Both the position numbers and the translations under genes were made by a program. The notes under the pieces were generated by a model that was not told the DNA's origin, ran no database searches, and saw only the letters and a program-made list of their open reading frames with translations. This document shows positions 1 through 64,000 of a DNA stretch of 64,000 nt, piece by piece. The stretch spans positions 2,108,001 through 2,172,000 of the forward strand of contig NC_007802.1 of NCBI RefSeq assembly GCF_000013565.1, given 5' to 3'. Within the stretch, counting starts at the first letter, position 1. Each line of letters begins with the position of its first letter. This DNA comes from Jannaschia sp. CCS1 (GTDB taxonomy: Bacteria; Pseudomonadota; Alphaproteobacteria; Rhodobacterales; Rhodobacteraceae).

Positions 1-634
1 GGGTCTCATTGCTCATGGACGGGCCGAATTCAGCCAGGGTAGGCTCTGGCACGAAATTGGTCCCCGCAATCGCCAGAAAATGGACGGAGCAGACCGCTAT
101 CGCAAAACAGATCGTCCCCAGAACGATGTTGCGGTTGGTCCGCTGTCCATAGGCGATCCAGAACGCAAGGACGCACAGGCCGATGGCCACGATGGACGAA
201 AACACAACGCCGCCGGTCGAGTAGACGGCCCTGCACAGCTCCAGCCCCGCCATGCCAATATAATGCATGACCAGAATGCCGACGCCCACGATAGCTCCCG
301 CCAGCGAAATGATGAGCGGCGTCCGCTCCGCAAAATGCAACAGGATCAGGGCCGCGCCAACCAGCAGGATCGCGGATAGGGCCGATACCAGCGTGATCGC
401 CGCGTCATAGTAGAACAGGATTGGCAGCTTCAGCCCCAGCATGGCAACGAAATGCATGGCCCAGATGCCACCGCCGAGGGCCACCGCCGCCAGCGCTATG
501 GAGGCTTTCTTCTGGAACATCGGCTTTTCAGACAGATCGCGGGTCAGCGACAGACCTGTGAACCCTGCGACCAGCGCCACGATGCAGGACATTAGGATCA
601 GGACGCCGCTGTGGTTGACGCTTAGGAACTCCAT
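1..634 (-). CDS. MHYT-domain membrane sensor protein (C-terminus outside window)
   Basis: The reverse strand reads open from an ATG at 634 to the left edge, giving 211 residues with no stop. It is a chain of hydrophobic segments carrying the repeated MHYT signature: WAMHFVAM near residue 58, VMHYIGM near residue 124 and a VHFLAI variant near residue 187. In the family these Met/His motifs are proposed to bind copper for sensing oxygen, CO or NO, and the domain is usually followed by a cytoplasmic output domain such as GGDEF, EAL or a kinase. Any such domain would lie left of base 1 and cannot be seen. The start is supported by the hydrophobic N-terminus beginning at once. Whether it has any link to the neighbouring ars genes is unknown. 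Confidence 0.85.
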   Translation of the reverse strand, partial: MEFLSVNHSGVLILMSCIVALVAGFTGLSLTRDLSEKPMFQKKASIALAAVALGGGIWAMHFVAMLGLKLPILFYYDAAITLVSALSAILLVGAALILLHFAERTPLIISLAGAIVGVGILVMHYIGMAGLELCRAVYSTGGVVFSSIVAIGLCVLAFWIAYGQRTNRNIVLGTICFAIAVCSVHFLAIAGTNFVPEPTLAEFGPSMSNET

Positions 635-809
635 ATCCCTGAGGATGACCAAAATAGCAGCGCTTTGCAAATGATGCGGTGGGCGGTGCGCCTTCATTTT
701 GCCGTGAGATGTGATGATGCCGTACAAAGGCTCATCGCTGACCGGAGGTTGTGTCCAAACGTGTCCCGAAAACCTGCTGTGAGCGTGTGCGGCCGAGGCC
801 TGCGCGCTG

Positions 810-1142
810 TCAGGCCTCCCTATCCAGCAAGGTCAGGATATCGCGGCAGTTTTGGACCCGGCCTCCGCAGCAATCCGACAGCAGAAAGGCAACCAGCGTG
901 TTGATCGCGGACAAATTGGCCGCGTAGCGGATCTCCCGCTGATGTCTGCTGCTGGTCAACAATCCCGCACGCTTCAGGATCGCGAGATGTCCCGAGAGGG
1001 TTGAGGGTTTGGCATCGAGGCGTTCTGCCACCTGTAGGGCTGGCACCCCCTCCGGCGCCTCGCGCACCAGCAGTTGGAACACCGCCAACCGGGTCGGATG
1101 CGCAAGGGCTGCGAAGGCGTCGATGGCGGTATCCTGGTTCAT
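810..1142 (-). CDS. arsR: ArsR/SmtB-family arsenite-responsive repressor
   Basis: This 110-residue winged-helix protein opens with a typical ArsR N-terminus (AFAALAHPTRLAVFQLL) and has a recognition helix region around residues 41-62 (STLSGHLAILKRAGLL). The C-terminus holds a CC pair at 91-92 and a third cysteine at 99. The same arrangement, with the As(III) site at the C-terminus, is known from the Acidithiobacillus-type ArsR, so it should release DNA on binding arsenite. The reading frame extends upstream to 1286, but that would run through the operator. The ATG at 1142 matches the family start. It is divergent from the rest of the cluster and probably represses both directions. Confidence 0.9.
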   Translation of the reverse strand: MNQDTAIDAFAALAHPTRLAVFQLLVREAPEGVPALQVAERLDAKPSTLSGHLAILKRAGLLTSSRHQREIRYAANLSAINTLVAFLLSDCCGGRVQNCRDILTLLDREA

Positions 1143-1164
1143 ATTTCGATAATGCCCGAAATAT
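1141..1164. promoter_or_regulatory. Candidate ArsR operator (inverted repeat)
   Basis: Perfect 8-bp arms ATATTTCG (1141-1148) and CGAAATAT (1157-1164) are separated by 8 bp. The element touches the arsR start codon and lies about 73 bp upstream of the divergent deacylase gene. Position and symmetry fit autoregulation by ArsR. Binding itself is inferred. Confidence 0.6.
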
Positions 1165-1236
1165 CGACGCTTGACCAGAGGTCGTGGATGCCGTAACCAA
1201 ACGTCAATTCGGCAATAGTCGAAATGAAGGGAGCCC

Positions 1237-2238
1237 ATGTCCGGCACGCTGATCACATCTGACGTCGATGTCGACGCGCACGGCAAACAGCAGGCCTACC
1301 TGCGGGTACCGCATTCGGTCCATCGCTCGGCCTATGGCTGGATCCCGGTTCCGATTGCGGTGATCCGAAACGGCGACGGCCCGACGCTGGTGATCTCGGC
1401 CGGGGTGCATGGCGATGAGTATGAGGGTCAGATCGCGGTGGCGACCCTGATCCGCACCCTTGATGCCACCGATATTCGTGGGCGGCTGATCCTGTTGCCG
1501 ATGGTGAACGTCCCGGCGGCAGAGGCGGGTTGCCGGACGTCTCCCATCGACGCCGGTAACCTCAACCGGCTTTATCCGGGTGATCCAAAGGGCATGCCGT
1601 CCCAGATGATCGCGCATTTCCATGAAGAGGTGATCCTGCCGCTGGCCGATTATGCCGTTGATCTGCATTCGGGCGGGTCGTCCCTGATCTATCCGGCGAC
1701 GGTGATGCGCGGGCCGTCCCATTCGCCGCAGGAAGAGGATGGCCTTGCCACGTTGGTCGACGCGTTCGATCTTCCCTATACATGGGTCTTCCAGGGCGGC
1801 GGCGGGCGCGACAGCACGGCGCGAACAGCCATGGGGGCGGCCAATCGAAAAGGTGTGATCAATGTGATGGCCGAATTGGGCGGGGCAGGGTGCGTGACGC
1901 CCGATGTCCTGCATCGCACAGAGCGCGGGCTGCGACGGATCCTGCACGCGGTGGGCATGCTGCCGGGCTATGTCCCGGATGGCGCCCAGGGAACACGGGC
2001 TGTGAGCGTCCAAGGGTCTGTCTATGCCTTCGAGACGGGCGTGTTTGAGCCGCTCAAGTCCATTGGTGGCGATGTCGTTAAAGGGGAGGCCGTGGCGCAT
2101 ATCCATCACCCCGAAACCCCCGGGAAAGCCCCAGACGTCGTCCTGTCACCTCATGCCGGGATGGTGCTGGCCATGCGGGCTATGGCGCAGGTCCGGCGCG
2201 GGGACGCGCTTTATCAGATCGCTGCGGATGCAGGTTGA
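1237..2238 (+). CDS. Succinylglutamate desuccinylase/aspartoacylase-family zinc deacylase, DoeB/EutE-like
   Basis: This 333-residue protein belongs to the AstE/AspA branch of the M14 zinc-hydrolase fold. Candidate zinc ligands are H58 and E61 in AGVHGDEYEG and H144 in DLHSGG, and the TSPIDAGNLNR segment (101-111) is also typical. The closest family I can name is the N-alpha-acetyl-diaminobutyrate deacetylase of ectoine degradation (DoeB/EutE), which shares the HSVHRSAYGWIPVPI stretch (26-40). No other ectoine genes are visible here. It lies directly after the ArsR operator and before aqpS, so it is probably the first gene of the ars transcript. Its substrate, and any role with arsenic, are unknown. 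Confidence 0.8.
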   Translation: MSGTLITSDVDVDAHGKQQAYLRVPHSVHRSAYGWIPVPIAVIRNGDGPTLVISAGVHGDEYEGQIAVATLIRTLDATDIRGRLILLPMVNVPAAEAGCRTSPIDAGNLNRLYPGDPKGMPSQMIAHFHEEVILPLADYAVDLHSGGSSLIYPATVMRGPSHSPQEEDGLATLVDAFDLPYTWVFQGGGGRDSTARTAMGAANRKGVINVMAELGGAGCVTPDVLHRTERGLRRILHAVGMLPGYVPDGAQGTRAVSVQGSVYAFETGVFEPLKSIGGDVVKGEAVAHIHHPETPGKAPDVVLSPHAGMVLAMRAMAQVRRGDALYQIAADAG

Positions 2239-2239
2239 T

Positions 2240-2410
2240 ATGAACTTGCAGCGGGTCATTCGGGACGGCGCGTCTGTGGCTGGCCGGGTCGGTCTCGCTA
2301 ATGGGCTGGCCGCACTCCGGCGGGCCATGACTTTGCGCGGACACGCCCCCGATACATGCCGCACGACCGGACTGGCCCGGCTTTCGATGCTTACGGAGGA
2401 TCACCGATGA
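2240..2410 (+). CDS. Possible small ORF bridging the deacylase and aqpS
   Basis: A 56-codon frame starts 1 nt after the deacylase stop and ends in a 4-nt ATGA overlap with the aqpS start at 2407. That architecture suggests translational coupling. The predicted peptide is basic with no recognisable domain or signal. Its composition resembles read-through sequence, so it may simply be spacer. No function is proposed. Confidence 0.25.
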   Translation: MNLQRVIRDGASVAGRVGLANGLAALRRAMTLRGHAPDTCRTTGLARLSMLTEDHR

Positions 2411-3078
2411 CGCTCGATCGCCGCCTGATGGCTGAATGGCTTGGCACCTTTTCGCTTCTGGCCACGGTCATCGGCTCAGGCATCATGGCAGACCGGCTGG
2501 CCGACGGGAACGTGGCCATCGCCCTTTTGGGCAACACGATCCCGACCGGCGCGATCCTTGTTGTGTTGATCACCGTCTTCGGCCCGATCTCCGGCGCGCA
2601 TTTCAACCCGGCCGTAACGCTGTCCTTCGCGCTGCGACGCGAGATCACGCCGGGGGATGCCGGGCTTTATGTCGCCGTGCAGGTCTTTGGCGGCATCGTG
2701 GGTGTTTTGGCGGCCCATGTGATGTTTGAACACCCATTGCTCGACCCCTCGACCACCGCCCGCACGGGGCTAGGCCAATGGGCTGCAGAATTCGTGGCAA
2801 CCTTCGGCCTTGTTGGCACCATCCTCGCTTGCCTGAAGGCGCGACCACAGGCGGTGCCGATGGCGGTCGGGCTCTATATTACGGCGGCCTATTGGTTCAC
2901 ATCGTCGACTTCCTTCGCGAACCCCGCCGTCACCATCGCGCGCGGGTTCTCGGACACATTTGCCGGGATCGCGCCCGCAGATGTCGCGGCGTTTATTGCC
3001 GTGCAACTGGTCGCGGCTGTCCTCGCGACCTGGTTTTTCGGCTGGTTGCTAAATGAAACAGAGGAGGACGTCGCATGA
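2407..3078 (+). CDS. aqpS: Aquaglyceroporin AqpS (arsenite channel)
   Basis: This 223-residue membrane protein of the MIP family has both half-helix motifs: NPA at 67-69 (GAHFNPAV) and NPA at 172-174 (FANPAVTIAR). R179 is the selectivity-filter arginine. In rhizobia and relatives AqpS replaces the ArsB/Acr3 pump: arsenate taken up through phosphate transporters is reduced by ArsC and the arsenite leaves by diffusion through the channel. No arsB or acr3 is seen in this window. I chose the ATG at 2407 because GGAGGA at 2395-2400 is correctly spaced. The frame itself extends upstream to 2356. The stop overlaps the arsC start (ATGA). Confidence 0.9.
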   Translation: MTLDRRLMAEWLGTFSLLATVIGSGIMADRLADGNVAIALLGNTIPTGAILVVLITVFGPISGAHFNPAVTLSFALRREITPGDAGLYVAVQVFGGIVGVLAAHVMFEHPLLDPSTTARTGLGQWAAEFVATFGLVGTILACLKARPQAVPMAVGLYITAAYWFTSSTSFANPAVTIARGFSDTFAGIAPADVAAFIAVQLVAAVLATWFFGWLLNETEEDVA

Positions 3079-3497
3079 GTATCGTCATTCATCACAATCC
3101 TGGCTGCGGGACGTCGCGCAACGCGCTCAGTATCCTCCGCGCATCGGGGGTCGAGCCTGTTGTTGTGGAGTATCTGGAGACGGGCTGGACAAAGTCGCAA
3201 TTGCAGGGCCTGTTCGCCGCCGCAGGGCTGACGGCGCGCGAGGCATTGCGTGTATCGAACTCTCCTGCGGCGGAATTGGGGATGTTGGAGGAGGGCGTGA
3301 CAGAGGATGCGCTGCTCACGGCGATGATCGCCCATCCGGTGTTGGTCAATCGACCCATCATCTGCACCGCGAAGGGCGTGCGGCTCTGCCGTCCGTCCGC
3401 GCGCGTCCTTGACCTGTTGGACGAGGTGCCGACCGGCGCGGTTTACGCGGACGACGGCGAAATGATACTGAATGAGAAGGGGGCGCCGGTTGTCTGA
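3075..3497 (+). CDS. arsC: Arsenate reductase, glutaredoxin type
   Basis: The 140-residue protein carries the ArsC N-terminal loop [11 protein letters not shown] with catalytic Cys11. It also has the downstream [17 protein letters not shown] segment (residues 95-111) that supplies the arginines used for arsenate binding. The glutathione/glutaredoxin-coupled enzyme reduces As(V) to As(III) in the cytoplasm. The start overlaps the aqpS stop by 4 nt, so the two products are probably made in step. That is logical if the arsenite formed must leave through the channel. Confidence 0.92.
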
Positions 3498-4209
3498 TCT
3501 GCCGCAACTTGACGTCGAACATCTGCATCGAATTGATCTGGAACGGCTTTTGCCAAGCGAGCCGAAAGGGCCGGCCCGGCATGCGCCGCGCATCCTGCTG
3601 CTTTATGGGTCGCTGCGGGACCGCTCGTTCAGCCGGTTGATGACGGAGGAGGCGGCCCGGGTGTTGCACGTGTTGGGGGCCGAGACCCGAACCTTCGACC
3701 CTTCTGGCCTGCCGCTGCCCGATGCCGCGAGCGCGGATCATCCCAAGGTGCAGGACCTGCGCGACCTCGTCACCTGGAGCGAGGGCATGGTCTGGTGCTC
3801 GCCCGAGCGGCATGGCGCAATGACCGGCATCATGAAGGCGCAGATTGACTGGATCCCGCTGTCCATCGGCGCGGTCCGACCCACCCAGGGCAAAACGCTT
3901 GCGGTTATGCAGGTCAACGGAGGGTCCCAAAGCTTCAACGCTGTCAATCAGTTACGCATCCTGGGGCGCTGGATGCGCTGCCTGACGATCCCGAACCAAT
4001 CCTCGGTCCCGAAGGCGTTCCAGCAGTTTGGGGATGACGACCGCATGAAGCCGTCCGCGTACTACGACCGGATGGTCGACGTGATGGAGGAGCTGGTGAA
4101 ACTCACGCAGCTGACCCGCGATGTGTCCCCCTACCTCGTCGACCGCTACAGTGAGCGCAAAGAGACCGGAGAAGCCCTGATCGCACGCGTCAACCGGACG
4201 GCGACGTAA
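3490..4209 (+). CDS. arsH: ArsH-family NADPH:FMN oxidoreductase
   Basis: The protein contains [18 protein letters not shown], the FMN phosphate-binding loop of ArsH, then [23 protein letters not shown] and the [10 protein letters not shown] region. ArsH oxidises trivalent organoarsenicals and protects against oxidative stress. The start is uncertain. An ATG at 3472 is in frame, but the TTG at 3490 (product begins MSDLPQLD) has a GAAGGGGG ribosome site 6-8 nt upstream and matches the usual ArsH N-terminus, giving 239 residues. Either start overlaps the arsC end. It is the last gene of the ars cluster. Confidence 0.88.
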
Positions 4210-4735
4210 CGCGGCCCGCAGTGCCTCCGCGGTCGCGCCTTCCACAGGCTGCAATGCGTTGGGTGATTGCGGCCACGGGCTGCAACATGGGTTCGGCTGT
4301 GACGTTGTGTGTTTTGCAAGACCTGGCGGGCCGTTGGATTGATCTGGTTTGGCATGGCCGCGCGCGGACGTCCGGGATCTGGTCTGCCGTTTCGAAGGGC
4401 CAAGGGGATGGACCAGCGGGCCTAATCGGCAACCGATGTTGGCAACATCCTGTTCCCTTGAACCGGGCGAGGGTCATTCGGGTGATCGGACCCTCCACCG
4501 CCATTGCAACGCTAGATGCCATGGTCCGGCTCGTCGCGAGCGATGAGGCGCCTAGGTGCGACATGGATCGTGCCATGCAGGTCCCGCCGTGACGCGCCCA
4601 TGTGGATGTCGTCATGGCGGCGGCGGATCCCATTCGCGCGGGGGCGAGCAGTCAAGCTCAGCAAAGATGTGCCATCTGTTTCCATCCCGATGCCGTTTCC
4701 GAATTCTTGCTATTGCCTGCCCATTCACCGCTGAC
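4210..4735. other. Non-coding stretch between ars cluster and fucose island
   Basis: About 525 bp with several short open frames on both strands (longest about 147 codons), none with a recognisable domain, a good ribosome site or consistent codon use. No terminator with a U-tract and no repeat was found. It may be decayed coding sequence at the junction of two gene blocks. Confidence 0.5.
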
Positions 4736-4753
4736 TAACATGCTAGCATGAAA
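4736..4753. promoter_or_regulatory. GntR-type box 1, upstream of fuconate dehydratase
   Basis: The sequence TAACATGCTAGCATGAAA is a near-palindrome centred on CTAG. It is shared, with few changes, with sites at 7783, 12203 and 20406. It ends 36 bp before the dehydratase start and covers an in-frame ATG at 4748, which argues against that upstream start. Confidence 0.6.
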
Positions 4754-4789
4754 GTCGGTCAGAGGCCGATGTTACAATCAGAGGGTCCC

Positions 4790-6085
4790 ATGTCAGCGCG
4801 CATCACCCATGTCACAACCCATGATGTCCGTTTTCCGACGAGCCGTACTCTGGATGGCTCTGACGCGATGAACGAGGCGCCTGACTACTCTGCTGCTTAT
4901 GTCGTGTTGCACGTCGATCATGGTCCCGACGGCCATGGCATGACCTTCACCATCGGGCGCGGGAATGAGATCTGTTGTTCCGCAATCGAAGCGCTTGGGA
5001 CGCTTCTTGTGGGCCGCGAGGTTGAGGGGCTGTTCGCGGATATGGGCGCGGTCTGGAAACTGGTAACAGGTGACAGTCAGCTGCGCTGGACCGGCCCGGA
5101 AAAGGGCGTGATCCACCTTGCCGGGGCTGCCGTGATGAACGCGGTCTGGGACATGTATGCCAAACATGCGGGCCAACCGGTCTGGCGTTTGTTGGCGACG
5201 ATGTCGCCCGCCGATATGGTGGCGCTGGTGGATTGGCGCTATCTGGCTGACGCGCTGCCCCCTGAAGAGGCGCTGGAGCGCTTGCAGGACAAGGCCCCGG
5301 GACGGGCTGCGCGGATGGCGGAGATGGAGGCCAATGGCTATCCCGCCTATACGACCTCCGCCGGGTGGCTCGGCTATTCAGACGAAAAGATCAAGACGCT
5401 GATGCGCGCGGCGCTGGCGGACGGCTGGACCCATTTCAAGATGAAGGTCGGCGCGAATATCGAGGATGACATCCGCCGCGCGGCGATCATCCGCGAAGAG
5501 ATCGGGCCGGAGCGGTTCTTGATGATGGATGCAAATCAGGTCTGGGGCGTGGAAGAGACCATTTCCAACATGTCCCGGCTGGCCACATTCGACCCGTGGT
5601 GGATCGAAGAGCCGACCAGCCCCGACGATATCCTTGGCCATGCCCGCATCGCACGCGAGGTTGCGCCGATCAAGGTCGCAACCGGCGAGCATTGCCACAA
5701 CGCCGTCATGTTCAAGCAGTTGTTGCAGGCCGATGCGATCAGCTTCTGTCAGGTCGACAGCTGCCGTCTGGCTGGTCCGAATGAGATTCTGGCTGTCATG
5801 CTGATGGCCGATAAATTCGGCGTTCCCGTCTGCCCCCACGCGGGTGGTGTCGGCTTGTGCGAGTTGATCCAGCACATGAGTTTTGTGGACTACATCGCGG
5901 TGTCCGCGAACCTTGATAATCGCGTGCTGGAATATGTGGACCATTTGCATGAGCATTTCGTCGACCCGGTTCGCACCAAGAACGGTCGGTATCTGCCACC
6001 CGCAATGCCCGGCTTCTCGGTGGAGATGAAACCCCACAGCATCGCGCGCCACACGTTCCCCGGCGGCGCGGTGTGGCAAGCCTAG
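4790..6085 (+). CDS. fucD: L-fuconate dehydratase (enolase superfamily)
   Basis: This 431-residue member of the mandelate-racemase group matches the Xanthomonas L-fuconate dehydratase I recall, starting with the HDVRFPTSRTLDGSDAMN segment. Catalytic features are visible: the KxK motif at K217/K219, metal ligand D247 in MMDANQ, E in WIEEPTSPDD, E in ATGEHCHN and the catalytic His in CPHAGGVGLCE. It removes water from L-fuconate to give 2-keto-3-deoxy-L-fuconate. The frame begins at 4748, but that ATG lies inside the operator palindrome. The ATG at 4790 has an AGAGGG site upstream. It is transcribed alone, convergent with the hydrolase gene. Confidence 0.9.
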   Translation: MSARITHVTTHDVRFPTSRTLDGSDAMNEAPDYSAAYVVLHVDHGPDGHGMTFTIGRGNEICCSAIEALGTLLVGREVEGLFADMGAVWKLVTGDSQLRWTGPEKGVIHLAGAAVMNAVWDMYAKHAGQPVWRLLATMSPADMVALVDWRYLADALPPEEALERLQDKAPGRAARMAEMEANGYPAYTTSAGWLGYSDEKIKTLMRAALADGWTHFKMKVGANIEDDIRRAAIIREEIGPERFLMMDANQVWGVEETISNMSRLATFDPWWIEEPTSPDDILGHARIAREVAPIKVATGEHCHNAVMFKQLLQADAISFCQVDSCRLAGPNEILAVMLMADKFGVPVCPHAGGVGLCELIQHMSFVDYIAVSANLDNRVLEYVDHLHEHFVDPVRTKNGRYLPPAMPGFSVEMKPHSIARHTFPGGAVWQA

Positions 6086-6133
6086 GCGGATGATCTCCGA
6101 GGCGCACCGCCATCTCTGCACTCGATATCTGGC

Positions 6134-6982
6134 CTAGGCGTCCCAGGCGATAGTTTGTTGCCGCTGCGTCCCGAGGCCCGCGATGCCCAGTTCCATCACC
6201 TGGCCTTCGCGCAGATAGACCTGCGGCTTCTGACCCATACCCACGCCCGGCGGGGTCCCGGTGGAGATGATGTCGCCGGGCTGAAGGCTCATGAACTGGC
6301 TGATGTAATGCACCAGATGCTGCACGCCGTAGACCATCGTCTGGGTGGAGCCGTCCTGATAGCGGTGCCCGTCCACCTCTAGCCACATGGCCAGATCCTG
6401 GGGATCTTCCACCTCGTCTTTCGTGACCAGCCAGGGGCCCGTCGGGCCGAACGTATCGGCGGATTTTCCTTTGACCCATTGACCGGAGCGTTCAATCTGA
6501 AACGCGCGCTCGGACAAGTCGTTGATGATGCAATAGCCCGCCACATGGTCCATGGCGTGGGCTTCATCGACGTATCGCGCTTCACGGCCGATCACGACGC
6601 CAAGCTCCACCTCCCAATCGGTTTTTGCGGACCCTCGCGGGATGCGAACATCATCGTTGGGGCCGCAAATGGCCGATGTGGCCTTGAAAAACAGCACCGG
6701 CTCGGGTGGCACGTCCATGCCCGATTCCGCGGCGTGATCGGCGTAGTTCAGGCCGACGCAGATCATCTTGCCCACATCGCCCACACATGCGCCGAGACGG
6801 GGCGATCCTTCGATACGCGGAAGGGATGTCGGGTCCAACGCTGCCAGCCGCGCCAACCCCTCCGGTGTCAGGATATCGCCCGCAATGTCCGCAACCTCGC
6901 CAGACAGATCCCGCAGGTCGCCATCTGCGTCCAGCATTCCGGGTTTCTCGGACCCGACAGGGCCATAGCGCAAAAGTTTCAT
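6134..6982 (-). CDS. 2,4-diketo-3-deoxy-L-fuconate hydrolase (FAH superfamily)
   Basis: This 282-residue fumarylacetoacetate-hydrolase-fold protein has the core MICVGLNYADHAAESGM, the metal-binding glutamates in TDWEVELGVVIG and the aspartate in CIINDLSERAFQ. The C-terminus carries the DIISTGTPPGVGMG motif. FAH proteins in this neighbourhood split the 2,4-diketo acid into pyruvate and L-lactate, the last step of non-phosphorylating L-fucose or L-rhamnose breakdown. The assignment rests on the neighbouring dehydratase and SDR. By sequence alone it could be called a generic acylpyruvase. It lies 13 bp downstream of the SDR gene in one operon. Confidence 0.82.
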   Translation of the reverse strand: MKLLRYGPVGSEKPGMLDADGDLRDLSGEVADIAGDILTPEGLARLAALDPTSLPRIEGSPRLGACVGDVGKMICVGLNYADHAAESGMDVPPEPVLFFKATSAICGPNDDVRIPRGSAKTDWEVELGVVIGREARYVDEAHAMDHVAGYCIINDLSERAFQIERSGQWVKGKSADTFGPTGPWLVTKDEVEDPQDLAMWLEVDGHRYQDGSTQTMVYGVQHLVHYISQFMSLQPGDIISTGTPPGVGMGQKPQVYLREGQVMELGIAGLGTQRQQTIAWDA

Positions 6983-6995
6983 TTTGGCTCACTCC

Positions 6996-7730
6996 TCAAA
7001 CGTTCGACCATCCGCCATCGACCACCATGGCCTGACCGGTCACAAAGGCGCTGTCATCGCTGGCCAGATAGACAGCCAGTTTGGCGACTTCCTCTGCGCC
7101 CGCAATCCGACCCATGGGTTGACGGGCGACAAAGGCGGCGCGGGCGGTGCCGTAATCCCCCTGTGCGCGCATCCGACCCTGCAGGCTGGGGCTGTCGACG
7201 GTCCCGGGGCAGATCGCGTTGCAGCGGATGCCCTGTGTCACGAAATCCGCCGCAATGCCTTTGGTCATGCCAATCACCGCGGCCTTGGTCCCGCCATAGA
7301 CGAACCGATTGGGCGCGGCGATGATCGACGACACGACCGAGGCCATGTTGACGATACTGGCGCCGCCATTGTCGATCATCCCTGGCAGGAACGCGCGTGT
7401 CATGCGGAACATCGCCCGGACGTTCAGATTGAAGCTGAAATCAAAGGCGTCGTCGTCACAGTCCAGAATGGTGCCGTGATGCACAAAGCCCGCGCAGTTG
7501 AACAGGATATCCGGCGCGCCGATCTGTGCGGTGAAGTCCGCGATGGCATCGCCATCGGTCACGTCCAACGGCTGCACGCTGCATCCTGCATCCTTCACCG
7601 GGCCAAGCGCGTCGGGGTTGATGTCGGTGGCTATGACCTCCGCCCCCTCAGCGGCAAAAGCGATGGCCGTGGCCTGCCCGATACCGGCCCCCGCGGCGGT
7701 CACAACGGCCCGTTTTCCCTGAAGTCGCAT
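6996..7730 (-). CDS. 2-keto-3-deoxy-L-fuconate dehydrogenase (short-chain dehydrogenase)
   Basis: A 244-residue classical SDR. It has the cofactor loop TAAGAGIG (11-18), D36 for NAD preference, NCAG at 78-81, catalytic S131, Y145 and K149 (YGGTK), and VDGGW at the end. In the Xanthomonas-type fucose pathway this enzyme oxidises the C4 hydroxyl of 2-keto-3-deoxy-L-fuconate. The open frame begins at 7778, but the ATG at 7730 follows a GGGAGAGG ribosome site and starts right at the family N-terminus (MRLQGKRAVVT). It is the first gene of a two-gene minus-strand operon whose promoter region holds box 2. Confidence 0.85.
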   Translation of the reverse strand: MRLQGKRAVVTAAGAGIGQATAIAFAAEGAEVIATDINPDALGPVKDAGCSVQPLDVTDGDAIADFTAQIGAPDILFNCAGFVHHGTILDCDDDAFDFSFNLNVRAMFRMTRAFLPGMIDNGGASIVNMASVVSSIIAAPNRFVYGGTKAAVIGMTKGIAADFVTQGIRCNAICPGTVDSPSLQGRMRAQGDYGTARAAFVARQPMGRIAGAEEVAKLAVYLASDDSAFVTGQAMVVDGGWSNV

Positions 7731-7782
7731 GCGCCTCTCCCTCTGGCCCCGCTTGGGCATTGCCCAAATGTCTGGCAATCGC

Positions 7783-7800
7783 TAACATTCTAGCATGTTA
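7783..7800. promoter_or_regulatory. GntR-type box 2, between SDR and gntR
   Basis: TAACATTCTAGCATGTTA is the most symmetrical copy: 9-bp arms with a single mismatch pair. It sits 53 bp upstream of the SDR gene and covers the first annotated ATG (7795) of the regulator. It is therefore placed to control both genes, including autoregulation. Confidence 0.65.
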
Positions 7801-8529
7801 TCGACGGGCCACCCCAAGGATCAAGGTGAAATCGCGAAGCCTGTTCGGCTATCGTCCCTGTCATCTTACGAAGGGACTTTGTCGGGCCGCGTGTACCACA
7901 GCCTGAAGGACGCGATCCTGTCACTGGCCTATCAGCCAGGCCAGATTTTGCGCAAGGGCGATATCTGCGACCAGCTTGGCATATCCCGCAGCCCGGTATC
8001 GGAGGCGGTCACGCGGCTGGCAACCGAGGGCTTGGTGGATGTGGTGCCCCAGGCCGGGACCTTTGTCGCGCGCTTTTCGATGGATGAGATCCGCGAAGGC
8101 GCGTTCCTGCGAGAGGCGCTGGAACTTGCGGCGATCGAGCGGGTCGCCGGCACGATCACGGATGAGCAAATCATCTTGCTCAAGCGAAATCTGCGGGTTC
8201 AGGAGGCGTTGGTTGAAGACGGTGATTTTCAGGGCTTCTACAAGATGGATGCCGACATGCACGAGATGATCCTGGGGTTCACGGGCTATCGACGGCTGGC
8301 CCAGATGGCCGAAACAAGCTGGCTTCAGGTCAACCGCGCGCGGCAGTTGATCCTGCCCAATCCAGGCCGGGTGGCAGACACGCTGGAGGAGCACCGGTCG
8401 ATCATTGCCGCACTTGCGGCGCGTGACAGCGGTGCTGCCCGTCTCGCAACACAAAATCATCTGCGGCAATTGTTGCGTTATCTGGAGCCTCTGGAGCGCG
8501 ACCACCCTGAAATGTTCGCGCCGCGATGA
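7795..8529 (+). CDS. GntR/FadR-subfamily transcriptional regulator (FCD domain)
   Basis: The 244-residue protein has an N-terminal winged helix: SGRVYHSLKDAILSLAYQPG, then ISRSPVSEAVTRLATEGLV near residues 63-81. An all-helical FCD ligand domain follows (FLREALELAAIERV, DADMHEMILGFTG, EEHRSIIAALAARD). FCD regulators bind small carboxylates or sugar acids in a metal site, so a pathway acid such as fuconate or its keto product is a likely inducer. The start is doubtful: the ATG at 7795 lies inside the palindrome, so translation may begin downstream (an in-frame TTG near residue 29) or from a leaderless message. It is followed with ATGA overlap by the isomerase gene. Confidence 0.85.
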   Translation: MLSTGHPKDQGEIAKPVRLSSLSSYEGTLSGRVYHSLKDAILSLAYQPGQILRKGDICDQLGISRSPVSEAVTRLATEGLVDVVPQAGTFVARFSMDEIREGAFLREALELAAIERVAGTITDEQIILLKRNLRVQEALVEDGDFQGFYKMDADMHEMILGFTGYRRLAQMAETSWLQVNRARQLILPNPGRVADTLEEHRSIIAALAARDSGAARLATQNHLRQLLRYLEPLERDHPEMFAPR

Positions 8530-9497
8530 GCCGTCCAAATCGCCCCCGCTATGCCGCGCGGCTCAACGCGTTCAAACAGCTCACGCCGGGCTCGGATGTG
8601 CGGGACTGGATCGCGGCGGCGGGACAGGTGGGCGGATTGGGGGCGGCGGACCTGAACTTCCCAGACCATTTTGCGGTCTATGACGCGGACCAGATGGGGA
8701 ATTTTCTGGGGGAGGCCGCGCTGACTTTGAACGGGATCGCGATGCGGTACTATACCGACCCCGGTTTCAAACTGGGCGCGTTCACGCATCCTGATGCCGC
8801 TGTCAGACAGGCCGCCTTGGATGTCACCAAACAGGGTATCGACACCTGTGCCCGCATGGGCGGCAAAACGGTCACTTTGTGGATGGGGCAGGACGGGTTC
8901 GATTATGCGTTTCAGATGGATTACGGGCTGGCCTGGGATCGCACGGTCGCGGCCATCGCCGATATCTGCGCCCATGACCCAAACATCGACATCGCGATTG
9001 AATACAAACCGAATGAGCCGCGGGCCTTTGCCCTGATGCCGGATATCGGCACCACGTTGCTGGCCTGCCGCGAGGTGGGCGCGGTCAATCTGGGCGTGAC
9101 GCTCGACTTCGCCCATGTCCTTTACGCCGATGAGATGCCCGCCCATTCCGCCGCGCTGATCGGGCGGCATTCGCGGATGATCGGCCTGCATCTGAACGAC
9201 GGCTACGGCAAGCGCGACGATGGGCTGATGGTGGGCTCGGTCCATGCCATCCAGACCGTCGAATTGCTGGTCGCGATGCTGCGGATGGGCCAGACCGATG
9301 TGATCTATTTCGACACCTTCCCCGACATGGGCGGTCTGAACCCGATTGAGGAGGCGCGGACCAATGTCGCCGTCACGGATCGGCTTATGGCGGTTGCGGA
9401 AAGTCTGATGGAAGATCCAGCGCTGGCGCAGGCGATTGACCGGCAGGATGCGGCGGCATCACACCGGATCGTCGCGCGGGCCTTGTACGGCTCATGA
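8526..9497 (+). CDS. Sugar phosphate isomerase/epimerase-type TIM barrel protein
   Basis: A 323-residue protein with the xylose-isomerase-like TIM-barrel pattern. Metal-site candidates occur in IAIEYKPNEPR, LDFAHVLYADE, GLHLNDGYGKRD and IYFDTFPDMGG. The family covers ketose 3-epimerases and L-rhamnose-isomerase-like enzymes, and the substrate cannot be read from sequence. Overlaps of 4 nt with gntR upstream and with the kinase downstream make a tight three-gene unit. It is not needed for the oxidative fucose route, so it may feed another deoxy-sugar or a fuculose/rhamnulose-type sugar into the cell's pathways. Confidence 0.72.
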   Translation: MSRPNRPRYAARLNAFKQLTPGSDVRDWIAAAGQVGGLGAADLNFPDHFAVYDADQMGNFLGEAALTLNGIAMRYYTDPGFKLGAFTHPDAAVRQAALDVTKQGIDTCARMGGKTVTLWMGQDGFDYAFQMDYGLAWDRTVAAIADICAHDPNIDIAIEYKPNEPRAFALMPDIGTTLLACREVGAVNLGVTLDFAHVLYADEMPAHSAALIGRHSRMIGLHLNDGYGKRDDGLMVGSVHAIQTVELLVAMLRMGQTDVIYFDTFPDMGGLNPIEEARTNVAVTDRLMAVAESLMEDPALAQAIDRQDAAASHRIVARALYGS

Positions 9498-10342
9498 GCC
9501 TGCTCGTTGTCGGTGCGTTGCATTGGGATGTTGTGGTGCAGGCGTCCCGTTTGCCCCGCATCGACGAGACGTTGCGCGGATCCGGCGTGACGTATCAGTT
9601 TGGCGGCAAGGCCGGAAATCAGGCGATCGCGGCGGCAGGGGCCGGGGCGGATGTCGGTTTTGCTGGCCGCAATGGCACCGACGAGGCGGGCCAGTCCATG
9701 CAGGCGGCTTTGCAAGATGCTGGTGTGGACATCGCACAATTGCAGGCTGGGGCAGGGGCGTCGGGGATGAGCGTTGCGATCCTCATGGAGGATGGCAATT
9801 ACGGGGCGGTGATCGTATCGGCCGAGAACCATATGTTCGACGTAGATGCCGTGCAGATACCGGACGAATGCCGCCTCGTTCTGTTGCAAAATGAGATGGC
9901 GGCCGGTGTGATCCCGGCCATGGCGACGAAGGCCCAACGCGCGGGTGCCGGGGTGATCTTGAACGCCGCACCGGCGCAGGGCGTTGGCAAGACCGACCTT
10001 GCGCATCTCCACACGCTGATCGTGAACCGGGTCGAAGGGGCCGATCTGTTGGGCATTGCGGACAGCGCACCTGATCCGGTGGCGGTGGTCAATGGCCTGC
10101 AAGAGCTGGCCCCGCAGGCGCTGGTGATCCTGACACTCGGTGGGGACGGCGTTGTTTTCGCTGAGCCGGGCCGGGCAGTGCAGTCACAAGCCGCGCGCCG
10201 GGTCTCGGTACACTCCACCCACGGGGCGGGTGACGTGTTTGTCGGCGCTTACGCGGCGGCGATCCTGGCGGGGCAATCGCTGTCTGAAGCCATCCAGTTG
10301 GGGCAAGCCGCAGCCGCCGCCCACATCTCTCAGATCCGGTAG
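9494..10342 (+). CDS. PfkB-family carbohydrate kinase
   Basis: A 282-residue ribokinase-fold protein with both PfkB signatures: GGKAGNQAIAAAGAGADVGFAG near residues 37-58 and the ATP/anion-hole motif HSTHGAGDVFVGAYAAA near the C-terminus, containing the catalytic aspartate. The first gene-proximal residues (LLVVGALHWDVVV) form the usual first strand. It shares an operon with gntR and the TIM-barrel isomerase. An isomerase-kinase pair normally phosphorylates a ketose, but the sugar is not identified. The 3' end overlaps the convergent lactonase gene by 13 bp. Confidence 0.8.
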   Translation: MSLLVVGALHWDVVVQASRLPRIDETLRGSGVTYQFGGKAGNQAIAAAGAGADVGFAGRNGTDEAGQSMQAALQDAGVDIAQLQAGAGASGMSVAILMEDGNYGAVIVSAENHMFDVDAVQIPDECRLVLLQNEMAAGVIPAMATKAQRAGAGVILNAAPAQGVGKTDLAHLHTLIVNRVEGADLLGIADSAPDPVAVVNGLQELAPQALVILTLGGDGVVFAEPGRAVQSQAARRVSVHSTHGAGDVFVGAYAAAILAGQSLSEAIQLGQAAAAAHISQIR

Positions 10343-11166
10343 AACGCCGCCGCCGTGCCACCAAAGATCATATCCTGTGCGCCACGGGACAGATGTGCCG
10401 TCAATGCTTCCGCCGCATTGCCCCATTCATCATAGGTGGCTTCCAACTGGCACACCGGCCAGTCGGACCCCCACATCACGCGGTCGGGCCCGAAGGCGTC
10501 CAATACGTGGCGCGCATAGGGGCGCAGGTCCTCCAATGTCCACCCATCGGCCTCAGTTACGAGGCCCGACAGCTTGCAGGCCGCGTTCGTTGTGTCGGCC
10601 AGTAGGGTCATACCGTCGGCCCAATGGCGGAAACTTTCAGCCGAATGGGCGCGGATCTGCGGCTTCATGCAATGGTCGATCACCACGCGCATGTCCGGGT
10701 AGCGCATCAGAAGCGTGTGGAAATTCGCCAGATGGCGCGGAAACCCCAGCGCGTCGAAGGTCAGATCGTGATCAATGATCGCCTGATACCCCCATTGCAC
10801 GTCGTCGCGCAGCATCCAGCCGTCGTCGGGGATGTCCTGGATCATCGGTCTCACCCCCAGAAACTTTGGGTGGTTTGCCAGTCGTTGCAGGTGGTGCAGG
10901 TCGTCCGGCCGTTCAAAATCGATCCACCCAACGACGCCTGCAACCGTGGGTGTCGCATCGGCGATCCCCAGCATGTATTCGGTTTCCTGCACGGTTGCGG
11001 CGGCTTGCACCAAAACACTGCGGCCAATGCCATGGGTCCTCAGGTGCGGTGCCAAATCAGCGGGGCCGTAGGGCCGGGCCAGAACGGCATTGTCCATCGG
11101 CATCCAGTCGTAGTCGCCGCGCTGCGGATGCCAATAGTGCTGATGCGCGTCGATACGGTCGGTCAC
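10330..11166 (-). CDS. L-fuconolactonase (amidohydrolase family 2, COG3618)
   Basis: A 278-residue TIM-barrel hydrolase with an N-terminal DAHQHYWH motif (H8 and H10), an internal VIDHCMKP and a C-terminal MWGSDWPVCQ holding the metal aspartate. COG3618 members hydrolyse sugar lactones such as L-fucono- and L-rhamnono-lactone. Here it would open the product of the neighbouring aldo/keto dehydrogenase. The frame extends to 11211, but a GTG at 11166 overlaps the upstream gene's stop as GTGA and gives the family N-terminus. It is the second gene of the minus-strand operon headed by the dehydrogenase. Confidence 0.87.
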   Translation of the reverse strand: MTDRIDAHQHYWHPQRGDYDWMPMDNAVLARPYGPADLAPHLRTHGIGRSVLVQAAATVQETEYMLGIADATPTVAGVVGWIDFERPDDLHHLQRLANHPKFLGVRPMIQDIPDDGWMLRDDVQWGYQAIIDHDLTFDALGFPRHLANFHTLLMRYPDMRVVIDHCMKPQIRAHSAESFRHWADGMTLLADTTNAACKLSGLVTEADGWTLEDLRPYARHVLDAFGPDRVMWGSDWPVCQLEATYDEWGNAAEALTAHLSRGAQDMIFGGTAAAFYRI

Positions 11167-12185
11167 GGCGCGTCCTCCCGCATCAGGCCAGCCGCCTTGA
11201 GGTCCGCCCACAGCTGATCGGGGATCTGTGCGGCTTCGGCGGCGATGTTACTGTTCATCTCGTCCATTCCCTGCCCGCCGGGGATCACGGACACGACCGA
11301 AGGGTGGCGCAATGGAAACTGAAAGGCCGCGTCGACCATGCGCACCCCGTTTTGGGAGCAGATGTGCTCGATCCTGCCCACGCGGTCCAGAATGTCTTGT
11401 GGGGCAGGGTCGTAATTGTAGAACGCGCCGGGTTTGGGGCCGGTGGCCAGAATGCCCGAATTGTAGGCCCCGCCCACGACGACGCCAATGCCGCGCGCCT
11501 CGCAGAGCGGCAGGAAGCTGTTCAGCGCCTCCTGTTCCAGCAGGGTATAGCGGCCCGCAAGCAGGAACATGTCAAAATCGCCGCGCTCGGCGAGCCATTG
11601 ACAGGGCTGCCATTCATTCACGCCTGCGCCAAACGCCTTGATGACCCCCTGATCCCGCAGCTCCTGCAGCGCCTTGTAGCCCCCCGCCATCAGCTCTTCC
11701 AGCTTCGCGTCCAGCACCTGCTGGCTGCCGTGGTTGGCCAGGTCAATGTCATGGGCAAACAGCATATCGATCCGGTGGGTGCCCAACCTCTCAAGGCTGA
11801 ACTCGATGGACCGCATCACACCGTCATAGGTGTAGTCATAGACCTCAGTGCGGGCCGGGACGTCAAACCATTTGCCAAAGCCGTCGCGCTTGTCCGGCGC
11901 GGTCGCCCGCAAGAGCCGCCCGACTTTGGTGGACAAGACGTAACTGTCGCGGTCCTTTCCGCGCAAAAACCGGTTCAGCCGCGTCTCTGCCAGGCCCAGA
12001 CCATAGAGGGGAGCCGTATCGAAATAGCGGACGCCCGCCTCCCACGCGCGGTCCAGAATGGCATCGGCGTCCTCATCACTGATCGCGCGATAGAGGTTGC
12101 CGAACGGCGCGGTGCCGAACCCCAGTTTCGTGAAGCTCAGCCCGCCGTTTCCAAGCCGGTCCCAGTGATGTGTGCGCAATGCCAT
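11163..12185 (-). CDS. L-fucose dehydrogenase / D-threo-aldose 1-dehydrogenase (aldo/keto reductase)
   Basis: A 340-residue aldo/keto reductase barrel with the catalytic tetrad D56, Y61 (FDTAPLYG), K87 (STKVG) and H145 (FAHDID). The subgroup oxidises C1 of L-fucose, L-galactose and D-arabinose to the lactone with NAD(P). That is the first step of the non-phosphorylating route, and the adjacent lactonase supports the call. Box 3 lies 18-35 bp upstream of the start, where it could block initiation. It was probably acquired as part of the island, since its operon is interleaved with divergent units all carrying the same box. Confidence 0.88.
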   Translation of the reverse strand: MALRTHHWDRLGNGGLSFTKLGFGTAPFGNLYRAISDEDADAILDRAWEAGVRYFDTAPLYGLGLAETRLNRFLRGKDRDSYVLSTKVGRLLRATAPDKRDGFGKWFDVPARTEVYDYTYDGVMRSIEFSLERLGTHRIDMLFAHDIDLANHGSQQVLDAKLEELMAGGYKALQELRDQGVIKAFGAGVNEWQPCQWLAERGDFDMFLLAGRYTLLEQEALNSFLPLCEARGIGVVVGGAYNSGILATGPKPGAFYNYDPAPQDILDRVGRIEHICSQNGVRMVDAAFQFPLRHPSVVSVIPGGQGMDEMNSNIAAEAAQIPDQLWADLKAAGLMREDAP

Positions 12186-12202
12186 GACGATGCCCTCCTG
12201 GC

Positions 12203-12220
12203 TGACATGCTAGAATGAAA
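12203..12220. promoter_or_regulatory. GntR-type box 3, between dehydrogenase and BtpA genes
   Basis: TGACATGCTAGAATGAAA shares the ACATGCTAG core with the other three sites and keeps the partly palindromic right arm. It lies just upstream of the dehydrogenase start (12185) and 50 bp before the divergent BtpA-like gene. Confidence 0.55.
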
Positions 12221-12270
12221 CCTGCTGGACTGCACCCCCCGTTTCCGGGCAGCATGGGCCTGAGGGAGAC

Positions 12271-13080
12271 ATGATCATGCAGAAATTCAGGGACGTGTTC
12301 GGCACGCCAAAACCGGTGATTGCGATGGTGCATCTTGGCGCCATGCCCGGCACGCCGTTGCACGACGCGGATGCCGGGTTGGAGGGGTTGGTCGCTGCCG
12401 CCGCCGCAGATCTGTCCGCCTTGCAGGCCGCCGGTGTTGATGCGGTGATGTTCGGCAATGAGAATGATCGCCCCTATGAATTCGCCGTCGATACCGCCAG
12501 CACCGCCACCATGGCCTATGTCATCGGTCAATTGCGCGGGCAGATCACCGTGCCCTTTGGCGTGAATGTTCTGTGGGATCCCGACAGCACCATCGCCCTG
12601 GCCGCAGCCACCGGGGCCCAGTTCTGTCGGGAGATCTTTACCGGCACCTATGCCAGTGACATGGGCGTCTGGGCGCCTGATGCGGGCCGGGCGCTGCGCT
12701 ATCGCAAGCGGTTGGGGCGGGACGATCTGGCGATGCTCTATAACGTCAGCGCGGAATTTGCGGACAGTCTGGACAAGCGGCCACTGCCGGATCGCGCGCG
12801 GTCTGCGGTGTTCTCATCCGTGCCCGATGCGGTGTTGGTGTCGGGCCAGATCACCGGGGAAGCGGCGCGGATGGAGGATCTGGAAGCTGTCAAAGCCGTG
12901 CTGCCGGAGACGCCGGTGCTGGCCAATACCGGTGTCAAACACGACACTGTGGCCGAGGTTTTGCGGATCGCCGATGGCTGTATCGTCGGCTCGTCCCTCA
13001 AGGTCGACGGGCATACCTGGAACGCGGTCGACCCGGACCGGGCAAAGGACTTCATGGACAGGGCAAGGGCCAGCCGATGA
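12271..13080 (+). CDS. BtpA/SgcQ-family protein
   Basis: This 269-residue protein has the BtpA family pattern: IAMVHLGAMPGTP at the N-terminus, FGNENDRPYEF, PFGVNVLWDP, a central FCREIFTGTY and the VLANTGVKHDTV and IVGSSLKVDG segments of a TIM-barrel phosphate-binding end. Homologues are the cyanobacterial photosystem I assembly factor BtpA and E. coli SgcQ, encoded in a cryptic sugar operon with SgcX. The biochemical activity is not established. GGGAGAC precedes the ATG at 12271. The stop overlaps the M42 peptidase start. Confidence 0.8.
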   Translation: MIMQKFRDVFGTPKPVIAMVHLGAMPGTPLHDADAGLEGLVAAAAADLSALQAAGVDAVMFGNENDRPYEFAVDTASTATMAYVIGQLRGQITVPFGVNVLWDPDSTIALAAATGAQFCREIFTGTYASDMGVWAPDAGRALRYRKRLGRDDLAMLYNVSAEFADSLDKRPLPDRARSAVFSSVPDAVLVSGQITGEAARMEDLEAVKAVLPETPVLANTGVKHDTVAEVLRIADGCIVGSSLKVDGHTWNAVDPDRAKDFMDRARASR

Positions 13081-14147
13081 TCGCCGACGACCTGAAAGCG
13101 CTGATGATGATCCCCGGCCTCTCCGGGCACGAGGGGCGGGTGGCGGCAGCAATTGCAGCACGGATGCCGGTGGAATGCCGCACGGATACGATGGGCAATC
13201 TGATCGCGACCTTTCCAGGCCAGGGCCCATCGGTCATGCTGTTCACCCATATGGATCAGCTTGGCCTGATCGTGCGCAAGATCGACGACGACGGCTTGAT
13301 CCGTGTGCATCGCATGGGCGGTGTTCCCGAACGGGCCCTTCCGTCGCAATCGGTGGTGCTCAGCACCCCGGACGGACGCGACATATCGGGGGTCTTGGCG
13401 AACAAAAGCCACCATGCAACCGGGCCGGATGAGAAATATACCGTGCTGAAGGCGGCAGACCTGTTCATCGACACCGGGCACGGGTCGAAGGCGGCGGTGG
13501 AAGCGGCGGGGATCAGGATCGGCACGCCGGTGACCTATGCACCGAACGTTGTGGACCTGGAGGGGGGCCGCATTGCTGGAACCTCGGTCGATGACCGTGC
13601 GGGCTGTGCCGTGTTGCTGGATGTGGCCGCCGCGTTGGCCAGACGTGACGGCGGCCCGCCCGTGCATGTGGTGTTTTCCACCCAGGAGGAATTCAATCTG
13701 CGCGGCGCGGTTGTTGCGGCGCAGGCGCTTCAGCCTGATATCGCGATCCAGATCGACCTGATGCTAGCCTGCGACACGCCGGATATGGCCGGTCAGGGGG
13801 AGATGGCACTCGGGGAAGGCCCGGGAATGAGCCTCTACAGCTTTCATGGCAGGGGCACGTTGAATGGCGTCTTGCCGCATCCCGCGCTGGTCGCTCTGTT
13901 CGATGAAACGGCGTCGTCTGAGGACATGGCCTTGCAGCGGTCGGCCCAGATCGGGGTGCTGACGGACCTGTCCTACGTGCAATCGGTGGGCCACGGCGTG
14001 GCGTCCATCGATCTGGGCTTCCCGATGCGCTATTCCCATTCCTCCCTTGAGATGTGTCAGATCAGCGATCTGGAGGCTTTGTCGCGGTTGCTGGTCGCGG
14101 GGCTGGCCCGGATCGGCCCGGATTTTCCACTGGAGCGATGGGCGTGA
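13077..14147 (+). CDS. M42-family metallopeptidase (SgcX-like)
   Basis: A 356-residue protein with the complete M42 di-metal set: H58 in FTHMDQLG, Asp in GTSVDDRAG, the catalytic glutamates in STQEEFNLRG and a final His in RYSHSSLEM. Family members are aminopeptidases, but SgcX has long been annotated as a putative endoglucanase-like enzyme. Pairing with a BtpA/SgcQ gene repeats the E. coli sgcX-sgcQ association, which suggests a joint role with a sugar or sugar-peptide conjugate. It overlaps its neighbours on both sides, so it is co-translated in the box-3 plus-strand operon. Confidence 0.85.
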   Translation: MIADDLKALMMIPGLSGHEGRVAAAIAARMPVECRTDTMGNLIATFPGQGPSVMLFTHMDQLGLIVRKIDDDGLIRVHRMGGVPERALPSQSVVLSTPDGRDISGVLANKSHHATGPDEKYTVLKAADLFIDTGHGSKAAVEAAGIRIGTPVTYAPNVVDLEGGRIAGTSVDDRAGCAVLLDVAAALARRDGGPPVHVVFSTQEEFNLRGAVVAAQALQPDIAIQIDLMLACDTPDMAGQGEMALGEGPGMSLYSFHGRGTLNGVLPHPALVALFDETASSEDMALQRSAQIGVLTDLSYVQSVGHGVASIDLGFPMRYSHSSLEMCQISDLEALSRLLVAGLARIGPDFPLERWA

Positions 14148-15631
14148 GCTATACCCTTGGCGTTGATATCGGCACCTACGAGACCAAGGGCGTGTTGGTG
14201 GATGCCGCCGGTTGCGTGGTTGCCATGGCCACCGCAGCCCATGACATGCTGGTGCCCCACCCCGGATGGGCGGAGCATCGGCCAGAGCAGGATTGGTGGG
14301 GGGATTTCGTTTCTGTCACCCGTGAGGTGTTGACGAAATCAGGTGTCGCACCGGACCAGATCAAGGCCGTCGCCTGTTCGGCCATCGGGCCGTGCATGTT
14401 ACCGGTGGATGATGGTGGAGCGCCCTTGATGAACGGCGTTCTCTATGGGGTCGATACCCGCGCCATGGCGGAGGTGCAGGCCCTGACGGCTCGGATCGGG
14501 GAGGACGTGATCCTTGACCGATGCGGCAACGCGCTGACGTCGCAATCGGTCGGGCCCAAGATCCTGTGGCTCAAGACACACCGTCCGGACATCTACGAAA
14601 AGACCGCCAAGATCCTGACTGCCACCAGTTTTCTGGTGCATCGGCTGACCGGCGAATTCGTAATTGATCATTACACGGCTGCCAATTTCTCGCCGCTATA
14701 TGACGTATCCACGCAAGACTGGTGTTTCGATCTGGCCCCTGAGATCGCAACTCCCCAGATGCTGCCACGCCTGCTGTGGTCATCCGAGATTGCGGGCCAT
14801 ATCACCGCCCGTGCGGCGACCACCACGGGCCTGGCGGAAGGCACACCCGTGACCGCAGGTACGATTGACGCAGCAGCAGAAGCGTTAAGCGTCGGCGTGC
14901 GGCAATCGGGCGACATGATGATGATGTATGGCTCCACCATCTTTGTGATCACCTTGACGCCAGACCGCGTGCGCGACGCGCGGCTGTGGTACGCACCATG
15001 GCTGTTCCCGGGCCAACACGCATCGATGGCGGGTCTGGCCACATCGGGCACACTGACCCACTGGTTCCGCGACCAATTCGCGGCGGAACTGCCGCGCGAT
15101 ACGGCCTTTCCGACCCTTGCAGCCGAGGCAGAGGCCATCGCTCCGGGGGCCGGCGGCCTGTTGTTTCTGCCCTATTTCTCAGGCGAACGAACGCCGCTCC
15201 ACGATCCGCTCGCCAAGGGCGCGTTCTTCGGCATGAACCTGACCCACACCCGCGCCCACCTGTTCCGCGCGGTGATCGAGGGCATCGCCCATGGCACGGC
15301 CCATGTGGTGGAAACGTACCGGGATGTTGAGGCCGCGCCCTCGCGCATTCTGGCCGTCGGCGGCGGCACCAAGAATGCGCTGTGGTTGCAGGCGACGTCG
15401 GACACGTCTGGCCTGGATCAGATCCTGTGCGACAAGACAATCGGGGCCAGCTACGGCGACGCTTTTCTGGCGCGGATCGCGATCGGTGAGGCAGATATCG
15501 AGGACATTGCCACATGGAACCCGGTCCAGCGCACCGTGACCGCGCAGCGGGAACCGGCCTATGAAAGGGCCTATCCGCTGTTTCGGCGCCTCTACGAGCA
15601 AACCAAAGACATCGCGGCGGAGTTGGGGTGA
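14138..15631 (+). CDS. FGGY-family carbohydrate kinase
   Basis: A 497-residue kinase with the two actin-like halves. LGVDIGTYETKGVLVD at the start binds phosphate, the middle has GTIDAAAEALSVGV, and LFLPYFSGERTPLHDP and AVGGGTKNALW are C-terminal nucleotide-site motifs. The sequence is closest in style to xylulo-/fuculokinase-like proteins, but the sugar cannot be assigned. The frame extends upstream to 14054. The ATG at 14138 has TGGAG before it, and a GTG at 14144 is an alternative. It is third in the operon BtpA-M42-FGGY under box 3 control. Confidence 0.85.
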   Translation: MGVSYTLGVDIGTYETKGVLVDAAGCVVAMATAAHDMLVPHPGWAEHRPEQDWWGDFVSVTREVLTKSGVAPDQIKAVACSAIGPCMLPVDDGGAPLMNGVLYGVDTRAMAEVQALTARIGEDVILDRCGNALTSQSVGPKILWLKTHRPDIYEKTAKILTATSFLVHRLTGEFVIDHYTAANFSPLYDVSTQDWCFDLAPEIATPQMLPRLLWSSEIAGHITARAATTTGLAEGTPVTAGTIDAAAEALSVGVRQSGDMMMMYGSTIFVITLTPDRVRDARLWYAPWLFPGQHASMAGLATSGTLTHWFRDQFAAELPRDTAFPTLAAEAEAIAPGAGGLLFLPYFSGERTPLHDPLAKGAFFGMNLTHTRAHLFRAVIEGIAHGTAHVVETYRDVEAAPSRILAVGGGTKNALWLQATSDTSGLDQILCDKTIGASYGDAFLARIAIGEADIEDIATWNPVQRTVTAQREPAYERAYPLFRRLYEQTKDIAAELG

Positions 15632-15883
15632 ACGGCGACTCTGCGGGCTTGGCGGAGCGTCCAAATCTCAACACCGATGTCCGCTTCCATGACGAAGCCG
15701 CCGTCGCCTGGTTGGCAACCAGCATCTGTTTCGCAAGAGCTCAAAACAGTAGGCCGCTAGATGCCGCTATTAGAATTGCGTGAAAGGGGGCGGTTGGTGA
15801 CGGGCCACATTACCCGATTTCTGTCAAAGCAAGCGTTTTTGTGTTAACATTGGGCCGATCGTTCAGACCAATCGAGGCACCTG
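15632..15883. other. Intergenic stretch with one tiny ORF
   Basis: A 51-codon frame begins with a GTG overlapping the kinase stop (GTGA at 15628-15631) and ends at 15783. The peptide has no recognisable features, so it may be a decayed tail. The remaining 100 bp contains a T-rich patch (AAGCGTTTTTGTGTTAAC near 15832) that could hold the promoter of the next gene. Confidence 0.35.
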
Positions 15884-16348
15884 ATGTTGCGATCCGTTCT
15901 TTACTTGGGCTTGTTGACCGCTGCTCCCGCTTTCGCTCAATCCGCCGCTCAGGAAGCGCGCTTCGCTGACGCGATGCGGGCGATGGAGGCGCAAACCTTT
16001 ACCTTTTACACGACGGTCGATCCCCGCTTCGAACAGCTTCTTACACCGGTTGCGGATAACCCGGCCTATCGTGAGAGCCAGCGTTGCGTCCTGGCCCGGA
16101 TCGAAGACGAGGGCGGGTCCGAGATGCTGGAAGAGTACATTGCGGCGATGGAGGTTCAGGGCGACACGGAGATCACGTCCCTGATCGATCTGGCGGCGAA
16201 TTTGCCGGATGTCATGATCTCCGACCTCATTTTTGCCGCTTCGACCGAATGCGGACCGATGTCCTTCACGACTGATCAGATGGCGACGTCGGAATTCACC
16301 GAACTGATGGCCGATCCGGCGATCATGCAGGGTCTTATGGGGGAGTAA
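15884..16348 (+). CDS. Secreted periplasmic protein of unknown function
   Basis: A 154-residue product with a short cleavable signal peptide (LYLGLLTAAPAFA, cleavage after residue 18), then an acidic, mostly helical body with two cysteines (C68 and C122). No family is recognised. It stands alone between the sugar kinase operon and the convergent permease gene, with its own upstream intergenic region. Its relation to sugar metabolism is unclear. Codon use looks like its neighbours. Confidence 0.65.
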   Translation: MLRSVLYLGLLTAAPAFAQSAAQEARFADAMRAMEAQTFTFYTTVDPRFEQLLTPVADNPAYRESQRCVLARIEDEGGSEMLEEYIAAMEVQGDTEITSLIDLAANLPDVMISDLIFAASTECGPMSFTTDQMATSEFTELMADPAIMQGLMGE

Positions 16349-16469
16349 TGGCAGACCCATTGGAAATGAGTCTAACGGTTCTATCATTTGTTTTTGCACC
16401 GCGCGCGGCAGCTGTCAGTCGCCGCAGTGCGAAAGGACGCAAGATCGGGCTCAGAATGAACGTTCCGCT

Positions 16470-17390
16470 TTATTTCACCGCGCCCGCGGCCATGCCTTTG
16501 ATGATGTAGCGTTCCAACACGATGCCGATGACGATCAGCGGCAGGATCGCGGCTGTCGACAGCGCGGCCATGGACCACCAGTTGATCCCCTGACTGCCGG
16601 TTTGGCTGGCGACCATGACGGGCAGTGTTGTGGCATCCGTTGATGTCAGAAGGGCTGCAAAGAAATACTCGTTCCACGTCAGCACGAGGCTGAGGATAAA
16701 GGCCGCAACCATTCCCGGCAGCGCGATGGGGACGATGATTGTAAGGAACGCGCCCCAGATTGACAGGCCATCGACCAGCGCGGCTTCCTCAAGCTCTATC
16801 GGGATCGAACTGAACTGGTCCCGCATGATCCAGATGACAATCGGCAACACGGTGAGCGTGTAGAGCAGGATCAGCCCGATGCGGCTGTCGAGCATGTCGA
16901 TTTCCCGGTAAAGCACCAAAAAGGGCAGGGCGAGGACCACGGGCGGCAGGATGAGCTGGCTGAGGAAGAAGAAGCTGATGTCGTCGTTGCGCATGAAGCC
17001 GAACCGGTACTCGAACCGGCTGAGGCCGTAGGCGGCCAGGCTGCCCAAAAGCACCGCCAACGTGGAGGCCGACAGCGCCACGATTGTGGAATTCAGAAAC
17101 CGTTTCACAAACTCGGCCCGGACGGTGGAGTACTCCCCGATCGTGTCGGGCGACATGCCAAGGGACCGCCACCCGCGCCATTGCGGCGTGTAATCCACAA
17201 ACGGGATCATGTTGCCCTGCATGACGTCCGGGGCCAGTTTGAACGACGTCGTGATCGTCCAGTAGATCGGGAACAGGCAGATGAAGGCCCACAGCAACAA
17301 AATGCCGTAAACGGTGACGCGCTTGGCATACCACTTCACCTTGTGGCCAAGATCGGCCTCGTGATCGTGGAAGATTTGCGTCTGGCTCAT
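16470..17390 (-). CDS. ABC sugar transporter permease, MalG type (CUT1)
   Basis: A 306-residue inner-membrane protein with six predicted helices. The EAA loop (EEAALVDGLSIWGAFLTIIVPIALPG, about residues 198-223) contacts the ATPase. The first helix is preceded by a cytoplasmic tail rich in His and Lys. It is the last gene of the operon binding protein-MalF-type-MalG-type, 7 bp from the preceding permease. The cluster context points to uptake of L-fucose or a fucoside. Confidence 0.88.
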   Translation of the reverse strand: MSQTQIFHDHEADLGHKVKWYAKRVTVYGILLLWAFICLFPIYWTITTSFKLAPDVMQGNMIPFVDYTPQWRGWRSLGMSPDTIGEYSTVRAEFVKRFLNSTIVALSASTLAVLLGSLAAYGLSRFEYRFGFMRNDDISFFFLSQLILPPVVLALPFLVLYREIDMLDSRIGLILLYTLTVLPIVIWIMRDQFSSIPIELEEAALVDGLSIWGAFLTIIVPIALPGMVAAFILSLVLTWNEYFFAALLTSTDATTLPVMVASQTGSQGINWWSMAALSTAAILPLIVIGIVLERYIIKGMAAGAVK

Positions 17391-17397
17391 GGCACCC

Positions 17398-18495
17398 TCA
17401 GTATTTCGGCCGCATCCAGCGGGCCGCGAGTTTCAGGAACAGGGTGAAGCCGATGACGATGAACACCAGATAGACCATGGCGAGCATCGTGCCGTAGCCC
17501 ACGTTGGAGCGGTCGCGGTATTCGCGAAAGATGAACGACGTGACCGAGTCCGTCGCCCCGCCGGGCCCGCCGGACGTCACGTTGATGATAATGTCGGCCA
17601 GCTTCAGTTTGAAGATGATGCGGATCATGATCGCCGTGATCGACACCGGCAGCATCAGGGGAAACGTGACCTCCCTGAAATTCTGCCACGGCGTCGCGCC
17701 ATCGACGCGGGCGGCCTCCTGGATGTCTTTCGGGATCGACTGAAGGCCCGCCAGAAGCATGATCATCATGAAGGGGATGAAGGTCCAGGCATCCATGATC
17801 ATGATCATCGCGCGGGCGGTTTCCGCGTCGCCAAAGAAGCTGGGATTGTCGATGCCAAGCGTCCGCGCGAGCCGGGCGATGGGGCCGAAGCGGGCCTCCA
17901 ACATGGACTTGCCGACCATCCACGACACGGCGACCGGCGACAGCATCAGGGGCAGCAGGAAAGCGACGCGGAAGAACTTGCGCGCCCGGATCTGACTGTT
18001 GAGCAGCAATGCCAGGCCAAAGGCGATGACGTATTCGACGATGATCGCCAGCGTATACCAGAGCATATTGGTCAGCGCGTTCCAGTAGAAATCGTCCTGC
18101 CACATCTGCCTGATATTGTCGAAACCGTTGTATTGCTGGCCGCTGACGGAGCTGAGGTTCCAGTCCGAAAACGCGATGCTGAGGCCGAAGACCAGCGGGA
18201 TGAACACCATGGACAGAACGAAAATGGTCGCCGGCACGATGAAGAGACGCCGCTTGCCCTGCTCGCCATGGCGCACGACCAGAGCCATGCAATAGCAGGT
18301 GACGAAAAACAGGTACGCATAGAGGGTCGGGCGCCAGTTGGAGAAGTCGTAGGTCAGGTCGTAGCCACCCAGGACCTGCCAGGTGGCGATGACCACCAGA
18401 AGTGCGAAAGAGGCCCAGATCATCACGGTCCCGACCCGGACGCGCCCCGGTGTGATCTGGTCGTTTGTGACGACGTAGAGGCGATCCTGGCTCAT
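17398..18495 (-). CDS. ABC sugar transporter permease, MalF type (CUT1)
   Basis: A 365-residue permease with an extra N-terminal pair of helices (WASFALLVVIATWQVL and LYAYLFFVTCYCMAL). The core contains the EAA motif QEAARVDGATPWQNFREVTFP (about residues 242-262). The open frame extends to 18552, but that would read through an intergenic hairpin. The ATG at 18495 gives the expected N-terminus. It pairs with the MalG-type subunit downstream. Confidence 0.88.
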   Translation of the reverse strand: MSQDRLYVVTNDQITPGRVRVGTVMIWASFALLVVIATWQVLGGYDLTYDFSNWRPTLYAYLFFVTCYCMALVVRHGEQGKRRLFIVPATIFVLSMVFIPLVFGLSIAFSDWNLSSVSGQQYNGFDNIRQMWQDDFYWNALTNMLWYTLAIIVEYVIAFGLALLLNSQIRARKFFRVAFLLPLMLSPVAVSWMVGKSMLEARFGPIARLARTLGIDNPSFFGDAETARAMIMIMDAWTFIPFMMIMLLAGLQSIPKDIQEAARVDGATPWQNFREVTFPLMLPVSITAIMIRIIFKLKLADIIINVTSGGPGGATDSVTSFIFREYRDRSNVGYGTMLAMVYLVFIVIGFTLFLKLAARWMRPKY

Positions 18496-18517
18496 TCTTA
18501 TCCCGGGCTGAGAAGAA

Positions 18518-18543
18518 GGCGCGGCAGGGGATCCCGCCGCGCC
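18518..18543 (-). repeat. Intra-operon hairpin after the binding-protein gene
   Basis: Perfect 8-bp arms GGCGCGGC (18518-18525) and GCCGCGCC (18536-18543) lie between the binding-protein stop and the first permease start. On the transcript it is followed by a pyrimidine-rich tract (TTCTTCTC). Such hairpins usually protect the binding-protein mRNA or partly terminate, giving more binding protein than permease. Confidence 0.55.
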
Positions 18544-18561
18544 GGATGTCAATTGTGCGGC

Positions 18562-20235
18562 CTATTCAAGGCCAAGCGAGGAGCGATAAAGCGCGACCTG
18601 GCTGTCGCGTCCGATCTGATCGGTGATCGCGTCCCAGGCCGCCGCAATCGCATCGGCCCCTTCCTGCACGCTGCCGTATTCGCCGGCATAGATCTTGGCC
18701 AACTCGTCCTCGGCCACCGAGTAATACTGGAAGATGCCGGGAATGCGGGGTTCAATGGCCGCGTTGGGGTGGTTGTAGCTGTCGGCCTCAGACCCGAGGT
18801 AATCCTCGATGAACGCCCGGTCATAACCCGCTGCTTCCCACTCATCGATATTGAAGTGCGAGTTGCGGTAGGGCTGGAAGCCCGACGGATAGGCGGAACA
18901 CCACAGCGACAGGTCACGCCCGCCCAGATGTGCCGCGGCCGACCACGCAGCCCTGCGCTTGAGGTCTCCACCTTCGGCAGCACGGGCCATGACGTAGATG
19001 CCCCACCCGATATAGGCCATGTTCGGTGCGAAGTTCGGCCCGTCGGGCAGGACATCCCATGTCTGCGTGGCGCTGTTCCAGACATCATCCGATCCCGGCA
19101 GGATCGAGAAGCCCACCACATCACCCACCACTGACGTGTCCGATGTGCGTGCGGACGATCCGATATCCCCCCACCAGCTGAGCATTGACCCGGTTCCGGC
19201 CAGGAACTGTTGGAAGCCGGTGGTGCCGGGATCTGCGTTGATCTGGTCGGCGGGCTGCGTGTCCATGATGTCCACGACATCCTGGATGGCCCGGACCCAG
19301 GCTGAGTTGTTGACGCGCGGTGTCATGTCTTCGGGGTCGAAGAGCCACGCGGGATCGTCCGGGTGCTTGGCGTAGGCCGTGGCGCGGCTGGCCAGGAAGT
19401 AGAAGCCGAAGCCGCCCCAACCCTTCAGCGGATCCAGGTAGCCATGGGCCTGCAGACCGGTGAACGGGTCGTCCTTTCCGGCCAGGAAGCTGCTGACTTC
19501 CTGCACCTTCTGCCAGGTCGTTGGCACTTCCCACGGACCCTCATGGCCCTCCTCGGCCCAGGCCGCAGCGAAGTCTTCGTTGGCAAAATAGTCGGTGCGG
19601 TAGTTGAAGTTGTGGCAGTCGCCATCAATCGAGACGCGATATGTCTCTCCCGCCCAGGTGCCCACCGGCTCCTGTAGGTAGCCGACATAATCATCCATAT
19701 CGATGTCTTCCTTGACCCAATCGGGCATCGGATCCAGCAGCCCGCGACCAGCGGTGTCGCCCTCAAACGGGGCGCCCATCTCGATGATGTCGAAATCGAC
19801 CGTGCCCGTGGCGATTGATTGCTGCAGGCGCGCATTGTAATCGGCCTGCGCAAGGTCGATCCAGTTGATCGTCGCGCCGGTGTATTCCTCCCAAGGCCGC
19901 AGGAACCCGCGGAACAGGAAATTGTGCAGGTTCTGGTTGTTGAGGCCCATGAAGGTCAGCTCAACGCCCTCAAATTCCCCCTCGGCGAAGCGCGCCCGCG
20001 TGGAGCCCAGGCACAATTCGCCGACGGCCTGCCAATCGGCGTCCGTCGGGCTGCCCATGCCGACGCCCGGAATGGCGAGGATTTGCTCGCGCACATTGGC
20101 GTGCCCATCGGCGAGGGCCAAGCCCGGCATCAGGCCGCTGGATGCGGCCAATGCGCTGACGCTGGCCGCCCCTTTGAGCATTGTTCGACGGCTTACCTGG
20201 GCCGCGACAAGACGTTTGTAGAGTTCGACTTTCAT
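18562..20235 (-). CDS. ABC sugar transporter substrate-binding protein (large CUT1 type)
   Basis: A 557-residue exported protein. The N-terminus has a twin-arginine-like segment (SRRTMLKGAAS) followed by a hydrophobic stretch ending in LALADG, near residue 42. The mature part has the extracellular solute-binding domain-1 pattern (WIDLAQADYNARLQQSIATG, FDIIEMGAPFEGD, YRTDYFANEDFAAAW). It is well above the roughly 420 residues usual for CUT1 proteins, hinting at a larger ligand or an unusual subfamily. The frame runs upstream to 20400. GGGAGGAATTGAA directly before 20235 sets the start. It heads the importer operon. Confidence 0.86.
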   Translation of the reverse strand: MKVELYKRLVAAQVSRRTMLKGAASVSALAASSGLMPGLALADGHANVREQILAIPGVGMGSPTDADWQAVGELCLGSTRARFAEGEFEGVELTFMGLNNQNLHNFLFRGFLRPWEEYTGATINWIDLAQADYNARLQQSIATGTVDFDIIEMGAPFEGDTAGRGLLDPMPDWVKEDIDMDDYVGYLQEPVGTWAGETYRVSIDGDCHNFNYRTDYFANEDFAAAWAEEGHEGPWEVPTTWQKVQEVSSFLAGKDDPFTGLQAHGYLDPLKGWGGFGFYFLASRATAYAKHPDDPAWLFDPEDMTPRVNNSAWVRAIQDVVDIMDTQPADQINADPGTTGFQQFLAGTGSMLSWWGDIGSSARTSDTSVVGDVVGFSILPGSDDVWNSATQTWDVLPDGPNFAPNMAYIGWGIYVMARAAEGGDLKRRAAWSAAAHLGGRDLSLWCSAYPSGFQPYRNSHFNIDEWEAAGYDRAFIEDYLGSEADSYNHPNAAIEPRIPGIFQYYSVAEDELAKIYAGEYGSVQEGADAIAAAWDAITDQIGRDSQVALYRSSLGLE

Positions 20236-20405
20236 TTCAATTCCTCCCTGGCAGTTTTCGCACGTTGCTGTGCGACACCTTGCGCCACCCAGTTCTGGCC
20301 CTTCCGGCTCTGGCAGGTGAAACAAGAAAAGTGGCAATCGCCGCTCGCGCGATACCGGTCTTTCAAGGGCAACTGTCCCTCCAACACCGACACCTGTCAA
20401 GGACC

Positions 20406-20423
20406 TAACATGCTAGTCAGGTC
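20406..20423. promoter_or_regulatory. GntR-type box 4, between importer operon and ATPase
   Basis: TAACATGCTAGTCAGGTC has the intact left half TAACATGCTAG but a degenerate right half. It lies 171 bp upstream of the binding-protein start and 66 bp upstream of the divergent ATPase gene, the fourth and weakest copy in the island. Confidence 0.5.
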
Positions 20424-20488
20424 AGATGTGGACATGGTCTGCTCCTTGGGCTACCCAAGATTTGCAATTGAACAGTATCGGGTGGGCC

Positions 20489-21556
20489 ATGGCCGAGGTT
20501 TCCGTCAAAAACCTGAAAAAGAACTACGGGGCCGTGGAAGTCATCCATGGCATCGACGTGGACATTGCGGATGGGGATTTCGTGGTACTGGTCGGCCCCT
20601 CAGGCTGCGGAAAATCCACGCTTCTGCGCATGATCGCCGGGCTGGAGGAGGTCACATCGGGTGATATTCTCATCGGGGATCGCAGGGTCAACAACCTGTC
20701 ACCGAACGAGCGGGACATCGCGATGGTGTTCCAGTCCTACGCGCTTTATCCGCACAAAACGGTCGAAGCAAATATGGGATTTGCGCTGAAACTGCGCAAA
20801 ATGGACAAGGCCGAGGTCAAGAAGCGCGTCGCGGACGCCGCTGAGATCCTGGGCCTTACGCCTTACCTGAACCGGTTCCCCCGCGCGTTGTCCGGTGGCC
20901 AACGGCAGCGCGTTGCCATGGGCCGGGCCATTGTGCGGGACCCGCAGGTGTTTCTGTTTGATGAGCCGCTGTCGAACCTCGACGCCAAGCTGCGCGTGCA
21001 GATGCGCACCGAAATCCGCGAGCTGCACCTGCGCCTCAAGACCACAACAATCTACGTCACCCATGACCAGATCGAGGCGATGACAATGGCCGACAAGATC
21101 GTGGTTCTGAACGGTGGCAATGTGGAGCAGATCGGCAGCCCGCTGGACTTGTATGACCGGCCCGACAATCGATTTGTCGCGAGTTTCATCGGATCGCCAT
21201 CAATGAACCTGATCGACGGGATGGTGACGGAGGTTGCGGATGGGACCGCGACCCTGGCCTTGGGTGAGTGGACAATCGCGGTTCCGGCGCAGTCCGGTCT
21301 TGTCGCGGGGCAGAAGATCACGCTTGGGGTCCGGCCAGAACACCTCAGCCTGTCGGAGACTGGTATGCCCGCCAAAGTGCGCGTCGTTGAGCCCACGGGA
21401 TCGGAAATCCACGTCGTATTCCAGTTTCAGGATCAGGAAGTGACCGCGATCTTCCGCGATCGCCATCCTTTGTCGCCCGGCGATCATGTGCATCTGGCAC
21501 CGGACATGTCGCATCTGCATTTGTTCGATGGCACCACGGGCGCGCGGATCGATTGA
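20489..21556 (+). CDS. ABC sugar transporter ATPase, UgpC/MalK type
   Basis: A 355-residue CUT1 ATPase: Walker A GPSGCGKS (37-44), signature LSGGQRQRV, Walker B FLFDEPLSNLD, the H-loop in YVTHDQIEAMTMAD, and a C-terminal OB-like regulatory domain with GVRPEHL. These ATPases often serve several importers. Here it is divergent from the permease operon and shares the box-4 region. The frame starts at 20426. The ATG at 20489 gives MAEVSVKNLKKNYG, the normal N-terminus. Confidence 0.9.
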   Translation: MAEVSVKNLKKNYGAVEVIHGIDVDIADGDFVVLVGPSGCGKSTLLRMIAGLEEVTSGDILIGDRRVNNLSPNERDIAMVFQSYALYPHKTVEANMGFALKLRKMDKAEVKKRVADAAEILGLTPYLNRFPRALSGGQRQRVAMGRAIVRDPQVFLFDEPLSNLDAKLRVQMRTEIRELHLRLKTTTIYVTHDQIEAMTMADKIVVLNGGNVEQIGSPLDLYDRPDNRFVASFIGSPSMNLIDGMVTEVADGTATLALGEWTIAVPAQSGLVAGQKITLGVRPEHLSLSETGMPAKVRVVEPTGSEIHVVFQFQDQEVTAIFRDRHPLSPGDHVHLAPDMSHLHLFDGTTGARID

Positions 21557-21660
21557 CCGGTGATCCGTGCCTGCCTCTGGTTCAGGGAACGAGGGCACAA
21601 GCCGTCTGGACCGATATCGAGGGTGCGGTTTAGGGTGCATCAAACAGGGAGAGATTTGCC

Positions 21661-22113
21661 ATGCTTAAAGGGATCGACCCGCGCCTGAACGCGGATGTGC
21701 TTCATTGCCTGCGCGCGATGGGCCATGGGGACACGCTGGTCATTGCGGACACGAATTTCCCCGCCGACAGCGTGGCGCGCCACACGATCTATGGCGAATT
21801 GCTGAGGATGGAGAACCTGACCTGCGGCGCGGCGATGGAGGCCATCTTGTCCGTCCTGCCGCTTGATACCTTCGTGGATGACTTTGCGGCCCGGATGGAG
21901 GTTGTGGACAGCCCCGACGAAATCCCTGACGTGCAGGGCGAGGTGCAGGAGCAGATCGACCGTGCCGAGGGGCGACCCCGCCCGATGGTCAGCGTCGAGC
22001 GGTTTGAGTTCTACGACCAGGCCCGCGAAAGCTATGCCGTCATTCAGACCGGTGAGCGCCGGTTTTACGGCTGCTTTATCCTGCGCAAAGGTGTGATCGG
22101 ACCCGACGCATGA
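21661..22113 (+). CDS. fucU: L-fucose mutarotase (RbsD/FucU family)
   Basis: A 150-residue protein that matches the RbsD/FucU family: it begins MLKGIDPRLNADVLHCLRAMGHGDTLVIADTNFPA (positions 1-35), containing the catalytic-site His and Asp, and ends with RFYGCFILRKGV. FucU interconverts alpha and beta anomers of L-fucose. A mutarotase is useful because the aldose 1-dehydrogenase acts on one anomer. A GGGAGAG ribosome site precedes the start. The stop overlaps the ribokinase gene. Confidence 0.9.
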   Translation: MLKGIDPRLNADVLHCLRAMGHGDTLVIADTNFPADSVARHTIYGELLRMENLTCGAAMEAILSVLPLDTFVDDFAARMEVVDSPDEIPDVQGEVQEQIDRAEGRPRPMVSVERFEFYDQARESYAVIQTGERRFYGCFILRKGVIGPDA

Positions 22114-23033
22114 GCCATGATGTCGTCATTCTGGGCGTGTTCGTGGCCGACACCGCGTACCGTGCTGATCGCCAGCCAAAGATGGGTGAAACGATCCTGG
22201 GCAAGTCATTCGCGCTGGGGCCGGGCGGGAAAGGCTCCAACCAGGCGGTGGCTGCCGGAATGGCCGGTGGCGACGTCGGGTTCATCACGAAACTCGGGAA
22301 AGATCCGTTTGCCGACATGGCGCTTGCCACGTGGGACAAGGCCGGGGTGACCTCGCTCGCGTCCCAACATGCCGATAGCTACACCGGGGCGGCATATATC
22401 TTCATCGAAGAAGCCACGGGTAATAACGCCATCATCGTCAGCCCCGGCATTGCCGCCACGATCAGCGTTGCGGATATCGACGCCCATGCCAATACGGTCC
22501 GCACTGCCAAGGTTTTCATGACACAGCTTGAGCAACCCCTGGACGCCGCCGAACACGCATTGGGCCTGGCGCGCGCTGGCGGGGCCATCACCATTCTCAA
22601 TCCCGCCCCCGCTGCTGAGCTGCCAGACAGCATGCTGGCCCTGTGCGATTACGTGACCCCGAATGAGACCGAGACCGAGGCGTTGACGGGCATTCCGGTG
22701 CAGACCACCGCCGATGCCACCCGCGCGGCGGAGGCGCTATTGGCCCGTGGCGTCAAGGCCGCGATCATCACCTTGGGCGAAAACGGCTGCCTTTTTCACG
22801 ATGGTCAAAGCGCCGTGCATATTCCCGCGATCTCAGCGGGGCCGGTTGTGGAAACCACAGGTGCAGGCGATGCGTTCAACGGCGGGTTTGCCGCCGCGCT
22901 GGCCGAAGGTATGGCGCCACTTGAGGCGATCCGGTTGGGCACCGCCACTGCCGCGATTTCCGTCACCCGGGCAGGCACCGCCCCCTCCATGCCGGCCCGC
23001 TCAGAAATTGACGCTCTGCTTGCGTCGGGTTGA
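22110..23033 (+). CDS. rbsK: Ribokinase-like PfkB kinase
   Basis: A 307-residue ribokinase-type protein with N-terminal GPGGKGSNQAVAAGMAGGDV (positions 38-57), a central NPAPAAELPD and the C-terminal ETTGAGDAFNGGFAAAL motif with the catalytic Asp. Compared with the kinase at 9494 it is much closer to classical RbsK. The overlap with fucU (ATGA) suggests the substrate is a sugar needing mutarotation, possibly ribose, or a fucose-derived sugar. The gene symbol marks the family only. Confidence 0.82.
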   Translation: MSHDVVILGVFVADTAYRADRQPKMGETILGKSFALGPGGKGSNQAVAAGMAGGDVGFITKLGKDPFADMALATWDKAGVTSLASQHADSYTGAAYIFIEEATGNNAIIVSPGIAATISVADIDAHANTVRTAKVFMTQLEQPLDAAEHALGLARAGGAITILNPAPAAELPDSMLALCDYVTPNETETEALTGIPVQTTADATRAAEALLARGVKAAIITLGENGCLFHDGQSAVHIPAISAGPVVETTGAGDAFNGGFAAALAEGMAPLEAIRLGTATAAISVTRAGTAPSMPARSEIDALLASG

Positions 23034-23348
23034 GCGGGGACCGTTGGCATTGCGCCCCGCAGATCGGTCGCGCCACGACCAAAGCTGATCTCCGGTTCGT
23101 TGACCCGTTCAGCCCAATAACAGTCCGTAATTGCGGCATCCTTCTTGCGTCGGGACCTCAGCCTGTCTTCAACTTCTGGAAGGTCAGCGGATGGTAAGCG
23201 TGCGAAAATACCCAGACACGCGGCCACGGCTGGTGCGTGTGTCCGACGACGCCCACCTGATCGCCTGAGCGTCGCCGCCAATGCCCTTGCCGCTAAGGTC
23301 ACGGTCAGCCCTTATCATCTGCGGCTGGACCGGCTGCACAGTTAGCGC
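23034..23348. other. Intergenic stretch at the end of the sugar island
   Basis: About 315 bp between the ribokinase stop and the convergent binding-protein stop. It holds a GC-rich inverted repeat just after the ribokinase (GCGGGG / CCCCGC, 23035-23060) without a U-tract, and short open frames rich in Arg with no recognisable domain. No real gene is supported. Confidence 0.4.
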
Positions 23349-24245
23349 CTATTCGACGCCATAGATGCGTGCAATGTCATCGAGCATCAGGCGCGCCGCA
23401 AGAATACCGCCTGCGGTGTTCCAAGCCTCATCGCTGACGGAATGGACGCGGCCTTCCTGCACGGCGGCCAGACCCTGCCAAAGGGGATCGACCAGCGCCT
23501 GCTCAGCGGCGGCTTCGCCTTCTCCGTTGCCGTTATCGTAGGTGAAGTGGAAGATCCGGTCCCCGTCCATATCTGGGATGCTTTCACGGCCAACGCGCAT
23601 GGCGAAGTCTTCCACGTCCTGGATCGCGGGCCGGGCAAAGCCGAGGTTGCTGAGGATCACGCCAGAGAAACTGTCGAGTTGGTAGATACGGATGTGCGCG
23701 GCGAGAAAGCGGATCACCGAAACCTCCTCAGACAGGTTGTCGCCCAAAGCCTCAGACAACTCGGCGACCCGCGCGTCGTAATCCGCGAGGATCTGGGCGC
23801 CTTCATCGGCCATGCCCACGGCCTCTGCATAAAGTGCATAATTGACGCGCCAATCGCCGCGCAGGCGTTCCGACATCACAGTGGGCGCAATGGCGCTGAG
23901 TTGGGTGTAGATCTCTTCATGGCGCTGCATGTTGCCGAGGATCAGGTCCGGCTCAAGTGCGGCGACGAGTTCCAGGTTGATGCCTGTCTCGTTGCCGAGC
24001 GGTTCCACGCCGTCCATCTGCGGCGTGATATGGGTGTACCACGGATCGCCGGTCCAGCTGTTGGCTGCGCCGACAGGGGTCAGACCAAGCGACAGCAACG
24101 CTTCCGTCCCCTCATTGGTCAGCATGACGATCCGCTGGGGCGCCTCGGGCACGTCCGTCTCGCCCATGGCGTGGGTGATCGTGTCGGCGAAAGCTGTCCC
24201 AGACAGGGCCAATGTGACGACGGTTGCAAGAATTGACAGGCGCAT
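23349..24245 (-). CDS. Iron-siderophore ABC transporter periplasmic binding protein
   Basis: A 298-residue exported protein with a clear signal peptide (ILATVVTLALSGTAFA, cleavage near residue 20). The class-III binding-protein pattern follows: PQRIVMLTNEGTEALLSLGLTPVG, VAALEPDLILGNMQRHEEIY and the C-terminal ARLMLDDIARIYG. The fold binds ferric siderophores, heme or cobalamin. The companion siderophore-interacting reductase favours a siderophore. It is divergent from its two permeases, an arrangement that puts both promoters under the same 76-bp region. Confidence 0.87.
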   Translation of the reverse strand: MRLSILATVVTLALSGTAFADTITHAMGETDVPEAPQRIVMLTNEGTEALLSLGLTPVGAANSWTGDPWYTHITPQMDGVEPLGNETGINLELVAALEPDLILGNMQRHEEIYTQLSAIAPTVMSERLRGDWRVNYALYAEAVGMADEGAQILADYDARVAELSEALGDNLSEEVSVIRFLAAHIRIYQLDSFSGVILSNLGFARPAIQDVEDFAMRVGRESIPDMDGDRIFHFTYDNGNGEGEAAAEQALVDPLWQGLAAVQEGRVHSVSDEAWNTAGGILAARLMLDDIARIYGVE

Positions 24246-24275
24246 GGCGGATCGTCCTTGATGTTGAGTATTTTA

Positions 24276-24293
24276 GTCAGATAATAGGCTGAC
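24276..24293. promoter_or_regulatory. Candidate operator between divergent iron-uptake genes
   Basis: Inverted repeat GTCAG (24276-24280), 8 bp AT-rich spacer, CTGAC (24289-24293), within the 76-bp divergent promoter region. Iron-dependent control by a Fur, Irr or RirA-type regulator is expected here, but the motif does not clearly match the classical boxes I know. Confidence 0.35.
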
Positions 24294-24321
24294 AGAAATA
24301 GTTAGAAATGCAAGGGTCAGA

Positions 24322-25305
24322 ATGCGGGCCGGAAATACAATCCTTATAGCAGGAGCGATCTGCCTAGCTGTCCTCAGCTTGCACCTGGGTGTCCGGACCT
24401 ATGCCCCGGCGGAGATATGGCGCGCGTTAACAAGCGCGGACGCGGACGCGACCGCGATCATCGTCCGCGACCTCCGCGTGCCGCGCATGGTGCTGGCCGC
24501 CTTGATCGGTGCGGCCCTGGCCCTGTCAGGTCTGATGATGCAATCGGTGACGCGCAATCCAGTGGCGGAGCCCGGCCTTCTGGGCGTGAATGCAGGCGCG
24601 GCCTTTGCGGTCGTGGTTCTGCTGACCGTCCAACCGGGCGCGGGCGTATGGCTGGTCATAGGGGTTGCGGCGATGGGTGCGGCCCTCGCGGCTGCGTTGG
24701 TCTTTGGGCTCGCATTGTCCATCGGCGCTGCGATGTCGCCGGTGCATCTGCTGCTGGCGGGGGTCACGGTGGCCGCGTTGTTGATGGCGGGCGTACAGGT
24801 GTTGATCATCCTCAACGAGCAGACGTTGGAAGAGCTTATCTTCTGGCTCTCCGGCTCCTTCGCGGACAGGCCTATTGTGGGGATCTCGGTCGTGGCGGCT
24901 GGATTGGGTCTGGGCGGCGGTCTGTGCCTGTTCCAAGCCCCTGCATTGGACGCTTTGGGGGCCGATGATGCGACCGCCACAGGCCTGGGCGTCGATGTCC
25001 CCCGCCTGCGGCTGCTGCTTCTGGGATGTGCTGCTTTGCTTGCGGGCTGTGCCGTGGCCCTGGCCGGGCCGATCGCCTTTGTGGGCCTTGTTGCGCCGCG
25101 TCTGGCACGGTTGAGCGGTGCACGGGGCCACGCCCAGTTGATCCCCCGCGCGGTGCTGTTCGGCGTGCTCCTCGCCCTCTCCGCAGATCTGATCGCGCGC
25201 TTCGTCCTGTACCCGTCCGAGGCGCCCGTCAGCGCGGTGATGGCGCTGATCGGCGTTCCGATCCTGATCGGCCTGCTGCGCGGCACAAGGATGCGACTGG
25301 CATGA
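24322..25305 (+). CDS. Siderophore ABC transporter permease, FecCD family (1)
   Basis: A 327-residue membrane protein of the BtuC/FecCD family. Motifs include LRVPRMVLAALIGAALALSGLMMQ (56-79), RNPVAEPGLLGVNAGAA and the C-terminal PIAFVGLVAPRLARL, the region that contacts the ATPase. About nine or ten helices are predicted. It forms the channel with the next gene, which starts inside its stop codon (ATGA). Confidence 0.9.
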   Translation: MRAGNTILIAGAICLAVLSLHLGVRTYAPAEIWRALTSADADATAIIVRDLRVPRMVLAALIGAALALSGLMMQSVTRNPVAEPGLLGVNAGAAFAVVVLLTVQPGAGVWLVIGVAAMGAALAAALVFGLALSIGAAMSPVHLLLAGVTVAALLMAGVQVLIILNEQTLEELIFWLSGSFADRPIVGISVVAAGLGLGGGLCLFQAPALDALGADDATATGLGVDVPRLRLLLLGCAALLAGCAVALAGPIAFVGLVAPRLARLSGARGHAQLIPRAVLFGVLLALSADLIARFVLYPSEAPVSAVMALIGVPILIGLLRGTRMRLA

Positions 25306-26300
25306 CGGCCGCGCGCATCAGTTTGCCCGTGGCGCTCATGGCGCTGGCGCTTGTGGCCGCCGCGATGGGAAGCTCCTTCATGCCGCTTGACCGGATCATC
25401 GCGGCGCTGTTCGGGCAGGGCAGCCGACCGGATACGGTGATCCTCTGGACCCTGCGCCTGCCGCGGGTTCTCATGGCGATATTGGCGGGCGCGGGCCTTG
25501 GGATTGCAGGAGTTCTGCTGCAACGCGCGACGCGCAACCCGCTGGCCTCCCCGGGCGTGTTGGGCGTGGTCGACGGTGCGGCTATCGGGGTGCTGGTGTT
25601 CCTGCTCGTGTTCTCGAACGAGGCCAACGCGCTGGCCGTCTCTGTCGCCTGGCAACCCATCGCGGCCATCATCGGTGCGTTGATCTTCGCGGCATTTGTG
25701 GCCGTATTGGCGTATCGGGACATCGCGCGGCCCATGACGCTGATCCTTTACGGGATCGCGCTGGCGGCGCTGGCCAACGCCGTCGTCGTCCTTCTGATTA
25801 TCGCGGGACCGGTCTACCGGGCATCACAGGGGCTTATCTGGCTGGCAGGGTCCGTCCAAAGCGCGGAGTGGCGCGAAGTCTGGATATTGCTTGCAGCGCT
25901 GATCGGGGCCGTACCGGTGCTGGCCGCATTGATCCGCCCGCTGGACCAAATGCACCTGGATGATCACAGCGCCCGTGCGACGGGCCTCTCGGTCAACCGG
26001 GTGCGGGTCTTCGCGCTGATCCTGTCGGTTCTGCTGACGGCTGCCATGGTCTCCATCGTTGGTGGCGTCGGCTTTGTCGGGCTGATCGCACCGCACGCCG
26101 CGCGGCTGCTTTTCGGCAACCGGGCTGTGTGGCAGCTGACCGGGGCTGCACTGATCGGCGCGGGCATGGTCCTTGGCGCGGACCTCATCGTGCGGGTTCT
26201 GTTCCAGCCATTGGAGGTCCCCGCAGGCGCCGTAACGGCCCTGATCGGCGCACCGTATTTCCTTTTTCTCCTGATCCGACAAGGTCGCGCCCATGCTTGA
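25302..26300 (+). CDS. Siderophore ABC transporter permease, FecCD family (2)
   Basis: A 332-residue FecCD permease with LRLPRVLMAILAGAGLGIAG, RNPLASPGVLGVVDGAA and GFVGLIAPHAARLL, paralogous to the preceding subunit. The open frame begins far upstream at 25026, but that part lies inside the first permease gene. The ATG at 25302 overlaps its stop. The 3' end overlaps the ATPase start by 8 bp. Confidence 0.9.
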   Translation: MTAARISLPVALMALALVAAAMGSSFMPLDRIIAALFGQGSRPDTVILWTLRLPRVLMAILAGAGLGIAGVLLQRATRNPLASPGVLGVVDGAAIGVLVFLLVFSNEANALAVSVAWQPIAAIIGALIFAAFVAVLAYRDIARPMTLILYGIALAALANAVVVLLIIAGPVYRASQGLIWLAGSVQSAEWREVWILLAALIGAVPVLAALIRPLDQMHLDDHSARATGLSVNRVRVFALILSVLLTAAMVSIVGGVGFVGLIAPHAARLLFGNRAVWQLTGAALIGAGMVLGADLIVRVLFQPLEVPAGAVTALIGAPYFLFLLIRQGRAHA

Positions 26301-27093
26301 GCCGCTTATCACAATCGACGCGGGCACCATCGGCTATCGCGACGTGCCCGTGTTCCAGAACCTGACGCTCACCATCCCGAAAGGCGAGGTCACGGCCCTT
26401 TGCGGGCCAAACGGGTGCGGCAAGTCCACTGCGCTTAAAGCGATGCGGGGGCTGTTGCCATTGACGGCGGGGCAGATCCTGATGGATGCCATGCCCTTGG
26501 CACATTGGGACGCGAAGGCGCTGGCCCGTGCGGTCGCGATGTTGGGCCAGACGCCCTCGGCCCCCGAAGAGATGCGCGTGCGCGATCTGGTGGCCTTGGG
26601 GCGCTATGCTCACCGAAGACCCTTCGCTGGCCTTACCGGTTGCGACCACGCAGCCATCGAGGCGGCGATCCGCGCCACGGACATGCACGCGCTGGCCGAT
26701 ACGGCGCTGGCCAATCTGTCCGGCGGCCAGGCGCAAAGGGCTTGGCTGGCTATGGTTTTGGCTCAGCAATCCCCGGTGATTTTCCTGGATGAGCCGACGA
26801 ACCACCTTGATATCACCCACGCTCTCTCCACCCTCTCGCTGGTGCGCACCATGGCACGGGACGCGGGCAAGACCGTGGTGATCGTGTTGCACGATCTGAA
26901 CATGGCCGCGACCTTTGCCGACCGGATCGTGCTGTTTAAGGACGGGAAGATTGCGGCGGACGGCCCCGTCAGGGCGGTTCTGACTGCGGAGACGGTGGAG
27001 GCGGTCTTCGACGTCCGCTGCGCCGTGCTGCAAAGACCGGAAAGTGACTTACCTCTCATCGTGCCCCTGTTTGCGAAGACGATCCGCGACTAA
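26293..27093 (+). CDS. Siderophore ABC transporter ATPase (FecE/FepC type)
   Basis: A 266-residue ATPase: Walker A GPNGCGKS (38-45), signature LSGGQAQRAW, Walker B VIFLDEPTNHLDI and H-loop IVLHDLNMAA. It powers the two FecCD permeases. It is followed after 65 bp by the siderophore-interacting protein. The LDI after Walker B is typical of iron-siderophore ATPases. Confidence 0.9.
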   Translation: MLEPLITIDAGTIGYRDVPVFQNLTLTIPKGEVTALCGPNGCGKSTALKAMRGLLPLTAGQILMDAMPLAHWDAKALARAVAMLGQTPSAPEEMRVRDLVALGRYAHRRPFAGLTGCDHAAIEAAIRATDMHALADTALANLSGGQAQRAWLAMVLAQQSPVIFLDEPTNHLDITHALSTLSLVRTMARDAGKTVVIVLHDLNMAATFADRIVLFKDGKIAADGPVRAVLTAETVEAVFDVRCAVLQRPESDLPLIVPLFAKTIRD

Positions 27094-27158
27094 GGCTCGC
27101 GTTCAATAATTTCATCGGCAGCCCAAAGGCGACCTATTCCAATCGAAAGGACAGACCC

Positions 27159-27992
27159 ATGCCGAACGACCTGACGCCCCCAAAACCCACACCGCAAAAG
27201 CGCATCAGTTGCGTCCTGACCGTATCGCGGGCGTGGCGGGTGACCCCGAACATGATCCGCGTGACCCTGACCGGACCTGAGATCGCCGACATTCCCGCGT
27301 CAATCGCAGGCGGTCATTGCAAAATCCTGTTGCCCGCTGCGGGCCAAAGCCCTGCGGATTTGACGCGCGCCATGGCAGAAGGACCGAAGCCCACCACGCG
27401 GACCTATACGATCCGCCATGCGCGACCCGAGGCCTGTGAGATCGACATTGATTTCGTGGCCCACGGCGACAACGGCCCGGCTTCCGCCTGGGCGGCACGC
27501 GTACAGCCCGGCGACATACTGGGATTTGCCGGTCCGGGCCAGCCGAAATTGACGGACATGACCGCGGATTACTATCTGATTGCCGCCGATATGTCGGCCC
27601 TGCCGGTGGCTCTCGCAGGGTTGGAGGCCTTGCCGAAAGACGCCAAAGGCATCGCGATCTTCGAGGTGCAGAGCGCCGAGGACCGCCAACACATCAACGC
27701 ACCCGCAGGCATCGCGCAGCACTGGCTGATCCATGCCCATCCTGAGGAGCAATCGGCGCAGCAGACGGATTTGATCCAACGGCTCACTCTGCCGGATGGG
27801 CGTATCAAAACACTCGTCGCCGGTGAAACTGGTGTGATCCGCGCGTTGCGGTTGCATCTGCGCGGCGAACGCGCACTGCCGCGAGCGGACGTCTACGCCT
27901 CGGGGTACTGGCGCATCGGCCTGGCGGAGGATCAGCATCAGAAGGTGAAAAATACCGAAGCCGCCGAGGATGAGGCGAAACTGGCGGGATAG
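27159..27992 (+). CDS. Siderophore-interacting protein, ferric-siderophore reductase (SIP/ViuB family)
   Basis: A 277-residue flavoprotein. The N-terminal FAD domain contains MIRVTLTGPEIADI and the FAD-binding TRTYTIRH (near residue 82). The C-terminal NAD(P)-binding SIP domain has YLIAADMSALPVALAGLEALP and ASGYWRIGLAEDQHQ at the end. It releases iron in the cytoplasm by reducing ferric siderophore brought in by the adjacent ABC importer. An AAGGACAG site precedes the ATG. Confidence 0.88.
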   Translation: MPNDLTPPKPTPQKRISCVLTVSRAWRVTPNMIRVTLTGPEIADIPASIAGGHCKILLPAAGQSPADLTRAMAEGPKPTTRTYTIRHARPEACEIDIDFVAHGDNGPASAWAARVQPGDILGFAGPGQPKLTDMTADYYLIAADMSALPVALAGLEALPKDAKGIAIFEVQSAEDRQHINAPAGIAQHWLIHAHPEEQSAQQTDLIQRLTLPDGRIKTLVAGETGVIRALRLHLRGERALPRADVYASGYWRIGLAEDQHQKVKNTEAAEDEAKLAG

Positions 27993-28064
27993 TGCTGGGA
28001 CGCGGGGTGGTGTGGGAGGAGTGCCCGACCCCGGCCGCAATCAGATTGGCACCGCGCAGACGCT

Positions 28065-29057
28065 CTAGCGTCCGCCAAAATTGATCGAAAAGCTGGTTTG
28101 TGCGCCTGTAGGCGGGGGCGGGAAAGGGGCCGCTCTCTGCACGATGGAAAGGCCCGCCTGGTCCAATTCCGGGTTGCCGGAGGATCGGGCGACGGACAAT
28201 CCGGCCAGATGACCACCGCTGCCGATCCGGAACGAGATCACCACATCCGCGCCGGTATGACGGACCCGGGGTCGGCCCGCGCGCGAAATGCGGCGCAGGA
28301 CCTGGCCCGGGTAATTCGCGATGTCCGCAGCGTTGCCCGGTTGCGGCGCGGGTTGCGCGGTGGGGGTCGTTGCCGTTGCAGATGCCGCCTCTGTCCCGAT
28401 GTCGCTGCCGCGCGTGGCATTGTTGGCGGCGTTACCACTCGCTGCGGGCGGAGGTGGAGCCAGGCCTTCGGGCCGGGTGCGCGGGCGTGGGCTGCTGAGC
28501 GGGGTCAGGGCAACCTCATCCTCGGCCACCATGACATCGGTTGGGCTTTCGGCGGCTGTCGGTTGGGCGACCGACGGGGTGGGGGTCACGGTGGGCTGTA
28601 CTGGCACTGGCCGTGAGGGTTGTACGGGGACGACGGCGATGGTCGAGGGCGTTATGGCTGCGGCCACGTCTGCCTCAGCATCGGAAGGCTGTGCGTCCGT
28701 GGGGGCGGCGGTGATCTCAACCTCGACCACATCGGTTATGTCTGGCGCGGCCTCCTCTGATGGATCGACGTCGACCCGGGCCGCATCGGCCAGAATAGGG
28801 ACCCTTGCCGCCTCTGGCGGGTCCACCGGATCCTGCGGCGCATCCTCAACCTCCACTGGCTCTACGACGTCCTGCTCTGCGCGGCCCGGCGTGCCCGCAA
28901 CCATATCCGCGAATGACGACCCGAGGCGGGCGGGCGCGGGATCGCCGCCGCCGTCCAACTCGACCACATCGGGCGCGAAATATCCGGCCCCGGCCAGGTG
29001 GACTCCGCCTGACAGCGCAACAGCAGCCACCACGCCGACGGCACGTGCGCCCTTCAT
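28065..29057 (-). CDS. tonB: TonB-family energy transducer
   Basis: A 330-residue protein with a short N-terminal membrane anchor (VGVVAAVALSGGVHLAGAGYF). A long acidic, Pro/Thr/Ala-rich spacer (about residues 35-240) follows, then a C-terminal TonB domain: YPGQVLRRISRAGRPRV, VVISFRIGSGGHLAGLSVARSSG, LDQAGLSIVQRAAPFPPPP. It transmits proton-motive force from ExbB/ExbD to the outer-membrane receptor. It overlaps the upstream exbD by 4 nt and is convergent with the siderophore reductase gene. Confidence 0.88.
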   Translation of the reverse strand: MKGARAVGVVAAVALSGGVHLAGAGYFAPDVVELDGGGDPAPARLGSSFADMVAGTPGRAEQDVVEPVEVEDAPQDPVDPPEAARVPILADAARVDVDPSEEAAPDITDVVEVEITAAPTDAQPSDAEADVAAAITPSTIAVVPVQPSRPVPVQPTVTPTPSVAQPTAAESPTDVMVAEDEVALTPLSSPRPRTRPEGLAPPPPAASGNAANNATRGSDIGTEAASATATTPTAQPAPQPGNAADIANYPGQVLRRISRAGRPRVRHTGADVVISFRIGSGGHLAGLSVARSSGNPELDQAGLSIVQRAAPFPPPPTGAQTSFSINFGGR

Positions 29058-29428
29058 TCCATGCCCCGTTCGGTCACGATCCAGACCTCTTCCGCACCCG
29101 CCTCGCGCAGGGCGCGGGAGATGGCGACCAGATCAGCGGCGGGCAGGGCGCGGTCCGGCACAAGGCGCGGCGTTGAATCGTCGGCGATGATCTGGGTCAG
29201 GGAAATGGCCTCTCCGTGCATCTCAAGCGTGCCATCGGGCAGGATCACGGCGGCGTCTGGCGGGGCGCGGCCTTCCAACTCGGTCGTGTCCACAAGGGCC
29301 ACGCGCGGGTCCAGCGGCGGCGCGACGGAGCCCGCGATGAGAAAGAAGATCAGCATCAGGAAGACCACGTTGATGAGCGCAATCGTAGGTTCGCGGACCT
29401 GTTTGACGGGCGGGCGGCGCAGCGACAT
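29054..29428 (-). CDS. exbD: ExbD-family biopolymer transport protein (1)
   Basis: A 124-residue protein with a single N-terminal helix (INVVFLMLIFFLIAGSV) and a periplasmic domain. The usual proton-carrying Asp of ExbD (in LIDVIF) is Asn here (LINVVF), and this copy has a shorter, divergent anchor. So it may be a structural partner of the second ExbD that carries the Asp. It overlaps tonB by 4 nt and follows the other exbD after 4 bp. Confidence 0.82.
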   Translation of the reverse strand: MSLRRPPVKQVREPTIALINVVFLMLIFFLIAGSVAPPLDPRVALVDTTELEGRAPPDAAVILPDGTLEMHGEAISLTQIIADDSTPRLVPDRALPAADLVAISRALREAGAEEVWIVTERGME

Positions 29429-29432
29429 GGGG

Positions 29433-29819
29433 CTAGTCCAGCACGGTGACGGACAGGTCCGGCACGGAAGCCAAGGCCACCAGCAGATCGACCAGGCGCT
29501 GAGACGTCACATCATCGGCGGCACTGACCAGCAGAGTGGCTCCGTCGGCGCGCTGTGCGTCGATGGCGGAGGGCAGGGCGGAGAGGGTAACCGCCGTGCC
29601 ATTAAGCGATACGGTCTCCGCCGCAAGGGTCAGGAACAGGGGTGCGGCATCGGTGGGCCCGCCCGTGCCGGATCCTGCTGCGGATAGCTGAATTTCCGAG
29701 AACCGGGTAAAGGTGGAGGTCAGCATGAAGAACAGCAGCAGAAGAAAGATGACGTCGATCAGGGACGTCATCGACAAGGCGCGTCGGCGGTAGGGGGCGG
29801 CTTTAACGGGCATGGGCAT
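29433..29819 (-). CDS. exbD: ExbD-family biopolymer transport protein (2)
   Basis: A 128-residue ExbD with the canonical helix SLIDVIFLLLLFFMLTSTF, including the conserved proton-path Asp (near residue 22), followed by a periplasmic domain ending in LSVTVLD. It overlaps the exbB gene by 17 bp. Two different ExbD subunits in one operon, only one with the Asp, suggest a heteromeric motor. Confidence 0.86.
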   Translation of the reverse strand: MPMPVKAAPYRRRALSMTSLIDVIFLLLLFFMLTSTFTRFSEIQLSAAGSGTGGPTDAAPLFLTLAAETVSLNGTAVTLSALPSAIDAQRADGATLLVSAADDVTSQRLVDLLVALASVPDLSVTVLD

Positions 29820-30489
29820 TGAGGATCGGGAGGGGCGTGCATTCGGGGGCCTCGGGGCCCGCGACAGGGCAGAAGGCGCGCGTGATCATGCTGTCGGCCA
29901 GCGCGCGCTCGGCCTGCATACGCGTCTCAAACCATGTCAGGATCAGCGAGGTCGGCATGGCGACGCCCAGGCCCGCGGCGGTTGTCATCAATGCCACCCA
30001 GATGCCACCGGCCAGGATCGACGGGTCCACCGCATCGCCGGCCGATTGCAGGGCCTGGAATGCATCGATCATACCCAGAACAGTGCCGAACAGGCCCAGA
30101 AGTGGCGCGATTTGCGCGATGGAGTCCAGCATGCGAAACCCCTTTTCCAGATGGTCCAGACGCTCGGACGCTTCAACCTCCACGCGGGCGCGGAAGCCGG
30201 TGTCGGCGCGCATGTCTGCCATCCGGTCCATGAGGCTTTCAAAAACCGGCGCCAGATGATTGCGGCTTTCGCCCGCCAATTGCCGTGCTTCGGCCCGGTC
30301 CCCTCTGTCCAGCGCCGCACCCGCCCGGATCAGACGGCTGTGCCGCCCAACGCCCGCGCGCAGGAATTGAGCGGCCTTGTAGATGATCAAAGACAAAGCG
30401 ACCAAGGACATCCCCAGAAGAAGGGCGACGACGGGCCCGCCAAGGGATACGAGCCCGCTGATATTGGACAAAGCCGTCTCGAACATCAT
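29803..30489 (-). CDS. exbB: ExbB/TolQ-family proton channel protein
   Basis: A 228-residue MotA/TolQ/ExbB protein with three membrane helices: VVALLLGMSLVALSLIIYKAAQFL near the N-terminus and the diagnostic pair IAQIAPLLGLFGTVLGMIDAF and IWVALMTTAAGLGVAMPTSLIL. It assembles the motor that energises TonB. It overlaps the periplasmic protein gene upstream (ATGA) and exbD downstream. Confidence 0.9.
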   Translation of the reverse strand: MMFETALSNISGLVSLGGPVVALLLGMSLVALSLIIYKAAQFLRAGVGRHSRLIRAGAALDRGDRAEARQLAGESRNHLAPVFESLMDRMADMRADTGFRARVEVEASERLDHLEKGFRMLDSIAQIAPLLGLFGTVLGMIDAFQALQSAGDAVDPSILAGGIWVALMTTAAGLGVAMPTSLILTWFETRMQAERALADSMITRAFCPVAGPEAPECTPLPILNAHAR

Positions 30490-30905
30490 CCGATCACCTC
30501 CACGCTGTCCACGCGGCTGACCGGCGATAGCGCGCCTTCACACATGGTGGCGTCCAGCCCATCCCCCGTGCAGGTGTCCACGCCGTTGAACAGGACCCGC
30601 CCCAGATCTTCACACGCCAGACCCGGCATATCGAATTCCCGCACACGGGGGCGCGCGGTGGGCAGCGTGCCCATGTCGAACAGCGTCAGCCGTTCCACCC
30701 CGCCTTGGGTCGTGAACAACACCGTCTCGAACACGATCTGCGCCACGTCCACATCCATGTTGTTCTGGGCCATGAAGGTCAGGCGGCACGCACCCTCCAG
30801 GGGGACGATACGGTTCAATTCGATGATCAGCGGCCTCGGGGCCTCCTGTGCCGCAACCCCCAGAGGGAGGGCTGCGATGAGGGTTGCGGTCAGGAACGCG
30901 CGCAT
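30486..30905 (-). CDS. Periplasmic protein encoded with the heme receptor and Ton motor
   Basis: A 139-residue product with a signal peptide (FLTATLIAALPLGVAA, cleavage near residue 19). The mature domain has cysteines in GACRLTF, LACEDL, DTCTGD and TMCEGA, likely forming two disulfides. I do not recognise a family. The start overlaps the receptor stop by 1 nt (TGATG) and the stop overlaps exbB, so it is translationally coupled between receptor and motor. It may assist receptor-Ton communication. A frame start four codons earlier is possible. Confidence 0.75.
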   Translation of the reverse strand: MRAFLTATLIAALPLGVAAQEAPRPLIIELNRIVPLEGACRLTFMAQNNMDVDVAQIVFETVLFTTQGGVERLTLFDMGTLPTARPRVREFDMPGLACEDLGRVLFNGVDTCTGDGLDATMCEGALSPVSRVDSVEVIG

Positions 30906-32977
30906 CAGAAGTTCCACACCCGCGCGACCGTCAGGCGGCCCGTCATGCCGCGTCCGGGGTCACCGTCCAGCGCGTTAGTGTAGGTGCGGTCAAAGACGTT
31001 ATCGATGCCCGCGCGAAACTCCAGCCCTTCCAGCGCCCCGTCTTGTGGGGCCCAGCTGGCGAACAGATCGTGCGTGGCGTAGCCGGCAAAGACGTTGTCG
31101 TTGACCACGCCGCGCGACACCGTGTCGGCATAGTCGATGTCGGCGAAGGCGTTCATTCGCCAGCCGTATTCGATGCCAAGATCCGCATTCCGTCCGCCGA
31201 GGGTGAGGGACAGCGTGTCCTGGGGCAGTTGGCTCCAGACCTCATCGTCGGTCAGGTTGGTGCCCTCGATGACCGACAGGGACAGGTTGCTGAACCACCG
31301 TTCCGACACATAGGCGGCTTCGAGTTCAACGCCGTATATCTCGGCCTCGGCGATGTTGCGATGATACGGCGTACCGGCCCGGCTATCGCGTTCAATCAGA
31401 TCCTCGACGTAGGAATAGTAAGCCGTAATGCGCGCATCGAATGCATCGTCGGCGTTCAGCAGACCGGCGCGGGAGTAGGTGAAGCCCAACTCGATGGAGC
31501 GTGCGTTCTCCGGGTCCAGATCTGTGGCGGGCGTCTCACCGTCGCGGGTGTCGTACGAGTAGAGCTCATCCAGGTTCGGCGCGCGCTGCGTCTGGGCGAT
31601 GGAGCCGAAGACGCCCCATTGGTCCGAGATATCGTAGGTGAAGGCGATCTTGGGCGAGAAGGAGATGACCTCGACCTCTTCGCGGCTGTCGAGCGCTGTG
31701 CCCCCATTGTCGTCACCGGGTGTGTTCAGGGCATATTCCAGACGCATGCCGGGCACGACGGTCAGGCCGTTGCCGAAATCCATCTCGGCCTGAGCAAAAA
31801 TGGCGGCGCGCATGGAGGTACCTTCGGGGTGGAACTCGATGAAGGTTGAGGTCTGGGCCTCGGCCTCTCTGACCTGTTGGGCCAATGTAGCCCCGTAGAT
31901 CAGCGTCGTGTCGATCCCGCCCAGGGTGATGTCTCTGGTCACCCGACCGTCGAGCGATATGGTGCTGTAGCCATAGTCCGTATCCTCGAACAACACGCTG
32001 GAGCTGGGGAAGGTGGCCTCCCAATCGCTTTGCTCCACGTCGGTGTCGGAATAGGCCAGCGTCATTTCCAGATCGCCAAACGCTTCGACCGAGTTGTAGA
32101 TCATCGAAAAGGTCTGGTCCCGGGTGCGGCGGTCGATGTTGCCGAAACCGTCCGATCCGGTTTGCGAATAGGACGTGTCATCCAGATCGCTGTTCCAGGT
32201 CTCGTAGATGAACCTGACTGACCGGCTCGCGTCAAAGCTGTAGGTCGCGCTGATCAGAGCCGAGGCGCTGTCAAACGCAGAGCCCTCAATCGTGTCGCCG
32301 TCACCGTCCACGTAGTCGTCGGCCTCGCGGTAGTTCAGGTTTGTGAAGACCTCCCAATTGTCGCCCAATCGCGTGGCGTAGCGCAGGGCGACATTGCCGC
32401 CTTCGCCGTTCGTCTCGGCACCCAGAGAGAAGCGGAACTGGCTGGTTTGGCCCTCGGTCAGATAGTCAGAGGCGTCGCAGGTCTCGAACCGGATCACGCC
32501 GCCGATGGCACCTGACCCGTAAAGCGTGGCCGAGGCGGGGCCTCGCAGAACCTCGATGTTGCAGTACAGGTTGGGGTCCGAGAAGAACGATCCCATCCGG
32601 TATTGCTCATAATACTGCGTCGCGCCGTCTTGTAGCACGACCACGCGCCCCTCATCGCCCGCGGGCACCTCTCCCCAGCCACGGATGTTGAAGGTTTGCC
32701 CTAACACGCGGTCCGATCCGATGGCCTGCACACCCGGCACGCCGTCGAAGAATTCGCCGATGGTCGCGGCCTGCTGACGCTCGATCTCTTCCTGGTCGAT
32801 GACGGTTACGGCCTGCGGTGTGTCCAGCGCCACCTGATCGGTGCCCCAGCCTAGAATGATCCGTCCCAGTGGCGTTGTTGTGTCCTGTGCGTATCCCGGT
32901 GCGGCCAAGACGGCCAATGCCGCGGCCATGGCCGTCGACGGCCCAAGACACGCGTGTCCCATGCGGTATGACATCAT
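30905..32977 (-). CDS. TonB-dependent outer-membrane receptor, heme-type
   Basis: A 690-residue receptor. It has a signal peptide (about residues 1-31), a plug domain (TPQAVTVIDQEEIERQQ, IRGWGEVPAG, VEVLRGPASATLYGSGAIGGVIRF variant) and a 22-strand barrel rich in aromatic repeats. The C-terminus ends in VARVWNF, a terminal Phe as needed for barrel insertion. The neighbouring hmu genes suggest heme or a heme-protein as ligand, but no FRAP/NPNL motif was confirmed. The frame extends to 33292. ATGs at 32977 and 32974 follow GAGGGGGG and precede the signal peptide. It is divergent from hmuS. Confidence 0.87.
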   Translation of the reverse strand: MMSYRMGHACLGPSTAMAAALAVLAAPGYAQDTTTPLGRIILGWGTDQVALDTPQAVTVIDQEEIERQQAATIGEFFDGVPGVQAIGSDRVLGQTFNIRGWGEVPAGDEGRVVVLQDGATQYYEQYRMGSFFSDPNLYCNIEVLRGPASATLYGSGAIGGVIRFETCDASDYLTEGQTSQFRFSLGAETNGEGGNVALRYATRLGDNWEVFTNLNYREADDYVDGDGDTIEGSAFDSASALISATYSFDASRSVRFIYETWNSDLDDTSYSQTGSDGFGNIDRRTRDQTFSMIYNSVEAFGDLEMTLAYSDTDVEQSDWEATFPSSSVLFEDTDYGYSTISLDGRVTRDITLGGIDTTLIYGATLAQQVREAEAQTSTFIEFHPEGTSMRAAIFAQAEMDFGNGLTVVPGMRLEYALNTPGDDNGGTALDSREEVEVISFSPKIAFTYDISDQWGVFGSIAQTQRAPNLDELYSYDTRDGETPATDLDPENARSIELGFTYSRAGLLNADDAFDARITAYYSYVEDLIERDSRAGTPYHRNIAEAEIYGVELEAAYVSERWFSNLSLSVIEGTNLTDDEVWSQLPQDTLSLTLGGRNADLGIEYGWRMNAFADIDYADTVSRGVVNDNVFAGYATHDLFASWAPQDGALEGLEFRAGIDNVFDRTYTNALDGDPGRGMTGRLTVARVWNF

Positions 32978-33230
32978 ACCCCCCTCATGCGTTTGCTGTT
33001 TTGAAGTGGTGCTTGCCGGTCGTTCCAGCTGGCAGATCGTGGGGGTATGCGCGGCAAAGTGACCGGCGTGAACCTGCGATACTTGCGGTTGATATGGTAT
33101 CCGACTAAAAGCGTCAACAATAGCGATGCAGCCAAGTTGCCGCAGTTGCAAATGTGCCAGCCCCGGCCTCCGATGCGGAGGTGTGAGCAAGCCTCTTTTC
33201 CGTTCACATTCAACGATATGAGGCGCAGAC

Positions 33231-34286
33231 ATGGGCGCAGATACACTTCTTTCCGCCACCGGCATTCGGGCGGCGATTGCCGACAACCCCAAGACCCGCC
33301 CCCGTGATCTGGCCGATACGCTCGGGGTGCCGGAGGCCGCGTTGCTGGCGGCGCAGATCGGCTATGGGGGCGTTCCGATGGTCGCTGACACCACCAAGCT
33401 GATCCCCGCGATTTGCACCCTGGGAGAGGTCATGGCCCTGACCCGCAATGACAGCGCGGTGCACGAGAAGATCGGCGTATACGACAATTTCCACCCCGGC
33501 GATCATGCGTCGTCTGTGTTGACGGCGGACATCGACCTGCGCCTGTTCTCGCGTCACTGGGTCCATGCATTCGCGATGGAGAAAGAGGTGGACGGGACCG
33601 TCCGCCGCTCCGTTCAGGTGTTCGATGCGGCGGGGGACGCGGTGCACAAGGTGATCCTGCGCGAGCGGTCCAATATCGCGATGTGGGACGTTATGCTGCG
33701 CGATCTGGAGGGGCCTGACGCCACGCCGGTGTTTGAAGATCGTACCCCGCCCGAGGCCCCGACGGGCGACCTCGAGAAGGCCGATATCCTGCGCGCGGAA
33801 TGGAGTAAGATGACCGACACGCATCAATTCATGCGTCTGACATCAAAGCTGAAGATGAACCGCCTGGGTGCCTACCGCATCGCGGGTGCCCCCCATGTCG
33901 TGGCGCTGGCCCCGTCAGCCATGACCGCAGCCCTTGAGGCGATGGCCGAGGGCGGCGTGCCGATCATGATGTTCGTGGGCAATCGCGGCTGCATCCAGAT
34001 CCACTCCGGTCCGATCCACAAGCTGGTGCCGATGGGGCCATGGCAAAACGTGATGGACCCCGGCTTCAACCTGCATCTGCGCGCCGATCACGTGGCGGAG
34101 GTCTGGCTGGTCAACAAACCGACAAAGCGCGGCCCCGCAATATCCGTCGAGGCGTTCGATGCCCGTGGTGCGCTGATCCTGCAATGCTTCGCCTACCGCA
34201 AAGAGGGGCAGGGGGACAATGTCGCAAACTTCCGCGCACTTACCGAAACCCTTCCACGCCTGGCCCAATCGGAGGAAGTGGCATGA
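33231..34286 (+). CDS. hmuS: Heme-degrading/heme chaperone protein HmuS (ChuS/HemS family)
   Basis: A 351-residue protein with two repeated halves typical of HemS: IRAAIADNPKTRPRDLADTLGVPEAAL at the start, then GVYDNFHPGDHASSVLTADIDLRLF and GNRGCIQIHSGPIHKLVPMGPWQNVMDPGFNLHLR. HmuS binds heme from HmuUV and in some bacteria degrades it or hands it to a heme oxygenase. A possible stem with arms CCTCCG/CGGAGG sits 50 bp upstream (33167-33181) in its leader. The stop overlaps hmuT (ATGA). Confidence 0.9.
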   Translation: MGADTLLSATGIRAAIADNPKTRPRDLADTLGVPEAALLAAQIGYGGVPMVADTTKLIPAICTLGEVMALTRNDSAVHEKIGVYDNFHPGDHASSVLTADIDLRLFSRHWVHAFAMEKEVDGTVRRSVQVFDAAGDAVHKVILRERSNIAMWDVMLRDLEGPDATPVFEDRTPPEAPTGDLEKADILRAEWSKMTDTHQFMRLTSKLKMNRLGAYRIAGAPHVVALAPSAMTAALEAMAEGGVPIMMFVGNRGCIQIHSGPIHKLVPMGPWQNVMDPGFNLHLRADHVAEVWLVNKPTKRGPAISVEAFDARGALILQCFAYRKEGQGDNVANFRALTETLPRLAQSEEVA

Positions 34287-35173
34287 GCCTCGGTTCCCGC
34301 TTTTCCCTCAGACGCCTTACGCCCGGCGGCCTTGCCCTGATCATGGCGTTTGGCCTTTTCGCAGCCTTCGTCGCGGGCCCCGCGCGTGCGCAGGATGATC
34401 CGCCTCGCGTCGTTGCCGTTGGCGGCTCCATCACGGAAATCATCTATGCCCTTGGGATGGAGGATCTGCTGGTCGCCCGCGACACGACATCCAGCTGGCC
34501 CGCAGAGGTTGAGGCACTGCCTGACGTGGGCTACATGCGCGCGCTGTCGCCCGAGGGTGTTTTGTCCGTGCGCCCGGACCTGATCATCGCCGAGGAGGGG
34601 GCTGGCCCGCCCGAGACGATTGAGGTGCTGGCTGACGCGGAGATCGAGTTCATCACCGTGCCCGAAAGCTATGATGCCGTGGGCGTGCGCCTGAAGATCA
34701 TCGCCGTTGCAGAGGCGTTGGGTGTGCGTGAAGACGGCGTCGCCTTGGCCGACCGGATCGAGGCCGATTTGTCTGAGGCTGTCGCGGCCATTTCCGGTGA
34801 CGCGCCCCGCGTGATGTTCATCCTGTCCATGGAGGGCGGGCGCATCATGGCCTCCGGCACGGGCACCGCTGCAGATGGCATCATTAACTTGGCAGGTGGG
34901 GAGAATGCCGTCTCGGCGTTCGAGGGTTATAGTCCGCTCACTGATGAAGCCGTCCTCTCCGCTGCCCCGGATGTGATCTTGATGATGGATCGCGGCGGCG
35001 ACCATTCGGCGGGCAACGCCGATCTCTTCGCCCATCCGGCCCTGGGTCTGACACCGGCCGCCGAGGCCGATAGCGTTGTGCGGATCAACGGGTTGCTTCT
35101 TCTCGGGTTTGGTCCCCGCACGCCGGAGGCTGTCGCGCGGCTGTCGGCGGCGCTTGGCACCGTCGGGGGCTAG
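34283..35173 (+). CDS. hmuT: Hemin ABC transporter periplasmic binding protein
   Basis: A 296-residue exported protein with a long signal peptide (about residues 1-36, ending GPARAQDD). The class-III binding-protein body has RVVAVGGSITEIIYALGMEDLLVA, GYMRALSPEGVLSVRPDLIIA and a C-terminal LLLLGFGPRTPEAVARL. It delivers heme to HmuUV. The frame begins upstream at 34040. The ATG overlapping the hmuS stop is the proper start. Confidence 0.9.
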   Translation: MSLGSRFSLRRLTPGGLALIMAFGLFAAFVAGPARAQDDPPRVVAVGGSITEIIYALGMEDLLVARDTTSSWPAEVEALPDVGYMRALSPEGVLSVRPDLIIAEEGAGPPETIEVLADAEIEFITVPESYDAVGVRLKIIAVAEALGVREDGVALADRIEADLSEAVAAISGDAPRVMFILSMEGGRIMASGTGTAADGIINLAGGENAVSAFEGYSPLTDEAVLSAAPDVILMMDRGGDHSAGNADLFAHPALGLTPAAEADSVVRINGLLLLGFGPRTPEAVARLSAALGTVGG

Positions 35174-35177
35174 GATC

Positions 35178-36251
35178 ATGGCCGAGGCCGTTCAACAGAT
35201 CGCAATCCCGGTTGAGGGCGACCGGGAAACACGGGCGCGGATGTGCTTTTTCGGGTTGTTGGGGCTGTTGGGCGTCGTCAGTCTTGCCAGTCTCACCACC
35301 GGTGCGTCGGGGATCTCCCTGGGGGAGGTGTTCAGTACCTGGACCCGCGGGGAGGAGTTGGACCGTGTCACCCGCGCAGTGCTGTTCGACATTCGCATGC
35401 CGCGCCTGATCATGGGCATTCTAGTCGGGGCCGCGCTGGCGGTCTCGGGGGCCGTGATGCAGGGCCTGTTCCGCAACCCGCTGGCGGACCCGGGCCTTGT
35501 GGGCGTCGGCGCAGGGGCGGGTCTCGGCGCGATCATCGCAATCGTTTTGGGGGGGCTGTTGCCAGTCGCGATGCGGGATGTCATCGGCCTCTACCTCGTG
35601 CCGCTGGCCGCGTTCTTTGGCGGATGGGTCACGACGATCCTGCTTTATGTTGTGTCCACGAACCGGGGCAAAACCTCCGTTGCCGTGATGCTTCTGGCCG
35701 GGATCGCGCTTGGCGCGCTGACGGGGGCTTTGTCGGGCATCCTCGTCTATATGGCCGACGATCAGCAATTGCGCGACCTGACGTTTTGGGGCCTTGGGTC
35801 CCTTGCTGGGGCGACATGGGTCAAGCTGTTCATTGCCGCACCGCTGATCATTGCCGCCCTCGCCGCAGCACCGTTTCTGGCCCGCAGTCTCAACGGGTTG
35901 GCCCTGGGAGAAGCCGCTGCATCGCATCTCGGCATTCCCGTCCAGCGCATGAAAGCCATCGCGATCCTCACCGTCGCCGCCGCCGTCGGTGCGGCTGTGG
36001 CCGTTTCGGGCGGCATAGGCTTCATCGGCATCGTCGTGCCGCACCTCCTGCGCATTGCCGTGGGGCCGGACCACCGCTTTCTTCTGCCCAACGCGGCGCT
36101 TCTTGGGGCATCGCTGCTGATCGTGGCGGACATGATCTCGCGCACCATTATTGCTCCGGCAGAGCTGCCCATCGGGATCGTTACGGCAGTCATTGGGGGT
36201 CCGTTCTTCCTTTGGATCTTGCTGCGCAACCGATCCCTTCTGGATCTGTGA
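35178..36251 (+). CDS. hmuU: Hemin ABC transporter permease
   Basis: A 357-residue FecCD-family permease with about ten helices. Family motifs are IRMPRLIMGILVGAALAVSGAVMQ (94-117 region), FRNPLADPGLVGVGAGAGLG and GGIGFIGIVVPHLLRIAVGPDHR. It forms the heme channel with HmuV. The frame starts upstream at 35076. The ATG at 35178, 4 bp after the hmuT stop, is the likely start. Confidence 0.9.
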   Translation: MAEAVQQIAIPVEGDRETRARMCFFGLLGLLGVVSLASLTTGASGISLGEVFSTWTRGEELDRVTRAVLFDIRMPRLIMGILVGAALAVSGAVMQGLFRNPLADPGLVGVGAGAGLGAIIAIVLGGLLPVAMRDVIGLYLVPLAAFFGGWVTTILLYVVSTNRGKTSVAVMLLAGIALGALTGALSGILVYMADDQQLRDLTFWGLGSLAGATWVKLFIAAPLIIAALAAAPFLARSLNGLALGEAAASHLGIPVQRMKAIAILTVAAAVGAAVAVSGGIGFIGIVVPHLLRIAVGPDHRFLLPNAALLGASLLIVADMISRTIIAPAELPIGIVTAVIGGPFFLWILLRNRSLLDL

Positions 36252-36258
36252 GGGCCCC

Positions 36259-37071
36259 GTGCTGACCGTTGAAAACATCGAAGTGACCCTAGGTGCCACG
36301 CCAGTCCTCCACGGCATCGACATGGTGGCGCAGCCGGGGCAGGTGACGGCGATTGTCGGCCACAACGGATCCGGCAAGACCACGCTTCTGCGCGCCATGA
36401 CGCAAGAGACGCCCTACACGGGTACGATCCGGTTAGACGGCGCCGATCTCGCGTCGTTCAAGCCATGGGAACTGGCCACGCGCCGTGCCGTGCTGCCTCA
36501 GGCCTCTCGCATCGCGTTTCCGTTTACGGTGCTGGAGGTCGTGCGTCTGGGCCTTCTGGCGGGCCGCGACGGTGCGCGCAAAGCCTTACCGCAGGAGGCG
36601 CTGGCCCGGGTTGGCCTTTCCGGGTTTGAGGGGCGCTATTATCAAGAACTCTCGGGCGGAGAGCAGCAGCGCGTCCAACTCGCGCGCGTTCTGGCGCAGG
36701 TGTGGGAGCCTGTGCAGGACGGTCAACCCCGCTGGCTGTTCCTCGATGAGCCGGTCTCCAGCCTCGATATCGGCCACCAGCTGGAGGTGATGGAGATCGC
36801 CCGGGAGTATGCGCGGGGTGGGGGCGGGGTGATCGCCGTGATGCACGACCTGAACCTGACGGCCATGTTCGCCGATCACGTGGTTCTTCTGGCCGATGGG
36901 CGGTGCCTGTCTGCCGGACGACCCGCGCAGGTGATGACTGATGTGACCCTTAGTCAGGCCTACGGCTGCACACTTCAGGTCAACACGAGCCCTCCGGGCG
37001 ATGCGACCTATCTTCTGCCCCATCTAGCCCGCCGAACGGGCGGCGCACATCATGCTCGACGAACGGGCTAA
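36259..37071 (+). CDS. hmuV: Hemin ABC transporter ATPase
   Basis: A 270-residue ATPase: Walker A GHNGSGKT (34-41), signature LSGGEQQRVQLARVL, Walker B WLFLDEPVSSLDI and H-loop AVMHDLNLTAM. It energises heme import. The start is a GTG at 36259 (product begins MLTVENIEVTLG). The frame extends farther upstream inside hmuU, which cannot be used. Confidence 0.88.
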   Translation: MLTVENIEVTLGATPVLHGIDMVAQPGQVTAIVGHNGSGKTTLLRAMTQETPYTGTIRLDGADLASFKPWELATRRAVLPQASRIAFPFTVLEVVRLGLLAGRDGARKALPQEALARVGLSGFEGRYYQELSGGEQQRVQLARVLAQVWEPVQDGQPRWLFLDEPVSSLDIGHQLEVMEIAREYARGGGGVIAVMHDLNLTAMFADHVVLLADGRCLSAGRPAQVMTDVTLSQAYGCTLQVNTSPPGDATYLLPHLARRTGGAHHARRTG

Positions 37072-37090
37072 TCCAAGAGGACGGACGCAT

Positions 37091-37405
37091 ATGTATATCG
37101 CAATGAACCGGTTTATCGTTAGATCTGAGAATGCCGCCGCATTTGAGGACCTTTGGCTTGGCCGTGAGAGCCATCTTAAGGACATGGAGGGGTTTGTGGA
37201 ATTCCACATGCTCAAAGGGTCCGCCGCGGATGACGGCATGATCCTATACGCCTCCCACACCGTTTGGGAGAACGTGGACGCCTTCACGGCCTGGACCAAG
37301 AGCATGGCCTTCCGTGAGGCCCATAAAGACGCGGGCAAAACGATGAAACTGCATGAGGGGAGCCCTACATTTGAAGGCTTCGAGACGATCCAGCATATCG
37401 CTTAG
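37091..37405 (+). CDS. Antibiotic-biosynthesis-monooxygenase-fold protein, HmuQ/IsdG-like heme degradation
   Basis: A 104-residue ferredoxin-like ABM-domain protein with MNRFIVRSENAAAFEDLWLGRESHLKDMEGFVEFHMLKG (5-43), SHTVWENVDAFTAWTKSMAFREAHKDAG, and a His/Trp-containing site. IsdG/HmuQ-type proteins of this fold cleave heme to release iron. The end of the hmu operon is the usual place. An AAGAGG site lies before the ATG at 37091, so I prefer it over the 37052 start. Confidence 0.85.
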   Translation: MYIAMNRFIVRSENAAAFEDLWLGRESHLKDMEGFVEFHMLKGSAADDGMILYASHTVWENVDAFTAWTKSMAFREAHKDAGKTMKLHEGSPTFEGFETIQHIA

Positions 37406-37848
37406 CATGCGAAGGCTAACCGACAGATCGCTACTTAGGGCGTCGGGCTCGGATCGGTTCGCCAAGTGGGTCGAGTGAACGTGCCGATGCTGATCCGGTT
37501 CTAACGTCAGTCGCTGCTACCCGTCCGCGGGTCGGATGTGCAATCAGGGCGCCGAAGGTCTTAAGAAGAGCGGTCGAAGACATTCCCGGCAGCAGCGCTT
37601 GGCCCGCCCGGGTCTCCGCTTCGCGTTCCCAACGAGGGGCGTCATCGCGGCGCAAAAAAGAGTTCACTTGAGTAGCGATCCTTTCGTCGCTTCTGAACCA
37701 GATAGACGCTGGCCGGGAGTTTGGATACGGAAGCCGCTTGCCTGTGCGCTGTTTGTGCAATGAATCGTCGAAGTTCGGGAACTTATGGCTATCATCTCGC
37801 AGTCTGGCGTAGGTTTGAACGCCGACACAATTTGAAGACACACAAGAA
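37406..37848. other. Intergenic stretch between heme operon and dusA
   Basis: About 440 bp of lower GC than its neighbours. A minus-strand open frame (37431-37841, 136 codons) has no recognisable domain, signal or ribosome site and is not supported. No terminator with a U-tract was identified after the heme operon. A TTAGC/GCTAA inverted repeat lies at the heme gene stop (37403-37420). Confidence 0.35.
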
Positions 37849-38838
37849 ATGACGTTAAATCAAAATGCTAGGCTGTCCATCGCCCCGATGATGGATTGGA
37901 CCGACCGCCATTGCCGGTATTTTCATCGGCTGATGTCGCGGGATGCGTTGCTTTATACGGAAATGGTCACCTCTGCCGCCGTGATCAATGGTGACCGAAA
38001 TCGGTTGCTGCGTTTTGACCCGGCGGAACATCCTGTCGCGTTGCAATTGGGCGGGTCGGATCCTGCGGAGTTGGCGCACGCGGTGCGGATTGTGCGCGAC
38101 TGGGGGTACGATGAGGTGAATTTGAACGTCGGCTGCCCCTCGGATCGGGTGCAATCGGGGTGTTTCGGGGCGGTCCTGATGCGACAGCCCGATCTTGTGG
38201 CGGAGTGTGTCCGCGCCATGCGCGATGAATGCCCGGTCGACGTGACCGTGAAATGCCGCATTGGGGTCGATGATCAGGACCCGGAGGACGCGTTGCCGCG
38301 TTTCCTGGAGGCCATGGTGACGGCAGGGGTGACGCGCGTGACGATCCATGCCCGCAAAGCCTGGTTGCAGGGGCTGAGCCCGAAGCAGAACCGCGACGTG
38401 CCGCCGCTCGATTATCCCTTGGTTTTCAGGATGAAGCAGATGTTCCCGCAGCTGCATATCTCACTCAACGGGGGGATCGCGACGCTGGAGGAGGCGGGGG
38501 CGCATCTGGAGGACGGGCTCGACGGCGTGATGATCGGACGCGCGGCCTATCACACTCCGGCAGAGGTCCTGTTGCAGGCTGATCAACGCATTTTTGGCCA
38601 TGCAACGCCAGCCCGCAGCGCAGAGGAGGTGGCGCTGTTGATGTTGCCTTACATCGACGCGCATCTGACCGATGGCGGCCGCCTGAACCAGATCACGCGT
38701 CATATTCTGGGCCTCTTTGCAGGGCGTCCCGGTGCGCGTGGCTGGAAGCGCATCCTGTCAGAGGGTGCACACCAGGACGGCGCTGGCCCGGAGTTGGTAG
38801 AGCGCGCCCTGCAAGAGGTCATCACCCGCGCGGCGTGA
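37849..38838 (+). CDS. dusA: tRNA-dihydrouridine(20/20a) synthase
   Basis: A 329-residue FMN enzyme with the Dus family patterns: SIAPMMDWTDRHCRYFHRL, YTEMVTSAAVINGD, catalytic Cys96 in NLNVGCPSDRVQSGCFGAVLM, VTIHARKAWLQGLSPK and GVMIGRAAYHTP. DusA reduces uridine 20/20a in the D-loop of tRNAs. The Ala-rich end and the KAWLQGLSPKQN segment distinguish DusA from DusB. It is directly upstream of a tRNA gene. Confidence 0.92.
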   Translation: MTLNQNARLSIAPMMDWTDRHCRYFHRLMSRDALLYTEMVTSAAVINGDRNRLLRFDPAEHPVALQLGGSDPAELAHAVRIVRDWGYDEVNLNVGCPSDRVQSGCFGAVLMRQPDLVAECVRAMRDECPVDVTVKCRIGVDDQDPEDALPRFLEAMVTAGVTRVTIHARKAWLQGLSPKQNRDVPPLDYPLVFRMKQMFPQLHISLNGGIATLEEAGAHLEDGLDGVMIGRAAYHTPAEVLLQADQRIFGHATPARSAEEVALLMLPYIDAHLTDGGRLNQITRHILGLFAGRPGARGWKRILSEGAHQDGAGPELVERALQEVITRAA

Positions 38839-38890
38839 TCCGATTTGAGATTGCGGGGCGGCAGTGGGGCGGATATACGACCACTTACGC

Positions 38891-38967
<77 letters not shown>

Positions 38968-39100
38968 TTTTCATTCGATAAATCAGATCCTTAATCATCT
39001 ACGCCTTTTGCGGGCGGAGTGCCTACAGGGTGTCTGGGCCGCGATTCCGTATTGGCGGGCGGCCTTTAGGGACCTGCTGACAGGATCGCAGACCCGGGTG

Positions 39101-39247
39101 CGCATCCAAGGGTGGATACCGCCCGCGCATGTGAGCGCCTTAGAAGGCGGTCAGCAGCATGTCACGATCATTCCGCTCAGGCACGTCGCGCAAGCTCTTG
39201 ATGTTAAGCCAGCTGTGCTTTTCGAACATGAAGGGAGCCACGGTTAA
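39101..39247 (+). pseudogene. Remnant of an XRE-family HTH regulator
   Basis: Downstream of tRNA-Arg an open frame ends with HVSALEGGQQHVTIIPLRH followed by VAQALDVKPAVLFEHEGS. This is the C-terminal half of a Cro/C1-type HTH domain (family pattern YVSxLERGxRNxTLxTLxxIAxALxVxPxxLF). The first helices and an N-terminus are missing or frameshifted upstream, so this looks like a broken gene rather than a functional regulator. Its position right after a tRNA hints at an old integration or deletion event. Confidence 0.45.
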
Positions 39248-39392
39248 GTGAATTATCGCCGTACTGTCTGTGGTGCTGTAGAAGCGATGCGACTACGGCC
39301 ATCCATATCGGTTTATCAACGCGTCTTCATCGTGGTTGCTAGCAGCGCGACGGCCCATTCACGCCCGATGCCGATCAGAAGAAAGACCCCGC

Positions 39393-40025
39393 ATGACGTC
39401 CTCTGACATCAAGACCCTGGCGATCTGTGTGGCGTTGGTTGCGGCGCTTGCCTTGTTGCCTGATGCCACGCTCTATCTCGCGCTCATCGCCTTCAGTGTC
39501 ATGCTGGTCCTGCCAAAGGGGCGTGCCTTCCTCAAAACGCTCGGGTTCCGGCAACAGGATAATTGGCTGAAAACGATTGGCCTGGCCGTTGCGGGATGGG
39601 CCGCTGTCATGGCCGTGCAAACTATCGTGGCCAATCTGTTCCCGAACGTCTTCCTTCAGGAAGGCGGTGGGGTCTTCGCAGATGTTGAAGGCAACACGCC
39701 CCTGTTCCTCTATTCCGTCCTGTCCGGCATCGTGATCGGTGGATTTGTCGAGGAAATGCTGTTCCGGGGCTATCTGCTGACGCGCCTGATCCGCATTTTC
39801 GGGGATAACAAGGCCACCACATTCGCTATCGTGCTGGCGACATCGCTCATCTTCGCGTTCATTCATGTGTACCAAGGGGCCGCGGCGGTCGTCCTGACGG
39901 GTATTTTCTCGTTCGTCGTTGGGCTGATTTTCGTGCGCACGAACTACAATCTTTGGCTCGTGATCCTCATTCATTCGCTTTTCAACATCGTGACGTTTAC
40001 CACGCTTTATCTGGGGATCGCGTGA
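39393..40025 (+). CDS. CPBP-family intramembrane metalloprotease (1)
   Basis: A 210-residue membrane protein with several helices. The CPBP/Abi catalytic motifs are FVEEMLFRGYLLTRL (the EExxxR, near residues 128-142), FAFIHVYQG and HSLFNIVTF. These proteases act in the membrane and are often involved in bacteriocin immunity or protein prenyl-type processing, but the substrate here is unknown. The ATG at 39393 follows AGAAGAAAGA. It is paired with a second, dissimilar CPBP gene 31 bp downstream. Confidence 0.82.
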   Translation: MTSSDIKTLAICVALVAALALLPDATLYLALIAFSVMLVLPKGRAFLKTLGFRQQDNWLKTIGLAVAGWAAVMAVQTIVANLFPNVFLQEGGGVFADVEGNTPLFLYSVLSGIVIGGFVEEMLFRGYLLTRLIRIFGDNKATTFAIVLATSLIFAFIHVYQGAAAVVLTGIFSFVVGLIFVRTNYNLWLVILIHSLFNIVTFTTLYLGIA

Positions 40026-40056
40026 TGCGGCGCACAGAGACATTGGACCCATCGCG

Positions 40057-40830
40057 ATGAACAGGCTCTTTTCCATAAACCCTCTGACGGTCGCCATCGC
40101 GGTCGTGGCCGCTTTGATCGGTCTCAGCTTTCTCGTGTCCGATCAAGGGGGTGACATGATCGGCGATCTGCGATTGATCTTCATTGCCTTGCCGATCGCC
40201 ATCATCCTTTACAAAGGCTTCGACGATTTTGTCGGCATCACCCGTAAGACGGCCGAATGGCACCCGCGCTGGTGGCTTCTCAGCCTCCCGTTCCTGTCGG
40301 TCATCGCCCTGAACCTGACCAGCGTGAGCTTCTCCAATCTCCAGTTGAATTTTGGAGAAATCCCGCCAATGCTCTTCGACAACCTCATGGTAGGCTGGAT
40401 CGAAGAAATCTGGCTGCGCGGCATCTTGTTTTACATCTGCTACAAGGCATGGGGTGCGACGCGCGTTGGCCTGATCGCGGCCTGCATCGTTCAGGCTTTG
40501 GCTTTTGGCGCCCTCCATTTCATGAATATCGGGGTAGAGCCCATCGCATTGGTGGGGTTTCAGGTGTTCTACGCGACGGCGATCGGGTTCGGGTTCGGCG
40601 CGCTGATGCTGATGACGCGAAGCATCTGGCCGTCGATCCTTATCCATGCGGGCATCGACCTGGTGAGCGCGGTGGAAGAAACCTTCAATCCCGATTACGT
40701 ACCCGCGACGGAGTTTACCGGGATTCAGATGCTGATCGTTACCGTGATCCTGTTCGCGACCTTCGTGGTGCCGGGCCTCATCTACCTGTTCAAAGTGCCG
40801 ATGCGCAGTGGTGGGACAGAGCCACAATAG
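40057..40830 (+). CDS. CPBP-family intramembrane metalloprotease (2)
   Basis: A 257-residue membrane protein with the motifs WIEEIWLRGILFYI, FGALHFMN and LIHAGIDLVSA of the CPBP family. It is larger than the preceding copy, with different helix spacing, so the pair is not a recent duplication. Co-transcription is likely. Its role is unknown. Confidence 0.8.
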   Translation: MNRLFSINPLTVAIAVVAALIGLSFLVSDQGGDMIGDLRLIFIALPIAIILYKGFDDFVGITRKTAEWHPRWWLLSLPFLSVIALNLTSVSFSNLQLNFGEIPPMLFDNLMVGWIEEIWLRGILFYICYKAWGATRVGLIAACIVQALAFGALHFMNIGVEPIALVGFQVFYATAIGFGFGALMLMTRSIWPSILIHAGIDLVSAVEETFNPDYVPATEFTGIQMLIVTVILFATFVVPGLIYLFKVPMRSGGTEPQ

Positions 40831-41163
40831 GTCTGGCGCCTTTCGGGCGTCATCGCACCTTACACGATCGAACCCCGCGCCCTTCGCGGCCTGGATGGCG
40901 ATCATCCGGCCTCAGGGCCACTGGCAACCCGGCAACCCATCGTCCAAGTTCCGCAGCCTTTGGCCTGCGCTTCAACGTCCTCCATGGCTCGCACTGTGAT
41001 CCTTGCCATCAAATCGATCCTCGTCCGACCCGGTGTTCGCCGAAGCCGCCCGCAAGCGCCTGGAACTCGGCAAGCGGACCCAGGCGAAGGTGACGCCCCT
41101 TGCACCGGCCGTCCGGTTCCTGTTCGGTTGCGCCGATATCGACTGACCCGAAAGGCATCCACG
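40831..41163. other. Intergenic stretch with a possible decayed ORF tail
   Basis: An open tail of 48 codons (41000-41146) with no start encodes FAEAARKRLELGKRTQAKVT and then APAVRFLFGCADID before a TGA at 41144-41146. It looks like the C-terminus of a lost protein but is not recognised. Nothing else coding is supported in these 330 bp. Confidence 0.35.
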
Positions 41164-42150
41164 ATGCAGATCTCCATTTCCGACATTCGCCAAACAGCTG
41201 AGGCCGCGCTTCTGGCCCACGGGGCCGGACCGTTCCAAGCTGCCGAAGTTTCCAAGGCCGTCGCGCGGGCGGAGGAGACGGGGAATATCATCTGCGGGCT
41301 CTATTATCTTGAAAGCTATTGCACGCAGCTGGCGTCGGGTCGTGTTGACGGGATGGTGCAGCCGGAGGTTTCCCAACCAAAGCAGGGGGTTGTTCGGGCG
41401 AACGCACGGTTCGGCTTCGCGCAACCAGCCTTTGCGCGGGCCTTGCCACAGGCAATTGCCGCGGCGCGGGACGTGGGGATTGCCACCCTGACCGTCGCTC
41501 ATGCCCATACCTGCACGTCACTGGGCTATTTCACGGAACAGATCGCGGCAGGCGGTTTGATTGGTATCGGCTTCACCAATGCCTCCGCCATCGTGGTCGC
41601 ACCGGGGGGCAAGACGCCGGTTCTGGGCACGAACCCGATTGCGATGACGATACCGGGGGAGGATGCGCCGCTGATGCATGCTGATTTCTCCACCTCCGCG
41701 GTGGCCTTGGGCAAGATCACCATGGCAAAGGCGGCGGGTGAGGCGATCCCTTTGGGATGGGCCGTCGATGCGGACGGTCAGCCAACGACGGACCCGGACG
41801 CGGCGCTGAAAGGCGCGCTCGTTAGCGCGGCAGGCCCCAAGGGGTGGGCATTCGGATTGCTGGTCGAAGTGATGGCGGCGGGATTGACTGGGTCGGTAAA
41901 TTCAATGGACGTCAAAGGCTTGAAGCTGCCCGATGGTCCGCCCCATGATCTGGGGCAGACCTATATCCTGATTGATCCGGAGGCCCATGGGGGCCTCGAC
42001 ACCATGGCAGCGCGCCTGGCCCGCGTGGCCGATGTCGTGGCCAGTGACGGCGGCACCGGGCGCATCCCCGGTGCGCCGCGTAGGCACATGGATCCGGTGG
42101 ATGTGCCGGACGCGCTCTGGACGTTGGTGACAGAGCTGGCGGAGGCCTAA
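41164..42150 (+). CDS. Malate/L-lactate dehydrogenase-family (Ldh2) oxidoreductase
   Basis: A 328-residue NAD(P)-dependent enzyme of the Ldh2 superfamily: ARAEETGNIICGLYYLESYC, LTVAHAHTCTSLGYFTEQIA (catalytic His region), APGGKTPVLGTNPIAMTIPG and GPKGWAFGLLVEVMAAGLTG. Family members reduce cyclic imino acids (delta1-piperideine/pyrroline-2-carboxylate), 2-oxoacids or ureidoglycolate, and the substrate is not fixed by sequence. The ATG at 41164 follows an AAAGGC-type site. Its end overlaps a tiny convergent ORF by 4 bp. Confidence 0.85.
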   Translation: MQISISDIRQTAEAALLAHGAGPFQAAEVSKAVARAEETGNIICGLYYLESYCTQLASGRVDGMVQPEVSQPKQGVVRANARFGFAQPAFARALPQAIAAARDVGIATLTVAHAHTCTSLGYFTEQIAAGGLIGIGFTNASAIVVAPGGKTPVLGTNPIAMTIPGEDAPLMHADFSTSAVALGKITMAKAAGEAIPLGWAVDADGQPTTDPDAALKGALVSAAGPKGWAFGLLVEVMAAGLTGSVNSMDVKGLKLPDGPPHDLGQTYILIDPEAHGGLDTMAARLARVADVVASDGGTGRIPGAPRRHMDPVDVPDALWTLVTELAEA

Positions 42151-42251
42151 GCCTCTTCACCGCTCTCCGTCTCTTCCCGTTTCGCGGCCGCTTTGCCGGC
42201 GAAATAGGACGCGCCCATCAGGATTGCGGTGGCGATCAGTCGAATGGCCAT
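42147..42251 (-). CDS. Small membrane-anchored protein of 34 residues
   Basis: The peptide starts MAIRLIATAILMGASYFAG and ends in a charged tail KREETESGEEA, that is, one short hydrophobic helix with a basic, then acidic tail. GCGGAG is placed 7 nt upstream of the ATG, and the gene follows msrA after only 3 bp, so it may be the third gene of the msrB-msrA operon. No family known to me. Confidence 0.45.
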   Translation of the reverse strand: MAIRLIATAILMGASYFAGKAAAKREETESGEEA

Positions 42252-42254
42252 AGG

Positions 42255-42764
42255 TTACTCCGCTGCGGTTGATCGTTTCGGAAGCACCCAGTCCGGGCGC
42301 ACGAAATGGCAGGTATACCCGTTAGGAATACGCTCCAGATAATCCTGATGCTCGGGCTCGGCGTCCCAGAACGGACCCGCGGGCTCCACCTCGGTCACCA
42401 CGGCACCGGGCCAAAGACCGGACGCGTTCACATCGGCAATCGTATCCTCGGCAACAGCTTTTTGCGCATCGTCCACATAATAGATGGCGCTGCGGTAGCT
42501 CATGCCCCGGTCATTGCCCTGGCGGTTTGGTGTGGTCGGATCGTGGATCTGGAAAAAGAACTCCAGAATCTGGCGATAGCTGATGCGGGCCGGATCAAAC
42601 AGGATCTCGATCCCCTCCGCATGGGTGCCGTGATTGCGATAGGTGGCATTGGGCACATCACCGCCCGTGTAACCCACGCGCGTGGCCTCAACTCCGGGCA
42701 TTTTGCGGATCAGATCCTGCATGCCCCAAAAGCAACCGCCCGCCAAAACTGCACGTTCCGTCAT
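42255..42764 (-). CDS. msrA: Peptide methionine-S-sulfoxide reductase
   Basis: A 169-residue MsrA with catalytic Cys11 in AGGCFWGMQ, then [21 protein letters not shown] and [24 protein letters not shown] (86-109 region). It repairs the S-epimer of oxidised methionine. It overlaps the msrB stop by 4 nt (ATGA), so both are co-translated. Confidence 0.93.
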
Positions 42765-43210
42765 GCCACGTCCTCCACTTGATCAACATACGCCCCATAG
42801 CCTTCGTTTTCCATGTCGTCGCGATGCACGAACCGCAGTGAGGCGGAGTTGATGCAATACCGCAGACCGCCACGGTCGGCCGGGCCATCGGGAAAGACGT
42901 GGCCCAGATGGCTGTCACCGTGGGTGGAGCGGACTTCGGTCCTGACCATGCCAAGCGAGCTGTCGCGCAACTCGTTCACATGGGCAGGCTCGATGGCTTT
43001 GGTGAAGCTCGGCCAGCCGCAGCCGGATTCGTACTTGTCGGCTGAGGCAAACAACGGCTCGCCCGAGACGATATCGACGTAAATCCCCGGCTCTTTGTTA
43101 TACAACAGCTCTCCCGTGCCCGGACGCTCCGTCGCGTCTTGCTGTGTGACGCGGAACTGCTCGGGCGTCAGGGTGGCGATCACGTCGGGGTCTTTGGTGT
43201 AAGTGGTCAT
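42761..43210 (-). CDS. msrB: Peptide methionine-R-sulfoxide reductase
   Basis: A 149-residue MsrB with catalytic Cys119 in [13 protein letters not shown] and a second Cys64 in SGCGWPSF as the likely resolving residue. The two CxxC zinc motifs found in many MsrB proteins are absent ([11 protein letters not shown] instead of YxCxxCxxxLF), so it is a zinc-free type. The long frame extends to 43408. The ATG at 43210 with GGAG before it is the start. Confidence 0.92.
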
Positions 43211-43297
43211 GGAGCCTCCGCTATCTTGGTTCACAAGATATGGGGGTGGCGGGGGATTTGTCCAAGGGCGTGTTCGACAGGGGGCGTCAAACGAAAA

Positions 43298-43321
43298 CGC
43301 CCCGGGCCGGAGCGCGGGGCG
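43298..43321 (-). terminator. Rho-independent terminator after the M15-type peptidase gene
   Basis: Arms CGCCCCG (43298-43304) and CGGGGCG (43315-43321) with a 10-nt loop. On the minus strand it is followed by TTTTCGTTTG. It lies 95 bp past the peptidase stop and before msrB. Confidence 0.6.
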
Positions 43322-43416
43322 ACGTGGTGTCAGAGATGGACGGGCAGGGGCGGGGAACCGATGATGATGTGGCGCGTTGCACCTGCATGATGCGACGCGT
43401 GACCTCAAAGGCTCTG

Positions 43417-43974
43417 TCAGCCACCCCAGCTGCGAACCGGGCCGCAGTCCATGTGGACGAAGTTGGAGCGGGAGTAGCGACCGACGCCGCCTGCATTGCA
43501 GGATCGCGCCGCGTTGAACACCTGCGTGACCGAGCGGGATTGCATCTGAAGGTCCGCCGCCTCGCCAACCATGTGGCGGGAGTTCCGCGCAACACCGGAC
43601 GACCGGCGCCGCAACATCGCGTTGGTCTCGGGCGAGCGGTAGCCGGACAGAAGCGTGTAAGGCTCACTCGTCTCAAGAAGATTATGCGCGGCGGCCATGA
43701 TGTCGATGGTGCCGATGTTGATGTCGATCACGCCATCGGTGCGCCAATCGCGCATGAAGTAGTTCACTTCGTCCAATGCGGGCGCGATATAGTCACCCTC
43801 AATCCAGTAGATCATGTTGAGGCTTTCGCCCGCACGACCATTATACATCTGGAGTTTCCGGATATCGCCAGCGCCTCTCAAAAGGCCTGTCGCGTTGGCC
43901 ATGACCGGCGCGGCGGCAACAGTCGTGGCTGCGAACGCCCGAATAAGCGAGCGTCGAGTAAGTTGTGTCGTCAT
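43417..43974 (-). CDS. YcbK/DUF882-family M15-type murein peptidase, Tat-exported
   Basis: A 185-residue protein with a twin-arginine signal ([23 protein letters not shown]). The metallo-peptidase-like domain has [37 protein letters not shown] (the SxHxxGxAxD-type His/Asp zinc site) and [14 protein letters not shown] at the end. E. coli YcbK (MepK) trims 3-3 peptidoglycan crosslinks made by LdtD. The adjacency to an L,D-transpeptidase repeats that pairing. The ATG at 43974 starts the Tat signal. Confidence 0.85.
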
Positions 43975-44378
43975 GGGTGTTTGCCCCTTTTTACTGCCCG
44001 TTCTGTTCAGCACGTCAGGCCGTTTGTCCGAACGGCCCTCACCAAATCGTGCACTGTCCCCACAGGCGTAGTGTGGGTGGAATGACACAATCGAAACTTT
44101 TCTGGAAGTGCTATCGCGCTCCTTCGCTGTTGAAACCCGATTCTCGGCGATTTTCTGCCGGTTTAGCGGGCCCTTACTGGCATATGTCAGCCAGTTTCGT
44201 GATCACGATGGCCGAAATGGCGATCTCGGAAATCGCCACAAGGCGGGAAATCCACCGTTGCATGATTGAAACTACAGTGAAAATCTTACGAAAACGTGAA
44301 TGGACTTAGCGGTAGCATCACGCGAGTGTGAGCGCTATTAACGGCTGCCAACGTATTTGACCCGGGGAAAAGAGTAAC
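43975..44378. other. Divergent promoter region of peptidase and L,D-transpeptidase genes
   Basis: About 400 bp between two divergent cell-wall genes. No coding frame is supported. AT-rich patches near 44280-44345 could hold the promoter of the transpeptidase, but no consensus -35/-10 pair or operator palindrome stands out. Confidence 0.4.
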
Positions 44379-45974
44379 ATGTTGAAATTTGCGAAGCTTT
44401 CGCTTTTGTCGCTGGCTTTGGCGGCAACGCCGATGGTGTCGGTGATGTTGACGCCCAACCAAGCGGAAGCCCAGGCGTTTTCGGCTCTTCGTCAGGCAAT
44501 CGCTGAGGCGTCTTCGACCGAGGAACAACTGGCCGCCTTCTACCGTGAGCGGGATTTCCAGCCGATCTGGACGTCAGCCGACGCGAGTGACCGTCGCAAC
44601 GCGCTCTTCAGCGCGCTGGCGGAGGCCAACAACCACGGCCTTCCGACGCAACGCTATGACACCACCGATCTGGTTGCGGCATTCAGCAATGCTACAAACC
44701 CCTATGAGATGGGCCGCGCCGATGTTCAGGCGTCGCTCCTGTTCCTGCAATACGCGCAGGACATTCATTCCGGTTTCCTGGAGCCCGGTGATATCGTGGG
44801 TGACATTGTCCACACCCTGCCGCGCCGGGATCCGCTGGAGCTGTTCACCGAGTTTGTGAGCGCCAACCCCTACGAATACATCGCGACCCTGCCGCCGCAG
44901 CACCCCGAATACACACGTCTGATGCGCGCGAAGCTGCATCTGGAGCGGATGATTGACGAGGGTGGCTACGGCGCGACTGTTCAGGCGGGCTCTCTGACGC
45001 CGGGTGCGACGGGCAGCGCTGTTGTGCAGTTGCGCAACCGTCTGATGGCGATGGGCTACCTTGATCGCTCAGCCACTGCGACTTACGACACGCGGCTGCA
45101 ACAGGCCGTGATGGAATTTCAGGTCGATAATGGCATCAACGCCGACGGCATCGCGGGCGGCGATACGATCCGCGCCGTCAACCGCTCCGCCACGGAGCAT
45201 CTGTCCGAGGTGATCCTTGCGATGGAGCGGCAGCGGTGGCTGAACGTGGATCGTGGTCCGCGCCATATCTTCGTGAACCTGCCTGATTTCCACACGCGCG
45301 TCATCGACGACGGCGAAGTGACCTTCATCACCCGCTCTGTCATCGGTTCGCGGGATCGCGACCGTCGCACGCCCGAGTTCTCGGACGAGATGGAGCATAT
45401 GGTCATCAACCCCAGCTGGTACGTGCCGCGCTCGATCGCGCGGGGCTACATCCCCTCCATCATGGCGGGGGGTGCAAACCACCTGCAGCTTATGTCCAAC
45501 GGCCGCCCTGTGAACCGGGGTGCCGTGGATTGGAGCCGTGTTTCGGCGGGCAATTTCCCGTTTGACTTGCGACAGCCCCCCGGTCCGCGCAACGCGCTCG
45601 GCCTCGTGAAATTCATGTTCCCCAACCAATGGAACATCTACCTGCACGATAGCCCGGATCAGCACCTGATGACCCATGACGTCCGCGCCTATTCTGCGGG
45701 CTGTGTGCGCCTCGATGATCCGTTTGAACTGGCCTACCATCTGCTGGCCGCGCAGGAAGATGATCCCGTCACCTTCTTCAACACGATCCTGAATTCCAGC
45801 CGCGAGACGCAGGTGAATCTGCAAACACCGCTGCCGGTTCACATCGTCTATTGGACGTCCTGGGTCGACACCGAAGGCCGCCTGAACTTCCGCAATGATA
45901 TCTATGGGCGGAACGCGGAACTGCGCCAGGCGATCCAGAACCTTGGGGTGGAGATCAGGGGCGTGAACAGCTAA
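44379..45974 (+). CDS. L,D-transpeptidase, YcbB/LdtD type
   Basis: A 531-residue exported enzyme. It has a signal peptide (about residues 1-31), an N-terminal scaffold domain (FYRERDFQPIWT), a peptidoglycan-binding domain (GATGSAVVQLRNRLMAMGYL) and a C-terminal YkuD catalytic domain with H in YLHDSPDQHLMTHDVRAYSAGC (the last residue is nucleophile C442) followed by VRLDDP. It forms 3-3 crosslinks and anchors proteins in the murein. The large multidomain size and the neighbouring YcbK-type gene fit LdtD. Confidence 0.9.
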   Translation: MLKFAKLSLLSLALAATPMVSVMLTPNQAEAQAFSALRQAIAEASSTEEQLAAFYRERDFQPIWTSADASDRRNALFSALAEANNHGLPTQRYDTTDLVAAFSNATNPYEMGRADVQASLLFLQYAQDIHSGFLEPGDIVGDIVHTLPRRDPLELFTEFVSANPYEYIATLPPQHPEYTRLMRAKLHLERMIDEGGYGATVQAGSLTPGATGSAVVQLRNRLMAMGYLDRSATATYDTRLQQAVMEFQVDNGINADGIAGGDTIRAVNRSATEHLSEVILAMERQRWLNVDRGPRHIFVNLPDFHTRVIDDGEVTFITRSVIGSRDRDRRTPEFSDEMEHMVINPSWYVPRSIARGYIPSIMAGGANHLQLMSNGRPVNRGAVDWSRVSAGNFPFDLRQPPGPRNALGLVKFMFPNQWNIYLHDSPDQHLMTHDVRAYSAGCVRLDDPFELAYHLLAAQEDDPVTFFNTILNSSRETQVNLQTPLPVHIVYWTSWVDTEGRLNFRNDIYGRNAELRQAIQNLGVEIRGVNS

Positions 45975-46004
45975 TCGTATCCTCGCATCCACGCGGGGAA
46001 TGAC

Positions 46005-47102
46005 ATGGCTGAGTTCAGCGTAAGAGACATTGCAGCGGCGCTTGGGGCGGAGGTCCTGGGCGCCGCTGATCTTTTTGTCAGCGGTGTGGCGGAGCCCGCG
46101 GCGGCGGGGTCGGAGCATCTAGCGCTGGCGATGCGGCCTGAATATGCCGACGGACTGGCGGCCGGGAACGCCCGGGTCGCGGTGATCGGCGCGGGTATGG
46201 ATTGGCAGGCGCTGGGGCTGGACGCCGCAATCATCGCGCCGCGCCCCCGCTACGCCATGGCGGGTGTGACGGCGGCGATGGATCCGGGGCCGGATATTGC
46301 GCCCGGCGTGCATCCGATGGCCGTGGTGGACGCAACGGCAGAGATCGGAGAGGGGGCCGCGATTGGGCCTTTCGTCGTGATCGGCAAGGACGTGCGGATC
46401 GGCGCACGGGTGCGGATCGCGTCCCACGTCTCGATCCAGACCGGCGCGGTGATCGGCGAGGATGCGCTGCTCCATGAAGGCGTGCGTATCTGCCACCGTG
46501 TCCAGATTGGCGACCGCTTCATTGCCCAACCCGGCGCTGTTCTGGGCGGCGACGGTTTCAGCTTCGTGACGCCCCAGAAATCTCAGGTCGAGGCCGCGCG
46601 CGAAAGCCTGGGCACCGCAAAAGATGCCGCGACGGATCAATCCTGGGTGCGCATCCATTCGCTTGGAAGCCTTATCATCGGCGACGATGTTGAGGTTGGG
46701 GCCAACGCCGCCATTGACCGCGGCACGATTGCCCATTCGCGGATCGGCGACGGCACCAAGGTCGATAACCTCGTCCATATCGGTCACAATTGCGTCATCG
46801 GGCGGGACTGTCTGATCTGCGGGCAAACGGGCTTTGCCGGGTCCGTCCAGATGGGCGACCGCGTCGTTCTGGGCGGCAAATGCGGGGTCAGCGACAATAT
46901 CACCATCGGGTCCGATGTGGTGGCGGCGGGCGCATCGAAGCTGTTCACCAATGTCCCCTCTGGCCGCATGGTCATGGGGCACCCGGCAGTGAAGATGGAC
47001 ACCCATGTGGAGATGTATAAGGCGCTGCGTCGTTTGCCCCGCACCGCGCGCGCCGTTGCGGAATTGCAGAAAGCCGTTTCCAACCCCGACAAGACGCCCT
47101 AG
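46005..47102 (+). CDS. lpxD: UDP-3-O-acylglucosamine N-acyltransferase (lipid A)
   Basis: A 365-residue left-handed beta-helix protein. An N-terminal uridine-binding domain (FSVRDIAAALGAEVLGAADL) is followed by hexapeptide repeats from about residue 99 (IAPGVHP, AVVDATAEIGEG, AIGPFVVIGKDVRIG), a central GDGFSFV and the catalytic His in VHIGHNCVIG (258/261). It adds the second hydroxyacyl chain in lipid A synthesis. The next genes are an acyl carrier protein and a ketoacyl synthase. Confidence 0.93.
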   Translation: MAEFSVRDIAAALGAEVLGAADLFVSGVAEPAAAGSEHLALAMRPEYADGLAAGNARVAVIGAGMDWQALGLDAAIIAPRPRYAMAGVTAAMDPGPDIAPGVHPMAVVDATAEIGEGAAIGPFVVIGKDVRIGARVRIASHVSIQTGAVIGEDALLHEGVRICHRVQIGDRFIAQPGAVLGGDGFSFVTPQKSQVEAARESLGTAKDAATDQSWVRIHSLGSLIIGDDVEVGANAAIDRGTIAHSRIGDGTKVDNLVHIGHNCVIGRDCLICGQTGFAGSVQMGDRVVLGGKCGVSDNITIGSDVVAAGASKLFTNVPSGRMVMGHPAVKMDTHVEMYKALRRLPRTARAVAELQKAVSNPDKTP

Positions 47103-47129
47103 ATGAAGCCTGAGAAACAGGAAAAGCCC

Positions 47130-47408
47130 ATGGCCGAGCGCGTCGACACCACCGTCCAGGACAAGATCATCGCCATCATCGCCGAACAGGCGGTGTTGGA
47201 GCCCGGCGACGTGTCGATGGAGATGTCGCTGGATGATCTGGGTATCGACAGCCTTGGGCTGGTGGAATCGATCTTCGCCATCGAGGAAGCCTTTGATATC
47301 TCGGTCCCTTTCAACGCCAATGAGCCGGAGGCCTCGGAGTTCGATATCTCCTCCGTCGCGGCGATTGTAAGCGCGGTCGAAAAACTGGTGGCGGAGCAAA
47401 AGGGCTGA
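47130..47408 (+). CDS. Acyl carrier protein (specialised)
   Basis: A 92-residue ACP with the phosphopantetheine attachment Ser41 in DDLGIDSLGLVES. The acidic helices and C-terminal sequence differ from the general AcpP, so it is probably a dedicated carrier. The reading frame begins at 47103. The ATG at 47130 after an AGGAAA site is the better start. The gene sits between lpxD and a ketoacyl synthase with only a few bases between stop and next start. Confidence 0.85.
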   Translation: MAERVDTTVQDKIIAIIAEQAVLEPGDVSMEMSLDDLGIDSLGLVESIFAIEEAFDISVPFNANEPEASEFDISSVAAIVSAVEKLVAEQKG

Positions 47409-47411
47409 TCC

Positions 47412-48617
47412 ATGCGCCGTGTCGTCATCACCGGGCAGGGCACGATCAACGCCTTGGGCACCGATGTGCCGACCACGCTGGAGGCGTTTCGCGAAGGGCG
47501 CTGTGGTATTTCGGATCTGGAGTTGCGCGACGTCGACCGGCTGAGCGTCAGGATCGGCGGACAGGTGAAGGGCTACGACCCGGAGGCGCTGTTCAACCGT
47601 CAGCAAATCGCGCTCTATGATCGGTTCACGCAGTTCACCCTCATCGCCGCGCGTCAGGCCTTGGATGGCATGAGTTTCGCGGGCGACGAGGCTGCGCGCG
47701 CTGGCGTCGTGCTTGGCACTGCGGGCGGTGGCGTGAACACCTGGGATGAAAATTACCGCACCGTTTATGAAGAGGGGAAGAACCGCGTTCACCCCTTCGT
47801 GGTGCCGAAACTGATGAACAACGCCGCTGCCTCTCACGTGTCGATGGAATGGAATCTGAAGGGGCCGTCGTTTTCCGTGGCCACGGCCTGCGCCTCCTCC
47901 AATCACGCCATGGGGCAGGCCTTCAACATCATCCGCTATGGCGGCGCAGATGTGATGGTCACCGGCGGGTCCGAGGCGATGTTGTCGTTCGGCGGTGTGA
48001 AGGCCTGGGAGGGCCTGCGCGTCATGTCCAAGGACGCCTGCCGCCCGTTTTCGGCCAACCGCAACGGCATGGTTCAGGGGGAGGGGGCAGCGGTCTTCGT
48101 CTTTGAAGAGCTGGACCACGCGAAGGCCCGTGGTGCCGAGATCCTGGCCGAAGTCGTGGGCTTTGCAATGACATCGGACGCGGCAGACATCGTCATGCCC
48201 TCGCAACAGGGGGCGGCGCGGGCGATTTCGGCGGCCCTGACCGATGGGGGCCTCAACGCCGAGGACGTGTTCTATATCAACGCCCACGGCACCGGGACGG
48301 CTGCCAACGACAAGGTGGAATGTGCTGCCGTGGCCCATGCCTTCGGGCACCACGCCGACGATCTTATGATCTCGTCAACCAAGTCCATGCACGGCCACCT
48401 GATTGGCGGTACGGGTGCGGTGGAGCTGCTGGCCTGTATCATGGCGCTCAAGGACGGCGTTGTTGCGCCGACCATCGGCTACGAGGAAGCGGACCCCGAA
48501 TGCGCCCTCGACGTCGTCCCGAATGAGGCGCGGGAGGCGAAGGTTGAGGCCTGCCTGTCCAATGCCTTCGCGTTTGGTGGACTGAATGCGGTGCTGGCGC
48601 TGCGTGCCGCCCCCTAG
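47412..48617 (+). CDS. Beta-ketoacyl-ACP synthase II type (FabF-like)
   Basis: A 401-residue KAS with nucleophile C160 (VATACASSNHAMG), H292 (YINAHGTGTAANDK), K324 and H329 (TKSMHGHLIGGTG). The domain order is that of FabF/NodE-type condensing enzymes. It begins 3 bp after the ACP stop. The association with lpxD and a private ACP suggests making a special acyl chain for lipid A. Confidence 0.87.
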   Translation: MRRVVITGQGTINALGTDVPTTLEAFREGRCGISDLELRDVDRLSVRIGGQVKGYDPEALFNRQQIALYDRFTQFTLIAARQALDGMSFAGDEAARAGVVLGTAGGGVNTWDENYRTVYEEGKNRVHPFVVPKLMNNAAASHVSMEWNLKGPSFSVATACASSNHAMGQAFNIIRYGGADVMVTGGSEAMLSFGGVKAWEGLRVMSKDACRPFSANRNGMVQGEGAAVFVFEELDHAKARGAEILAEVVGFAMTSDAADIVMPSQQGAARAISAALTDGGLNAEDVFYINAHGTGTAANDKVECAAVAHAFGHHADDLMISSTKSMHGHLIGGTGAVELLACIMALKDGVVAPTIGYEEADPECALDVVPNEAREAKVEACLSNAFAFGGLNAVLALRAAP

Positions 48618-48640
48618 ACCTTGCACTTTGCCATGAAAAA

Positions 48641-48667
48641 GGCCCGCGCGGATCGCTCCGGCGGGCC
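48641..48667 (-). terminator. Rho-independent terminator of ialB
   Basis: Arms GGCCCGC (48641-48647) and GCGGGCC (48661-48667). On the minus strand the stem is followed by TTTTT (complement of the AAAAA at 48636-48640). It is 22 bp beyond the ialB stop. Confidence 0.7.
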
Positions 48668-48688
48668 CGATATATGGTGAAGCCGCGT

Positions 48689-49366
48689 CTATTCCGTCGC
48701 TTCGCCGTCAGCGTCAGTCTCGCCCTCGGCTGCGTCCGGGGCGGCTGCCTCCTGCGCATCGATGAAGGCGCGGATTTCGACCATACGCTCTTCCAGCGAT
48801 TCAAATGCGGCGGTGAACCCGCGTAATGAGGCCGAGGTCGGCACGGGCGAGCCGCCGAACTGACCCAACTCGTCGCGCACCAAGGCGAACAGAACCACCT
48901 GCGCGTCGGCACCATTCTCGAACTGATCGATGTTTTCCGCCGACAGCGACAATTGCACGAAGCAGCCGATTTCGCGGCAGAAGGCGAAGGGCACAATGGC
49001 GGGTTCCGCATCATCGACGCGGATCTGCAAGCCGGGGCTCAACAGCGTATCAAGCGGTGTCAGCAGGGTCGCGTTGGCCACCGTGCCCTCTTCCTCGATC
49101 AATGCCGCGGAGATGCGGAATTCCGCGACCGGGTTGCCGTTTTCCTCCTCCAGCAATTGGAACATCTCACAGCGATCGGGAACGGTGTCCTCCTCCGAGC
49201 GGATGCAGCGCACCTGCCAGTCGCGGAAAATGTCGGCCACATAGGGCTCGCCGGGCTCAACTTCGGTGCGGTCGGGCAGGACCAGCGGGTCCGTTTGAGC
49301 CAGGCTCAGGTTTGTCGCGGCGAGGACTGCAATAAGGCCCAGTGCGGAGGTCTTGAAAAACGTCAT
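48689..49366 (-). CDS. Invasion-associated locus B (IalB) family protein
   Basis: A 225-residue periplasmic protein with a signal peptide (GLIAVLAATNLSLA, cleavage near residue 21). The IalB pattern is IFRDWQVRCIRSEEDTVPDRCEMFQLLEEENG, LLTPLDTLLSPGLQIRVDD and PFAFCREIGCFVQLSL, with two disulfide-prone cysteine pairs. The C-terminus has an acidic Ala-rich tail. The family is exported and widespread in alphaproteobacteria but its molecular role is not settled. The frame reaches 49543. The start at 49366 gives the signal peptide. Confidence 0.85.
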   Translation of the reverse strand: MTFFKTSALGLIAVLAATNLSLAQTDPLVLPDRTEVEPGEPYVADIFRDWQVRCIRSEEDTVPDRCEMFQLLEEENGNPVAEFRISAALIEEEGTVANATLLTPLDTLLSPGLQIRVDDAEPAIVPFAFCREIGCFVQLSLSAENIDQFENGADAQVVLFALVRDELGQFGGSPVPTSASLRGFTAAFESLEERMVEIRAFIDAQEAAAPDAAEGETDADGEATE

Positions 49367-49700
49367 TCTGTGCGCTTCCTTTTTTATCGTCTTCTGCTCG
49401 GCCCCGACTGGGCATCTCGTGCGTCTGCGCCTTGGATGCTCGGGCCGTTGTGGCGTGGCTACCATGGGAAGGGCGGGCCTGTCAGGCGCAAAATTCGCCT
49501 CCGGCATCGGGCCGCCGGATGCCATCTTGTCAGGTCCGGACATGCGAAAGGGTCCGCAGTACGGACCCTTTTCTGTTCTCTCCCTGTCGGACTGGCCGAC
49601 TTATGCAGCGGAACGTAAGGGACGTCACACGAGCCGTCAACAGTCCTTTTTGCCCGATCTGCAAAAGTGATGATGCCCTTAATTTCTTGACCATTTGGCC
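49367..49700. other. Intergenic stretch rich in hairpins on the + strand
   Basis: No gene is supported. It contains, on the + strand, stem-loops with arms AGGCG/CGCCT (49484-49500) and GGCATC/GATGCC (49503-49523), followed by the strong terminator at 49547. The row of hairpins could be the 3' part of a small RNA. Confidence 0.4.
49547..49572 (+). terminator. Strong terminator-like hairpin without an obvious gene
   Basis: Arms AAAGGGTCCG (49547-49556) and CGGACCCTTT (49562-49571) with a 5-nt loop CAGTA and a following T/C-rich tract. No + strand protein gene ends nearby; ialB runs the other way. It may end a small RNA or block transcription toward the herA-like gene. Confidence 0.6.
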
Positions 49701-49795
49701 AAAAAAAACCGCGCCATTACGGCGCGGCCAGTTGACAGGGAGGAAGTCAACACCGGCCAGATGGCGCGGTGATGAACTCACTCTGGCGCATAAAG
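49701..49795 (-). ncRNA. Candidate trans-acting small RNA with anti-Shine-Dalgarno loop
   Basis: On the minus strand three elements follow one another. The first is an imperfect stem CCAGA...TCTGG with nested GTGA/TCAC (about 49757-49786). The second is a perfect 6-bp stem GTTGAC/GTCAAC (49731-49751) presenting the 9-nt loop TTCCTCCCT. The third is a rho-independent terminator: arms CCGCGCC and GGCGCGG (49709-49727), loop GTAAT, then eight T. A TACATT -10-like box lies at about 49802-49807. Length would be about 95 nt. CCUCC-type loops occur in alphaproteobacterial regulatory RNAs such as CcsR-type and cuckoo RNAs, but this is not a sequence I can name. Confidence 0.6.
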
Positions 49796-49845
49796 GTTAA
49801 AAATGTATTGTTTCCCATGGAAAAAATGAAAAAGGGCAGTGGGCG

Positions 49846-51408
49846 ATGGCAGATGCGGTGGAAAACGGGATCTTCGTGGGCGGTGGCGGGCCGGATTACG
49901 GGCAGGCTCAGGTGCTGCGCCCCGATTATGCCAACCGGCACGGGCTGATCGCCGGGGCGACCGGCACCGGCAAAACGGTCACGCTTCAGATCCTGGCCGA
50001 AAGCTTCTCGGCCATGGGCGTTCCCGTGGTCCTCTCGGACGTCAAGGGGGACCTGTCTGGCCTGGCCCAGGCGGGGTCGGAGGGCTTCAAACTTCATGGC
50101 GCGTTCACGGACCGGGCCACCAAGATCAACTTCACCGATTACGCCTACCGGGCCTTTCCCGTCACGTTCTGGGATCTGTTCGGCCAGCAGGGCCATCCCG
50201 TGCGGACCACCGTGGCCGAGATGGGGCCGCTGTTGCTGTCGCGGCTACTGGAACTGACCAATGCCCAAGAAGGCGTGCTGAACATCGCCTTCCGTGTGGC
50301 GGACGAGGAGGAATGGGCGCTTCTGGACCTCAAGGATCTGCAAGCGCTGCTGGTCTGGGTTGGCGAGAACCGTAAGGACCTGTCCCTGCGCTACGGCAAC
50401 GTCTCCACCGCTTCCGTGGGTGCGATCCAGCGCCGCCTTTTGGTGTTGGAGAACGAGGGCGGTGCGGACTTTTTCGGTGAACCCGCGCTGGAGCTGGACG
50501 ATCTGTTCCTGACCGACGACGAAGGGGCAGGGCGCATCAATATCATCGCGGCCGACAAGCTGATGCAATCCCCGCGCCTCTACGCCACGTTCCTGCTGTG
50601 GCTCCTGTCTGAACTGTTCGAGACCTTGCCTGAGGTCGGTGACCCCGATAAACCGAAGTTGGTCTTTTTCTTTGATGAGGCGCATCTTCTGTTTGAAGAC
50701 GCCCCCAAAGCGCTGGTCGACAAGGTCGAACAGGTCGCGCGGCTGATCCGCTCCAAAGGCGTTGGGGTCTATTTTATCACCCAAAACCCGGCGGATGTGC
50801 CCGAGGATATCCTGGGTCAGCTCGGCAACCGCATTCAACATGCCCTGCGTGCGTTTACCGCCAAGGACCGCCGCGCGCTGCAACAGGCGGCGCAGAATTA
50901 CCGCGATAATCCCGATCTCGATATCGAGGACGCGATCCGCGAGGTTGGCGTGGGGGAGGCCGTCACATCCCTGCTGGAACGCAAAGGCATTCCCGGGATC
51001 GCGCAACGCACGCTGATCCGGCCCCCGTCGTCACAGCTTGGCCCCATTGAGGTTGCAACGCGCGCCGCCCTGATGGGCATGTCGCCCGTCGCCGGAAAAT
51101 ACGATACGGTCCAAGACCGCGAAAGCGCCTACGAAATCCTGCAAAAGCGGGCATCTGAGGCCGCGCAGGAGGCCGAGAAGGCCGAAGAACAGGAAGAACA
51201 GGCGGAAGCCGCAGAACGCGAGTACCGTGCAGGCCGCCGCTACACCGGAGGCAGCGTCAGCCGGTCTACCTCCAAACCGCGGCGCCGCTCCTCGCGCTCC
51301 GACAGCATCGGAACCACCTTCGCCAAGAGTTTCGCGCGCCAGATGGGCAGCCGGTCCGGGCGGGCCGTGGTCCGTGGCATCCTCGGCGGTCTGTTCCGGG
51401 GCCGCTGA
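49846..51408 (+). CDS. HerA-like ATPase (YjgR/DUF853 family)
   Basis: A 520-residue P-loop protein: Walker A GATGTGKT (37-44), LSDVKGDLSGL, YRAFPVTFWDLFG, Walker B KLVFFFDEAH (271-280), the arginine/sensor-like GVGVYFITQNPADVPEDILGQLGNRIQHALR and an Ala/Glu-rich linker (about residues 434-470) followed by an Arg/Ser-rich tail. The family resembles the HerA DNA helicase/translocase. Its cellular function is not established. It starts 50 bp after the small-RNA candidate on the opposite strand. Confidence 0.85.
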   Translation: MADAVENGIFVGGGGPDYGQAQVLRPDYANRHGLIAGATGTGKTVTLQILAESFSAMGVPVVLSDVKGDLSGLAQAGSEGFKLHGAFTDRATKINFTDYAYRAFPVTFWDLFGQQGHPVRTTVAEMGPLLLSRLLELTNAQEGVLNIAFRVADEEEWALLDLKDLQALLVWVGENRKDLSLRYGNVSTASVGAIQRRLLVLENEGGADFFGEPALELDDLFLTDDEGAGRINIIAADKLMQSPRLYATFLLWLLSELFETLPEVGDPDKPKLVFFFDEAHLLFEDAPKALVDKVEQVARLIRSKGVGVYFITQNPADVPEDILGQLGNRIQHALRAFTAKDRRALQQAAQNYRDNPDLDIEDAIREVGVGEAVTSLLERKGIPGIAQRTLIRPPSSQLGPIEVATRAALMGMSPVAGKYDTVQDRESAYEILQKRASEAAQEAEKAEEQEEQAEAAEREYRAGRRYTGGSVSRSTSKPRRRSSRSDSIGTTFAKSFARQMGSRSGRAVVRGILGGLFRGR

Positions 51409-51849
51409 ATGGCGGAGGATTGCGTCTTCTGTCGCATCATCGCCGGAACGGAGCCTGCGAGCATCGTTCATGACGACGAAAGCTGTCTGGCTTTCATGAT
51501 CCTGCGCCCGATCCGCGAAGGCGCGTTTATCGTGATCCCGAAGGTCCATATCGACCACTTCACCGACCTTCCCGATGATCTGGCCGCCCACCTCATGATC
51601 ATCGCCCAACGCTATGGGCGCGGGCTCCTTTCGCTTACGCCCGCAACGCGCATCGGCTACGTCGTCCATGGCTTTGGCGTCCCTCACGCCCACCTCAACG
51701 TGGTGCCGCAACACGACACCTTCGACATCATCTCTGCCCGCTACATCGACGCCGACGCGCCTTACCGCGTCACCGAACGCCTGATCGAACCGCCGTCCCG
51801 GGCCGCACTCGACGCCATGGCCGCCCGTCTGCGCGCCGCTCGCGACTAA
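51409..51849 (+). CDS. HIT-family hydrolase
   Basis: A 146-residue histidine-triad protein: CVFCRIIAGTEPASIVHDDE at the N-terminus and the triad GFGVPHAHLNVVPQ, where the catalytic middle His is kept but the third His is Asn. It hydrolyses nucleotide-conjugated substrates such as AMP-lysine or diadenosine polyphosphates. It begins 1 nt after the HerA-like stop, so it is in the same transcript. Confidence 0.85.
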   Translation: MAEDCVFCRIIAGTEPASIVHDDESCLAFMILRPIREGAFIVIPKVHIDHFTDLPDDLAAHLMIIAQRYGRGLLSLTPATRIGYVVHGFGVPHAHLNVVPQHDTFDIISARYIDADAPYRVTERLIEPPSRAALDAMAARLRAARD

Positions 51850-52029
51850 CCGCTCCGCTCCCCACTTCATCTTGGCCGGTACACCTCCCCCCGGAGGGTC
51901 GGCACCCATGTAGTCCCCCGGCCAACTGGTCGCGCGCGCCGCTCACATCCCCGTCATGGCCGGGCCAAAGCGTCACATCCTATCGCTTGTTGTCTGGCAA
52001 CCGGCGCGGTCGCGGCCTACAACAGGACC

Positions 52030-54018
52030 ATGATAGTAGAACTTGGACATTTCGCCCTGATCCTCGCCTTCGCGGTGGCGATCTTCCAGATGATCGTGCC
52101 CATGGTCGGGGCCGCGCGGGGCAACAGCGCGTGGATGGCCACGGCGGAACCGGCCGCCAGCGCGCAATTCATCCTGACGGGCTTCGCCTTCGCGGCGCTC
52201 ACCTACGCCTTTGTCACGTCTGACTTTTCGCTCAGCCTTGTGGTCGCGAATTCCCACACCGCCAAGCCGATGCTCTACAAAATCTCCGGCGTTTGGGGCA
52301 ATCATGAAGGGTCATTGCTGCTCTGGGTCGTGATCCTGACGTTGTTCGGGGCCTGTGCCGCATGGTTTGGGAAGGGTCTGCCGCCAACGCTACGTGCGCG
52401 CGTGCTGGCTGTGCAATCCTCTGTTGCCGTGGCCTTTTTCGCGTTCATCCTGTTCACGTCCAACCCGTTTCTGCGCCTCGCCTCGCCGCCCTTTGACGGC
52501 CAGGACCTGAACCCGCTCCTGCAAGACCCGGGTCTCGCGTTTCACCCGCCATTTCTCTACCTGGGCTATGTGGGCCTCTCCATGGCCTTCTCCTTCGCCG
52601 TCGCCGCCCTGATTGAGGGGCGCGTGGATGCGGCCTGGGGCCGTTGGGTCCGGCCCTGGACCTTGGCGGCGTGGGTGTTCCTGACCATCGGCATCGGCCT
52701 CGGCTCCTGGTGGGCCTATTATGAGCTTGGCTGGGGCGGCTTCTGGTTCTGGGACCCGGTGGAAAACGCGTCCTTCATGCCGTGGCTGATCTCGGCGGCC
52801 CTGCTCCATTCCGCCATCGTGGTCGAGAAACGTGAAAGCCTGAAAAGCTGGACCATCCTGCTGGCGATCCTGGCGTTCGGCTTCTCGCTGATCGGCACAT
52901 TCATTGTCCGCTCCGGCGTGCTGACGTCGGTCCATGCCTTCGCCAATGACCCCGAGCGCGGGGTGTTCATTCTCCTGATCCTCGCCATCTTCATGGGCGG
53001 GGCGCTGGTCCTGTTTGCCTTCCGCGCAGGCGCGATGGAGGCCAAGGGCGTCTTCTCCACCGTCAGTCGTGAGAGCGGCCTTGTGGTCAACAACCTGCTT
53101 CTGGCCGTGTCCTGTTTCGTGGTCTTCATCGGAACCATCTGGCCGCTGATCGCAGAGCTGTTCTTTGACCGGACGCTCTCCGTTGGCCCGCCATTCTTCG
53201 ATGCGGCGTTTACGCCCTTCGTCTTCGCTCTCGCCGTCGTCTTGCCCGTGGCCGCGATGATGCCGTGGAAGCGGGCGAAACTGGACAAACCCCTGAAGGC
53301 GTTGATGCCTGCTGCCGTCCTTGGGCTCGCTGTCGGGCTGCTCGCCTGGGCGATGTATACGGGCCGGACAGCCATCGCGCCGCTTGGTGTTGGTCTGGCC
53401 GTCTGGCTGGTGGCGGGGGCCGCGACGGATCTGTGGTCACGCACCGGGCGCGGGCCCATCGGAGGTCGTCTTGGGCGGCTCACGCGTCTGCCGCGTGCGG
53501 ATTGGGGCAAGTCGATTGCCCATGCCGGTGTGGGCGTCACGATGTTCGGCGTGGTGACGCTGACCGGCTACCAGATCGAGGATATCCGCGTCGCGCGAGA
53601 GGGCGAGGCCTACCAGGTCGGCGCTTATGAGGTGGAGCTTCTGGGCGTGGCCGAGAATGTGCGCGGTCCCAATTACATCAGCACGATCGCATCCGTTGCG
53701 GTCCGCGATCCGGAGACGGGGGCCGAGATCGCGACCCTATCGCCAGAGCGGCGGATCTATCCCGTCGCAGGCATGCCGACGACGGAGGCTGGGATCAATA
53801 ATGGCGTGACACGGGACGTCTACATCACGCTCGGCGATCCCCAGCAGGGTGGGGGATGGGCGCTTCGCATCTGGATCAAACCCTTCGCCAATTGGGTCTG
53901 GGGCGGGACAATCATCATGGCCCTTGGCGGGTTTCTAAGCCTGTCGGACCGGCGCTACCGGATGGCGGCGGGGGCGGCGAAACAACGGTCTTCGACCTCG
54001 GAGGTTCCTGCGGAATGA
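52030..54018 (+). CDS. ccmF: Cytochrome c-type biogenesis protein CcmF
   Basis: A 662-residue membrane protein with about 14 helices and the heme-handling WWD-type motif WGGFWFWDPVENASFMPWL. Periplasmic loops include YKISGVWGNHEGSLLLW and HPPFLYLGYVGL. CcmF joins CcmH in attaching heme to apocytochrome c in the periplasm. It is followed by ccmH with a 4-nt ATGA overlap. Other ccm genes are not in this window. Confidence 0.94.
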   Translation: MIVELGHFALILAFAVAIFQMIVPMVGAARGNSAWMATAEPAASAQFILTGFAFAALTYAFVTSDFSLSLVVANSHTAKPMLYKISGVWGNHEGSLLLWVVILTLFGACAAWFGKGLPPTLRARVLAVQSSVAVAFFAFILFTSNPFLRLASPPFDGQDLNPLLQDPGLAFHPPFLYLGYVGLSMAFSFAVAALIEGRVDAAWGRWVRPWTLAAWVFLTIGIGLGSWWAYYELGWGGFWFWDPVENASFMPWLISAALLHSAIVVEKRESLKSWTILLAILAFGFSLIGTFIVRSGVLTSVHAFANDPERGVFILLILAIFMGGALVLFAFRAGAMEAKGVFSTVSRESGLVVNNLLLAVSCFVVFIGTIWPLIAELFFDRTLSVGPPFFDAAFTPFVFALAVVLPVAAMMPWKRAKLDKPLKALMPAAVLGLAVGLLAWAMYTGRTAIAPLGVGLAVWLVAGAATDLWSRTGRGPIGGRLGRLTRLPRADWGKSIAHAGVGVTMFGVVTLTGYQIEDIRVAREGEAYQVGAYEVELLGVAENVRGPNYISTIASVAVRDPETGAEIATLSPERRIYPVAGMPTTEAGINNGVTRDVYITLGDPQQGGGWALRIWIKPFANWVWGGTIIMALGGFLSLSDRRYRMAAGAAKQRSSTSEVPAE

Positions 54019-54491
54019 AACAGCTCCTCCTCGCTACGCTCCTCGCAGCGATCTCTTTGGCGGGGCCGTCCTTCGCGGTCCAGCCCGATGAGATCCTGGA
54101 TGATCCGGTGCTGGAGGAACGGGCGCGGGGCATCTCGTCGGGCCTGCGGTGCCTTGTGTGCCGCAACGAGAGCATCGACGAGAGCAACGCCGACCTCGCC
54201 CGTGACCTGCGGCTTCTGGTGCGGGAACGTCTGGTGGCGGGTGACACGGACGAGGAAGCGGTGGCCTATATCGTGGCGCGCTACGGCGAATATGTGCTGC
54301 TGCGCCCCACCTTTGACGGCTCCACCATTGCGTTGTGGCTGGCAGGGCCGCTGCTTCTGCTTGCAGGTCTCGGCCTGTCGCTGACCTATGTGCGGGGCCG
54401 CGCGAGCGCTCAGGCAAGCGGCGAGGACGGGCTGAGCCCGGAGGAGCAGGCGCGCCTGGACGCGATCCTGTCTGATGAGCCAAAGGCGTGA
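54015..54491 (+). CDS. ccmH: Cytochrome c-type biogenesis protein CcmH (thioredoxin-like)
   Basis: A 158-residue protein with a signal peptide (LLLATLLAAISLAGPSFA), the CxxC redox pair C46/C49 in GLRCLVCRNESIDESNADLARDLR, and a C-terminal membrane anchor (LWLAGPLLLLAGLGLSLTYV). It reduces the apocytochrome c disulfide before heme ligation. The start overlaps the ccmF stop. Confidence 0.93.
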   Translation: MKQLLLATLLAAISLAGPSFAVQPDEILDDPVLEERARGISSGLRCLVCRNESIDESNADLARDLRLLVRERLVAGDTDEEAVAYIVARYGEYVLLRPTFDGSTIALWLAGPLLLLAGLGLSLTYVRGRASAQASGEDGLSPEEQARLDAILSDEPKA

Positions 54492-54564
54492 CTGACGCAG
54501 CGTTTTGGCTTTTCTGAACCGAACGGTTTGATATGGTCCCCCAAACCCCAGGGAGGCTACACCC

Positions 54565-55341
54565 ATGAATTATGAGACCATCACTGCCGTCACCCGCGAC
54601 GGCGCGGCTGTCATCACCCTCAACCGTCCCGATGTGATGAACGCGCTCAACACGCAGATGCGCGCCGAGATCACCCACGCGGTTGGCGTTGCGGCGCAGG
54701 AGGCGCGGGTTGTGGTGCTGACGGGCACGGGCCGCGCGTTCTGCTCGGGCCAGGATCTGGGGGACCGCGCCAATGCGGGCAACCTGAACCTGGAGCGGAC
54801 GCTGCGGGATGAGTACATCCCCATGCTCAACGCCATCACCGACTGCCCCGTCCCGGTCATTGCCGCCGTCAATGGCACGGCTGCGGGGGCGGGGGCCAAC
54901 CTCGCGCTGGTCTGCGATATCGTCATCGCCGCCGAGAGCGCGTCGTTCATCCAGGCCTTCTCTCGTATCGGGCTGATCCCCGATGCGGGGGGCACGTGGG
55001 CGTTGCCGCGCACCATCGGGCTTCAGCGTGCCATGGGGGCGGCCTTGTTCGCCGAGAAGATCACCGCCGCCCAGGCCGCTGAGTGGGGGATGATCTGGGA
55101 GATGGCCTCTGACGCGGAGTTTGAGGCCACATGGATGGCCCGCGCCACCCATCTTGCCACGGGTCCGACGGAGGCGTTCAAGCGGATCAAGCAGGTGATG
55201 CGAGCAAGCTCTGGCAACTCCCTCGAAGAGCAGCTTTTGCTGGAGGGTCAGTTGCAGGGCCAATGCGGCAAAAGCCGGGATTTCAAAGAGGGTGTCGTGG
55301 CCTTTCTGGAAAAGCGGCCCGCGGTGTTCGAGGGGCGTTAG
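54565..55341 (+). CDS. Enoyl-CoA hydratase/isomerase, PaaG-like
   Basis: A 258-residue crotonase. ITLNRPDVMNALNTQM is the N-terminal strand, GTGRAFCSGQDLGDR lies in the CoA pocket, VIAAVNGTAAGAGANLALVCDIVIAA is the oxyanion hole, and SRIGLIPDAGGTWALPR follows. The pattern matches the PaaG epoxyphenylacetyl-CoA isomerase branch, though no other paa gene is seen. The GGGAGG site precedes the ATG. Confidence 0.82.
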   Translation: MNYETITAVTRDGAAVITLNRPDVMNALNTQMRAEITHAVGVAAQEARVVVLTGTGRAFCSGQDLGDRANAGNLNLERTLRDEYIPMLNAITDCPVPVIAAVNGTAAGAGANLALVCDIVIAAESASFIQAFSRIGLIPDAGGTWALPRTIGLQRAMGAALFAEKITAAQAAEWGMIWEMASDAEFEATWMARATHLATGPTEAFKRIKQVMRASSGNSLEEQLLLEGQLQGQCGKSRDFKEGVVAFLEKRPAVFEGR

Positions 55342-55346
55342 ACTTT

Positions 55347-55373
55347 AGGTTGCAAGGTTGCAAGGTTGCAACC
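55347..55373. repeat. Three tandem 8-bp repeats ending in a palindrome
   Basis: AGGTTGCA occurs three times in a row at 55347-55370, ending in ACC, so the final GGTTGCAACC (55364-55373) is a perfect palindrome. Six bases after the hydratase stop, it may act as a transcript-end hairpin or a slippage-prone repeat. Confidence 0.6.
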
Positions 55374-55649
55374 AGGGGGTAAGCCTCTGAAAACTATGTA
55401 AAAATACTATCTTATTAACCTTTTAGTATCCCATATGGCGGCGCGTTTGCGCACGGCTCCGGCCGTGTGGGCTGCGCATCGCCATACGGCGGATGCGCGC
55501 GGGCGGCGATGTGTTGCGTACGCTGCCTTGATGGACGCGGGTTAGGGATGTCGTGCCGTTCGATCCGCCATCGAATTCTGCCTTGCGCCGTGCCACCTGC
55601 AGCCAATCATTCAAAACCATGGCCTCTGCGCGGACAAATTGCGCTTTAC

Positions 55650-55667
55650 TAGTACGACATCGTACTA
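55650..55667. promoter_or_regulatory. MarR-type operator, copy 1
   Basis: TAGTACGACATCGTACTA has perfect 7-bp arms around a 4-bp centre. It is 51 bp upstream of the nitroreductase start codon, where it could block the promoter. It is very likely bound by the MarR-type protein encoded in the same operon. Confidence 0.65.
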
Positions 55668-55671
55668 TATG

Positions 55672-55689
55672 TAGTTCGATATCGCACCA
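55672..55689. promoter_or_regulatory. MarR-type operator, copy 2 (imperfect)
   Basis: TAGTTCGATATCGCACCA matches copy 1 at 14 of 18 positions and begins 22 bp after it, about two helical turns, so two dimers could bind on one face of the DNA. It ends 28 bp before the nitroreductase start. Confidence 0.55.
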
Positions 55690-55717
55690 CACAGTCACTC
55701 ACGCGAAGGAGATGATG

Positions 55718-56854
55718 ATGAACCGTAGACGCTTTCTCAAACTGACGGGGGGCGGCATTGTTCTTGCCGCTGGAAGCGTTGGCGCTTTTGCCCTGACCCG
55801 CACACCGACCGATGCGCTGGCCCCGTGGACTCTTGCGGGCAGCTACAGTGATCCGCGCATGAACGCGCTGTCCTATGCAATTCTGGCGCCGAACCCGCAC
55901 AACCGCCAGCCGTGGATCGTGAGCCTTGACGGCGATGACGGGCTGACCCTGTATTTCGATACCGAGCGACAATTGCCCCATACCGACCCGTTTGACCGAC
56001 AGTTGACGATTGGCCTTGGGTGCTTTCTGGAACTGATGCGTATGGCGGCCAACGCCAATGGCTACGACGTCGATGTCAGCCTGTTCCCCGAAGGCGAGGA
56101 CAGGGAGCATCTGGACCAACGCCCTGTCGCGCGGGCAACCTTTGCCCGGGCCACGCCGGCGGCGGACCCGTTGTTTGCCCATGTCATGGACCGACGGTCC
56201 AACAAAGAGCCGTTCGAGACGGCTCGTGCAGTCCCGGCCAACGCCCTTGCCCGGATCTTGACCGTCGCCCGTCATACCGAGATCGGCGGCTCGACGACCG
56301 AGGTCGACATCGCCTATTGGCGGCAAGTGTCATCGCAGGCCCTGACAATCGAGATTGAAACGCCCGACACCTACCGTGAAAGCGTGGATCTGATGCGGAT
56401 TGGTAAGGCCGAGGTGAACGCCAATCCCGACGGCATCGATTTCAGCGGTGCGATGTTTGAAACATTGGCATTTGCGGGTGTCATGACCCGCGATGCGCTT
56501 CTGGACACCTCATCCATCGGGTTTCAACAAGGTATGGCCGCGGTCCTTGCGAATACCGAAACCGCGATGGGACACCTTTGGATGGTCACGCAGGGCAACA
56601 CACGCCGTAACCAGATCGCGGCGGGTGGGGATTGGCTGCGCATCAATCTGGCCTGCACGGCGGAGGGTTTGGGATTTCAACCGCTCAGCCAGGCGCTTCA
56701 GGAATACCCGGAAATGACGGCGCTTTATGATGAAACACACCAGCGGCTTGCGCCGAACGGCGGAACCGTTCAGATGCTGGCACGGATCGGGTATGGTCCC
56801 GAGGTGCCGGTCAGCCCCCGTTGGCCCATAGATGCGAAGATTGGGGACGCGTGA
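55718..56854 (+). CDS. Tat-exported nitroreductase-family flavoprotein
   Basis: A 378-residue protein with a twin-arginine signal (MNRRRFLKLTGGGIVLAAGS). The nitroreductase/Acg-type FMN domain has ILAPNPHNRQPWIVSLDG, DPFDRQLTIGLGCFLELMRMAA, MDRRSNKEPFE and GLGFQPLSQALQEYPEM. Such proteins are rarely exported to the periplasm, so a quinone, nitro compound or dye is a possible substrate. An AAGGAG site 6 nt upstream favours the ATG at 55718 among three clustered ATGs. Co-transcribed with the MarR regulator. Confidence 0.82.
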   Translation: MNRRRFLKLTGGGIVLAAGSVGAFALTRTPTDALAPWTLAGSYSDPRMNALSYAILAPNPHNRQPWIVSLDGDDGLTLYFDTERQLPHTDPFDRQLTIGLGCFLELMRMAANANGYDVDVSLFPEGEDREHLDQRPVARATFARATPAADPLFAHVMDRRSNKEPFETARAVPANALARILTVARHTEIGGSTTEVDIAYWRQVSSQALTIEIETPDTYRESVDLMRIGKAEVNANPDGIDFSGAMFETLAFAGVMTRDALLDTSSIGFQQGMAAVLANTETAMGHLWMVTQGNTRRNQIAAGGDWLRINLACTAEGLGFQPLSQALQEYPEMTALYDETHQRLAPNGGTVQMLARIGYGPEVPVSPRWPIDAKIGDA

Positions 56855-57300
56855 GCCAAGATAGCGACATCACCGGAGAGGTATTTGGTTTCTTTACCGA
56901 AATCGGGATCATAAACCAATTGTCAACGGCAATGCTGGCCAAGAGCCTGCCGGACGGTGTGCATCCGTCACACTTTTCAATCCTGAACCATCTGGCGCGC
57001 TTGGGGGACGGCAAGCCCCCCCTGCGCATCGCCTCGGCGATGCAGGTGACCAAGAATACCATGACCCATTCGCTGAAAAAACTTGAGGATCGCGGGTATA
57101 TCGATGTCCAGCCGGACCCCGATGACGGGCGCGGCAAGCTTGTCTTCCTGACGGCAAAAGGGCGCCGCTTTCGCGAGGAGGCGATCACCTCGGTGAGCGC
57201 GCATATCATGCGGATCATCGGAGAGGATCAACTGACGATCATGCGCGGTATCCGGGGTGGGCTTGAGCAGATACGGGAACATCTGGACAACAACAGGTAG
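56851..57300 (+). CDS. MarR-family transcriptional regulator
   Basis: A 149-residue winged-helix protein: PSHFSILNHLARLGDGKPPLRIASAM, VTKNTMTHSLKKLEDRGYIDV (recognition helix and wing) and DPDDGRGKLVFLTAKGRR. Translation starts at a GTG overlapping the nitroreductase stop (GTGA). MarR proteins respond to phenolic or quinone compounds. The location after a nitroreductase and the palindromes upstream of that gene suggest autoregulation with induction by the enzyme's substrate. Confidence 0.87.
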   Translation: MSQDSDITGEVFGFFTEIGIINQLSTAMLAKSLPDGVHPSHFSILNHLARLGDGKPPLRIASAMQVTKNTMTHSLKKLEDRGYIDVQPDPDDGRGKLVFLTAKGRRFREEAITSVSAHIMRIIGEDQLTIMRGIRGGLEQIREHLDNNR

Positions 57301-57381
57301 GGCTGCCGGGCTCCGATGCCGGTCTTCGCGGTATCGGTCACGGGACTGCGCACCCCGGGGGGGTCTCTGCCCTGACGGGCT

Positions 57382-58713
57382 TTACCGTTCCGGGATCAGG
57401 CCACGGGGGCTGAAGCGCAGGACCAGCAGGAGGATCATGCCCATCGTCAACAGGCGCATATGGGCGGCTGAATCCAGCAGATGCTCCCGCAGCCAATAGC
57501 CATCATCCATGCCCGCCGTGATGGTTTGCATCAGCAGAAGGCCCAGGGGTTCCACCTGCACCCACAGCCACCAGATCAGGAAGCCGCCCAGGACCGCGCC
57601 CCAATTGTTGCCGGAGCCGCCGACGATCACCATGACCCAGATCAGGAACGTAAACCGCAGGGGTTGGTAGGTGCCGGGCACCAGCTGGCTGTCGAGCGTG
57701 GTCATCATCGCACCAGCAATGCCGCAAATGGCGGAGCCGAGGATGAAAATCTGCAGATGCCGCGCCTTGACGTCCTTGCCCATGGCCGAGGCCGAGACTT
57801 CATTGTCGCGGATCGCGCGCATCATCCGGCCCCAGGGGGAGTTCCAGGCCTTTTCCGACAGCCAGATCAGCAGGCCCACAACGATCAGGAACAGCGCGGC
57901 ATAGAGCAGCTTGACGGTAATCGTGGAGGCGGTAACCGGGTCCGCGCCGATGTTGGTGGCGAAGCTCAGGAAGCCGTCTGAGGCTTGCAGATCCACCTCA
58001 TAGGGGACGGGACGCTCAATGCCGGTGACGTTTTTCACGCCGCGCGCCAGCCAGTCTTCATTCTTGAGGATGGCGATGATGATCTCTGCAATACCGAGGG
58101 TGGCGATGGCCAGATAATCGGACCGCAGGCCAAGGGCCGTCTTGCCGATGATCCAGGCGGCCCCGGCAGCCAGCAGCCCACCAACGGGCCAGGCCAGCAA
58201 AACGGGAAGGCCAAGGCCGCCGAGGAACCCGGTGGAGGCCGGATCGATGGATTCCACCGCATCCACGCCTACGTCAAAGACACGGCGGAAGAGGGTGAAG
58301 CCGATGATCAGGACGATCAGCATGGCGATGCCGCGCAATCGGCCCTTCGGCATGGCGTTCCACAGAAGGATCGCGCCGACGATGGTCAAGGCGCCGAGGA
58401 CCAGGCCGATCAAGGTGCGCAGGCCGCCCGCGCTCCACGCCTCGGGGACCGGTTCGACCGAGACGAGCACCGTGGCGAGGCCGCCGAGCGCCACGAAGCC
58501 CATGATGCCAACGTTGAAGAGGCCCGCATAACCCCATTGCATGTTTACGCCAAGCGCCATGATGCAGCTGATCAGGCCCATGTTGAAGATCGTCAGCGCC
58601 GTGTTCCAGGATTGCACGAAGCCGGTGCCGAGGAAGAGGATCGCCACCAGGGCGAACAGCATGATATTCTTGGTGTTCACGCTGGAGGGGGCGGAGGCTG
58701 TTGCGTCACTCAT
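57382..58713 (-). CDS. livM: Branched-chain amino-acid ABC transporter permease (LivM)
   Basis: A 443-residue membrane protein with LivM-type helices, including NMQWGYAGLFNVGIMGFVALGG, GLRSDYLAIATLGIAEI (EAA-like coupling region) and RMMRAIRDNEVSASAMGKDV. The central part is longer than usual, with additional hydrophobic stretches. It partners LivH for import of leucine, isoleucine, valine or an amide/urea. Its start overlaps the livH stop (ATGA). Confidence 0.9.
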   Translation of the reverse strand: MSDATASAPSSVNTKNIMLFALVAILFLGTGFVQSWNTALTIFNMGLISCIMALGVNMQWGYAGLFNVGIMGFVALGGLATVLVSVEPVPEAWSAGGLRTLIGLVLGALTIVGAILLWNAMPKGRLRGIAMLIVLIIGFTLFRRVFDVGVDAVESIDPASTGFLGGLGLPVLLAWPVGGLLAAGAAWIIGKTALGLRSDYLAIATLGIAEIIIAILKNEDWLARGVKNVTGIERPVPYEVDLQASDGFLSFATNIGADPVTASTITVKLLYAALFLIVVGLLIWLSEKAWNSPWGRMMRAIRDNEVSASAMGKDVKARHLQIFILGSAICGIAGAMMTTLDSQLVPGTYQPLRFTFLIWVMVIVGGSGNNWGAVLGGFLIWWLWVQVEPLGLLLMQTITAGMDDGYWLREHLLDSAAHMRLLTMGMILLLVLRFSPRGLIPER

Positions 58714-59720
58714 ACCGATTTCCCCTTCATGATACCCGTGGGCTTGAACAGCAGCACGATCAGCAGGATCCCGAAGGAGACCGCGAATTTATAGTCGGTG
58801 GAGAGGAGTTGCAGAAGGCCGTCGGGTTGCCAATCCTCTGGCCCCAGGTAGCCCACGACCTTGCGGAACGCATAGGTGACGCCGACCTCGGAGAACGCAA
58901 TGAGGAAGCCGCCGAGGATCGCGCCAAGTGGGTTGCCAAGCCCGCCCACGATGGCGGAGGCAAAGATCGGCAGGAGCAGTTGGAAATAGGTGAATGGCTT
59001 GAAGGACTTGTCGAGGCCGTAGAGGACACCCGCGGTGGTGGCCAGCGCCGCGACGATGATCCAGGTGACAAGCACGACACGGTCGGGGTTGATGCCCGAC
59101 AGAAGCGCCAGGTCTTCGTTATCGGAAAAGGCCCGCATGCTCTTGCCCGTGCGCGTGCGGTTGAGGAACCAGAAGAGCAGCACCACGGCGATGATCGCCA
59201 CGACGATGGTGATGCCTTGGGTGGTGCGGAAGGCGAGGCCCTCGTCCAGACCCGTCATCTCCCGGAAATCGCGGGCGCGGATGATGAACCGCTCCCCATC
59301 GGAGAAGCGCTGATCATCGACGCCGATGAAGAAGCGCACAATGCCGTTCATGATGAACATCACACCCAGCGACGCGATGACGAAGATCACCGGTTTGGCC
59401 TTCTGCGTGCGGTAGAAGCGGTAGACGACGCGGTCCGTGCCGATCATCAGCGCGGCGGTGACCGCGATGCCCAAGGGCAGGGCGATCAAAGCGGTGGGCA
59501 GGGGGCCGAAGCTGACACCCGCCGCCTGCAAGCCCCAGGTCCCGAAGATCGTCACCATGGTGCCGAACGCCATCGTGTCACCATGGGCGAAGTTCGAGAA
59601 CCGCAGGATCCCATAGATCAAAGTCACGCCAAGCGCGCCAAGCGCCAGCTGTGCGCCATAAGCGGTGGCGGGCACGATGACGAAATTCGTCAGTGCCACA
59701 AGTGCGTTGAGAAAATCCAC
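58710..59720 (-). CDS. livH: Branched-chain amino-acid ABC transporter permease (LivH)
   Basis: A 336-residue permease with LivH-type motifs: LALGALGVTLIYGILRFSNFAHGDTMAFGTMVT and SMRAFSDNEDLALLSGINPDRVVLVTW (coupling). It is separated from the last small secreted-protein gene by 94 bp, in line with being in the same operon. GGGAGACG precedes the start. Confidence 0.9.
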   Translation of the reverse strand: MDFLNALVALTNFVIVPATAYGAQLALGALGVTLIYGILRFSNFAHGDTMAFGTMVTIFGTWGLQAAGVSFGPLPTALIALPLGIAVTAALMIGTDRVVYRFYRTQKAKPVIFVIASLGVMFIMNGIVRFFIGVDDQRFSDGERFIIRARDFREMTGLDEGLAFRTTQGITIVVAIIAVVLLFWFLNRTRTGKSMRAFSDNEDLALLSGINPDRVVLVTWIIVAALATTAGVLYGLDKSFKPFTYFQLLLPIFASAIVGGLGNPLGAILGGFLIAFSEVGVTYAFRKVVGYLGPEDWQPDGLLQLLSTDYKFAVSFGILLIVLLFKPTGIMKGKSV

Positions 59721-59814
59721 GCGTCGTCTCCCGGTTGGTCGCAGCCCCTTATGGTGAGGCTTGCTTTGGTCTCTGGTAGCGCGCGGGCACGGAAATGGCC
59801 AGATAAAGAAGGGC

Positions 59815-60234
59815 CTAAATGAGTGTGCAGGTGCCGAAAACGGTGATCGTCCGGGCCGGTCCGTCCGAGCCGTGGATCGACATGATCGCCTGGCCGTCCG
59901 CGGTGATGGTCAAAAGCTCTCCGATGGCGTGGGACCCGGCGGTGGCATAGGCGGCGGGCAGACTGCCCTGGTCCCGCAACCGCGTGACCGGACGGTCGCC
60001 TGCGGGCGAGGTCAAAAACAGATCGCCCGCGTGATCGGCGGCGATGACCTCGTAAAGATCGTCGATGGCAAAGCAATCGTAATTCTCGCATTGCACCGTC
60101 ATCCGGCAGGCCCATGGCTCTGCGATGACTGCCACGGGGGCCGCCAATGGGGCCGCTGCGAGGAGCAGAGCGAGGAGGGGCGCGCGCCGAAGGCGCCTTG
60201 GTCGCCGCGTCCCCGTGCTCAGCGCCCGGTTCAT
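59815..60234 (-). CDS. Secreted four-cysteine protein, copy 4 of a tandem family
   Basis: A 139-residue protein with an Arg-rich N-terminus and signal peptide (LLALLLAAAPLAAPVAVIA). The mature part starts WACRMTVQCENYDCFAIDD. Cysteines C43, C49 and C54 make C-x5-C-x4-C, and C136 lies 3 residues from the end. The core is acidic/beta-like and includes YEVIAADHAGDLFL. It overlaps the preceding paralog (ATGA). No known family recognised; it belongs with the three neighbours below. Possible roles are ligand-accessory or disulfide-stabilised envelope proteins. Confidence 0.72.
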   Translation of the reverse strand: MNRALSTGTRRPRRLRRAPLLALLLAAAPLAAPVAVIAEPWACRMTVQCENYDCFAIDDLYEVIAADHAGDLFLTSPAGDRPVTRLRDQGSLPAAYATAGSHAIGELLTITADGQAIMSIHGSDGPARTITVFGTCTLI

Positions 60235-60635
60235 TCCGGGATCTCGCAAGAGCCAATCCCCGTGACCACCCGCGTGCCGGCCTGCGGTTGATGCCCGGTG
60301 ACCGCCACGCGGCCCACGCTGTCAAAGGTGATGATTTGCGACGATTGCGTGCGCTCGTTGCGGAACAGAAGCGTGCGCACGCGCACCTGCTCCACCGCGT
60401 CCGCAGGGGGGCGATAATCGGCGATCAGCTCATAGGCCGAGGGCAGGTCGGCGTTCCAGACCACGCTCCACCCATCATCGCCCTCCGCAATCGTGATCGT
60501 CTGATCCCAATCCCGACACGCGCCCACATCTGGGCACAGGACGTCCAGCACACAGGTCCAGTTGACCGGAGCCTCCTGCGCCTGAACGCCGGTGGGCAAG
60601 GCGCAGATCAGGGATATCATGGCAAGCCGCATCAT
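60231..60635 (-). CDS. Secreted four-cysteine protein, copy 3 of a tandem family
   Basis: A 134-residue protein with a short signal peptide (MISLICALPTGVQAQ). Mature start APVNWTCVLDVLCPDVGACRDW has C28, C34 and C40 as C-x5-C-x5-C, and the final C130 is 4 residues from the end (GSCEIPE). The body has DDGWSVVWNADLPSAYE and IITFDSVGRVAVTGHQ. A GGAGAT site precedes the ATG. Unknown family; same cysteine grid as its neighbours. Confidence 0.72.
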   Translation of the reverse strand: MMRLAMISLICALPTGVQAQEAPVNWTCVLDVLCPDVGACRDWDQTITIAEGDDGWSVVWNADLPSAYELIADYRPPADAVEQVRVRTLLFRNERTQSSQIITFDSVGRVAVTGHQPQAGTRVVTGIGSCEIPE

Positions 60636-60717
60636 GGGCGATCTCCTTCACTAAAAGCGGGCCCATTGCGCTCTATCGCACCGGGTCCTGATCTCGACAC
60701 GCGTCCGGCCCGCCCCC

Positions 60718-61083
60718 TCATGCGCCCGGCTCGCAGATGCCGAAGTAGGAGATTGAGCGCACCCCGCCCCCGGACGTCAGGTCCTGTTGCGTCATCACCG
60801 CGTCGCCCGTGCCGGTGACGGTCAGCAGGATCGTGCTGTCCGGGGAGGTCTGGAAGATCGCGCCATAGGCGGGCGGTGTCAGATGGGTCAATCGCGTGCC
60901 AAAGACGGGCCGGTCCTCCGCAAAGAACGTGAAAGCGCCCGAGACGACGTCAAAGCGGAACGGCACGCCGGGATGGGTCTGGCAATCGGTCAGCGGGCTG
61001 CAGATTGTCGTGAATGTGCATTCCAGGCCAACCGCCAGGGCCGGGCCGGGGACCAGCGCGAGGAGGCAGACCAGCGCCCTCAC
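60718..61083 (-). CDS. Secreted four-cysteine protein, copy 2 of a tandem family
   Basis: A 121-residue protein starting at a GTG that overlaps the preceding stop (GTGA). Signal peptide MRALVCLLALVPGPALA, then LECTFTTICSPLTDCQTH: C22, C28 and C34 as C-x5-C-x5-C. Final C117 is 4 residues from the end (GICEPGA). The middle, FDVVSGAFTFFAEDRPVFG and LTVTGTGDAVMTQ, looks like beta strands. A frame start 4 codons earlier is possible. Unknown family. Confidence 0.7.
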   Translation of the reverse strand: MRALVCLLALVPGPALAVGLECTFTTICSPLTDCQTHPGVPFRFDVVSGAFTFFAEDRPVFGTRLTHLTPPAYGAIFQTSPDSTILLTVTGTGDAVMTQQDLTSGGGVRSISYFGICEPGA

Positions 61084-61502
61084 TGCGCCAGGCACCTTAT
61101 GACGAAATACTGGCCGCGCAGGACAGGCTCACGCGTCTCAGGGCGCGGGGTCTGGACCCTGAGCGCGAAACGGCGGGCAGCGTCCTCGGGCGGCAGATCG
61201 GTCAGAAATGACCGGCGGCTTGTGTCGAGGCGCGGCAGGGGCAAGGCGTCGTCCAGCGTCGGGTAATGGTCGATGGACGACAGGTCGGCCTCGTTCTGGC
61301 CCATCCAGGTGCCGTCCGGCTCTATCACCACCAACAGATCCCCCAGGGCGGGCGTCGTGCCGCAGGTGCCGTCTGGCGTGCAGACCTCCGCCATCTGGCA
61401 CAGGCCGCGATAGCTGACCTGCGGGCTGTCATCCAGCGTTGCGGTCGCGGGGAAGGCCGCGAGAGAGGCCGCCAGCACCGTGCCAGGACCCCGCATCCGC
61501 AT
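61080..61502 (-). CDS. Secreted four-cysteine protein, copy 1 of a tandem family
   Basis: A 140-residue protein whose ATG overlaps the livF stop (TGATG). Signal-like N-terminus GTVLAASLAAFPATA, then YRGLCQMAEVCTPDGTCGTT: C35, C41 and C47 as C-x5-C-x5-C. The final C136 is 4 residues from the end (IRCLAQ). The body has LLVVIEPDGTWMGQNEADL. It starts the run of four paralogs placed between livF and livH. Unknown family. Confidence 0.72.
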   Translation of the reverse strand: MRMRGPGTVLAASLAAFPATATLDDSPQVSYRGLCQMAEVCTPDGTCGTTPALGDLLVVIEPDGTWMGQNEADLSSIDHYPTLDDALPLPRLDTSRRSFLTDLPPEDAARRFALRVQTPRPETREPVLRGQYFVIRCLAQ

Positions 61503-62332
61503 CAGCCCCCCAGAAAGCTCTTGCGGACCTCCGGGTCAGCGAGAAGCTCCTTGCCGGTGCCCGTGAACGCATTGCGTCCCTGCACCAGAACATAGCCTTT
61601 ATCCGCAATCTCAAGGGCTTGGCGGGCGTTTTGTTCCACCATCAGGATCGGGATGCCGGTGCGGGACACTTCGATGATCCGGTCAAACAACTCGTCCATC
61701 ACGATGGGGGAGACGCCCGCGGTCGGCTCATCCAGCATGAGGACCTTCGGTTTGGTCATCAGCGCACGTCCCACGGCCACCTGCTGACGCTGCCCGCCGG
61801 AAAGCTCCCCCGCCGCCTGGGCGCGCTTGTCCCGCAGGATCGGGAACAGATCGAACACCTGCTCCAGCGTGTCGCGAAAGTCGTCCTTGCGGATGAAGGC
61901 CCCCATCTCAAGATTTTCCTCCACGGTCATGGAGGTGAAGATGTTGGAGGTTTGCGGCACAAACCCCATGCCCGCGCCCACCCGCGCCTGGGGCGAGAGC
62001 GCGCTGATATCCTGCCCGTCAAGAAGCACATGCCCCTCCCGCAGGTTCAGCATCCCGAAGACGGCCTTCATCGCGGTCGATTTGCCCGCGCCGTTGGGAC
62101 CCACGATCACCGCAATCTCTCCGGGGTTCACGGCAATGGTGCAATCGTGAAGGATGTCGGGGCCATTGCCATAGCCGCCGGTCATCGCGTCGCCGATCAG
62201 GAAGGGATGGGCGCCATCGGTGGGAATGGCCTTGCCGCCCGGCGCAATCGGATCGCCCATGGAGGGGGGACGGGGCTTCGTGATCGAGCGGTCCTTGTTG
62301 CCCCGGTCGTTGTGATAGGCGTTGTCGCTCAT
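61502..62332 (-). CDS. livF: Branched-chain amino-acid ABC transporter ATPase (LivF)
   Basis: A 276-residue ATPase with Walker A GPNGAGKS (78-85), LSGGQRQQVAVGRAL, VLMLDEPTAGVSP and the LivF-type VEQNARQALEIAD. Walker A lies about 40 residues further in than normal, so an N-terminal extension of about 40 residues exists (Asn/Asp/Pro-rich). The ATGA overlap with livG supports the long start; M25 is an alternative. It is followed by the four secreted small proteins. Confidence 0.88.
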   Translation of the reverse strand: MSDNAYHNDRGNKDRSITKPRPPSMGDPIAPGGKAIPTDGAHPFLIGDAMTGGYGNGPDILHDCTIAVNPGEIAVIVGPNGAGKSTAMKAVFGMLNLREGHVLLDGQDISALSPQARVGAGMGFVPQTSNIFTSMTVEENLEMGAFIRKDDFRDTLEQVFDLFPILRDKRAQAAGELSGGQRQQVAVGRALMTKPKVLMLDEPTAGVSPIVMDELFDRIIEVSRTGIPILMVEQNARQALEIADKGYVLVQGRNAFTGTGKELLADPEVRKSFLGG

Positions 62333-63120
62333 GCCGGGGCCTCTTCCAACTGATCCTTGTTCTTGAGGCCGGTGCCCAGATAGGCCTCGATCACCGCGTC
62401 GTTGGCCTTGATCTGGTCGAGCGTTCCTTCCGCCAGCACGTGGCCCTCGGCCATACAGATCACGGGGTCGCAGAGGCGGCCGATGAAATCCATGTCATGC
62501 TCAATCACGCAGAACGTGTAGCCGCGTTCCTTGTTGAGGCGGATGATCGCGTCACCGATGGTGTTGAGGAGCGTGCGGTTCACGCCTGCGCCGACCTCGT
62601 CCAGAAACACGATCTTGGCGTCGACCATCATCGTGCGGCCCAGTTCCAGCAGCTTCTTTTGCCCGCCCGAGATCTGGCCCGCAGGTTGATCGGCCAGATG
62701 TTCGACGGTCAGAAACTCCAGCACTTCATCGGCTTTGGCCTTTAGCGCGCGTTCCTCGTCGGCGATGCGTTTGCGGCCAAACCACGTGTTCCACAGAGTC
62801 TCACCGGATTGCCCCTCGGGCACCATCATCAGATTTTCCCGACAGGTCATGGAGGAGAATTCATGGGCGATCTGGAAGGTGCGCAGCAGGCCCTTGCCGA
62901 ACAGCTGATGGGGCGGCAGGCCGGTGATATCCTCGCCGTCCATCACAACCTTGCCGGATGTGGGCGGCAGGACGCCCGCGATCACGTTGAAGAGCGTCGT
63001 CTTGCCCGCGCCATTGGGGCCGATCAGCCCGGTGATCGAGCCCGTTTCGATCCGAAGGCTCGCGCCATCTACGGCATGGAAGCCACCGAAGTGTTTGTGG
63101 AGGTCGTGAACTTCAATCAT
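62329..63120 (-). CDS. livG: Branched-chain amino-acid ABC transporter ATPase (LivG)
   Basis: A 263-residue ATPase with Walker A GPNGAGKT (34-41), LRTFQIAHEFSSMTCRENL (LivG pattern), SGGQKKLLELGRTMM, FLDEVGAGVN and VIEHDMDFIGRLCD. It forms the second ATP-binding subunit of the Liv importer. A hairpin/terminator lies upstream after the binding-protein gene. Confidence 0.9.
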   Translation of the reverse strand: MIEVHDLHKHFGGFHAVDGASLRIETGSITGLIGPNGAGKTTLFNVIAGVLPPTSGKVVMDGEDITGLPPHQLFGKGLLRTFQIAHEFSSMTCRENLMMVPEGQSGETLWNTWFGRKRIADEERALKAKADEVLEFLTVEHLADQPAGQISGGQKKLLELGRTMMVDAKIVFLDEVGAGVNRTLLNTIGDAIIRLNKERGYTFCVIEHDMDFIGRLCDPVICMAEGHVLAEGTLDQIKANDAVIEAYLGTGLKNKDQLEEAPA

Positions 63121-63170
63121 GGGCGTCCCTCTGGGCCGACAATCCCGGCGCGCGCGCCTGTGTAAAAAGA

Positions 63171-63198
63171 CGCAGCCCGGCGATGAAACCGGGCTGCG
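63171..63198 (-). terminator. Terminator/attenuator between livK and livG
   Basis: Arms CGCAGCCCGG (63171-63180) and CCGGGCTGCG (63189-63198), loop of 8 nt. On the minus strand the stem is followed by TCTTTTTACA. It lies 22 bp after the binding-protein stop, likely to keep livK mRNA at a higher level than the rest. Confidence 0.75.
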
Positions 63199-63219
63199 CC
63201 TCTCTCAATGGGAGGTCAA

Positions 63220-64000
63220 TCAGCGGTAACCGGCGACCGTCAGCTCCCCGCCGGAGATCTCGATCTCACGATAATTGCCGGCAGATTCGCCACCCCCGAT
63301 CAGCTCCACGGCGGAGGCGCCGACATAATCGACCTCTTCCCCGTTGGCGATCATTTCCAGCGCCATGCCAAGCTGGCCGGGCAGGATCTCGGTGCCGGGC
63401 GCGTTGGCGACGTTCATGATCTCACCCATATAGTCGGCGGCGTTGCGGCTTTCCGCAGCGGCCATGGCGAGCATGAGCAGGGCGGCGGCGTCATAGGATT
63501 CCGCGGAGAACGGCGAGGTGCCGTCAAAGCCCGCTTCCTCGGCCATGGCCTGATAGAGGCCCGCGCCTTCGCTGTCGGTGCCGGGGTTCTGGCCGAACGA
63601 CCCGTCGATGTCGGAGCCGAAATTGTCGACCAGCGCCTGAGAGACCATGCCGTCGGGGAACACGAAGGTGTCAAACGCGCCGGTATCTAATGCAGCCTGG
63701 ATCACGCCGGAGCCGCCCTGGTCCACGTAGCCCGCAACGACAAGCGCGTCACCACCGGCGGAGGCAAGTGCGCCGACTTCGGCGGAGTAATCCGCGCGGC
63801 CATCCTCATGGGCCGCCGACAGCGTGACGGTGCCGCCCGCTTCTTCAAACGCCGCAGAGAAGGCATCGGCCAGGCCCTGGCCATAGTCGTTGTTGGTGTA
63901 GGTCAGCGCGACGGTGTCGATGCCGCGTTCCATGATGATTTCGGCCATCACGACGCCCTGGCGCGCATCGGACGGCGCGGTGCGGAAGAACAACCCGTTA
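63220..64000 (-). CDS. livK: Branched-chain amino-acid/amide ABC transporter binding protein (N-terminus outside window)
   Basis: The 260 visible C-terminal residues read open to the window edge: NGLFFRTAPSDARQGVVMAE at the edge, YTNNDYGQGLADAFSAAFEEAGG, SVELIGGG-like ending and TVAGYR. This is the periplasmic-binding-protein type-1 leucine family, about 390 residues in full, so about 130 residues with the signal peptide lie outside. The track-type start TTG at 63993 is not real. It is the first gene of the liv operon in this window. Confidence 0.88.
   Translation of the reverse strand, partial: NGLFFRTAPSDARQGVVMAEIIMERGIDTVALTYTNNDYGQGLADAFSAAFEEAGGTVTLSAAHEDGRADYSAEVGALASAGGDALVVAGYVDQGGSGVIQAALDTGAFDTFVFPDGMVSQALVDNFGSDIDGSFGQNPGTDSEGAGLYQAMAEEAGFDGTSPFSAESYDAAALLMLAMAAAESRNAADYMGEIMNVANAPGTEILPGQLGMALEMIANGEEVDYVGASAVELIGGGESAGNYREIEISGGELTVAGYR

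Follow-up and report, generated by a model that had tools for sequence, protein, structure and literature searches.

A hypervariable, locus-locked array of small exported proteins between livF and livH in Rhodobacteraceae

Results

Four exported proteins share one cysteine grid within the liv operon

The window analyzed here is a stretch of 64,000 nucleotides from Jannaschia sp. CCS1 (contig NC_007802.1, positions 2,108,001 to 2,172,000). Its minus strand carries the operon of a Liv-type ABC importer, and four consecutive small genes, c1 to c4, lie between livF and livH (Table 1), as claimed in a preliminary description of this DNA and borne out by our reading of the open reading frames (ORFs) and by the Pfam matches of the neighbors; this livF-livH interval is referred to below as the slot. 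The solved chains nearest to the amino-acid binding protein (SBP) of the operon are the Leu/Ile/Val-binding proteins 4n0q (4.9e-24) and 1z15 (6.9e-20). The start and stop overlaps described earlier (TGATG for the livF stop and c1 start, GTGA for the c1 stop and c2 start, and ATGA for the c3 stop and c4 start) and the 82-bp gap between c2 and c3 are all present, and the end of c4 is 94 bp from the start of livH. A promoter and terminator scan returned 1 and 2 sites, where shuffled sequences gave 0.9 and 3.7.

Table 1. Genes of the liv operon and of its slot array in the window
Feature	Position	Strand	Description	Pfam match
SBP, amino-acid binding protein	63220-64000	-	cut by the window edge; whole in locus L168	Peripla_BP_6 1.5e-15
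livG, ATPase	62329-63120	-		ABC_tran 1.6e-29; BCA_ABC_TP_C 2.3e-9
livF, ATPase	61502-62332	-	upstream border of the slot	ABC_tran 2.4e-33
c1	61080-61502	-	secreted four-Cys protein, 140 aa; Cys 35/41/47/137; first slot gene	
c2	60718-61083	-	secreted four-Cys protein, 121 aa from GTG (alternative GTG at 61095); Cys 22/28/34/117	
c3	60231-60635	-	secreted four-Cys protein, 134 aa; Cys 28/34/40/130	
c4	59815-60234	-	secreted four-Cys protein, 139 aa from ATG (alternative TTG at 60249); Cys 43/49/54/136; last gene before livH	
livH, permease	58710-59720	-	downstream border of the slot	BPD_transp_2 5.4e-39
livM, permease	57382-58713	-		BPD_transp_2 1.7e-30

All four proteins share a grid of C-x5-C-x4/5-C, followed by 81-89 residues and a last cysteine 3-4 residues from the end; the grid had been reported for every copy, and the one point to correct is the last cysteine of c1, which is C137 and not C136. 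Additional cysteines fall within the signal peptides of c2 (C6) and c3 (C11). When the grid was written strictly, as C-x5-C-x4/5-C-x78-92-C-x0-5-end, it occurred in 4 of the 203 window ORFs of at least 100 aa, and these were exactly c1 to c4, which argues that the grid is not due to chance. The signal peptides reported for all four proteins are borne out by the sequence as judged by eye; across the study, such calls were made by eye plus a hydrophobicity filter. The first grid cysteine of c1 to c4 lies several residues past the AxA-type cleavage site (by eye), which is not the place of a lipoprotein cysteine. In relative L113, a cysteine does sit at the lipoprotein-type place, directly after the cleavage site.

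A scan with a peptide pattern made from c3 alone found no relative, and the loci of named relatives were therefore gathered with livH instead. In 80 such loci, 99 ORFs lie inside the livF-livH interval, and 29 of them have the strict grid, as against 2 of 2,687 ORFs outside it. Both of the latter resemble family members; one lies in an interval truncated at the end of a contig and the other in a livG-livF gap.

The slot proteins are predicted to be eight-stranded barrels with internal disulfides

Structure prediction, which had been proposed as a check, gave eight strands for both proteins modeled. The c4 model shows eight strands of a barrel with a pLDDT of 94.4 and a pTM of 0.86, and the model of the mature part of c1 has a best pLDDT of 82.6; the c1 barrel is less secure, because its five models spread from 69.9 to 82.6 and because the underlying alignment (A7) also holds c2, c3, c4, and other slot proteins. 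The slot proteins are thus predicted to be eight-stranded barrels, most of them with four cysteines. Among 78 mature slot ORFs, 56 have four cysteines, 14 two (including two trimming artefacts, L086_5636 and L090_5011, and one spurious frame, L114_5533), 3 six, and 5 an odd number (some of which, in L128, L136, and L158, are trimming artefacts). The mostly even counts, together with the model, suggest internal cysteine pairs, so that inter-protein disulfides, implied by the earlier idea of disulfide-linked proteins, are not needed. The predicted pairing is C1-C4, joining strand 1 to strand 8, and C2-C3, within the first hairpin; the spacing in two-cysteine proteins of Ruegeria also fits C3-C4, and the pairing is therefore not certain from co-loss.

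Calycin barrels (lipocalin, avidin, and FABP) were among the folds considered; no single fold family stands out in the structure search with c4, and MliC/PliC is absent among the 50 structural matches listed for it. The c1 model gave weak matches to MliC (3f6z), PliC (3oe3), and PhiA (7dsg), the last of which we take to be a lysozyme inhibitor. The chain 3h3i is among the listed matches of both models, and 5fq7_E among those of c1 only. Searches with 35 family members found no MliC/PliC family and nothing above cut-off in either Pfam (E<=0.1) or NCBIfam (E<=0.01), and 0 families in both PADLOC-DB (anti-phage defense, E<=0.1) and PHROGs (phage proteins, E<=0.01). A comparison of c1 to c4 with curated families at E<=1 gave a sole row, c4 with a reovirus domain (E 0.069), below the cut-off of that domain; a sequence search of the PDB with the family profile gave no match. 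Thus, no known domain reaches its cut-off in any copy in the libraries searched, in keeping with the novelty claimed earlier. The titles and abstract beginnings returned by a literature search describe no such proteins, nor do the passages of PMC9007349.

Relatives of the array are tied to livH

The c3 profile reached 5 of 295 genera of the family and the c1 profile 2 of 149, the own genus included in each case. The livH loci of other genera have divergent proteins of the same design at the same place. A profile (A5) built from 30 such slot proteins was searched against whole genomes of 149 genera at E<=0.001 and gave 53 matches in 44 genera, absences being soft since limited candidates are scored per genome. 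The importer was found in 136 of the 149 genera. In 49 of the 53 matches, livH follows on the same strand after 6-1125 bp. The seeds of the profile were themselves proteins of the livF-livH slot, and 30 of the matches come from genomes that contributed no seed sequence; 28 of these 30 are upstream of livH. The co-occurrence with liv genes for which a neighborhood survey had been proposed is thus found.

In an order-level sample, 75 of 292 genomes matched, all of them Rhodobacteraceae, as were the rows listed without a match, so that the result speaks mainly for this family. In a class-level sample of 385 genomes, the only matches were the genome of the window itself and a single weak one (E 0.004), and the few other Rhodobacteraceae genomes listed there were also without a match. 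Plasmid records gave no match to c4. The genome sets of these searches overlap, and the counts are not independent samples.

Several copies lie elsewhere (gene names by eye). In genome G096 (L165 5650-6431), a c3-c4 pair follows a TRAP DctM-like permease gene and is convergent with an enoyl-CoA-hydratase-like gene resembling window 54565-55341; the livF-livH gap of this genome is empty (L022). An unlinked pair in G135 (L163 6030-6811) has a GlxA-like regulator and a penicillin-acylase-like gene as neighbors, and an unlinked relative in G116 (L164 5554-6054) lies among integrase- and resolvase-like genes. Three profile matches, in G434, G490, and G128, contain one in-frame TGA each and are possibly decaying slot genes.

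Slot occupancy varies from none to seven

The livF-livH slot of many Rhodobacteraceae holds 0-7 small proteins with export signals. livF is in view in 79 of the 80 named livH loci; it is separated from livH by less than 100 bp in 22 of these, by 169 bp in one, and by at least 329 bp in 56. In 54 of the 56 large gaps there is at least one secreted-type ORF, on one strand or the other, that ends in Cys; among the other plus-strand ORFs of 85-200 aa in these loci, 49 of 838 pass this filter. With the A5 or A6 profile, a slot protein is recognized in 40 of the 80 loci, the remainder being too divergent or without one. The proteins are mostly encoded in the operon on its own strand (49 of 53 matches); in the Ruegeria genus, 7 of 30 loci have an inverted slot gene. 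The 22 loci with a gap below 100 bp show that the slot proteins are not present wherever the importer is, as a core subunit would be.

The mean GC shift of the slots from their flanks is -1.0 (sd 5.3); the 12 lowest of 56 slots are 5.6-13.1 points below their flanks, and the slot of the window is GC-richer than its flanks. Other local features were seen on the way. A two-cysteine secreted gene is inverted in the slots of L155 (4644-5084, minus strand) and L156 (4515-5054, minus strand), and L118 has two copies of similar genes on the plus strand. The livG-livF gap appears as a second, rarer slot in L114, L126, L128, L142, L145, L152, and L160, with other ORFs of ~160-250 aa, several with an export signal; in L126 it contains a four-cysteine grid protein at 4260-4628. 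In L157 (7080-8664), a 1.8-kb insertion with sulfotransferase-like and MarR-like genes (by eye) splits livH from livM.

The array is conserved in its genus and its paralogs are older than the genus

c3 was found in each of the 13 genus genomes, that of the window included, and c1, c2, c3, and c4 precede livH in 13 of 13 loci, with livF in view in 11; the counterparts of c1 were recognized by grid and position, and in L013 by the tree as well. Six genomes have four grid proteins, four have five, two have six, and one has seven, the counts for L012 (five) and L013 (seven) being lower bounds as livF is not in view. In L005 (56-517) and L011 (211-600, both in livF-to-livH orientation), an extra grid protein without an obvious signal peptide directly follows livF. 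Within the genus, dN/dS is 0.03-0.25 for slot genes (10 of 24 comparisons computable) and 0.006-0.018 for livH (4 of 6 computable); the slot ORFs are therefore genes that evolve far more rapidly than the permease gene and under purifying selection, and values well below 1 give no sign of pervasive positive selection within the genus.

Profile-profile comparison links c2 to c4 (probability 98.5, E 2.4e-15) and c3 to c4 (96.4, E 1.3e-9), with a weaker link between c2 and c3 (67.6, E 5e-5). Comparisons of c1 with the others were not significant (probabilities 15.8-48.2) and aligned in the N-terminal cysteine region only, and c1 forms a separate BLAST cluster; it is tied to c2-c4 by the grid, the slot, and the predicted eight-stranded fold. 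A tree of mature domains groups each copy with proteins from outside the genus: those of three further genera with c3 (support 0.992), of Roseicyclus and Boseongicola among others with c4 (0.934), of two genera with c2 (0.976), of Nioella and two more genera with the extra copy c2b (0.997; the truncated range Nioella_3 was not used), and of HKCCE3408 with c1 (0.962). These ortholog groups reach other genera, and the paralogs are therefore older than the genus. The earlier proposal of old paralogs accordingly stands for c2, c3, and c4 by profile comparison and trees; for c1 it stands by grid, slot, and predicted fold, not by significant sequence similarity. A candidate second relative of c3 in the same genome, at window 30783-30890, was dropped, as it covers c3 residues 6-41 only (the signal peptide and N-terminal part) and its protein has no grid.

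Slot proteins are exchanged beside near-identical importers

What is new here is that the livF-livH slot is a hypervariable, locus-locked array. Loci L136 and L138, both named Ruegeria arenilitoris, count as separate GTDB species, since the collection has one genome per GTDB species. Their importers are nearly identical (SBP 99.5, LivG 99.2, LivM 98.4, LivF 98.9, and LivH 99.4%). DNA identity, taken in 250-bp blocks over positions 1501-9000, falls to 48 and 63% in the two blocks across the first slot gene; all other blocks are at 82-96%, those over the second slot gene at 82-84%. BLAST does not match the two first-slot proteins to each other at E<=1e-4, and the second-slot proteins are 78-79% identical. 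Such dissimilar first-slot proteins beside 98-99% identical importers argue against obligate subunits and favor a variable outside partner. Similarly, in L133 and L158 (both named T. omphalii), LivH is 95.2% and SBP 93.8% identical, and the slot proteins 24%.

Occupancy can also differ. The near-empty slot of L139 (85 bp) has a LivH 98.8% identical to that of the occupied L138, with an SBP at just 84.7%, and L123 and L141 differ in occupancy with SBPs 62.4% identical; given these SBP differences, slot and SBP may be linked. Among 31 pairs with LivH at least 92% identical and slot proteins recognized in both, counted on plus-strand ORFs only and most of them Ruegeria, 13 keep at least one slot-protein pair at 40% identity or above, and the other 18 keep none. 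L124 and L154 keep both slot proteins (96 and 84%).

In the genus of G055, livH is present in 54 of 54 genomes, and 30 loci were read; we take this genus for Ruegeria, because the slots of L184-L186 are those of L136, L138, and L149. BLAST sorts its slot proteins, 42 after removal of 8 spurious or antisense ORFs, into 11 families. Among the 22 loci with a complete slot, the two most alike in livH DNA (95.4%) differ in their first-slot family. Family 1 is common to L185 and L213 at 75.6% (livH DNA 84.7%) and absent from L184, whose livH DNA is 92.7% identical to that of L185. One first-slot family of the R. arenilitoris pair recurs in a more distant relative, and L191 and L205 share a first-slot protein at 98%. 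Turnover is strong in some groups (Ruegeria and Tateyamaria) and not in others.

Discussion

The libraries searched hold no family for these proteins, though they recur in many genera of one bacterial family, and the place between ATPase and permease genes would be unexpected for either uptake tuning or immunity. Their fixed address in the importer operon indicates that they matter at the importer or are made together with it, and the dissimilar slot proteins beside near-identical importers make it probable that what they bind is no fixed surface of the importer. As to their role, we infer that they may guard the importer, from the periplasm, against an outside partner that varies, a tentative reading to which we give a probability of about 0.4. 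After export, the proteins would work next to the Liv binding protein and permease in the periplasm, where each barrel may bind a variable outside molecule that uses or damages the entry gate; candidates are parts of phages or contact-delivered toxins at the permease, or a hostile cell-wall enzyme. The C1-C4 and C2-C3 staples would leave the remaining barrel surface free to diversify, and changing attackers could select for births and losses in the array, swaps between close relatives, and dispensability, with the importer constant. That an importer gate can need guarding is suggested by GltJK, an ABC-importer permease pair that PMC9291907 describes as the entry receptor for a delivered toxin. 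The more specific form of this proposal, a locus-locked, hypervariable periplasmic immunity in which lineage-specific, disulfide-stapled barrels guard the gate against phages or delivered toxins and turn over while the importer stays constant, seems to us rather doubtful.

Guarding of the importer is consistent with the restriction to the slot (49 of 53 matches), hypervariability, dispensability (22 of 79 loci), and the barrel model, and it has precedents in GltJK and in the Neisseria ACP described below. Weighing against it are the dN/dS of 0.03-0.25, the lack of a match in PADLOC-DB, and the stable array in the window's genus, and 13 of 31 close pairs keep a slot protein at 40% or above; we know of no attacker of LivHM. 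The overlapping start and stop codons fit a transporter accessory equally well. Barrels that bind the SBP or the periplasmic face of LivHM, or carry ligands, might tune uptake or substrate range, with paralogs as specificities; this is possible, if doubtful, and would agree with the overlapping genes, the stable array, and the different SBPs where occupancy differs (L138/L139 and L123/L141), the last of which also counts against a guarding role. It is the exchange of first-slot proteins that points away from obligate subunits, and the multi-subunit receptor feeding the SBP, suggested in the preliminary description, does not fit the gaps below 100 bp in 22 of 79 loci, the inverted slot gene in some Ruegeria, or first-slot proteins without detectable similarity beside the 98-99% identical importers of L136 and L138.

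It is also conceivable, and in our view unlikely, that the importer is a carrier only and that general periplasmic inhibitors or orphan immunity proteins, MliC/PliC/ACP-like or directed against delivered cell-wall effectors, ride a recombination hotspot in liv. The strand number and the proposed first-to-last-strand disulfide are as in ACP, the c1 model weakly matches MliC, PliC, and PhiA, and cassette swap with conserved flanks, the lower GC of some slots, and inverted genes are in its favor; but a hotspot should hold mixed cargo, unlinked copies are few (4 of 53 matches away from livH), and the 35 members have no MliC/PliC match in Pfam at E<=0.1. We consider it improbable that dispensable secreted proteins drifted fast, different lineages losing different old paralogs, with no diversifying selection behind the pattern. 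Old paralogs do exist, dN/dS shows no positive selection, and another small secreted protein of the window was found in no more than 5 of the 13 genomes of the genus (that of the window among them; 73-99% identity), so that patchiness alone is not special. Yet purifying selection acts on the slot genes, such a gene is present in 54 of 79 loci, and L136 and L138 would need reciprocal loss of several ancestral genes, though their flanks and second slot gene were kept. Because natural pairs of this kind combine 98-99% identical importers with different slots, the question can be put to a direct test.

The eight-stranded barrel is a common fold. Like MliC/PliC and ACP, the slot proteins are small, exported, and predicted to be eight-stranded barrels. 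PMC5507604 describes the ACP of Neisseria as a lysozyme inhibitor that folds into an eight-stranded barrel, its first and last strands joined by a disulfide, and this disulfide parallels the C1-C4 pair proposed for the slot proteins. Unlike MliC/PliC and ACP, the slot proteins have no Pfam match, most have a second cysteine pair, and they occur in tandem arrays in a transporter operon; the structural matches to MliC/PliC are weak and, among the 50 matches listed, come from the c1 model only. The Bacteroides BT2261-2264 SusCD nutrient importer offers a parallel, in that small beta-barrel proteins (5fq7 chain E and 3h3i) were deposited with or beside it. Gene clusters for orphan immunity and acquired interbacterial defense have a fixed locus, hypervariable small genes, exchange between relatives, and tandem arrays. 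The livF-livH slot shares these features; it differs from orphan immunity clusters in having a single protein design, in being nested in an importer operon, and in having no known effector. AztD is a periplasmic accessory protein of an ABC importer and, like it, the slot proteins are extra exported proteins encoded with an ABC importer; unlike AztD-type accessories, they can be swapped while the importer stays the same.
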